In this document: one piece after another, positions 1 through 33,035 of the stretch
How positions within the stretch are numbered: position 1 is the first letter of the stretch
How the letters are laid out: the number at the start of each line of letters is the position of its first letter
From: an uncultured Clostridia bacterium
GTDB taxonomy: Bacteria; Bacillota_I; Bacilli_A; RF39; UBA660
Assembly (NCBI GenBank): GCA_946619755.1
Contig: CAMOMI010000008.1
Location: 1-33,035 of the forward strand
Direction: 5' to 3'
Length of the DNA stretch: 33,035 bases
Position numbers and translations under genes: made by a program
Notes under the pieces: generated by a model
The model's input: only the letters and a program-made list of their open reading frames with translations
Told to the model about the DNA's origin: nothing
The model's database searches: none

Positions 1-201
1 GATGCAATGGATCATTCAGCAGGCGACGATTTGGCTAGATTTTATGAGGGCGATGCTGCACCTAAAAAAACTGATGATAGTCAAGGAATGGAACATGATC
101 CTTTTGACATTTCTAAAAAGAGTTTAGAAGAATTATTTGCATTAAGAGATGAATTGTCTGATAAGAAAGAACAAGATAATAATTCTGGCTATAGTAGATA
201 A
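1..201 (+). CDS. C-terminal end of an unknown protein (5'-truncated by window edge)
   Basis: An open frame runs from the first base to a TAA at 199-201, so this is most likely the 3' end of a gene that begins upstream. The in-frame ATG at 7 has no visible ribosome binding site and I do not treat it as the start. The visible 66 residues are acidic and hydrophilic, with no membrane segment and a likely short helix near the end (SLEELFALRDEL). I do not recognise the family. The stop lies 24 bases before yqeG on the same strand, so it is probably cotranscribed with yqeG and yqeH. Confidence 0.55.
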   Translation, partial: DAMDHSAGDDLARFYEGDAAPKKTDDSQGMEHDPFDISKKSLEELFALRDELSDKKEQDNNSGYSR

Positions 202-225
202 AAAATAGTTTAGAAAGGGGAAATT

Positions 226-750
226 ATGGATTATTTTATACCTGATATGTATCAAAAAAGTATATATCATATTGATTATAATAAATTACAAGATGATGGA
301 ATTAAATGCCTTTTGTTTGATTTAGATAATACTTGTGTTCCTTATAAAGATAAGGAAGCTAATAAACGACTTATTGAATTGTTTGAAACGCTTAAGGATA
401 TGGATTTTAAACTTGTAATTTTTTCTAATGCTTCGAAAAAAAGAATAACCCCTTTTAAAAGGGCATTAAATGTCGACTGTTTAGCAAGTGCGCATAAACC
501 TTTTAAGAATAGTTTTCTCAAAGTTTTAAAATTATTTAATTATAATTTGTCGGATGTGGCAATAATTGGAGATCAATTATATAAAGATATTTTAGGTGGC
601 AATAAAGTTGGAATTAAAACAATACTTGTAAATCCGATGAGTTTGGATGATATGATAGTTACAAAGTATATTTTTAGACCACTTGAAAATAAAATGTATA
701 AAAAAATGGAAAAAAAAGGAATTTTGAAAAAAGGGAAGTATTATGAGTAA
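226..750 (+). CDS. yqeG: YqeG family HAD-type phosphatase
   Basis: This is a 174-residue HAD-superfamily phosphatase of the YqeG/GEP4 type (class IIIA). All four HAD motifs are visible: DLDNT with nucleophile Asp32 and acid/base Asp34, the FSNAS motif with Ser67, Lys91 in the AHKP motif, and GDQLYKD with Asp116 and Asp121 for magnesium. Length and order match the family, and there is no signal peptide. In fungi the related GEP4 dephosphorylates phosphatidylglycerophosphate; the substrate of bacterial YqeG is less certain. A clear AAAGGGGAAATT precedes the ATG. The 3' end overlaps yqeH by 8 bases, the gene order seen in many Firmicutes, which supports both identifications. Confidence 0.93.
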   Translation: MDYFIPDMYQKSIYHIDYNKLQDDGIKCLLFDLDNTCVPYKDKEANKRLIELFETLKDMDFKLVIFSNASKKRITPFKRALNVDCLASAHKPFKNSFLKVLKLFNYNLSDVAIIGDQLYKDILGGNKVGIKTILVNPMSLDDMIVTKYIFRPLENKMYKKMEKKGILKKGKYYE

Positions 751-1714
751 GTGTATTGGATGTGGAGTAGAGTTACAGAGTAGTAATAAATATAAAGATG
801 GATATACAGAAGATGAGTCATTTGTTTTATGTGAGCGTTGCTTTATTATAAAAAATTATGGACAAAGCAAAGTTGTAAAAAAAACAAACTCGGATTATTT
901 AAAGATAATAGATAATATAGGAGACGATAATGTTATTGTGTATGTCTCTAGTTTGCTTACGCTTAATCTTGATTATCTTGATAAATTTAAAAAAGTTATA
1001 TTAGTTTTAACTAAAAGAGACGTTCTTCCTAAATCTGTTAAAGATGAAAAAATTATTAATTATGTTAAAAAAAATTATAATAATATTGATGATGTTATTA
1101 TAGTTAGTGCTTACAAGAAGTATAATTTAGATATTTTATATAATAAACTGTTAAAATATCGTGATAATGACATTTATTTTGTTGGCATTACTAATAGTGG
1201 TAAATCAACGTTAATCAACGAAATGATTAAGAGTTACAATGGTTATAAAGGTAATATTACGATGAGTAATTATCCATCAACAACTCTAGGCGTATTAGAT
1301 GAAAAAATTGGCGAATTAAATATAAAAGATACACCGGGAATTGTTATTAATAATAGTATTATTAATTATCTTGATGATAAGGGTGTAAAGAAAGTTAATT
1401 CTAAGAAGGAGATAAAACCAATTACTATTCAGATAAAGGGTACAGGTGCTATTTTAATTGATGAATTAATTAGAATTGAATATGAAACAATTGAATCTAG
1501 TATAACCTTATATTTATCTAATAATTTAAAAGTTAATAATATAAACATAAATAATCCTAGATTACTTGATAAATATGTTAGTAGATTTATTGTTAATGAT
1601 AATCATGATTTAGTTATTGAAGATGTTGGATTTATTAAAGTAACAAAGCAAGCAATATTTAAAATTTGTGCAGAAAATGATATATATATGTATGTAAGAA
1701 ATAAGCTAATATAG
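743..1714 (+). CDS. yqeH: Ribosome biogenesis GTPase YqeH (circularly permuted)
   Basis: This is a 323-residue circularly permuted GTPase of the YqeH family, which acts in 30S ribosomal subunit maturation in Bacillus. An N-terminal zinc finger is visible as two CxxC pairs (Cys4/Cys7 and Cys30/Cys33). The G motifs come in the permuted order: G4-like TKRD at 90-93, then the P-loop GITNSGKST at 148-156, then DTPG at 196-199. The G4 motif has Thr where most members have Asn. The protein is somewhat shorter than the B. subtilis one (about 366 residues). It starts inside yqeG with an AAAGGGAAG ribosome binding site, so translation is probably coupled. Confidence 0.94.
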   Translation: MSKCIGCGVELQSSNKYKDGYTEDESFVLCERCFIIKNYGQSKVVKKTNSDYLKIIDNIGDDNVIVYVSSLLTLNLDYLDKFKKVILVLTKRDVLPKSVKDEKIINYVKKNYNNIDDVIIVSAYKKYNLDILYNKLLKYRDNDIYFVGITNSGKSTLINEMIKSYNGYKGNITMSNYPSTTLGVLDEKIGELNIKDTPGIVINNSIINYLDDKGVKKVNSKKEIKPITIQIKGTGAILIDELIRIEYETIESSITLYLSNNLKVNNININNPRLLDKYVSRFIVNDNHDLVIEDVGFIKVTKQAIFKICAENDIYMYVRNKLI

Positions 1715-1780
1715 TTTGTTTCTTTTTTCATAATTTCCCATAATTGTTCTATAAAAAAGATATATTTTTTTAAAAAACTA

Positions 1781-1789
1781 TGATATACT
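1781..1789 (+). promoter_or_regulatory. Extended -10 promoter for the Abi_2 gene
   Basis: TG-A-TATACT matches an extended -10 element. No convincing -35 lies 17 bases upstream. Transcription would start around 1796, giving a leader of only about 10 bases that contains the GGTGA ribosome binding site of the GTG start at 1807. This supports that start over the upstream ATG codons. Confidence 0.5.
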
Positions 1790-1806
1790 TTATTATGGTG
1801 ATGCTA

Positions 1807-2733
1807 GTGACAAAAGAATTTAAAACTATCGATGAGCAGATTGATATTTTAAAGAAAAAGGGATTAATAATTGAAGATAATGATATGGCATATAAAATTT
1901 TACTTAAAGAGAATTATTTCTTTTTGAATGGCTATAGACATTTATTTATGAATTCACCTACTGATAGGACATTTATATCTGGAGCAACTTTTAGTGAATT
2001 ATATGCAGTATTTAAATTTGATCGCTATTCGAGAAATATATTTTTTAAAAATTTGTTGATAATTGAAAATAGACTTAAATCTGTTATATCTTATCAATTA
2101 TCTAAAAAATATGGATATAAAGAAAAAGACTATTTAAATTTAAGAAATTTTACACAAGATCCTGAAAAAAAGAGAAGAGTTAAAGATGTTATTGATAAGA
2201 TGCGAAGGCAAATAAGAATTAATACATCTAGACATAATGCGACGATGCATTATTTAAAGAATTATGGTTACATTCCGTTATGGATACTTGTTAAAGTATT
2301 ATCATTTGGAATGGTATGTGAATTGTTTTCTATTTTAAAGGATGAGGATAAGTTAGAAGTGTCATCTGTTTTTGATATTACGGTAGAAAACTTAGAGAGT
2401 TTCTTACCAATACTTTCTAATTATAGAAATTTATGTGCACATGAGGATATTGTCTTTGATCATAAAACAGAAAGAAAAATTCCTGATACAGAATATCATA
2501 AGAAACTTAATATATTTAAAATGGATGATGAATATATATACGGTAAAGATGATGTTTTTGCTTTAGTAATAATATTTAAGTTTTTGCTTGAAGATTCTGA
2601 ATTTAGACTTATGTTGAAAGAATTTGAGTATGAGTTAGAGAAACTTGATGGTAAAGTAGATTCTATTCCGGTCGAGAAGATACTTGACACAATGGGAGTA
2701 CCTAAAAATTATATGGAAATAATTAATATGTGA
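1807..2733 (+). CDS. Abi_2 family protein (AbiD/AbiF-like, HEPN-type)
   Basis: This 308-residue protein belongs to the Abi_2 family (Pfam PF07751), whose members include the AbiD/AbiF phage abortive-infection proteins. The N-terminus has the typical pattern FKTIDEQI, KKGLII and NYFFLNGYRHLF. A HEPN-type R-x4-H motif is present as RNLCAH (Arg207, His212), the likely ribonuclease site in this clan. The chosen start is GTG at 1807, with GGTGA at 1797-1801. The frame stays open back to an ATG at 1780, but that codon overlaps the likely -10 box. The gene stands between housekeeping genes and ends 9 bases before htrA. Anti-phage activity is inferred from the family only. Confidence 0.82.
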   Translation: MTKEFKTIDEQIDILKKKGLIIEDNDMAYKILLKENYFFLNGYRHLFMNSPTDRTFISGATFSELYAVFKFDRYSRNIFFKNLLIIENRLKSVISYQLSKKYGYKEKDYLNLRNFTQDPEKKRRVKDVIDKMRRQIRINTSRHNATMHYLKNYGYIPLWILVKVLSFGMVCELFSILKDEDKLEVSSVFDITVENLESFLPILSNYRNLCAHEDIVFDHKTERKIPDTEYHKKLNIFKMDDEYIYGKDDVFALVIIFKFLLEDSEFRLMLKEFEYELEKLDGKVDSIPVEKILDTMGVPKNYMEIINM

Positions 2734-2742
2734 GGTGAGATA

Positions 2743-3960
2743 ATGAAAAATGAAGATGAATTAAATGAGGAAAAAAAAGATATAGAAGAATTAATAAATG
2801 ATACAAAAGAAGAAGAGGCAAAAAATATAGAGTTTGTTCAAAAAGTTGATGAGAGGATTAATAACGTGTCTAAAAGAAGTGGTACGGGAATAATATTAGT
2901 TATGTGTATTCTTTTATCATTTGTTTGTGGAATGATTGGGGCATATTTAATTAGTCAAACTGTTAGTGTTGAACAAGTGGTTAAAAATATAACAACAAGT
3001 GAACTTGTTGAGAATAGTATTTCATCATCTGTAGATAAGGTTTATAATTCAACGGTGGCAATTACGGCATCAGCCAATGGTAAAGCAATTTCTACAGGTA
3101 CAGGCTTTATTTACAAAAAGAGTGGTAAGTTAGCTTATATAATGACAAATAATCACGTTATTGAAGGAGCAGATCAAGTTTCTATTGAGTTTACTGATAG
3201 TGAAAAGAAAATTGATGCGAAGATTGTTGGCGGCGATAAATATGCTGATATAGCAGTTCTTACAATTCCTGATAATGATGAGTATAAGATTGTTGAAGTA
3301 GGCGATAACGATTCGTTAAAACTTGGCGATACAATATTTACGGTAGGAACTCCAATGGGAGTGAGTTACAAGGGAACAGTTACTAAAGGTATTTTATCTG
3401 GTAAGGATAGAATGGTTGAGGTAAATGTTTCTGGAAGTACTGCCGATTATTATATGAAGGTTATTCAAATTGATGCGGCAGTTAATCCTGGCAATAGTGG
3501 TGGCCCATTATGTGACGTTAGTGGTAAAGTAATTGGAGTAATTTCATTAAAAATAGTGGAAGATAGAGTTGAAGGCATGGGATTTGCTATTCCAATTGAA
3601 GATGCTTTAAAGTATGCTGAAACTATTGAAACTGGTGGTGAAATAGTAAGACCATATATAGGTATTAGTATGTTAGATTTAACTGAGGAATACTATTTAT
3701 GGCAAAATAGAGTAACAATTCCAGATAATATTGATGAAGGTGTTGCAATTGTTTCAGTTGAAAAGAATTCTCCAGCTGATAAAGCAGGACTTAAAAAAAA
3801 TGATATTATTGTCGAACTTGGCGGAGAAACAGTTAGTTCAATTGCTGAGTTTAGATATGAACTATATAAACATGATGTTGGTGAAAAAGTAAGCGTTACT
3901 TTCTTTAGAGAAGGTAAAATGCAAACAACGACAATTACCCTTGGAAAAAATCAATCATAA
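2743..3960 (+). CDS. htrA: Membrane-anchored HtrA-like serine protease with PDZ domain
   Basis: This is a 405-residue trypsin-like protease of the HtrA/DegP family. An acidic cytoplasmic stretch of about 45 residues precedes one membrane segment (about 47-70). The protease domain follows, with His138 in NNHVIEG, Asp169 in YADIAVL and Ser252 in PGNSGGPL, so the catalytic triad is complete. One PDZ domain covers about 295-400. This matches B. subtilis HtrA/HtrB in architecture. It would degrade or refold damaged proteins at the outer face of the membrane. GAGGTGAGATA precedes the ATG, the gap to the Abi_2 gene is 9 bases, and a terminator follows the stop. It sits directly upstream of the secretion island, but the terminator suggests separate transcription. 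Confidence 0.93.
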   Translation: MKNEDELNEEKKDIEELINDTKEEEAKNIEFVQKVDERINNVSKRSGTGIILVMCILLSFVCGMIGAYLISQTVSVEQVVKNITTSELVENSISSSVDKVYNSTVAITASANGKAISTGTGFIYKKSGKLAYIMTNNHVIEGADQVSIEFTDSEKKIDAKIVGGDKYADIAVLTIPDNDEYKIVEVGDNDSLKLGDTIFTVGTPMGVSYKGTVTKGILSGKDRMVEVNVSGSTADYYMKVIQIDAAVNPGNSGGPLCDVSGKVIGVISLKIVEDRVEGMGFAIPIEDALKYAETIETGGEIVRPYIGISMLDLTEEYYLWQNRVTIPDNIDEGVAIVSVEKNSPADKAGLKKNDIIVELGGETVSSIAEFRYELYKHDVGEKVSVTFFREGKMQTTTITLGKNQS

Positions 3961-3965
3961 AAACG

Positions 3966-3997
3966 ATACCTAATTATAATGATTAGGTATTTTTCTT
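3966..3997 (+). terminator. Intrinsic terminator after htrA
   Basis: A perfect 9-bp stem, ATACCTAAT (3966-3974) paired with ATTAGGTAT (3982-3990), has a 7-base loop and is followed by TTTTCTTT. It separates htrA from the signal peptidase/fibre operon. Confidence 0.8.
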
Positions 3998-4040
3998 TAA
4001 TAAAAGTTCATAAATTTCTTTTAAAAAAATGCATAATATG

Positions 4041-4049
4041 ATAAAATAT
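4041..4049 (+). promoter_or_regulatory. Extended -10 promoter of the fibre/secretion operon
   Basis: TG-A-TAAAAT lies 32 bases before the first gene of the operon, downstream of the htrA terminator. The -35 region is only AT-rich. A strong AGGAGGAGTGAT ribosome binding site follows. It is the only good promoter candidate seen before the run of closely spaced genes from 4081 to 12606. Confidence 0.5.
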
Positions 4050-4080
4050 ATTATGTATATTAGTAGGAGGAGTGATTTGA

Positions 4081-4638
4081 ATGAAAAAAATTGGAGGATT
4101 TCTTTTAGATATAGTAATTGGTGCTTGGCTAATTTTGGCGATTTTTGTTACTATTTGTCTGCTTTCTTATAACGAATTTGCTGTTTCAACATTTGGCAAG
4201 ACTTCGATGATTATTATTGATAGTGATGAAATGGAACCTGATTTTTTAGAAGGCGATTTACTTTTAGTAAAGAGAAATAGCGATAATAAGATAAATGTTG
4301 GTGATAAAGTTTTTTATTACAATAGTGCTATGAATAGTAGCGTGTTAATTTATTTAGATACGATTCAGTCAAAGGAATCTGTAACAAGGGACGAAACAAC
4401 ATATTTAATTGATGGTCGCAAGGTATCTGGTGAATATGTCATTGGAAAAGCAGATAGGGCTAAGGTGATCCATAAAGTAGGTACTTTCTTACAAATATTT
4501 ACATCTAGATGGGGATTTATGTTTTTAGTAATTTTTCCAACCTTATTTGCAATTATTTATGAAATAATGTTAATTGTAGAGGCTTCTAGAGAGGCTAAGA
4601 TTAACGCTTTAAGAGAAAAAGAAGCACTACAAGAATAA
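4081..4638 (+). CDS. Signal peptidase S26B-like protein lacking catalytic residues
   Basis: This 185-residue protein has the architecture of a SipW-type (S26B) signal peptidase: an N-terminal membrane segment (about 8-29), an extracytoplasmic domain, a C-terminal membrane segment (about 145-166) and a short charged tail. The family motif SGSMxP reads SDEMEP here (48-53), so the nucleophile Ser is replaced by Glu50. The THR motif carrying the catalytic His in the two paralogues at 5229 and 11292 is absent. The only His in the protein is His131, outside that position. Other family features remain (GD after the motif, an IGK segment near 121). I infer a catalytically inactive paralogue, perhaps a chaperone, adaptor or regulator of its active relatives. 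It is the first gene of the operon, and the next gene follows after 12 bases. Confidence 0.75.
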   Translation: MKKIGGFLLDIVIGAWLILAIFVTICLLSYNEFAVSTFGKTSMIIIDSDEMEPDFLEGDLLLVKRNSDNKINVGDKVFYYNSAMNSSVLIYLDTIQSKESVTRDETTYLIDGRKVSGEYVIGKADRAKVIHKVGTFLQIFTSRWGFMFLVIFPTLFAIIYEIMLIVEASREAKINALREKEALQE

Positions 4639-4650
4639 TGTGGCGATATA

Positions 4651-5205
4651 ATGAAAAATAGGATTGTTGTTATATCGTTGGTTATTGTATTGCTTTTGAT
4701 GCTATTAATTGTCGACACATATGCTTTGTTTGAAACAAATGGTTCTGGAATAAAGGATTTGGATATTGCTAATTGGATAATTAAAGTAAATAATGTAAAT
4801 GTTTCCCAAAGCGATACAGTTACATTAAGTAATTTTACTTATAGTACAACAACTCATACTGAGAATGGTTATTTTGCACCAGGGATGAGTGCAATGTTTG
4901 ATGTTGAAATTGATGCGTCAGAAGCTGAAGTATCTGTAGCTTATGATCTAGTGATAGACGATACAAATATAGAGGCTTATCCGAATATGCATTTTAGCGT
5001 AAAAAATATGAATACAAATGAAACAATTAACGAAAATGAATATAATGGAGTAATTTTACTTAACGATAGTAATCGAGTAGTTACTTTGAGAATTATACTT
5101 GAGTGGGATGATATACTAGAATATGATGATTCAGATACTACTCTAAATGGTTCAGAATTAGAATTTACAATTGATGCTAATTTTGAACAATATCTAGGAG
5201 AATAA
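4651..5205 (+). CDS. Secreted TasA/camelysin-like protein with SipW-type signal peptide
   Basis: This is a 184-residue exported protein. A hydrophobic signal (about 5-21) ends at DTYALF (22-27), the SipW-type cleavage pattern seen in TasA/camelysin relatives. IANWIIKVN follows a short linker, like the IARWAFTVN of the minus-strand gene at 12648, and the C-terminal parts also resemble each other (WDD/WLDG, a Ser/Asp/Thr-rich turn, then a strand ending in FEQ or FIQ). The rest looks like a beta-sandwich, with no cysteine and no sorting motif. GTGGCGATATA precedes the ATG. It lies between the inactive and the active signal peptidase paralogues, which supports the view that it is their substrate. 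Fibre subunit function is inferred from TasA. Confidence 0.78.
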   Translation: MKNRIVVISLVIVLLLMLLIVDTYALFETNGSGIKDLDIANWIIKVNNVNVSQSDTVTLSNFTYSTTTHTENGYFAPGMSAMFDVEIDASEAEVSVAYDLVIDDTNIEAYPNMHFSVKNMNTNETINENEYNGVILLNDSNRVVTLRIILEWDDILEYDDSDTTLNGSELEFTIDANFEQYLGE

Positions 5206-5228
5206 AAAGGAAAAAAGTGAGGTGTGAT

Positions 5229-6101
5229 ATGAGCCGCCTAAAAAGAATTATAAAAATAGTTGTAAATATTTTTACATATATTTTGTTAGTAATTTTAATT
5301 TTAGTTATATATGGCAAGTTAGTTATTACTTTTGGTAATAATGTTTATCCAAATTATTTTGGGTATACTTTTTTTGAAGTAGCTAGCGGTTCAATGAGAC
5401 CGACACTTGAAATAAATGACGTAATTATTGTTAAAATAACAAAAGATAATTTAAATAAAGGTGATGTGATTGCTTTTCAAGGCGATGAGGCAATAATAAC
5501 ACATAGAATTTTATATATTGATGGTAACATTCTTACGGTTAAAGGAGATAACAATGATGTTGTTGATAAACCAATATCTGTAGACCAGGTTATTGGAAAA
5601 GTGGTTAAGATTGTGCCAAAACTTGGGGTATGGAAGAAAGTAATTACAGAACCAAAGATACTAATTGCTATCTTTATAACACTATTATTATTTGATTTTG
5701 CTATTTCTTATAATGGAAATGATAGAAAAAAGGTTGCTAAAGAAATTTCAAAAAAAGAAGAAAAATCAGAGAAACTTGCTAAAGAAATAGTTAAAGAAGA
5801 AATTTTGGTATCTGATATAAAAAAGGATAAGAAGCATAATGTTACAGAATCTGATAAATTACTTGAATTAACTAGAAAAATAGATATTGATGAAATTAAT
5901 AGATTACTAGAAGGAACTGACTATAAGTTAGAAAAGAAGGAAATTAATAATTTAAAAAAAGAAATTAGTAAGATTGAGAATAAACAAGAAAATGAAGAAA
6001 TAGTTCCTGATTTGGGAGATAAAGAAAAGAAATTTGTTGAATATACAATGAGACTAGATCTTAATGAAATTCAAAAGAAAATTGATAGTAAGTTAAAGTA
6101 G
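5229..6101 (+). CDS. Active SipW-like signal peptidase I (S26B) with long coiled-coil cytoplasmic tail
   Basis: This 290-residue signal peptidase has an N-terminal membrane segment (about 12-33), the SGSMRP motif with nucleophile Ser55, the THRI motif with catalytic His92, a KGDNNDVVD stretch, and a second membrane segment (about 140-158). The Ser/His pair is typical of the S26B branch (SipW, archaeal and ER peptidases). It would cleave the signal peptides of the TasA-like proteins around it. Unusually, about 130 Lys/Glu-rich residues follow the second membrane segment. They are predicted to be cytoplasmic and helical, and roughly double the usual SipW length. The start is ATG 5229, with GAGGTGTGAT directly upstream; the frame also opens at GTG 5217, which lies before this site. 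Confidence 0.88.
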   Translation: MSRLKRIIKIVVNIFTYILLVILILVIYGKLVITFGNNVYPNYFGYTFFEVASGSMRPTLEINDVIIVKITKDNLNKGDVIAFQGDEAIITHRILYIDGNILTVKGDNNDVVDKPISVDQVIGKVVKIVPKLGVWKKVITEPKILIAIFITLLLFDFAISYNGNDRKKVAKEISKKEEKSEKLAKEIVKEEILVSDIKKDKKHNVTESDKLLELTRKIDIDEINRLLEGTDYKLEKKEINNLKKEISKIENKQENEEIVPDLGDKEKKFVEYTMRLDLNEIQKKIDSKLK

Positions 6102-6108
6102 GTGTACT

Positions 6109-6705
6109 ATGGAAGGAATAAAAAGAATACTTAAAAATATTAATATGCGTGATTTTAAATATTATATATTCTTTTCTATTCTGTTAATTGTTACTTTAAT
6201 TGCTTTTAGTACATTTAGGTTTACACAAGCAAGATATGAAAGCAATATAGCGGTTAATGTTAATCCGAGTTTGGCTTTCTTAATTGTTGATGTTACAAAT
6301 CAAAGCGGTCAAATTAAACTAGAAGGTATGGTACCAAGAAATGAACCTTATTTGTTTGCTTTTGATGTCTCAAATTTTTCGCAAACAAAACATGCTAATG
6401 TCGATTTGACTTATTCAATAGAGATTATTACGACAACAAATATGCCCTTAGAGTTTAAAATATTTAAGGGAAATGATATGGAACAAAATGAAATTGATGC
6501 TGATACGACAACAACCGATGAAAATGGTGTATATTATAGGCATTTAGTTATTAATGATGTTTCGGTTATGAATTATGCTAATGATGTTACAGATACATAT
6601 ACACTTTGGGTAAGTTTTCCAATTGAATATAAGAATAATCCTGATGATTATGCTGGTATTATCGATTTAGTTGATATAAAGATAAGTGCAGAACAGGTTG
6701 TGTAA
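6109..6705 (+). CDS. Secreted protein with SipW-type signal peptide, TasA-like
   Basis: This 198-residue exported protein has a charged N-terminus, a membrane segment (about 18-35) and FTQARYES (38-45) as the likely SipW-type processing site. The mature part is beta-rich and free of cysteine. It ends with a strand pattern (YTLWVSFPIEY, then YAG and DLVDIKISAEQ) resembling the end of the gene at 11962. The length fits the TasA/camelysin group. It starts 7 bases after the active peptidase with a GGTGTACT site and is followed immediately by the next exported protein, so it is part of the same operon. A fibre or pilus-like subunit is the best guess; no closer family was recognised. Confidence 0.72.
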   Translation: MEGIKRILKNINMRDFKYYIFFSILLIVTLIAFSTFRFTQARYESNIAVNVNPSLAFLIVDVTNQSGQIKLEGMVPRNEPYLFAFDVSNFSQTKHANVDLTYSIEIITTTNMPLEFKIFKGNDMEQNEIDADTTTTDENGVYYRHLVINDVSVMNYANDVTDTYTLWVSFPIEYKNNPDDYAGIIDLVDIKISAEQVV

Positions 6706-6706
6706 T

Positions 6707-7633
6707 ATGAAGAAAAAGTTAAAAAAAATATCTTATAAAGAGTTAATAATTATGGTGATTTTACTTGTTATTATTTCTTTAGGAACTGTAACATTAGCTA
6801 AGTATGTTATTAGAGAATTTCATAGTTATTATTTGGACGCTAAACATTTTTACTTTACGAGTAATCGACTAAAGAAAAATAATCCAACTTATTTAGTAAA
6901 TAATTGGTCAGGTGTTGGTTCATTTAATATTTCTTTTGATTTATTATCTATGAAAAATAGCTTAGTTTATACCGATTATGATATTCCTTATACGGTTACA
7001 TTTACTTGCCCATCTGACGTTAGTTGTTCTTTGGATAAGCAGGCGGGCACAGTACTAAGTTCTAATGCTAATCATTCAGATACGGTAACATTATCTGTAA
7101 GTCCAACGAGAAGCTATGCGGAAAATGAAAGATTACAAGTATATGTTGAAGCCAGTAGTACTTCACCTTATGTTGAAACTATTGGAGCATATTTTGAATA
7201 TGTTGTTGGTAAACAGGGAGTTACATATAATATTGAAGATGAAGCTAATCGCACTTACTTAGTACTTAAAATAACAAATGCGATAAATTATTGTAAAGTT
7301 ATTGCTGATTTTGATAATTATCATGTTAATGATTTAATTGAAAGTAATGTGTATCGTGGTTTATCTGCCGAAAATAGAGCTAAATGCGTTGGAGAAGGGG
7401 TGCAACTTGACTTTGATCCAAACGTATTAAGACTTGATACAACTAGTAATATAATGGATGTGTCCACATATGCTAATACGACAATATCAGGCGTAGATTA
7501 TATTAATAGACTTAATTTTTATATTGAACCGGTTAGTACAATGGCTATTAAGTTTTATAAGATTAATACGGCAAATAATTATACTTACCCAATTACAAAT
7601 AATAGTAGTATTGTTACAGTAACATTTAGTTAG
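6707..7633 (+). CDS. Larger SipW-type secreted protein
   Basis: This is a 308-residue exported protein. The signal region has a Lys-rich start, a hydrophobic stretch (about 13-30) and LAKYVIRE (30-37), a SipW-type end. HFYFTSN follows soon after. The mature region is beta-rich with Thr/Ser-rich strands. It has one close Cys pair near 102-107 (CPSDVSC) and two more Cys about 65 and 80 residues before the C-terminus, so disulfides are possible. I chose ATG 6707, one base after the previous stop; the frame extends to a GTG at 6686 inside that gene, but AGGTTGTG at 6695-6702 fits the ATG better. It is about 100 residues longer than its neighbours and may be a tip, adaptor or anchor subunit. That role is inference. 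Confidence 0.68.
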   Translation: MKKKLKKISYKELIIMVILLVIISLGTVTLAKYVIREFHSYYLDAKHFYFTSNRLKKNNPTYLVNNWSGVGSFNISFDLLSMKNSLVYTDYDIPYTVTFTCPSDVSCSLDKQAGTVLSSNANHSDTVTLSVSPTRSYAENERLQVYVEASSTSPYVETIGAYFEYVVGKQGVTYNIEDEANRTYLVLKITNAINYCKVIADFDNYHVNDLIESNVYRGLSAENRAKCVGEGVQLDFDPNVLRLDTTSNIMDVSTYANTTISGVDYINRLNFYIEPVSTMAIKFYKINTANNYTYPITNNSSIVTVTFS

Positions 7634-7647
7634 TAGGAGATGTTTTT

Positions 7648-8625
7648 ATGGATTACAATATCGTTAATATATATATAGAATATATCAAGAAAAAATATTT
7701 AGAATTATTTAAAATATTATTAAGAGGTAAATATCAAAAAGAGATGTGTTTACCTTTTGTTGAAAGATATATTAATGTAAGATATTACAATGAAACTAAT
7801 TATTTACCAATTAAAGACTTTTTAAACAGAATTAATCGTGAATTAGTCGATTTGGTTAATGTTTTAGCTAATGATGAGAATTTAGATGATCTTAAGAATA
7901 TTGTAGCTTTATTTGGATATATAGTTTATTTTGATGACGTAGCTGAGGTTACTAACGATATGGAATTAATTGATACATTAGTAGAAGATGATATTATTAG
8001 AATAAGTAATAAACAGGAATGTAAAAGCGAACTTAAGGAATGGTATATCGATTTTAAGAAAGATAAAGAAAAATTTCATAGTTCACTTTTAACAAAAGAT
8101 TTTAATTTACTTGAAGATAGATTATATCGTAAGTTATATTATTTAGTATTAGAACATAACGTTAAAATTTCTAATCTATATAGTGAATATGCGGTAGAAA
8201 AAGCTTATAATAGTGGTACAATTGGTGAAGATAAGTTATTTATTACCTATATTTTGGCATCTAATTTGGTTTTGGATAATGCCATTAAATTAGATTTTTC
8301 AAGATATTATATGGTATCGTTTGCAAGTACGCTATTTGAGAAGGAAAAGAAATGTGCTAGATTACTTAATGTGCTTAATAATCCTTTGACAAAGAAGTTT
8401 GTTTCAATTAGAATTACTTATACTGACTATAAGAATAATAAGAATAATATTGATAAACTTATTAATGAAGGATATTCTTTTGGACTTGAACTGGATTCTA
8501 AATATACGGGAGAGACAAGAGAATTGGTATTATTTCCTTATATACTTGTAAAAGAAGATAGTGAAGAATATACAATGTTATCACGTGAGAAACATTTGTT
8601 AAAGTCAAAGATAATTAAAATCTAG
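7648..8625 (+). CDS. Unknown helical cytosolic protein linked to the McrB-like ATPase
   Basis: This 325-residue protein has no signal peptide and no membrane segment. It is rich in Lys, Leu, Asp and Tyr and looks mainly alpha-helical, with a beta-containing C-terminal part (about 245-310). I do not recognise the family. A faint similarity of the C-terminal part to degenerate EAL domains was considered but is too weak to name. It lies 14 bases after the exported protein at 6707 (TAGGAGAT site) and 9 bases before the McrB-like ATPase, which suggests coordinated expression and a shared job with the next two genes. Confidence 0.6.
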   Translation: MDYNIVNIYIEYIKKKYLELFKILLRGKYQKEMCLPFVERYINVRYYNETNYLPIKDFLNRINRELVDLVNVLANDENLDDLKNIVALFGYIVYFDDVAEVTNDMELIDTLVEDDIIRISNKQECKSELKEWYIDFKKDKEKFHSSLLTKDFNLLEDRLYRKLYYLVLEHNVKISNLYSEYAVEKAYNSGTIGEDKLFITYILASNLVLDNAIKLDFSRYYMVSFASTLFEKEKKCARLLNVLNNPLTKKFVSIRITYTDYKNNKNNIDKLINEGYSFGLELDSKYTGETRELVLFPYILVKEDSEEYTMLSREKHLLKSKIIKI

Positions 8626-8634
8626 GAGGTTCTT

Positions 8635-10164
8635 ATGGATACATTTTTGAGATTTTTATATGAGTTTTTATCACAATTTTTTAATGGTATTAAATATATT
8701 GTTTTAGGTATTTTTAATGGGTTTAAATCAATTTTTAATATTCCAGAATACATTAAAGTAATAAGTGAATATAAAAATGATTTTTCAATACCTGAGTGGT
8801 TACTTGTTGGAATAGCTATTTTAATTACAATTGCGCTGCTTGCTTTAATTATTTTTGCTGTATATTTCTTGATTAGAAAATATATTAGGATTAGAAAAAG
8901 TTTAGTAGAACAGGAATCATTGTTAGAGGAAGTTAGTACTTTAAATAATGAAGTAGCAAAACTAGTTAAAGAAAAAGAAACTATTCTTGCTATGAAAGTT
9001 TCTAAATTAGGTATTAAACCAGATGAACCTGATACGGTAGAGGCTAGTGAAACTGGGGATACTGATAATGTTGATCCTAATACGGAAATCAGATTTCCTA
9101 AGTTATATGAAGTTGATCAAAAATATAAAGATTATAAAGTACAGAATTATGGTAATACTTTTGAACTACCAGAGTTTGTTGAATTGTTTAGAAACTTTGC
9201 AGCTAGTCAGTTAAAGTTATATTATACAACTGATATGATTAGATTATTTGTATCAGCATTGGCTTCAACTAAACTTGTTATCTTGCAAGGTATTTCTGGT
9301 ACTGGTAAAACTTCCCTTGCTTATGCTTGGGGAAAGTTTTTGAAGCATGACTCTTGTATTGCTTCTGTGCAACCTTCTTGGCGTGATCGTACCGAATTAT
9401 TTGGGTACTTTAATGAGTTTACGAAAAAGTTTAACGAAACAGAAGTATTAAAAGAGATGTATGTGGCAGGTTATACCGATGATGTTTATACGGTAATTTT
9501 GGATGAAATGAATATCTCACGTGTTGAGTACTATTTTGCTGAAATGTTATCAATACTTGAGATGCCTAACAAGGACGAATGGATTGTTGAAATTGTTCCT
9601 AGTGCTTGGAAGAGTGACCCTGTTCATTTAATTGAAGGTAAATTAAAGATACCACCAAATATGTGGTATATTGGAACAATTAATAACGATGACTCAACTT
9701 TTATGGTTACAGATAAGGTTTATGACCGTGCTATGCCAATCGATATTAATGATAAAGGACAAGTGTTTGAGCCAGAATCAATTCCAGCTCAAGATATTAA
9801 CTATTCTTATTTGGATAGTAAGTTCCAAGAAGCAATTAAAAATAATCCTATTCATGAGGAAAATCTTAAAAAGATTGAAGAAATGGATGATTATGTTATT
9901 AAACATTTTAGAATTGCTTTTGGTAACAGAATTGTGGCACATATGAGAAAATTTGTGCCAGTATTTGTAGCGTGTGGGGGAGATGAAATAAGAGGAATTG
10001 ATTATTTCATTGCACGTAAGATTTTAAGAAAATTTGAACAATTAAATATTGCTTATATTAGAGATGAAATTGATGGCTTTGTTAAATTCTTAAATGATAA
10101 TTTTGGTGAAGGTAAAATGTCAGAATGTATTGAATATTTATTAAGACTTAAGAAGATGGCGTAG
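8635..10164 (+). CDS. Membrane-anchored McrB-like AAA+ ATPase
   Basis: This 509-residue protein has an amphipathic N-terminus, a strong membrane segment (about 56-82), a coiled-coil stretch (about 85-122), an acidic linker, and a C-terminal AAA+ domain of the McrB group. The Walker A motif is GISGTGKTS (218-226). The Walker B motif is VILDEMN (287-293), followed by SRVEYYFAEML as in McrB relatives. The sensor-type GTINNDDS and a DRAMPIDI segment follow. Classical McrB is a cytosolic GTPase that drives restriction of modified DNA; this one is tethered to the membrane and lacks a DNA-binding N-domain. The site is AGGAGG. It sits between the unknown gene at 7648 and the DUF2357-like gene at 10175, inside a secretion operon. 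An ATP-driven remodelling role at the membrane is inferred. Confidence 0.85.
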   Translation: MDTFLRFLYEFLSQFFNGIKYIVLGIFNGFKSIFNIPEYIKVISEYKNDFSIPEWLLVGIAILITIALLALIIFAVYFLIRKYIRIRKSLVEQESLLEEVSTLNNEVAKLVKEKETILAMKVSKLGIKPDEPDTVEASETGDTDNVDPNTEIRFPKLYEVDQKYKDYKVQNYGNTFELPEFVELFRNFAASQLKLYYTTDMIRLFVSALASTKLVILQGISGTGKTSLAYAWGKFLKHDSCIASVQPSWRDRTELFGYFNEFTKKFNETEVLKEMYVAGYTDDVYTVILDEMNISRVEYYFAEMLSILEMPNKDEWIVEIVPSAWKSDPVHLIEGKLKIPPNMWYIGTINNDDSTFMVTDKVYDRAMPIDINDKGQVFEPESIPAQDINYSYLDSKFQEAIKNNPIHEENLKKIEEMDDYVIKHFRIAFGNRIVAHMRKFVPVFVACGGDEIRGIDYFIARKILRKFEQLNIAYIRDEIDGFVKFLNDNFGEGKMSECIEYLLRLKKMA

Positions 10165-10174
10165 GTGATATTAT

Positions 10175-11281
10175 ATGGATGATCTTAAAGTTACAGAGTT
10201 ACTTAATACAGTAAGTGAGAAGAATAAGACAAAATTTAAAGATAATATTCGTTCTAACTTAACAGTTAATACTGATATAAAAAGAGTAGACGCAGATTTT
10301 GAATGGTTAGAACTTATGGAGGATACAATTAAGTATCTGGATAACATTTTAAGAAATCCAAATAGATTTATTGTTAATGAAGAGGAAATTGTTAAGGTTG
10401 AACTTGCTAGAAGAATAACAGTTGAAAGTATTAGACATTTGTCTAAACATACTAATTTTATTCAAAAAATTGAAGATAATGGTGATGTTAAACCATCAAA
10501 GATATTGAATATTCAAAAAGATGAAAGTTATGATACTTATGAAAATAGATTAATTTATACACTTATTGAAAATATGCGTAACTTTGTTGAAATTAAAAAG
10601 AAAAGTTTAATTTCTGCATCAAGCTTAAATGATGTTAAAAAAGCTAAATATAGTGCTAAAAGTAATATTGGTAAAGAACAAGTTTTTATTGAAATGAACT
10701 ATACTTCTAGTTTAGCTGAAAAAAAAGAAGTTCAAGGAGAATATCCAGTTGATGAACGTATTAAGAGATTAGATGATGATATAACTATGCTTATGAATAC
10801 GGATGTTTATAAAACATTAAGAAAATTGCATGTAGCAAGAGTTATACCGCCAATTAAAAAGACAAATGTAATTTTAAAGAATACAAACTTCCAGTATGCA
10901 ATGAAACTTTGGGATTATTTACAAGCACACGTTGCCAATGATACGAAAATATTTAAAAGTAATAAGAAATACGAGGATAATGGTATATTAAAAGAATACA
11001 TGAATAATACTTTCTTACTTGATTATCTTGCAATGAATACGCTTAGTAACGTTGATAGTAAAGAAAAAGAGTCACAGGTAATTGAAGAAATTACAGATAA
11101 TCTATTGCAACGTATTGTTGAATTAAATGTTGATATGCCTCTTACAACGTTAAAAGAAAAAATTGGTGATAAAATAGCTATTATTAAGTATAAAAAAGAA
11201 GCTAGTTTATCAGAAATTCAAAATATTTTTTCTGAACATATAAAAAATTATTTGGAAAAGGTAGAGAATATAAAACTATAG
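10175..11281 (+). CDS. DUF2357/McrC-like partner of the AAA+ ATPase, no nuclease motif seen
   Basis: This 368-residue soluble protein is mostly helical. The segment SYDTYENRLIYTLI (118-131) matches the ENR signature of DUF2357 proteins, which resemble the N-terminal part of McrC. A later block, KNTNFQYAMKLWDYLQ, matches the usual 'NxxYxxALxLWxxL' pattern of that family. McrC proteins normally end in a PD-(D/E)XK nuclease domain. I see no D...ExK core in the last 100 residues, and the protein ends soon after the DUF2357-like part. It lies 10 bases after the ATPase with a GGTGATATT site, so the two are very probably partners. The family match rests on motifs read by eye. Confidence 0.65.
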   Translation: MDDLKVTELLNTVSEKNKTKFKDNIRSNLTVNTDIKRVDADFEWLELMEDTIKYLDNILRNPNRFIVNEEEIVKVELARRITVESIRHLSKHTNFIQKIEDNGDVKPSKILNIQKDESYDTYENRLIYTLIENMRNFVEIKKKSLISASSLNDVKKAKYSAKSNIGKEQVFIEMNYTSSLAEKKEVQGEYPVDERIKRLDDDITMLMNTDVYKTLRKLHVARVIPPIKKTNVILKNTNFQYAMKLWDYLQAHVANDTKIFKSNKKYEDNGILKEYMNNTFLLDYLAMNTLSNVDSKEKESQVIEEITDNLLQRIVELNVDMPLTTLKEKIGDKIAIIKYKKEASLSEIQNIFSEHIKNYLEKVENIKL

Positions 11282-11291
11282 GTGATGTTTA

Positions 11292-12002
11292 ATGAAGATT
11301 ATTTTTAAAATCTTTAAATGGATTATAACGGCATTTTTGTTTGTTGTATTAGCTATTGTTGTCTTTCAGAAATTTACGAATAATCGTGTTGCACTTGGAA
11401 ATATTTATATATTTCAAGTTGTATCAGAAAGTATGCTTCCTGAATACCGAGTAGGTGATATTATCGTTGTTAAAAAAACAACAGCTGATAAATTGAAAAT
11501 TGGTGATGATGTTACTTATCTTGGATCAGTTAGTAATTTTGATGGCCTAACAATCACTCACAGAATAATTGATATTCGTGAAGAAAATGGAAAACGTTAT
11601 TTTACTACTAAAGGTATGTCTAATTTTATTGAAGATCCAGAAATAAGTGAAGATAATATCTATGGTAAAGTAATATATCATACGGTATTATTTAGTTTTG
11701 TTGGTAGACTTATGACTAATATGATTGTTTACTATGTATTGTTTGTATCGGTTGGTGTTAGTTTTTCTTATGAGTTAATAACGTCTTTCTTTTTAAAAAA
11801 AGATGATGAAGAAGAAGATGATGATGGTGGTGATACTTCGTCTAAAGATGAAGAACCAGAATTAGATAATAATATATATACGAACGACGTAGAAATAAAT
11901 GAAAAAGAAAAAAATGACGAAGTCATTATTGAAGAAGATATAATTGAAGAGGTTGATAGCGATGATGGAGATGAAACCGAAGGTGAGCAAACCGAAAACT
12001 AA
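11292..12002 (+). CDS. Second active SipW-like signal peptidase I (S26B) with acidic tail
   Basis: This is a 236-residue S26B signal peptidase. It has an N-terminal membrane segment (about 8-27), the SESMLP motif with Ser47, the THRI motif with His90, and a second membrane segment (about 140-165). Both catalytic residues are present. After the second membrane segment come about 65 residues dominated by Asp and Glu, predicted to be cytoplasmic. The start has GGTGATGTTTA upstream and lies 10 bases after the DUF2357-like gene. The 3' end overlaps the next gene, a secreted TasA-like protein, by about 40 bases, so enzyme and likely substrate are translated together. Confidence 0.88.
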   Translation: MKIIFKIFKWIITAFLFVVLAIVVFQKFTNNRVALGNIYIFQVVSESMLPEYRVGDIIVVKKTTADKLKIGDDVTYLGSVSNFDGLTITHRIIDIREENGKRYFTTKGMSNFIEDPEISEDNIYGKVIYHTVLFSFVGRLMTNMIVYYVLFVSVGVSFSYELITSFFLKKDDEEEDDDGGDTSSKDEEPELDNNIYTNDVEINEKEKNDEVIIEEDIIEEVDSDDGDETEGEQTEN

Positions 12003-12606
12003 TTTGCTCAAACCAGCGAGAATTATCTTTTTAATTGTTTTGATTGCTTCAAATACATTTGCGTGGTTTATTTATGCAACACGTATTGATAGTAATGTAT
12101 CAGTACATGTTCGAGCGTGGAATGTTATATTTGAAGCTGGCGAAAATGAGGTAACTGATATGATTAATTTAGATGTTGATAGTATCTACCCTGGTATGGA
12201 AAATTATGAGTATGTTATAAACGCTTATAATCGTGGAGATGTATCAGCAACACTTTCATATCAAATTCTTAGTGCCACTATATTAGATCAGTCTTTTATT
12301 ACTGTCGAAGGCAGACAAGCACTTGGTCAAGAACCTGTGGCAACCGATTTAACGACTGAACAATTAAAAAATAAGTTATTAAATGATTATCCTTTTTCAA
12401 TTGGTATTACAATTTCGAATGGTTTAATTGAAGAAGAGAATGGAAAAGAGACATATACATTGAGTGTTATATGGCCATATGAAAATAATCATGATGATAT
12501 TGATACGCAATGGGGTATAAATGCATACGAATTTAAGGAAGCACATCCTGATAGTCCTAGTATTACGCTTAAAGTAAAGATTATTATTACACAAAATTTA
12601 GAATAA
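11962..12606 (+). CDS. Secreted TasA-like protein with SipW-type signal peptide
   Basis: This 214-residue exported protein begins with a basic stretch, then a hydrophobic segment (about 21-36) ending in NTFAWF, a SipW-type pattern close to the TYAWF of the gene at 14227. The mature part is beta-rich with no Cys. Near the end, VIWPYENNHDDIDTQWG resembles TasA/camelysin C-terminal regions. The start is ATG 11962, placed 8 bases after AGAGGT; ATG 11965 or 11971 are alternatives, and the frame opens further up at a TTG (11944) without a site. It overlaps the preceding signal peptidase gene in another frame. A bidirectional terminator closes the operon here. Confidence 0.76.
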   Translation: MMEMKPKVSKPKTNLLKPARIIFLIVLIASNTFAWFIYATRIDSNVSVHVRAWNVIFEAGENEVTDMINLDVDSIYPGMENYEYVINAYNRGDVSATLSYQILSATILDQSFITVEGRQALGQEPVATDLTTEQLKNKLLNDYPFSIGITISNGLIEEENGKETYTLSVIWPYENNHDDIDTQWGINAYEFKEAHPDSPSITLKVKIIITQNLE

Positions 12607-12643
12607 AAATAGGCTTAGTATTATTATTAACGAGGCCTATTTT
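12606..12643. terminator. Bidirectional terminator between convergent genes
   Basis: A 9-bp stem, AAAATAGGC (12606-12614) with GCCTATTTT (12635-12643), has A and T runs on both flanks. It can stop transcription from the plus-strand operon and from the minus-strand gene ending at 12648. Confidence 0.8.
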
Positions 12644-12647
12644 ATTT

Positions 12648-13253
12648 TTAATTTGAATTAGGTTTTTGAATAAATCTTATATTAACTTTAATGCTAGCAA
12701 CACCATTAATTGAAGCTTCTGTATCATCGGCATTATTCATTGTTTCACCAGTACCGTCTAACCATTTTATATAAAATTTGTATGTATTGACTGTTTTTTC
12801 TTCACCTAACAAATGCGTGGTAGTGATGCTGCTGGTTGATTCATCATTGATAGGGATCAGTTCTCCGTCATTTTTTTTGTATCCAGTAAAAACTATATCG
12901 GTAACTGTATTAGTACTGTTTTTTTCTAAAGATATTTCTTCATCAAAAGATACGCCCACATTTGATGAATCAATTTTTATTTCAAAGAATCCAGTGCTTG
13001 TCGGAGCAATGACATCACTACCTATATTGGGGTTTTCATCAAATACAGGAACAATAGTATTTGAAAAATCTTGATTATTTATAATATCTTGTTGATTTAC
13101 TGTAAAGGCCCATCTAGCTATTGTAAAATTACTGCTAGCATCAGCACTGGAGATATATTTAGCATAAGTATCTTGTACTAAATCTACTAAAAGAAATAGT
13201 GAGATTGCCGCTAATAATAATCTAAATTTTCGATTATTAATTATTTTATCCAT
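12648..13253 (-). CDS. TasA-like secreted protein with SipW-type signal, encoded in reverse
   Basis: This 201-residue exported protein has a hydrophobic signal (about 10-27) ending in DTYAKY (28-33), then NFTIARWAFTVN, a very typical SipW-dependent start of a TasA/camelysin domain. The mature region is beta-rich with no Cys. The C-terminal layout resembles the gene at 4651. The site is AGGAGGAAG before the ATG at 13253. It is the only minus-strand gene in the island. It is bounded by a bidirectional terminator and a 243-base divergent intergenic region, so it is controlled independently of its neighbours. It could be an alternative or minor fibre subunit. Confidence 0.8.
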   Translation of the reverse strand: MDKIINNRKFRLLLAAISLFLLVDLVQDTYAKYISSADASSNFTIARWAFTVNQQDIINNQDFSNTIVPVFDENPNIGSDVIAPTSTGFFEIKIDSSNVGVSFDEEISLEKNSTNTVTDIVFTGYKKNDGELIPINDESTSSITTTHLLGEEKTVNTYKFYIKWLDGTGETMNNADDTEASINGVASIKVNIRFIQKPNSN

Positions 13254-13269
13254 GCTCTTCCTCCTTTAC

Positions 13270-13286
13270 TTTATACCATAATTATA
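13270..13286 (-). promoter_or_regulatory. Candidate -10 region for the minus-strand TasA-like gene
   Basis: On the minus strand a perfect TATAAT lies at 13286-13281 and an extended TGGTATAAA at 13278-13270, just upstream of the AGGAGG site. The first gives the more reasonable leader. No good -35 is visible. Either or both may be used. Confidence 0.4.
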
Positions 13287-13328
13287 AATGATATTTTTAT
13301 TTTATTTATCTAAAAGAAGGTGATTATT

Positions 13329-13351
13329 TGTAAATTGACGCATAATTTACA
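13329..13351. promoter_or_regulatory. Perfect inverted repeat in divergent intergenic region (possible operator)
   Basis: TGTAAATT (13329-13336) and AATTTACA (13344-13351) form a perfect 8-bp inverted repeat around a 7-base centre. It lies between the minus-strand gene starting at 13253 and the plus-strand gene starting at 13497, upstream of candidate promoters for both. The form suits a dimeric regulator. It is not followed by a T run, so it is not a terminator. The binding protein is unknown. Confidence 0.4.
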
Positions 13352-13418
13352 TATTTCTACATTTTTTTAATATTTGTTTAGTGATATGTATAATTTGTCG
13401 AATTCTATAAAATATATC

Positions 13419-13447
13419 TTGCTTTTTTAAAGAAAATCGTTTATTAT
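13419..13447 (+). promoter_or_regulatory. Candidate promoter for the 13497-15240 operon
   Basis: TTGCTT (13419-13424), a 17-base spacer and TATTAT (13442-13447) fit a vegetative sigma promoter. A second possible -10, TATAAT at 13389-13394, lies further upstream. The ribosome binding site GGTGGTGAT precedes the ATG at 13497. Confidence 0.45.
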
Positions 13448-13496
13448 ATTATTGTATGATACGAAGAGTAGTCATATGCATGTTTGGTGGTGATTT

Positions 13497-14210
13497 ATGG
13501 CCAAAGAGGTAATTGTTACTGCTGATAAAGTAAGGAAAAGAAAGAAAATTAGCCGTGTGGTTAGACGTTCCTTACTTATATTGCTAATATTTTTAGTTCT
13601 ATTATACATAATCTTAGATGTCATTTATAGTGAGGGAAGATTTACAGTAACATTAGATTCTAATAAAACACTTGAAAGTGGATTAGCAATATTTGATAGT
13701 CTTAACAATTCTCATGGTAAAAGGAAATTAGAAGCTACACCGATAAAGTTTATGGATAATATATCTTATAAATGGATTCCTGAGAATGTTGATACTGAAG
13801 CAGAAGGGTCACATAATGGTCAAAATTATATCGCATACACTTTCTTTGTTGAAAATCAAGGAAATAGAGTTATTAATTATCATTATGAGGTAATTGTCGA
13901 TGATATTATTAAAAATGTCGATGAGGCAATTAGAATCAAAATTTATCGTAATGGTGAATCAAAAACTTATGCGAAACGTAATTTTATCGATAATGAACCT
14001 GAAAGAGATACGATTCCATTTAAGGATATTGAAAATGCAGAAGGAACAATTATTCTTGAAAAAGTATCTGATTTTAAACCAGATGATTTGGATAGAATAA
14101 CCGTTCTTGTTTGGCTTGAAGGTGATGATCCTGATTGTACTGATGCCTTAATTGGTGGAGAACTAAAAATGCATATGGTTATTACTGAAGAACATATTGA
14201 TCAAAGTTAG
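13497..14210 (+). CDS. Membrane-anchored extracellular protein related to the fibre subunits
   Basis: This 237-residue protein has a strongly basic N-terminus (KVRKRKKISRVVRRS), one membrane segment (about 27-44) and an extracellular domain of about 190 residues. Unlike its neighbours it has no SipW-type cleavage pattern after the hydrophobic stretch, so it probably stays anchored. Near the end, VWLEGDDPDC matches MWIEGQDIDC in the next gene, which suggests a shared C-terminal strand or partner surface. It is separated by 16 bases from the major secreted protein at 14227 and has its own promoter region. A plausible role is a membrane base or assembly platform for that subunit; this is inference. 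Confidence 0.62.
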   Translation: MAKEVIVTADKVRKRKKISRVVRRSLLILLIFLVLLYIILDVIYSEGRFTVTLDSNKTLESGLAIFDSLNNSHGKRKLEATPIKFMDNISYKWIPENVDTEAEGSHNGQNYIAYTFFVENQGNRVINYHYEVIVDDIIKNVDEAIRIKIYRNGESKTYAKRNFIDNEPERDTIPFKDIENAEGTIILEKVSDFKPDDLDRITVLVWLEGDDPDCTDALIGGELKMHMVITEEHIDQS

Positions 14211-14226
14211 GAGTGATTTATAAAAA

Positions 14227-15240
14227 ATGGCAAAGAAAAGCAAAAAGCAAGAAAAGAAAAAATTAAGAACATTAATTTTGTTATTGTTTTTAACAATTAT
14301 AATGTTTGGAACATCAACTTATGCATGGTTTACTGCTAATAGAATGGTAACCATTAATTCGTTAGATGTACATGTTGAAGCTACTGGTGGTATTCAGATA
14401 TCTACTGATGCTGCAGCATGGAAATCAGTTATTACAAATAATGATATTAATACCGGTTATAGTGGACATAAAAATATTGTTCCACCTAATGTAACAGCCG
14501 TATCAACTGATGGTAAGGTAGATGCAACAAATGGTACTTTAAATTTGTATAAATCTATTATTGGTAATGATGCAACTGACGGATCTTATAATATTAAGAC
14601 TGAATTAGAAACTGAGACTGCTGCTAGTACTACAGCTGGAGACTTTATTGCATTTGATGTATTTCTTCGTGTTGATGAAGAAAAACAAATTTATTTAACA
14701 AGCGACTCAAAGGTTGTTAAAAAAGGCGATGATGCTGATAAAGGATTAAAGAATGCTGCTCGTGTTGGTTTCGTTATGTTAGGACATACTGCATCTACTG
14801 CTACTTCTGCAGCAATGATTGCAGCAAGTGATTTATTAAATTCTTCTTCAAAAGCAATTATTTGGGAACCAAATTATGATACTCATTCAGAGTTAGTTAC
14901 TTCTCAAGTTGCTACTGAGTATGGTGTAACATTAAATACAAGTGGTCCAACTGCATATTGTGGTGTTAATAAGGCTATTACAGCACCAGTTTCTTTAAAG
15001 AACTTAGTTAATTGTACTGATACAACTAATGCAACTGCTGTAACACCAAATATTACTACTACTGCTGCTAATACTGATTATAAACAAGCATTTGTTTTAC
15101 AACCTGGAGTTACAAAAGTACGTGTTTATATGTGGATTGAAGGACAAGATATTGATTGTGAAAACAATGCTACTGGTTCTGATATTTCATATACAGTTCA
15201 ATTAAGTACTGAATCATCTGCTACTGGAACTGGAAATTAA
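14227..15240 (+). CDS. Thr/Ala-rich secreted subunit with SipW-type signal (possible major fibre subunit)
   Basis: This 337-residue exported protein has a Lys-rich start, a hydrophobic stretch (about 14-29) ending in TSTYAWF (29-35), then TANRMVTINSLDVHVEATGG, a classical SipW/TasA-type mature start. The mature protein is unusually rich in Thr, Ala and Ser. It has three Cys, one in MWIEGQDIDC near the C-terminus. This signature is shared with the anchored protein just upstream. Codons for Ala, Thr and Val are mostly the GCT/ACT/GTT type, and a strong terminator follows at once. Both suggest high expression, so it may be the main fibre subunit. The AGGAGTGAT site overlaps the end of the previous gene. 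Confidence 0.78.
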   Translation: MAKKSKKQEKKKLRTLILLLFLTIIMFGTSTYAWFTANRMVTINSLDVHVEATGGIQISTDAAAWKSVITNNDINTGYSGHKNIVPPNVTAVSTDGKVDATNGTLNLYKSIIGNDATDGSYNIKTELETETAASTTAGDFIAFDVFLRVDEEKQIYLTSDSKVVKKGDDADKGLKNAARVGFVMLGHTASTATSAAMIAASDLLNSSSKAIIWEPNYDTHSELVTSQVATEYGVTLNTSGPTAYCGVNKAITAPVSLKNLVNCTDTTNATAVTPNITTTAANTDYKQAFVLQPGVTKVRVYMWIEGQDIDCENNATGSDISYTVQLSTESSATGTGN

Positions 15241-15250
15241 TATGATTTTT

Positions 15251-15281
15251 AAAGATTTAGATTAATTCTAAATCTTTTTTT
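15251..15281 (+). terminator. Intrinsic terminator after the Thr/Ala-rich subunit gene
   Basis: An 11-bp perfect stem, AAAGATTTAGA (15251-15261) with TCTAAATCTTT (15267-15277), has a 5-base loop and is followed by a T run. It separates the fibre genes from the giant surface-protein operon. Confidence 0.88.
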
Positions 15282-15337
15282 AATAGTTAATTTTCTTTAT
15301 TTTTTTATATATATATCTTTAAAAAACACCTTATTTA

Positions 15338-15346
15338 TGTTATACT
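15338..15346 (+). promoter_or_regulatory. Extended -10 promoter of the giant surface-protein operon
   Basis: TG-T-TATACT lies about 20 bases before the ribosome binding site TAGGAG of the giant gene. The -35 region has only T and A runs. With the terminator just upstream, this defines the start of the 15369-27224 unit. Confidence 0.55.
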
Positions 15347-15368
15347 ATTCATAGTAGGAGAGTAGGCG

Positions 15369-18300
15369 TTGGATATGCAGTTAAAAGAATTAATTAAACA
15401 ACATAAAGTTTTTTTATTAGCAGTAATATCTATTATTGTTATTATTTTGACGTGGACTTTTATTAATTCTTTTAGTGAAGATGTAGATGATTCAGCTTGG
15501 GATGGAATAGCAGCCAATAGCTTCACAAGTGGTACAGGTACTACTGATAATCCTTTTATAATATCAAATGCTTCTGAGTATGCTTATTTTAAATCCTTAC
15601 TTGAAAGCGCCGATGCTTCAATGTATATAGATAAACACTATAGTTTAGCAGATAGCTTTAATTATGGTGAATATGATTTAAGTATTAATAATGAAATTCC
15701 ATTTAGCGGAACGTTAGATGGTAATGGTCATATGATTTACAATTCTAATATGACAAAACCAATATTTAATGAAATTAAAGATGCAACAATTAAAAATCTT
15801 AATTTAAATAATTTAACTATTACTGCTAATTCTGATATAGGAGTTTTAGCAAATAGTATTGAAAATAGTAAATTACTATTTGTTATTTTTAATGGCGTTA
15901 TTTCTAGAAGTGAAAGTAATTCTACTGATGTTGTGGTGTCTGGTATTTCTTCTATAATAAAGAGTACTGAAATTGATAAGGTGATTGTTAATTATGATGC
16001 ATCTGATGAAGTGGTATACTATTCTTTAGGTAATGAAATAACAGACATTTCTTTGAAAAATGTGCTAGTACGAAACGATTATAATAATTATCCTGATACA
16101 CTGGATGTTGATGATAATGGATTATATGAGTTTTCATTAAATGATGATAATATTTCTGTTGATAAAGAAGTTTTAAATAATTTTATTAATGATGAATATA
16201 AAATTAAACTTGAAAATAATATCTTTAACATCGTTTCTTTAGAAGAAACTTTAAATGAAAGTAAAAAAAATAATGTTCCTAGAAGGAGTGCCGCGATTAA
16301 TTTACATGATTCTGGAATAGATACAACTAATGGAATAATATATATAAATGATTTAACAATCGATGAAAATTACTATAAGGGTCTTAATTATACAAAGATT
16401 AGTAATACAAATGGAACTATTCCTGATGGAAGTAATCAAAATATATATAGTGATAGTAATTTAGTAAAAGTTTATATTCATTATACTGGAGCAGATATTA
16501 ATGATAATGAGGTATATGGAACAGTTAGTGTTGATGAACAGATAAAGGATTATTATTATTATAAAATATATCCTGTTGTTAATGGTTATGTTACTTTTGA
16601 TTTAATAGATAGTCCTTGGGCTAATCGCCCTTCAGATAGAGCATTTAATGGATGGGTAACTGATGATGAAAATGCTATTATTTCGCTTGATATGGATACT
16701 TATACAAGAAGTGTAAAAATACCAGTTAGTGATGTTTCAAATCCAATTTCTATAACTTTTTATTCTAGTTGGACAACTGCAACAGTTGTTACTTCTACCA
16801 ATAATTTAAATAATTTAAAGTCAGTTGGTATGACAGCTTTATCTTCTTCGTATGGTGATTTAACAATTTACTATATTCGTGGAACAGTTAATAATAATAA
16901 TAGATATCCAAATTCAAATGATTTATATGATTTGGATGGAAATAAAATTACTGGAAACTCTTATTGTCGTACATCAGGAGGGTGCACTTATTTATATCGT
17001 AATACAAGTAATACATATAGTTCTAGTACAACATATTACAAAGTAACTCCAAATGGCAATAATCCTGCTACTGTAGAAATTGTTAGTCCTCAAAGAAGAG
17101 CCATTTCATATTATGAGAGTGGTAAGGCTGCTGGGTATTTTGTAAGAGTAACTAGTGGTAGTGACAATATTTATTCACAATATGGTGTTAAAATGGATAG
17201 TTGTACAAGTGGTACATGTTATAAGTTACTTCAATATAGTGATGGCGATTTAGATCCTAATACAACTTATTATTATTTAACTACAAGAGATACGAATATA
17301 TTTGTACCAGCTTCAAATTCTACTAATACAAGTAATATTTCAGTTACAAGACCGATGACAATTACGGGTATTAATAATGGCACTGATAATAGTTCTAGTA
17401 GACGTATTCAGCTTAATAATAACTGGACACTTGACGCTGATTTAAGAGTTGAGTTTATAACGTTTTATGTTGATTCTACAACTACTGATGTATCTAATTT
17501 TAATAGTGGTAATTATTATTATAAAATAATTGGAGACTTTAATAATTTAAAATTAGGTCGTGGGTTAAAAAGATATACAAATAATGGTAATACATATCTT
17601 ACAGCCACATCTTTTGTTGGGGGTTCAACTAGTTCTGCAACATCACTTGCTCGTTATTCTTTAATTGTTGAATCTGGCTTTTATCAAAACGGATCTGGGG
17701 TAGGCTACAATAGTGCGACAACTCATAGGGTTAATAGTTATGTTACCTTGGGTAGTGATTATGATCGTATTGATAAAAATAATAGTAGTTTAATTGTTTA
17801 TTATTGTTATGCAGGATCATGGGCATCTAATTTGTATAATGGTTCTTCATCTGATAATACATACGATTTTCCATCAATTACAACGACTATTAAAAGCGGT
17901 ACATTTGGTGAAAACGAAGAAGATTATGCTGCTGGTGTTTACGTTGGTGGTAGAGGCAGCGGTACTCATTATTCACTTCGTATGATGATTGTTGAGGGTG
18001 GAGAAATCTTTAACTTAATTGGTGGCCCAATGTCAGATGATGACAGAGCTTCTAAAAATGATATTATTATTAATGTTAAAGATGGAAATATTAATATGTT
18101 ATTTGGCGGAGCTGGTGTATCTAATACTGTTGGTAATCGTATTATTAGTATTACTGGTGGAACAATAAATTATGGTGTGCTATGTGGTTCTAATGCTTAT
18201 AATCGTGGTAATAATTCATCTAATCCATTTGGTAAAATTGATGGTGACACATTGTTATATATTGGTGGTGATGTTACTGTTGGTACAAAAGACGATTCAC

Positions 18301-21300
18301 TTTATAATATTTCTTCAGGTGATGTTTTTGGAGCTGGTAATGGCCGTGATGGAGAATTAGATGTCGGTTCTGTTAATAACTCAAATGTAATTATCGACAG
18401 AGGTGCCAAAATAAAAGGTAATGTTTATGGCGGCGGAAATTTTGGAGCAGTTGGAGGAAGTGCAGTTGGTACTAGCGGATCAGCTGTTACTAATTCTGGA
18501 GTATATGAAGATGCAACTACTGACAATAATATTCGTTATTTTGGCTCTAATCCTGATAACTATATTCAATTTAATGGCGAAATTTATCGAATTGTTGGTT
18601 TGTTTAATAATGTAAGTACAAATAATGGTAATAAAAATTTGGTGCGTATTATTAAAAATACTTCTTTAGGTAATCGTGCTTGGGGTGATACAAATTCTAG
18701 TACTGTTCAGACAAATACTTCTACTGAAACAAGCGAAGGAATTTTTGAAGATAATACTTATAATTATACTAACTATTACAAAAATTATTATAATTTTTAT
18801 GTTAAAAATGATAATGCAACATCTAATCTTTATAATTACTTAAATACAACATACTATAATGGCTTAAATAATACTTATAAAAATTACATTGAAGAAGTTA
18901 CTTGGGGTCTTGGGGCAACTAATGGTATTGATCAAACGGCAAGTCAATTTTATACAGCAGAAAGAGGTAATGGTGTAGTTAACTATTTAACCGGTGTTAA
19001 TCAAACAAGCAATGGTTCTTCTTTAAGTTCAGCATCATTTAAAGTTGGTTTATTCTATCCATCAGATTATGGTTTTGCTAATAAAGATACTACCTGTTTA
19101 GGTACAAATCTAGGTAGTTATACATCAAGTTGTACTGATAATAACTGGATGAGTGGTATGACGAATGCTTGGACTATTACACCTTCGACAGATGTTTATA
19201 ATGTTACTAAAACTTATCAAGTAAATAGAACTGGTGGTATTTGGTCAGGATACACTTATACAATGAATCGTTATTATCATGTTGTTAATCGTAATTTTAT
19301 TATAAATGCTAATAATGCCCTTGCGCTTAGAGATATTTATTATACAAATAATGATAATGATGCTAATAACTATTACAATACTAATGCTGTATATCCTTCT
19401 TTCTATTTAAAAGATAATGTAACAATTGTTTCTGGTACAGGTACTCAAAGTGATCCATATATTATTGGTGAATCTGATGATAAATTAACCGACATAGTGT
19501 ATGAGATAATGCACCCACCAGTTGTTGAACCTGGTAACTTAGTTCATGATGAAAGTGAATATAACGCTCGTACTAATATTAAAATTCTTGGTGGTACAAT
19601 TTCTGGTTCTGTTTTTGGAGCTGGTAATAGTAACGGAGCAGGTAATAACACTAATAATGCGATTGCTCTTTCAAAAATTAATATTGATATGTTAGGTGGA
19701 ACAGTTAATGGTAGCATTTATGGTGGCGCTAATTCCGAAGGTAGAGTATATGGTGATGTTTTTGTCAATGTTATAAATGGTGAAGTAAAACAATCCGTTT
19801 ATGGTGGTGGCAAGGGTGGATATGTCGACGAAGATAATGAAGGAACTTACGTTTCTGATAATGTTAGTGTAAAAATTGGCGACAATACGACAACTGATTT
19901 AAAAATTAAAGGAAATGTCTATGGCGGTTCAGCATTTGGAACAGTAAATGCTCTTGATGAGGAAACAACAACTTCACAATATAGTACTAGTGTTACAGTT
20001 AATGCTGGTGTTATTACTGGTAGTGTCTTTGGCGGCGGTCAAGGAAACGATACTTATACTCCTAAAGTTGTTGGTGGTATTACTACGACAATTAATGGTG
20101 GTGATATGACATCAGTTTTTGGTGGAAATGACCAAGCTGGGGTACACACTGAAGCAAATTATGTATATTTAAATGGTGGAGTTATTGGTAGTGTGTATGG
20201 TGGCGGTAATAAATCTAGTGTTACGAATACTCATGTATATCAAGATGGCGCTACTGTTACGAACTTATATGGCGGTTCAAATAGCTTGGGTGATGTATCA
20301 AGTACTGATGTTAAGATTAGACATGGTAGTGTAGGAAACGTATATGGTGGAAATAATGAAGGTGGAACATGTTCTGTTACTAATGTTTTAGTAGAAGGAG
20401 ATGCAACAGTTTTATCTAGTGTGTATGGTGGTGGAAATCAAGTTGATACTGTTACAACTAATATAACTTTAAATTCAGCAAATTCTTCAATTGCTAACGT
20501 ATTTGGTGGTGGAAATAACGCTAGTGTTACAACTTCAAATATAACTGAAAATGGTGTAACAGTTGGTAATATGTTTGGTGGTTCTAATTCTACTGGAACG
20601 GTTACAACTTCAAATATTAATTATAATAATGGAACAACTACAAGTGTTTTTGGAGGCAATAATGCTGGTGGTAACACTTTAACAGCTAATGTTAATATTG
20701 CTGGTGGTACAATTACAACCTTATATGGTGGTGGTAACCAAGCTAATGGTGATATTTCAAATATTACAGTGACTGGTGGTACTTGCACAACTATTTTTGG
20801 TGGCGGTAATAGTGCAGGCTTATCTGAATCACATGTAACAATTACGAGTGGAACTGCTACAGATATATATGGTGGTTCTAATAACAATGGAAAAGTTTTA
20901 GAAACTGAAATAATTGTTAATAATACTTCTTCAGTAATTAATAATATATATGGTGGTGGAAATAAAGCTGAAGTAGGTGATACTAATGTTATTGTTAATA
21001 ATGGTACAATTGGTAATATCTTTGGTGGAGGAAATTTAGCTCAATGTACTGGAGATACTTTGGTAGATATCAATGGTGGTACTATTAATACAAATGTTTA
21101 TGGTGGTGGAAACTTTGGCGTTGTAAAAGGTTCTTCTGAAGTAACAATTACTGATGCAACAATTAAAGGCAGTGCTTATGCTGGCGGTAATGGTAGTACA
21201 GCAACGCTTGAAGGAAATACCAATATAACCGTTGATGGTGATTCGGTTATTGGAACTAGTTCTTCGGTTTCACCAACTTCAGGTTGCGTATTTGGTGGCG

Positions 21301-24212
21301 GTAACCAAGCATTTACTGGAGTTGAATCAAATAAGAATTCAACAAGTAATGTTAATATTGTTGGTGGTACTATTTATGGAAACGTTTATGGCGGTGCTAA
21401 TACATCTGTTATTTATGGTAATACTATTGTAAATATTGGAAAAACGGCCATAACTTCAAATGAATTAAAACAAGATGATATATATATTAAAGGTCATATT
21501 TTTGGTGGCGGGGAAGCTAATGCTAGTGGATCTGAAATATATGACTGGTCATTCATAAGTGTTACTGAAGGTGTAAATATTACGATTGATGCTGATACAT
21601 ATACAAATTTTGATATTGATGGTTCTTTCTTTGGTGGTGGTAATGCATCAACAGCAAGTGGTGATAGTTATTTAACGATTAGAAATTATGGTAATTCCAA
21701 TAATCCTGCGCGTAATGTATCTATTCAACGTGTTACATATGCAACTTTGGATAATACTAATATATTACTTAAAGGAGCAATCGATAGAGCAAATGAATAT
21801 AATAAAACATCGTTTGCTATAAGCAGGGTTGATTCATTAACGCTTCAAAATAATACTTCAATATATTTTGTTACTGGTACAAACTTATTAAAAGAATTTA
21901 ATAGTAAAGATGCTAATGGCAATATTGCTGCGGTAACAATAGATGAAGATAACAATACATTAACAAAAAATGTTGATAATCGTGTTTATATTTTCACTGG
22001 AGAAAACGTCAATGTTGCTACTGATCAGCAAGCTAATGATTGCGCCGAAGTTCATGGAATGTCATTTTTGGGTATTTTTAATTATGATAATGATGGTAAT
22101 GTTAATACAGGTCTATATGATAAACAATATAATCCAGGAGACACATTAGATTGGTCTGGAACTTTTCCTAAAGGAAGTTATGTAAAAGGATTACATACGA
22201 AAAATCATGATATTAAAGTAAATGGCTTTTATAGTAATTTTATTAATGATGAAACAGCAATTAATGAAGTTAAATATGTTGTACCAACTCCTGAAGTAGG
22301 TTCATATTATATGTGGTTCGTTGGAGAAAACGTAATTGAATATAATATTGATTTAATTGCATCTAAGTATTCAACATTAGGTACAGTTGAAACAACTTTC
22401 TTGGAATTATCAGAACCAAATACCTCTTTACAAATATTAAGTTTTGAATCTGTTGATATTGCTCCTGGAATATCACTTGTCGATAAAAGTGAAATCCCTA
22501 GAATAGCAAGTAGTGAAACTGATGCTAACACAAAATTTGGCTTATCAATTGAAGCTTCTAATACTGGTTGGTTAACATCTGGTAAAACATCTTTTTATAC
22601 TCGTGAACCTAGTATTGGTGGAGTAACTTATTATGAAGGTGAAAACACAACTGAGAGTCAAACATTGTTATTCTATCTACACCATTCAAAAAATATTTCT
22701 GAGAAAAAAGATTTAGGTACAGTTAGAATATCTGTTATGACAATTACTAAAGAAAGTGCTATTCATAATGAAGTAAAACGTCTAGTCGTCAATGTACATA
22801 TGTCAACAGAATTATTCCAAACTACGGAATATGAAGGAGCAATGACTCCTGGTGATAAATATGAACTATTTATGTCAACGACAACTAATTTGACAACTAA
22901 AAGTAAATTTAGTGCTTATTATGCATTATATGGTAGTGGCACAAACGTTTACAAACCTGGTTATCATCGTGTTCTAACTTCTTCATATGTGTTACCTGTT
23001 GGAACAAAAATTACAATGTTAGATTTTGTTCATGGGGTGCCTGAATATTATTATCATGTTATTACAGCAAGTGATGTTACAGCTGCGCAAGCTGAATATA
23101 ATCTTCAGGGTGAAGCATCATATAGTTTGTCGATGTTTACTAGAATGGGTAGTAAAAGCAATAATAGTAATTATGATGATGCACTTAAAAATACACAATA
23201 TTATGATGGAACTGATAGTAGTGAAGAGTTTATCTTTATTGTTGATTTTTCTGATACTAATATTCAAGAAGATCATTTAAATAATTCGCTTCTTATAGAA
23301 ATTAGAGATAATAATGAAGAATCAATTATATCTGTTTTGGGTGTTCAACATGATCAACTTGTTTATAATTTGTATGCTAATCAAGATTCACAAATTGAAA
23401 TTACACCTACACCAGATTTAAATCCATTATATATTGGTTATAATGATACATTTGATGTTTCAATTAATTATCAAAGTTCAACATTAAGTGGCACATTAAT
23501 TACTGATACACAATATTTTGATTCTAAATTAGGTGTTCAAATATATCTTAAAAATGGTGATGGTAATTTAGTGTCTGGAACAGACTTAACCGGTGCTTAT
23601 TTCCTAATGGATGGTGTAAAATATTATCCTGATATTGCTGGGTATACTCATATTAAATTAACCGATAAAGTTGGTAATGCTAGAAAATGGATTATCTTTA
23701 ATACAGAGAATGCTAGTTTAGCAACAGGAGATTATACTTTTGTCTTTGAAGCATTTGCTTCTCCCGATGGTATTTATTATAGTTCTGGTACACCAGATAT
23801 AGCAAATGTTCCGATAACTATTATTAATAGTACGTATGGGTTAAAACCTGAAATAGATGATGACAGTGTTATCTATGATTCATCTGGAAACACTAAAATG
23901 TTAAAATTTAATATTGGCTATACTTCATTACTTAATAATCCAAATATAAGAATAGCGATGTTTCGCCGTAAATATGACGAAGTATATGATACTAATTATG
24001 AATTGGTTGACTTTCAAGATTTTTCTGAAAATGAGTTGACATCATCTGGAAACAGATTTGAATATATGCTTACAAGTTCTCCTTCGGCAACTAATGTATT
24101 TAGCATTCCATTTAAATCTGAATTATTAACTGGAACATATAGATTATCATTTAGATTATATGATAATGGTACTTTAATAGGCGAAGTTGTAAGATATATA
24201 ATAGTAAAGTGA
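15369..24212 (+). CDS. Giant beta-helix surface protein with YGGGN repeats (2947 residues)
   Basis: A signal or anchor segment (about 13-33) is followed by DSAWDGIA and SGTGTTDNPFII (54-65), the usual start of secreted beta-helix adhesins of gut Firmicutes. An InlB-repeat-like part (FNGWVTDDENA...SSWTTA) lies around 420-475. Two Cys-pair modules lie around 530-645. A beta-helix made of [VIL][YF]GG[GSN]N coils runs to about 2095. It is interrupted by a separate domain of about 330 residues (roughly 1050-1385) containing YIQFNGEIYRIVGLFN. The last 850 residues look like beta-sandwich domains. No LPxTG motif or C-terminal membrane segment is present, so anchoring may be through the N-terminus or by association with other surface proteins. 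The start is TTG 15369, 8 bases after TAGGAG; ATG 15375 is the alternative. It probably acts as an adhesin; the ligand is unknown. Confidence 0.85.
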   Translation: MDMQLKELIKQHKVFLLAVISIIVIILTWTFINSFSEDVDDSAWDGIAANSFTSGTGTTDNPFIISNASEYAYFKSLLESADASMYIDKHYSLADSFNYGEYDLSINNEIPFSGTLDGNGHMIYNSNMTKPIFNEIKDATIKNLNLNNLTITANSDIGVLANSIENSKLLFVIFNGVISRSESNSTDVVVSGISSIIKSTEIDKVIVNYDASDEVVYYSLGNEITDISLKNVLVRNDYNNYPDTLDVDDNGLYEFSLNDDNISVDKEVLNNFINDEYKIKLENNIFNIVSLEETLNESKKNNVPRRSAAINLHDSGIDTTNGIIYINDLTIDENYYKGLNYTKISNTNGTIPDGSNQNIYSDSNLVKVYIHYTGADINDNEVYGTVSVDEQIKDYYYYKIYPVVNGYVTFDLIDSPWANRPSDRAFNGWVTDDENAIISLDMDTYTRSVKIPVSDVSNPISITFYSSWTTATVVTSTNNLNNLKSVGMTALSSSYGDLTIYYIRGTVNNNNRYPNSNDLYDLDGNKITGNSYCRTSGGCTYLYRNTSNTYSSSTTYYKVTPNGNNPATVEIVSPQRRAISYYESGKAAGYFVRVTSGSDNIYSQYGVKMDSCTSGTCYKLLQYSDGDLDPNTTYYYLTTRDTNIFVPASNSTNTSNISVTRPMTITGINNGTDNSSSRRIQLNNNWTLDADLRVEFITFYVDSTTTDVSNFNSGNYYYKIIGDFNNLKLGRGLKRYTNNGNTYLTATSFVGGSTSSATSLARYSLIVESGFYQNGSGVGYNSATTHRVNSYVTLGSDYDRIDKNNSSLIVYYCYAGSWASNLYNGSSSDNTYDFPSITTTIKSGTFGENEEDYAAGVYVGGRGSGTHYSLRMMIVEGGEIFNLIGGPMSDDDRASKNDIIINVKDGNINMLFGGAGVSNTVGNRIISITGGTINYGVLCGSNAYNRGNNSSNPFGKIDGDTLLYIGGDVTVGTKDDSLYNISSGDVFGAGNGRDGELDVGSVNNSNVIIDRGAKIKGNVYGGGNFGAVGGSAVGTSGSAVTNSGVYEDATTDNNIRYFGSNPDNYIQFNGEIYRIVGLFNNVSTNNGNKNLVRIIKNTSLGNRAWGDTNSSTVQTNTSTETSEGIFEDNTYNYTNYYKNYYNFYVKNDNATSNLYNYLNTTYYNGLNNTYKNYIEEVTWGLGATNGIDQTASQFYTAERGNGVVNYLTGVNQTSNGSSLSSASFKVGLFYPSDYGFANKDTTCLGTNLGSYTSSCTDNNWMSGMTNAWTITPSTDVYNVTKTYQVNRTGGIWSGYTYTMNRYYHVVNRNFIINANNALALRDIYYTNNDNDANNYYNTNAVYPSFYLKDNVTIVSGTGTQSDPYIIGESDDKLTDIVYEIMHPPVVEPGNLVHDESEYNARTNIKILGGTISGSVFGAGNSNGAGNNTNNAIALSKINIDMLGGTVNGSIYGGANSEGRVYGDVFVNVINGEVKQSVYGGGKGGYVDEDNEGTYVSDNVSVKIGDNTTTDLKIKGNVYGGSAFGTVNALDEETTTSQYSTSVTVNAGVITGSVFGGGQGNDTYTPKVVGGITTTINGGDMTSVFGGNDQAGVHTEANYVYLNGGVIGSVYGGGNKSSVTNTHVYQDGATVTNLYGGSNSLGDVSSTDVKIRHGSVGNVYGGNNEGGTCSVTNVLVEGDATVLSSVYGGGNQVDTVTTNITLNSANSSIANVFGGGNNASVTTSNITENGVTVGNMFGGSNSTGTVTTSNINYNNGTTTSVFGGNNAGGNTLTANVNIAGGTITTLYGGGNQANGDISNITVTGGTCTTIFGGGNSAGLSESHVTITSGTATDIYGGSNNNGKVLETEIIVNNTSSVINNIYGGGNKAEVGDTNVIVNNGTIGNIFGGGNLAQCTGDTLVDINGGTINTNVYGGGNFGVVKGSSEVTITDATIKGSAYAGGNGSTATLEGNTNITVDGDSVIGTSSSVSPTSGCVFGGGNQAFTGVESNKNSTSNVNIVGGTIYGNVYGGANTSVIYGNTIVNIGKTAITSNELKQDDIYIKGHIFGGGEANASGSEIYDWSFISVTEGVNITIDADTYTNFDIDGSFFGGGNASTASGDSYLTIRNYGNSNNPARNVSIQRVTYATLDNTNILLKGAIDRANEYNKTSFAISRVDSLTLQNNTSIYFVTGTNLLKEFNSKDANGNIAAVTIDEDNNTLTKNVDNRVYIFTGENVNVATDQQANDCAEVHGMSFLGIFNYDNDGNVNTGLYDKQYNPGDTLDWSGTFPKGSYVKGLHTKNHDIKVNGFYSNFINDETAINEVKYVVPTPEVGSYYMWFVGENVIEYNIDLIASKYSTLGTVETTFLELSEPNTSLQILSFESVDIAPGISLVDKSEIPRIASSETDANTKFGLSIEASNTGWLTSGKTSFYTREPSIGGVTYYEGENTTESQTLLFYLHHSKNISEKKDLGTVRISVMTITKESAIHNEVKRLVVNVHMSTELFQTTEYEGAMTPGDKYELFMSTTTNLTTKSKFSAYYALYGSGTNVYKPGYHRVLTSSYVLPVGTKITMLDFVHGVPEYYYHVITASDVTAAQAEYNLQGEASYSLSMFTRMGSKSNNSNYDDALKNTQYYDGTDSSEEFIFIVDFSDTNIQEDHLNNSLLIEIRDNNEESIISVLGVQHDQLVYNLYANQDSQIEITPTPDLNPLYIGYNDTFDVSINYQSSTLSGTLITDTQYFDSKLGVQIYLKNGDGNLVSGTDLTGAYFLMDGVKYYPDIAGYTHIKLTDKVGNARKWIIFNTENASLATGDYTFVFEAFASPDGIYYSSGTPDIANVPITIINSTYGLKPEIDDDSVIYDSSGNTKMLKFNIGYTSLLNNPNIRIAMFRRKYDEVYDTNYELVDFQDFSENELTSSGNRFEYMLTSSPSATNVFSIPFKSELLTGTYRLSFRLYDNGTLIGEVVRYIIVK
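20116..21113 (+). repeat. Tandem beta-helix coils (70-81 base units) within the giant gene
   Basis: Each unit begins with a codon pattern for [VIL][YF]GG[GSN]N and recurs every 70-81 bases: near 20116, 20194, 20264, 20339, 20420, 20500, 20570, 20645, 20724, 20795, 20865, 20945, 21018 and 21096. Each coil is about 23-27 residues. More widely spaced coils flank this block from about 19606 to 21650. The fourth motif residue follows the order GGGN, GGSN, GGNN, GGGN twice in succession (20194-20420 and 20500-20724), which points to duplication of four-coil blocks. Confidence 0.8.
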
Positions 24213-24219
24213 GGTATTT

Positions 24220-24342
24220 ATGGAAGAAAAATTAAAGGAAATTAACAATCAAGATCTATTGCAAATTTATCGTTTGATTTTAGAACATCTAGAGTTTTTA
24301 GATAATGAAAAGAAAAAGATAGAGGAAGAGGATAATAAATGA
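24220..24342 (+). CDS. Small charged helical protein (40 residues)
   Basis: A short frame from ATG 24220 to TGA 24340-24342 encodes 40 residues, mostly Glu, Lys, Leu and Ile, predicted to be one amphipathic helix with no membrane segment. A good GTGAGGTATTT site precedes it, starting right at the stop of the giant gene. Its stop overlaps the ATG of the next gene (ATGA), and its last codons provide the AGAGGAAGAGG site of that gene. It could be a real small partner protein or a leader that couples translation of the downstream gene. I do not recognise a family. Confidence 0.6.
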   Translation: MEEKLKEINNQDLLQIYRLILEHLEFLDNEKKKIEEEDNK

Positions 24343-25862
24343 TAGATGAATTAAATAGTAAATATACTGAGTTTAAGAATGTTATTGATATTCTTCCGGT
24401 AAATACTAAGTATAATCGTAAAAGAAAACTTGATTGTATATTAGATGAAGAAAAAAATGATAATGAAAGATTGTCAATTGTTCGACAAGAAATTGAAAAT
24501 AGATTAAGTAAATTCAATAATTTAAAAGCTAATGATAAGATAGAAGAATTAGAAAAACAACTTGAAAAATGTAATATTATTAATGAATGGAATAATTATA
24601 ATACTGCTTATGAAAAAATGCATTTAGATTATTATTTATATCAATTACATCGTTATTATAAAGAAGATTTAGAGAGTGTTAATGCTTGTATAAAAAAGAT
24701 ACTAGATTCTTTTAAAAAGGTAGAAATAGTTTTAACTAAAGAAGATTTCGATTTTAATAATTATGCTAGAGATTATATGGAAAAAATATTAAGTAATGCT
24801 AGTAATGAAGAATTAAAATTATGTTTTGAAGAGTTGTACTGGAAAAATTCAGATATTATCAGAACAATTGAAATTAATTTTAAGAGTATTTATTTAAGAA
24901 ACGAAAAGAAGATTAATAAGTATTATGAAACAAGACATTTAGAGTTTTTAAAAAATCATAAAGACTCTGAAATAAGTGATATGCGAGTAAAGTTAAGTGA
25001 TGAAATTAAAGCACTTAAGGGAAATGATATTTATTTAGAATTTCAAAAGTTTGTAAGTGGAGAATACTCTGTAAGTGATTTTAAAGAAGCAGAGATTTTA
25101 AAGAAACGTGATACTTATTTTGAAGAAAACAGTTATACATATAATAATCTTTTAGATCTTAATAAAGTATTAAATGAATATAACATTTTAATTAAATATA
25201 AGTATTTATTATCAGATATGAAAGATAAGCTTGATAAAAAGATTGAACTTAAGAATTCGAAAAATAATGCTTTAAAAGAAATTAATAAAGAGGAAACTTC
25301 TTTAAAAAAATTAAATGCTAAACGTAATAGAAAACCATTGTTTGGAAAAAAGAAAAACGATGATAAGTGGTTATTTGAGTATAAAAAAATTTTAACTGAT
25401 ATAACTAAAAATTATGATGAATTTGATAAGGCATGTTTTAATGATTTGGTATTTGAAAAATTAACACAAGATAGTACAATTATTGAAGTATTAAGATTGA
25501 TAAGTTCCAATTATTTATATTTTGTGTCTAAAACTTGCGAACTTGACGAAAATCAAAGTATTAATATTATTAATGATAATTTTAATGAATTAAAAAATTA
25601 TGTTAATAATAATGATTTTACTTTACTTAATAATGTTGCTTTACTTGATGAGAAGCAAATGAAACAATTAATTGTCGATAAATATAATTTAGGTCGTATT
25701 AAGCTTACTATTGATAATTTACTTGATGATAATATAGATAGGACAATTAGCGATATAAACAATTTAATTGATTATGAAAATATTATCAATTCTGGATTAA
25801 ATATTGATGATGTAGCTATGTATTTAGATTTTAAGAAATTACTTGATAAGGATAATAAATAA
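24339..25862 (+). CDS. Large helical/coiled-coil cytosolic protein of unknown function
   Basis: This 507-residue protein has no signal peptide or membrane segment. It is dominated by Lys, Glu, Asn, Leu and Ile, with long predicted helices and coiled-coil stretches (about 40-85, 205-240 and 290-330), a basic patch (NAKRNRKPLFGKKK) near 325-340, and a helical C-terminal third. I do not recognise the family and see no nucleotide-binding motif. It is translationally coupled to the 40-residue frame through an ATGA overlap and lies 15 bases before the membrane protein at 25878. A cytosolic partner of the surface apparatus is a reasonable guess from context only. Confidence 0.62.
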   Translation: MIDELNSKYTEFKNVIDILPVNTKYNRKRKLDCILDEEKNDNERLSIVRQEIENRLSKFNNLKANDKIEELEKQLEKCNIINEWNNYNTAYEKMHLDYYLYQLHRYYKEDLESVNACIKKILDSFKKVEIVLTKEDFDFNNYARDYMEKILSNASNEELKLCFEELYWKNSDIIRTIEINFKSIYLRNEKKINKYYETRHLEFLKNHKDSEISDMRVKLSDEIKALKGNDIYLEFQKFVSGEYSVSDFKEAEILKKRDTYFEENSYTYNNLLDLNKVLNEYNILIKYKYLLSDMKDKLDKKIELKNSKNNALKEINKEETSLKKLNAKRNRKPLFGKKKNDDKWLFEYKKILTDITKNYDEFDKACFNDLVFEKLTQDSTIIEVLRLISSNYLYFVSKTCELDENQSINIINDNFNELKNYVNNNDFTLLNNVALLDEKQMKQLIVDKYNLGRIKLTIDNLLDDNIDRTISDINNLIDYENIINSGLNIDDVAMYLDFKKLLDKDNK

Positions 25863-25877
25863 ATTTTGGAGGAAAAA

Positions 25878-27224
25878 ATGAATAATAATAATAATATTAA
25901 TTCAGCTAATAATAATCAACAAATTCCTTTTAATGGCAATGCAATTCCTACGAATGGGAATAATGTTAATACTGGTTTTGAATATGTTAATAATAATGTT
26001 AATACAAATTTAAATCCGCAGTTTAATGGTAATTCTCAAACTATTAATAATGGAATATTTGATAATGGTAGTCAAGTTACTAATAATATGATGCCATCAA
26101 ATAATGGTAATATAAATAATCAAGGAATTTCATCTAGTAATGTAAACAATATATCACAGGTTAATGCTAATTATGATTTAATGAATATTATTGATAGCGT
26201 TAATTATCAAAATAATACTGATAATGATGATAATCAAACTAATAATATAAAGATGCAACCTAATAATAATTTTGATAAATCATTTGAAATAGACGATAAA
26301 GAATTATTAAGTACTTTTGTTGGTAATAATTATGATAAAATATCAACAAATAGTATTAATGTTTCTGCTTTGCTTTTCGGAGTATTTTATCTATTATATA
26401 GGAAAATGTTTTGGTATGGAATTTTATTATTTATTTTAGAAATAATAATATATAATATATTTAATATTCCTTATTTGATATTGGTTGTTAACATTATTTT
26501 ATGTTTTACATTTAATAAGTTTTATTTATCTATTTCTAAAAAAAGGATAAATACATTAAAAAAGAAAAATCCGACAGCTGGTCAGGCTGGATTAGTTCTT
26601 TTATGTTCTAAATATGGTGGTACTAGTGTTGGAAATATTATATTAGGCTTTTTAGTTGAAATAATTATAGTTGTATTATGCTTAATAATTTTATCATTTT
26701 TTGGAGTTGGAAATGTAATCTTTAATTCATTTTTGAAACCAATGTTAAATTTGCCATCTGAAATAAATGATATAATTGAAACTAATGATGCAACATATAA
26801 TGGAACATTATTATTTGATACTTCGGTAAATTTAAAGAATAATGTATCAATTAATATCCCAAGTGATTTTGAAGATGAATCAACAGATTATAGTTATAGC
26901 TATGTTTTTGCATCTAATAATGGAGTATTTGATGACTGTAGGGTTAATTTACATATTCCTACTGGATATAGTGATGCAAATAATTTAATTAATCAACTAC
27001 ATGATTATAATGTTAATTATAGTCCTTCAGATGTTTCTAAAAAAGTTGTTAATAGTAATGATTGGTATTGGTTTTCATATAATAATGCCTTTGGTAATAG
27101 TTATTATTATGCTACTACGATAGGTAATAAAGTTTATTTATTAGAATATGAAATTCAAACTGATGCACCAGATAATTGTAATAATTATCGTGAAGGAATT
27201 GTTAATTCAATAGTTATTAAGTAA
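25878..27224 (+). CDS. Asn-rich multi-pass membrane protein (DUF2628-like core)
   Basis: This 448-residue protein has three parts. Residues 1 to about 130 are a low-complexity Asn/Gly/Ser/Gln region. A membrane core with about four segments follows (near 156-172, 178-196, 198-216 and 253-280); it contains FYLLYRKMFWYGILLF and FNKFYLSISKKRI, which recall DUF2628-type proteins. The last 150 residues are a soluble domain with Tyr/Ser-rich strands (YSYSYVFAS, WYWFSYNNAFGNSYYY). I chose ATG 25878 because GGAGG lies at 25868-25872; the frame extends to TTG 25866, which overlaps that site. It is the last gene before a terminator. Function unknown. Confidence 0.65.
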   Translation: MNNNNNINSANNNQQIPFNGNAIPTNGNNVNTGFEYVNNNVNTNLNPQFNGNSQTINNGIFDNGSQVTNNMMPSNNGNINNQGISSSNVNNISQVNANYDLMNIIDSVNYQNNTDNDDNQTNNIKMQPNNNFDKSFEIDDKELLSTFVGNNYDKISTNSINVSALLFGVFYLLYRKMFWYGILLFILEIIIYNIFNIPYLILVVNIILCFTFNKFYLSISKKRINTLKKKNPTAGQAGLVLLCSKYGGTSVGNIILGFLVEIIIVVLCLIILSFFGVGNVIFNSFLKPMLNLPSEINDIIETNDATYNGTLLFDTSVNLKNNVSINIPSDFEDESTDYSYSYVFASNNGVFDDCRVNLHIPTGYSDANNLINQLHDYNVNYSPSDVSKKVVNSNDWYWFSYNNAFGNSYYYATTIGNKVYLLEYEIQTDAPDNCNNYREGIVNSIVIK

Positions 27225-27227
27225 TAG

Positions 27228-27274
27228 AAAAAAACTCTTTATTATATTTTATATAATATGATAATGAGTTTTTT
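27228..27274 (+). terminator. Intrinsic terminator of the giant surface-protein operon
   Basis: AAAAAACTC (27228-27236) pairs with GAGTTTTTT (27266-27274) around an AT-rich inner region that can pair further, and the T run serves as the release site. It comes right after the stop at 27224. Confidence 0.65.
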
Positions 27275-27290
27275 ATTTTAATTATTAATA

Positions 27291-27319
27291 ATAAAAAAAT
27301 AATCTATTATGATTATTTT
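27291..27319 (-). terminator. Intrinsic terminator of the small minus-strand coiled-coil gene
   Basis: AAAATAATC (27296-27304) and GATTATTTT (27311-27319) form a 9-bp stem with a 6-base loop. On the minus strand it is followed by a T run (27299-27293). It overlaps the stop codon of the gene at 27318-27578. Confidence 0.65.
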
Positions 27320-27578
27320 ATTTAAAAAAGCTATTTAGACCATTTAATTTGTTATCAATATAGTTTTCTACGGTGTTTACTTTTTCATTAATATTATCTA
27401 TTTTTTCTTTATATGGTTTGATATAGTTATATATCATTATTGCTAATACAATAATAATTAATATTTTAATTAAACTAAAGATAATTTCAATGCGTTTTTT
27501 TATGATTCTTTTATTTTCGGCTTTTTCTAATTTTTCAACTCTTTCTGTTAGTTCTCTAATTTTTTCTTCACTATTCAT
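27318..27578 (-). CDS. Small single-pass membrane protein with flanking coiled coils
   Basis: This 86-residue protein has a charged heptad-like helix (EEKIRELTERVEKLEKAEN), a basic stretch, one membrane segment (about 32-50), and a second short coiled coil (KIDNINEKVNTVENYIDNKL). This layout resembles small division- or phage-type coiled-coil membrane proteins, but I cannot assign a family. AAAGGAG precedes the ATG. It has its own extended -10 promoter and terminator, and it converges on the giant operon. Confidence 0.62.
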   Translation of the reverse strand: MNSEEKIRELTERVEKLEKAENKRIIKKRIEIIFSLIKILIIIVLAIMIYNYIKPYKEKIDNINEKVNTVENYIDNKLNGLNSFFK

Positions 27579-27604
27579 TTACTACATACTCCTTTATTAG
27601 TTTA

Positions 27605-27613
27605 ATTATATCA
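27605..27613 (-). promoter_or_regulatory. Extended -10 promoter for the small coiled-coil gene
   Basis: On the minus strand TG-A-TATAAT (27613-27605) is a perfect extended -10 element, 27 bases upstream of the ATG at 27578. It lies back-to-back with the plus-strand promoter at 27662-27690. Confidence 0.6.
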
Positions 27614-27661
27614 TTATTTAGAAAAAAGTAATACACTAATATATAATGATATTATCTCGTT

Positions 27662-27690
27662 TTGCATAATAACTAATTGTGTTGTATAAT
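27662..27690 (+). promoter_or_regulatory. Promoter for the PD-(D/E)XK nuclease gene
   Basis: TTGCAT (27662-27667), a 17-base spacer and a perfect TATAAT (27685-27690) lie just upstream of the GGTGG site and the ATG at 27708. It is one of the few promoters here with a recognisable -35. Confidence 0.65.
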
Positions 27691-27707
27691 TAAAATGGTG
27701 GTTATAT

Positions 27708-28793
27708 ATGATAGATGAGGCATTTAAAGAAGAATTTAGTAAGATTGATATTTCGGAAAGAAAATTTGATTTCTTTGATATAATTCCTCCTAAAGAAGTT
27801 CTTATATCTAAATGGCTAGATTTTATATTAAATCCAAAAATTAATGGAATAGGTAATAAACCATTGCAATTATTAATTAAATTAGCTGGTAGTAATCTTA
27901 ATTTAGATGATTATATATTTGAGGATTCATATACTGAATTAGTTACTAACAATCAAAAGAGAATGGATATTGTATTAAAATATAATGGATTATGGATTGT
28001 AATTGAAAATAAGATAGATTCATTAGAACATGATGATCAAACTAATGAATATTTTACATATATAAATGAAACTAAAGATAATAATGAAGTAATTTATATA
28101 TATTTAAAACCTAATTATAATAAATCAAAACCAATAAATGATCATTTTAATATTGTTACATATGATAAGTTTATTAATGAATTAAATACAATTAAAAAAG
28201 AAGATTATATAGATTATAATAAATATAAATACTTAAATGAGTTTATATTTAGTGGAGGTAGATTTATTAAAAATCAAGAAATAGAGATAACAGATAGTTT
28301 GAAGTTTTATATTAAACAAATAGATAAATTTAATGCAATTGAGGATGAATATAATAGTAAAAATAAAATATTATTTAACAAGATATGTGATGAAATAATA
28401 TATTGCACTAATGCTTTGGACAAACAATATAAATGCTATAAATCTGGAAATTATATTCAAATGTATAAAACAAATTGGAGTAATGAAAAGCATAATGGTG
28501 TTCATTTTGAAATCGTTTTTGACAATTCAAAAATTTTAGGAAGACAATTAAATGGATCAATAGTTTTACATATTGAAGATAATGTTAGTGAACAGCAGTT
28601 AGCTAATTTTAAATCTATTAATATAACAAAAGATGGGTTACAAGCATATTTAAATAATGAGAAAATTAAACAGAAAGTTTATTTAGATTTTACTTCTTCA
28701 GAGTCAATTGATGAGTCAATAGATAAGATTAAAGTAGCATTACTAAATTTTATATCAAAATATGAGAATGTCATTGATAATATAATGGGATAG
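27708..28793 (+). CDS. PD-(D/E)XK nuclease family protein
   Basis: This is a 361-residue soluble protein with an N-terminal PD-(D/E)XK nuclease core of the PDDEXK_4 type (Pfam PF14281). A conserved Glu30 (PKEVLISKWLDFIL) is followed by RMDIVLKYNGLWIVIENKID with Asp87, Glu100 and Lys102 forming the D...ExK site. EHDDQTNEY after it matches the family's usual NKIDS-x-E-x-x-Q pattern. The C-terminal 200 residues are unassigned and may bind DNA or a partner. Related proteins occur as solitary genes and in defence regions. Here it has its own promoter, with no methylase or other restriction subunit nearby. The site is GGTGGTTATAT. Confidence 0.82.
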   Translation: MIDEAFKEEFSKIDISERKFDFFDIIPPKEVLISKWLDFILNPKINGIGNKPLQLLIKLAGSNLNLDDYIFEDSYTELVTNNQKRMDIVLKYNGLWIVIENKIDSLEHDDQTNEYFTYINETKDNNEVIYIYLKPNYNKSKPINDHFNIVTYDKFINELNTIKKEDYIDYNKYKYLNEFIFSGGRFIKNQEIEITDSLKFYIKQIDKFNAIEDEYNSKNKILFNKICDEIIYCTNALDKQYKCYKSGNYIQMYKTNWSNEKHNGVHFEIVFDNSKILGRQLNGSIVLHIEDNVSEQQLANFKSINITKDGLQAYLNNEKIKQKVYLDFTSSESIDESIDKIKVALLNFISKYENVIDNIMG

Positions 28794-28813
28794 ACTCTTG
28801 TTGGGTCTTCTTT
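28792..28813 (+). terminator. Weak intrinsic terminator after the nuclease gene
   Basis: AGACTC (28792-28797) pairs with GGGTCT (28803-28808), allowing one G-T pair, around a TTGTT loop. TCTTTTT follows. It overlaps the stop codon. Confidence 0.5.
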
Positions 28814-28865
28814 TTAATAGGTTATATGTGGATTGATATTTAGGCACACATATATTTTTTTTTCA

Positions 28866-28871
28866 TATAAT
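28866..28871 (+). promoter_or_regulatory. Candidate -10 box for the amidase gene
   Basis: A perfect TATAAT lies 18 bases upstream of the ATG at 28889, ahead of the AGGTGATAATTT site. A TTGATA at 28833-28838 is too far away (27 bases) to pair with it, so the -35 is unclear. Confidence 0.4.
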
Positions 28872-28888
28872 TTATTAGGTGATAATTT

Positions 28889-30079
28889 ATGAATAATGTA
28901 TTAGATGGTATAATTATAGATCCAGGTCATGGTGGAATAGATAGTGGGGCTAGAGGTAGTGATTTATTAGAAAAGGAATATAATTTGCTTATTAGTAAGT
29001 ATATGTATGATAGGTTTAAAGAATTAGGTATCCCAGTATATATAACTAGAGAAAGTGATATTACTTTAAATCCTTCTGATAGGGTTAATAAGGTATTATC
29101 TTATTTTGGAAATAATCCAAATGTAATAGTTATTTCTAATCACTTGAATGCGGGTGGTGGCGATGGCGCTGAAGTAATATATGCCCTTAGAAATAGTTCT
29201 AAACTAGCTAACGATATATTAAGTAGTATTGGTAATACTGGGCAAAATACTAGAAGAGTATATCAAAGAAGATTACCAAGTGATCCAACAAAAGATTATT
29301 ATTATATGTTAAGAGATACTGGAAGAACTGAACCATTAATTATTGAATATGGATTTATTGATAATAATGATGACTTAAAGTTTTTGAAAGATAATTATAA
29401 ACAATTAGCTGAATCTGTTATTAAAGCAGTGTTAGAGTATAAAAATATTCCTTATAATGATCCTAATATGGTTATTACAGATACTTATAAAGTTATGAAA
29501 GGTGATACTTTATATGGAATAGCTAAAAAATTGGATACGAGTGTTGATGAACTCAAAAAAATTAATAATCTAACTGGTAATTCTTTGTCAATAGGTCAAA
29601 TACTTAAAGTACCAGTTCTGACTATTGAACCAGGTGAAACTGAATTATATCAAGTGAAAAAAGGAGATACTTTGTATTCAATTGCTAATAAATATGGAAT
29701 TAGTTTAAAAGAATTAAAGGCTATTAATAATTTAAAAAATGATAATTTAGCAATAGGTCAATTACTTAATGTACCTAGTGGATTATCTTTAGCTAGTTCA
29801 TATACAGTAAGTTCAGGAGATACACTATATAGTATTGCTAAAAAGTTTGATACGACTGTAGATAAATTAAAAGATGCTAATAATCTTACTAATAATATGT
29901 TATCTATTGGACAAAAATTGATTATTCCTTTAATTGAAGATACAACTTATGTTGTTAAGGCAGGAGATACTTTGTATAGTATTGCTAGAGAATTTAATAC
30001 AACGGTAGATGAACTTAAAAAATTGAATAGTTTAGTAGATGATGTTTTATCAGTTGGAAAAATATTAATAATAAAATAA
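28889..30079 (+). CDS. N-acetylmuramoyl-L-alanine amidase (Amidase_3) with four LysM repeats
   Basis: This 396-residue enzyme cleaves the bond between muramic acid and the peptide stem in peptidoglycan. The Amidase_3 domain covers about 6-185: DPGHGG with zinc ligand His14, EKEYNL with Glu28, SNHLN with His85, and IIEYGF with catalytic Glu153. Four LysM repeats follow at about 198-242, 249-293, 301-345 and 351-396, each with the GDTLY(G/S)IA signature; they bind glycan strands. No signal peptide is present, because the catalytic domain begins within ten residues of the start. The site is AGGTGAT and no upstream in-frame start adds a signal. Bacillus CwlC, a mother-cell lysis enzyme, also lacks one. 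Confidence 0.94.
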   Translation: MNNVLDGIIIDPGHGGIDSGARGSDLLEKEYNLLISKYMYDRFKELGIPVYITRESDITLNPSDRVNKVLSYFGNNPNVIVISNHLNAGGGDGAEVIYALRNSSKLANDILSSIGNTGQNTRRVYQRRLPSDPTKDYYYMLRDTGRTEPLIIEYGFIDNNDDLKFLKDNYKQLAESVIKAVLEYKNIPYNDPNMVITDTYKVMKGDTLYGIAKKLDTSVDELKKINNLTGNSLSIGQILKVPVLTIEPGETELYQVKKGDTLYSIANKYGISLKELKAINNLKNDNLAIGQLLNVPSGLSLASSYTVSSGDTLYSIAKKFDTTVDKLKDANNLTNNMLSIGQKLIIPLIEDTTYVVKAGDTLYSIAREFNTTVDELKKLNSLVDDVLSVGKILIIK

Positions 30080-30098
30080 AATAGCATAATGCTATTTT
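30078..30098. terminator. Bidirectional terminator between amidase and DUF1015 genes
   Basis: A perfect 9-bp stem, AAAATAGCA (30078-30086) with TGCTATTTT (30090-30098), has a 3-base loop and T runs on both strands. It serves two convergent genes and overlaps the ends of both. Confidence 0.82.
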
Positions 30099-31354
30099 AT
30101 TTTTCTTGCTTCTAAATAAAATCTTTTATCATGACTATGTCCCATCGAAAATGTTTTTCTTGGTAGGGCACCATCTAAGATAACTGTTTTAAATAATTCT
30201 TCTTTTGCCATTGGTTCAAAAATTATACCAATGTTATTTTCTTTTGAGCCTAATTCTTTAGTAACATTGTCACCATGGATGTAATCAATTTTTCCTTTAT
30301 GATTTTTTAAATATTCATCTAAAAATATTTGTATTGATCCAACAGCAATGTTAGATTTAGGATTACTAATATATAATGTTTTATCAAAATCTTTAGTTAT
30401 TAATTCTATTTTTTGTCCATGTCCATCTTCATTAATGTCATAGTAATTGTATAAGTTATCAAGTAAATCTTTTACATCGACATCAAATAATACACGGTGA
30501 ATTGCTTCAAATTCTAAGGCAGGACTATGTAAGTTAACTAGTTCAACTAAGGCATATCTTGCAGGATGATTTAAATATTCTGTTTCGCTCATTGTGCTTT
30601 TTAATTTTTCATAACATGCTTTGGCTGTAGCTAATGAGTGATTACCATCGCCCATAGCAAATAATAGAATTCCTTTATTAGATACATTATATTTTTTTTC
30701 AAAATAATCTTTGTCAGCTAATTTTTCAAGTTTAGTGTTAATTTCTTCGATTATGTTTTTATTTAAATTATATCCTTTAATATGTCCACCTTTTTGCATT
30801 AGGTCAAAATTATATACTAAATCGTTATCTGTAACTTTATTTTTTAATGACTCAATAATATCTTTTTTTTCATCATCAATTAAAATCATAATATGTGGTA
30901 ATTCAAGTAGAGCATTCTCTCTTACTTTCATTCTTGGAGGAATTCTTTCTATAACAGTTTTTTCAGTTGCTCTTATTAATGTTTGTGAACCTTTTTCGTA
31001 AGAGTAATCTTCTAAATCGACGATACCGATAAGTCCTTCACGAACTTTACCATCATTCTGTGTTCTTTCAATGTATATCATTGAATCGGTATATTCATCA
31101 AAGATATTGTTTTCTAACATTTCTTTCATTGAAACATTAATTTTTTTTATTCTTTCTTCAACATCAGATTCTTCTAGATAAATTTCTGGTAGTGTAAGAT
31201 TTAAAGTGGATGGTTCATTTCCTACAATTTTTTTTACTTCTTCCCAGTAATCTGGTTCTGAAGTATACTGGTCACATGCAACGACACTCCATTTATGCAT
31301 GTTAATGTTTTTTTTAGGAATTAAGATATTCCCAGATTTAAATGGTATTTTCAT
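30092..31354 (-). CDS. DUF1015 family protein
   Basis: This 420-residue soluble protein matches DUF1015 (Pfam PF06245). Its N-terminus has the family's PKKNINMHKWSVVACDQYTS pattern, and the conserved GDGNHSLATAKA motif lies at 235-246, with His239. Overall length fits the family. The biochemical function is not firmly known; the GDGNHS motif suggests a nucleotide or phosphate site. In other Firmicutes the gene often lies near serine biosynthesis genes, which are not seen here. It is transcribed alone, with its own extended -10 promoter immediately after the bofA terminator and a GGAGAT site. Confidence 0.88.
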   Translation of the reverse strand: MKIPFKSGNILIPKKNINMHKWSVVACDQYTSEPDYWEEVKKIVGNEPSTLNLTLPEIYLEESDVEERIKKINVSMKEMLENNIFDEYTDSMIYIERTQNDGKVREGLIGIVDLEDYSYEKGSQTLIRATEKTVIERIPPRMKVRENALLELPHIMILIDDEKKDIIESLKNKVTDNDLVYNFDLMQKGGHIKGYNLNKNIIEEINTKLEKLADKDYFEKKYNVSNKGILLFAMGDGNHSLATAKACYEKLKSTMSETEYLNHPARYALVELVNLHSPALEFEAIHRVLFDVDVKDLLDNLYNYYDINEDGHGQKIELITKDFDKTLYISNPKSNIAVGSIQIFLDEYLKNHKGKIDYIHGDNVTKELGSKENNIGIIFEPMAKEELFKTVILDGALPRKTFSMGHSHDKRFYLEARKIK

Positions 31355-31373
31355 TTTTTCATCTCCATAATTA

Positions 31374-31382
31374 ATTATAACA
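31374..31382 (-). promoter_or_regulatory. Extended -10 promoter for the DUF1015 gene
   Basis: On the minus strand TG-T-TATAAT (31382-31374) is a perfect extended -10, about 20 bases before the ATG at 31354. It follows the bofA terminator by 12 bases. Confidence 0.62.
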
Positions 31383-31394
31383 TATAAAATAAAA

Positions 31395-31419
31395 AAAATA
31401 ATGCTTTAAGCATTATTTT
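31395..31419 (-). terminator. Terminator after bofA
   Basis: AAAATAATGCTT (31395-31406) and AAGCATTATTTT (31408-31419) form a near-continuous 12-bp palindrome (about 10 bp plus loop in RNA). On the minus strand a T run follows. It overlaps the bofA stop codon. Confidence 0.8.
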
Positions 31420-31678
31420 AAATTATACCGATTAAATTCAAAAGTAGTAGAATAATTACTCCTGGGAATCCTAATATACCTACGACAATGGCAGTGATAA
31501 AATTAATTGGAATAGATATACCTAGAGAACCACCAAATTTGTTTAATAACCACAATACAATTATTCCTATTAAACTATTAATTAATAATTCAATTAGTCT
31601 TTTGGCATTAACATGAAATACATATTTTGCTAGTAATAGAATGACTGCGGCAATTAAAATAATTGTTAGATAATGCAT
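31418..31678 (-). CDS. bofA: BofA family protein (pro-sigma-K processing inhibitor type)
   Basis: This 86-residue membrane protein has three hydrophobic segments. It matches the BofA family (Pfam PF07441) in its N-terminal segment, the central NSLIGIIVLWLLNKFGG block, and the C-terminal IPINFITAIVVGILGFPGV block. In Bacillus, BofA holds the SpoIVFB protease inactive until sigma-K activation in the mother cell. The start is ATG 31678, 6 bases after AAGGAGG; the frame continues upstream for 16 codons without a site. Homologues also occur in bacteria not known to sporulate, so its presence does not prove sporulation. It lies downstream of the phosphofructokinase gene on the same strand. Confidence 0.85.
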   Translation of the reverse strand: MHYLTIILIAAVILLLAKYVFHVNAKRLIELLINSLIGIIVLWLLNKFGGSLGISIPINFITAIVVGILGFPGVIILLLLNLIGII

Positions 31679-31697
31679 TTTATTCCTCCTTATAATT

Positions 31698-31726
31698 ATT
31701 AAATCACGAATGAGATAAAATATCAA
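31698..31726 (-). promoter_or_regulatory. Candidate promoter for bofA
   Basis: On the minus strand TTGATA (31726-31721), a 17-base spacer and TTTAAT (31703-31698), preceded by TGA, lie just before the AAGGAGG site. bofA could also be read through from the phosphofructokinase gene, since no terminator is seen between them. Confidence 0.5.
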
Positions 31727-31746
31727 TATTCAATATATTATATGTA

Positions 31747-32973
31747 TTATTTTCTTACTAGATGTGTTGGTACACCATTTTTAAATATTGGTAATAATTC
31801 GCCTTGGATTAATGGCCTTGCATAATCTAAGAACTCTTTTTTCATTTGATTATTTTTAATATCTATCCAATCTAATGGAACTTTTTTCTCAACGTTAGCA
31901 ATATTATGAATGTCATAGATATTAGTTATACTTTGATAATTTTTTCCTTTTTTCCTTTCTATAGTAATCATCATACCAGTTTTTCCGTTATTTGCTTCTT
32001 CAACAGCTTTCATTCCAACTGTTTCTGCTTCTTTTATATCTGTTAATGAAGCAAGGTGAGAAGCAGATCTTTGAAGAGTCGAGAATTCAATGGCTCTTGT
32101 TTTTAAGCCGGTTTCTTTGGCAACAATATCGGCTAGAGTTGTGGCACAACCTGATAATTGTTTGTGACCAAAGGCATCTATTTTTCTTTCTTTATCACCA
32201 AGTTCACAAACGAATTTACCATCACTTGTTTTTATTCCTTCTGATACAGCAATTACGATACTTGCTTTTTCTTTTGCTAATTTTTTAATATTATCAATGA
32301 ATGCTTTTAAATTAAAATCAACTTCTGGTAGATATATGGCATCAACACCTTCACAGTTATCATCTTTGGCTAGAGCGGCAGCAGCGGTTAACCATCCAGC
32401 ATGTCTTCCCATAATTTCTACGATACAAACTGTTTGTCTTGTTACATCGAATGATGAATTATCTCTAATTATTTCTTTTAAACTTGTGGCTATGTATTTT
32501 GCTGCTGAACCGTATCCTGGACAATGATCAGTTATTGGTAAATCATTATCAATGGTTTTAGGAATACCCATAAATTTTTGAGGTTTATTGTGTTCTTTTG
32601 CATAATCTGATAACATTTTAATTGTATCCATTGAATCATTTCCACCAGCGTAAAACAATGCATCTATTTCATATTTTTTAAGGATAGAAAATATTTTTTC
32701 ATAGATATCTTTATTACCTTCAATGGAAGGTAATTTATATCTACAAGAACCTAGAAAAGCTGCTGGCGTTCTTTTTAATAATTCATAGTTTTCTGGCTTA
32801 TTTAAGTATTCATCTAAATCAATTATGTTTTCATTTAAAAAGCCTTCAATGCCATGAACCATTCCATATACTTTATTTATTCCTAATTCTTTGGCTTTTT
32901 TATATACGCCACCAATGCTTGAATTGATGACTGCTGTAGGACCTCCTGATTGGCCAACAATAATATTTTTCAT
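31747..32973 (-). CDS. pfp: 6-phosphofructokinase, pyrophosphate-type
   Basis: This 408-residue enzyme phosphorylates fructose 6-phosphate in glycolysis. The phosphate-donor loop reads GGNDSMD (110-116), with Asp113 where ATP-using enzymes have Gly. PKTIDND (138-144) has Lys139 where ATP enzymes have Gly. These two residues are the accepted marks of pyrophosphate-dependent enzymes. GQSGGPTAVIN at the start and MGRHAGW in the middle are typical. The length (about 410) fits the PPi-type group. I chose ATG 32973, with AGTGAT a few bases upstream; a GTG at 32982 is in frame but overlaps this site. The reaction would be reversible and save ATP. Confidence 0.9.
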   Translation of the reverse strand: MKNIIVGQSGGPTAVINSSIGGVYKKAKELGINKVYGMVHGIEGFLNENIIDLDEYLNKPENYELLKRTPAAFLGSCRYKLPSIEGNKDIYEKIFSILKKYEIDALFYAGGNDSMDTIKMLSDYAKEHNKPQKFMGIPKTIDNDLPITDHCPGYGSAAKYIATSLKEIIRDNSSFDVTRQTVCIVEIMGRHAGWLTAAAALAKDDNCEGVDAIYLPEVDFNLKAFIDNIKKLAKEKASIVIAVSEGIKTSDGKFVCELGDKERKIDAFGHKQLSGCATTLADIVAKETGLKTRAIEFSTLQRSASHLASLTDIKEAETVGMKAVEEANNGKTGMMITIERKKGKNYQSITNIYDIHNIANVEKKVPLDWIDIKNNQMKKEFLDYARPLIQGELLPIFKNGVPTHLVRK

Positions 32974-32997
32974 TTTTATCACTCACTTTCTTTAAAT

Positions 32998-33006
32998 ATT
33001 ATAGCA
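32998..33006 (-). promoter_or_regulatory. Extended -10 promoter for the phosphofructokinase gene
   Basis: On the minus strand TG-C-TATAAT (33006-32998) is a perfect extended -10 element, 25 bases before the ATG at 32973. The -35 region lies close to the window edge and is not convincing. Confidence 0.62.
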
Positions 33007-33035
33007 CTTTTAAATTATAAAAAGAATTCTTTTAA

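Follow-up and report, generated by a model that had tools for sequence, protein, structure and literature searches.

The window, that is, the whole stretch of 33,035 nucleotides analysed here, lies on an AT-rich contig of a genome assembly of 827 kb that is 76% complete (G000), and its close relatives are found among rumen and gut Bacilli assemblies. Fifteen genes of interest fall within positions 4081-25862, fourteen on the forward strand and one, SPe, on the reverse. Their recurrence was followed in a locus set comprising seven relatives (six of the same family and one of another family of the class) and 80 loci from named genomes; the set amounts to 89 records including duplicates, or 84 distinct loci, and the gene counts out of 89 quoted below are affected by contig ends, which truncate many of these loci.

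The run opens with S26a (4081-4638), an inactive S26B signal-peptidase homologue, or pseudo-peptidase (TIGR02228, E 1e-10; 65/89 loci), which is followed by SPa (4651-5205), a SipW-type secreted subunit homologous to SPe (signal segment DTYALFE; 57/89 loci), by S26b (5217-6101), an S26B peptidase that retains its active site (TIGR02228, 4.5e-18; Ser59 and His96 kept), by a second SipW-type secreted subunit, SPb (6109-6705; signal segment TQARYES; 57/89 loci), and by SPc (6686-7633), a secreted or anchored subunit adjoining the central block (signal segment TLAKYV; 78/89 loci). The three-gene block reported in the initial annotation is present, and consists of X325 (7648-8625), a 325-aa adaptor-like protein assigned to no family, with a helical N-terminal half and a predicted degenerate EAL domain at residues 148-325 (AF2 model, VIA); a McrB-like AAA+ NTPase (8635-10164) with an N-terminal membrane segment, a probable coiled coil and an NxDD signature; and a McrC N-terminal-like DUF2357 partner without a nuclease (10175-11281; PF09823, 4.9e-11). 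Its last gene, as the block is delimited here, is S26c (11292-12002), another active-site-bearing S26B peptidase (TIGR02228, 3.3e-24). The gaps along SPc, X325, the ATPase, the DUF2357 gene and S26c were measured as 14, 9, 10 and 10 bases, in line with the spacing of 9-14 bases first claimed.

Downstream lie SPd (11944-12606), a SipW-type secreted subunit (signal segment NTFAWFIY; 79/89 loci); SPe (12648-13253, reverse strand), a SipW-type subunit with a predicted beta-sandwich fold (signal segment DTYAKYI; 69/89 loci; AF2 pLDDT 87); ANC (13497-14210), an anchored relative in which no cleavable signal was seen (44/89 loci); and TasA1 (14227-15240), a candidate SipW-type fibre subunit (signal segment STYAWFT; 49/89 loci). 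The six SipW-like signal segments and the single anchored relative described previously could be read directly in the translations, and all gene coordinates given earlier within 4081-15240 were confirmed. Past 15240, the conserved unit extends to a membrane-anchored repeat protein of 2947 aa (15369-24212), an adhesin candidate with 18 repeats of GG-x-N type and a Pfam M26_N match of 1.5e-8 (62/89 loci), and to a 507-aa protein assigned to no family (24339-25862), a recurrent partner (25/89 loci). Of the seven flanking genes of the window that were tested, before 4081 and after 25862 (YqeG, YqeH, AbiD, HtrA, a 452-aa protein, PD-(D/E)XK, and LysM), not one is present in any of the other 88 loci.

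Conservation of the locus as a unit

Across the 84 distinct loci, the ATPase gene is immediately preceded by that for X325 in 80/83 cases and immediately followed by that for DUF2357 in 83/83; the next gene after DUF2357 encodes an S26 peptidase in 79/82, and SipW-type genes surround the block. Being the best ATPase matches, and found by way of the ATPase, these loci test its surroundings and not how often fibre loci are free of it. A further 37 genomes of the genus and family were searched with a TasA1 profile to ask whether the fibre genes occur without the ATPase: strong matches were returned by exactly the seven genomes that carry the ATPase and by none of the other 30, a co-occurrence with a chance probability of ~1e-7 before allowing for kinship. 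SPe, at E < 1e-50, follows the same distribution as the ATPase, with weaker paralogues in other genomes. Neither a conserved nuclease partner nor a defence island was found to accompany the block in the flanks of the 89 loci or among 50 DUF2357 partners. The SipW-type proteins, two S26B peptidases with Ser and His intact, a dead S26B homologue, the predicted degenerate-EAL protein, the membrane-anchored NTPase, and the DUF2357 protein without a nuclease together make up a conserved unit. The initial annotation had proposed a single, larger fibre system and looked to gene order in related genomes, where absence of the block from fibre loci, or its residence in defence islands with nucleases, would have spoken against it; the ATPase/DUF2357 block was instead found inside SipW-type loci in close and distant relatives alike, and this, together with the joint presence and absence with TasA1 within the family and the lack of nuclease or defence company, supports the view of one system.

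How far back the association reaches was indicated by 20 distant loci, of which 15 were strong and five weak matches (L166-L170). In 12 of the 15 strong loci an S26 gene is kept beside the ATPase, mostly with SipW-type genes, while X325 is not recognisable in most of these 12. A sister group (L161, L162, and L172) has a DUF2357 gene flanked by two ATPases, after which come membrane proteins of 950-1700 aa, with no clear peptidase, and none of the five weak loci has S26 or SipW-type neighbours. The link to peptidases and SipW-type proteins thus belongs to the group nearest the ATPase of the window, and is old within it. In a tree of the NTPase domain most S26-linked members group together, a statement made without a count because short flanks leave the labels incomplete and one L161 label derives from a secondary match.

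The pairing itself, which the initial annotation set against a tapA-sipW-tasA operon with one peptidase and no such ATPase, is not new and was already named CoCoPALM by Bell et al. 2024 (PMC11090510), in whose main text the link between McrBC and signal peptidases occupies one paragraph without a mechanism, the rest being deferred. CoCoPALM is there described as a McrB of NxD type to which an FtsB-like segment is fused, with a McrC homologue in which a coiled coil is usual and not universal, and with signal-peptidase partners regarded as likely pilus assembly factors. The window shares with this description the NxD motif, the McrC-like DUF2357 partner, probably the membrane and coiled-coil N-terminus, and the association with signal-peptidase family proteins, the last borne out by the S26 gene that so regularly follows DUF2357; judged from sequence, it fits those CoCoPALM features that were tested. 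A literature search on SipW with McrB returned nothing relevant beyond Bell et al., and no later CoCoPALM paper was found in the literature searched. At the level of sequence, then, the locus is real, conserved, widespread, and already named. The pairing is thus known in outline. What is added here to the content of the CoCoPALM main text is the cargo of SipW-type subunits, the EAL-like X325 and its fusions to peptidases, the dead S26a, and an inheritance that is all-or-none.

The NTPase block, the peptidases and the cargo

The solved structure closest to the ATPase is that of E. coli McrB (6hz4, E 1e-4). All 143 sequences compared keep Walker A, the DE of Walker B, N-x-D-D and R365 without variation, so the protein should be capable of NTP turnover. 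The NxD signature, whose next residue is usually D or E, reads N350-x-D352-D353 in 143/143 sequences, although the same letters also fit NxxD and the motif alone cannot separate the clades. A hydrophobic segment at ~55-80 and a conserved heptad-like stretch at 88-125 were read directly, Pfam FtsL matches being sub-threshold (0.08-0.17); no modified-base-binding or other DNA-binding domain was detected on the ATPase by Pfam, and its N-terminus is taken up by the membrane segment and the probable coil. The partner protein matches the DUF2357 family in 50/50 relatives and a nuclease family in 0/50, and beyond Trp246 its alignment shows no acidic position that is invariant. It measures 368 aa in the window and 514-767 aa, with long extensions, in distant loci. 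A profile match of DUF2357 to the designed protein 8uzp (E 9e-4) was taken as a chance helical match. In McrBC, the DUF2357 domain activates McrB (PMC11090510). Adjacent genes for a McrB-type AAA+ protein and a DUF2357 partner are common to the window, McrBC Type IV restriction and CoCoNuT systems, from which the window differs in its membrane anchor, in the lack of a detected DNA-binding domain and of a nuclease, and in its fibre-gene neighbours.

X325 was modelled with AlphaFold2 at a pLDDT of 94.7. Residues 148-325 of the predicted model superimpose on EAL domains with a VIA Z of 13.5 (172 residues, rmsd 3.3 Å), whereas none of the 79 X325 sequences contains an EAL, DDFG or EITE motif, and the C-terminal part of the protein is accordingly predicted to be a degenerate EAL domain. 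The modelled fold is one that it would have in common with the degenerate EAL-domain effectors FimX, LapD, and YdiV, from which it departs in lacking every one of these motifs and in its different N-terminal domain. In five loci (L015, L091, L093, L094, and L095) X325 is fused behind an S26 peptidase and, given normal topology, would lie at the cytosolic side of that enzyme. An action of the ATPase at the membrane, as first suggested, agrees with its membrane segment and these five peptidase-adaptor fusions, and is best kept as a suggestion.

The claim of three S26B paralogues holds as far as three homologues (TIGR02228) are concerned and fails for three working enzymes, since S26a is dead: the catalytic Ser and His motifs are absent from the window copy and from 67/67 relatives. 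A conserved dead S26 paralogue had not been described in the earlier annotation. In S26b, Ser and His are each kept in 48/52 sequences, and in S26c in 81/82 and 82/82, respectively. S26b also carries a tail of ~130 aa on the cytosolic side that ends in YTMRLDLNEI; the YTxRLDL tail was entertained as a universal docking peptide and rejected, as it occurs in just 14 of 44 upstream S26 proteins.

With regard to the cargo, the SipW-type motif is found in 53/55 TasA1, 54/79 SPd, and 52/73 SPe sequences, compared with 29/358 unassigned ORFs, and the SipW-cognate signal model TIGR04088 is matched by 10 of 32 aligned TasA1 relatives. SPe lies on the opposite strand in 65/70 copies. When its predicted model was compared with 350,542 PDB chains using Foldseek, the first two were an archaeal bundling pilin (7ueg) and the TasA fibre (8aur), both of which are donor-strand structures; the scores (E 1.5e-3 and 2.6e-3, VIA Z 5.9 and 6.6, respectively) are modest and possibly reflect a general beta-sandwich likeness. 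Many of the further structural matches of SPe are usher-type (chaperone-usher) pilins. TasA monomers are joined via donor-strand exchange (PMC9674648), and in B. cereus SipW cuts TasA, CalY, and CapP (PMC13082335). Sequence profiles of SPd, SPe, and TasA1 returned no solved TasA in a PDB search, and the TasA/CalY family PF12389 has no match in the incomplete genome of the window. In the relative L011, a BsaA-family SipW-dependent biofilm matrix protein follows directly after SPd (E 3.4e-29), and the island of this relative has a PF12389 match. A donor-strand fibre reading of the cargo appears likely. The window resembles the tapA-sipW-tasA operon of B. subtilis and sipW-tasA/calY of B. cereus in its S26B Ser-His peptidases, its SipW-type subunits, and perhaps in a predicted fold near that of TasA, and differs from both in having three S26 homologues, one of them dead, in its six to seven subunits without a detectable TasA sequence match, and in the added NTPase, DUF2357, EAL-like and giant proteins.

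Competing explanations and a proposed mechanism

A McrB-like domain beside DUF2357 invites the view of a defence system (abortive infection, or similar to Type IV restriction) that happens to be tied to the envelope, in which phage would be sensed by McrB/DUF2357 and the effector would be provided by the surface proteins or peptidases. AbiD and a PD-(D/E)XK candidate in the flanks of the window point the same way, but neither they nor the other flanking genes tested recur in the other 88 loci, the 50 DUF2357 partners examined are devoid of nuclease matches, and the fibre genes are inherited together with the block. The ATPase also matches the PADLOC candidate PDC-M26A (8e-34); as this model picks up all of the McrB-like relatives tested, whether or not S26 accompanies them, it is not specific and was rejected as evidence of defence. 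By the features tested, the locus is not a restriction system, and we hold a defence role to be highly unlikely. A purely regulatory module is distinctly unlikely as well. Here, the block would sense envelope or nucleotide signals, with the degenerate EAL domain reading c-di-GMP, and would turn the fibre operon on or off, doing no mechanical work on the cargo. The predicted EAL fold of X325 recalls FimX and LapD, through which other bacteria control their pili and the release of adhesin. A bifunctional role in regulation has been reported for SipW itself (cited in PMC13082335). Against this stand the loss of all EAL signature motifs, the lack of an Rfam riboswitch of any family in six loci, and the presence in genomes G011 and G014 (93-96% complete) of a single GGDEF match only, whose length of ~680 aa suggests that it is probably the c-di-AMP enzyme GdpP; control by c-di-GMP thus finds no support in either the GGDEF or the Rfam search.

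The NTPase complex might alternatively serve mainly the giant repeat protein, in its membrane insertion, folding or display, leaving the SipW-type proteins and peptidases as accessories. The giant protein is retained in most of the loci despite their contig ends; in L090 and L092 the ATPase, DUF2357, the giant protein and SPa are all that is kept, with no S26 nearby; and in the sister group paired ATPases precede large membrane proteins with no clear S26. The cargo may therefore be the giant protein and not fibre subunits. Several loci, however, have no giant protein within reach, and the S26 gene not only follows DUF2357 directly in nearly every locus but is also found fused to X325. Overall, this explanation is judged unlikely.

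The reading that we favour, by a modest preference, is that of a CoCoPALM-type fibre-biogenesis locus in which an NTP-driven membrane complex controls the processing and assembly of donor-strand-type fibres. Direct support is available for the gene linkage, the intact NTPase residues, the lost nuclease, the dead S26a, the predicted EAL fold, and the X325-peptidase fusions; the ring, its topology, the coupling, the ordered release and the donor-strand assembly are what we infer beyond these. In such a scheme, pre-subunits would be exported by Sec, with their signal segments retaining them in the membrane, while the NTPase would form a ring on the cytosolic face that the DUF2357 protein turns on, as McrC does McrB. 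X325 would couple the NTPase to the peptidases, so that NTP turnover could gate or order the cleavage and release of subunits, which would then join outside the cell by donor-strand exchange in the manner of TasA. The dead S26a may hold or select substrates rather than cut them, and the giant repeat protein could be a carried adhesin.

Against the favoured reading it may be said that no dedicated NTPase is known to be required by the TasA fibres described so far. Only tentatively, and with rather more doubt than confidence, may it be proposed that a restriction-derived, nuclease-less, membrane-tethered NTPase ring powers the gating of SipW-type peptidases via a dead-EAL adaptor, which would make this the first NTP-driven TasA-like donor-strand fibre machine. 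If true, a DNA-restriction motor would have been turned to the building of cell-surface fibres, and TasA-type assembly, thought to be free of energy input at the cell surface, would gain an NTP-driven branch. The McrB-like gene concerned is widespread in the phylum yet without a published function: a match was found in 84 of 392 genomes sampled across the phylum and in 41 of 155 genera, figures in which some matches represent other McrB-like groups.

Divergent and paired ATPases at distant loci

A divergent branch of the McrB-like ATPase was represented at four distant loci (L163, L164, L165 and L171) by proteins of 588-614 aa, each bearing two N-terminal hydrophobic segments, and here too the ATPase gene is adjoined by genes for SipW-type proteins and for an S26 peptidase; an ABC transporter is encoded close by. 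A sister arrangement, in which the DUF2357 gene lies between two membrane-anchored McrB-like ATPases and is followed by very large membrane proteins, was observed in L161 (6755-12597), L162 (6627-12659) and L172 (7374-11595). No clear signal peptidase was found at these three loci in this arrangement, which possibly represents a related display system with different cargo.

Variation within the island

The gene set of L090 and L092, comprising the ATPase, the DUF2357 protein, the giant repeat protein and the secreted subunit SPa, with neither S26 nor the EAL-like X325 near the ATPase, is the island in a reduced version.

At 14 loci the S26b peptidase, its active site retained, is extended at the C-terminus by a long tail that terminates in YTxRLDL, and at others it is directly fused to the SPb subunit (examples of tail or fusion: window 5217-6101; L011 7046-8188; L024 5606-6733; L031; L041).

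Flanking genes and SPe orientation

The island in the window is flanked by an AbiD-like gene (1780-2733; PADLOC match, 1.8e-55) and a PD-(D/E)XK candidate defence gene (27708-28793; PDC-S26 match, 9.5e-14), neither of which was found at any other of the compared loci of relatives. The gene for the SipW-type subunit SPe (window 12648-13253, minus strand) shows a conserved inversion: 65 of its 70 copies are on the strand opposite to that of the block.
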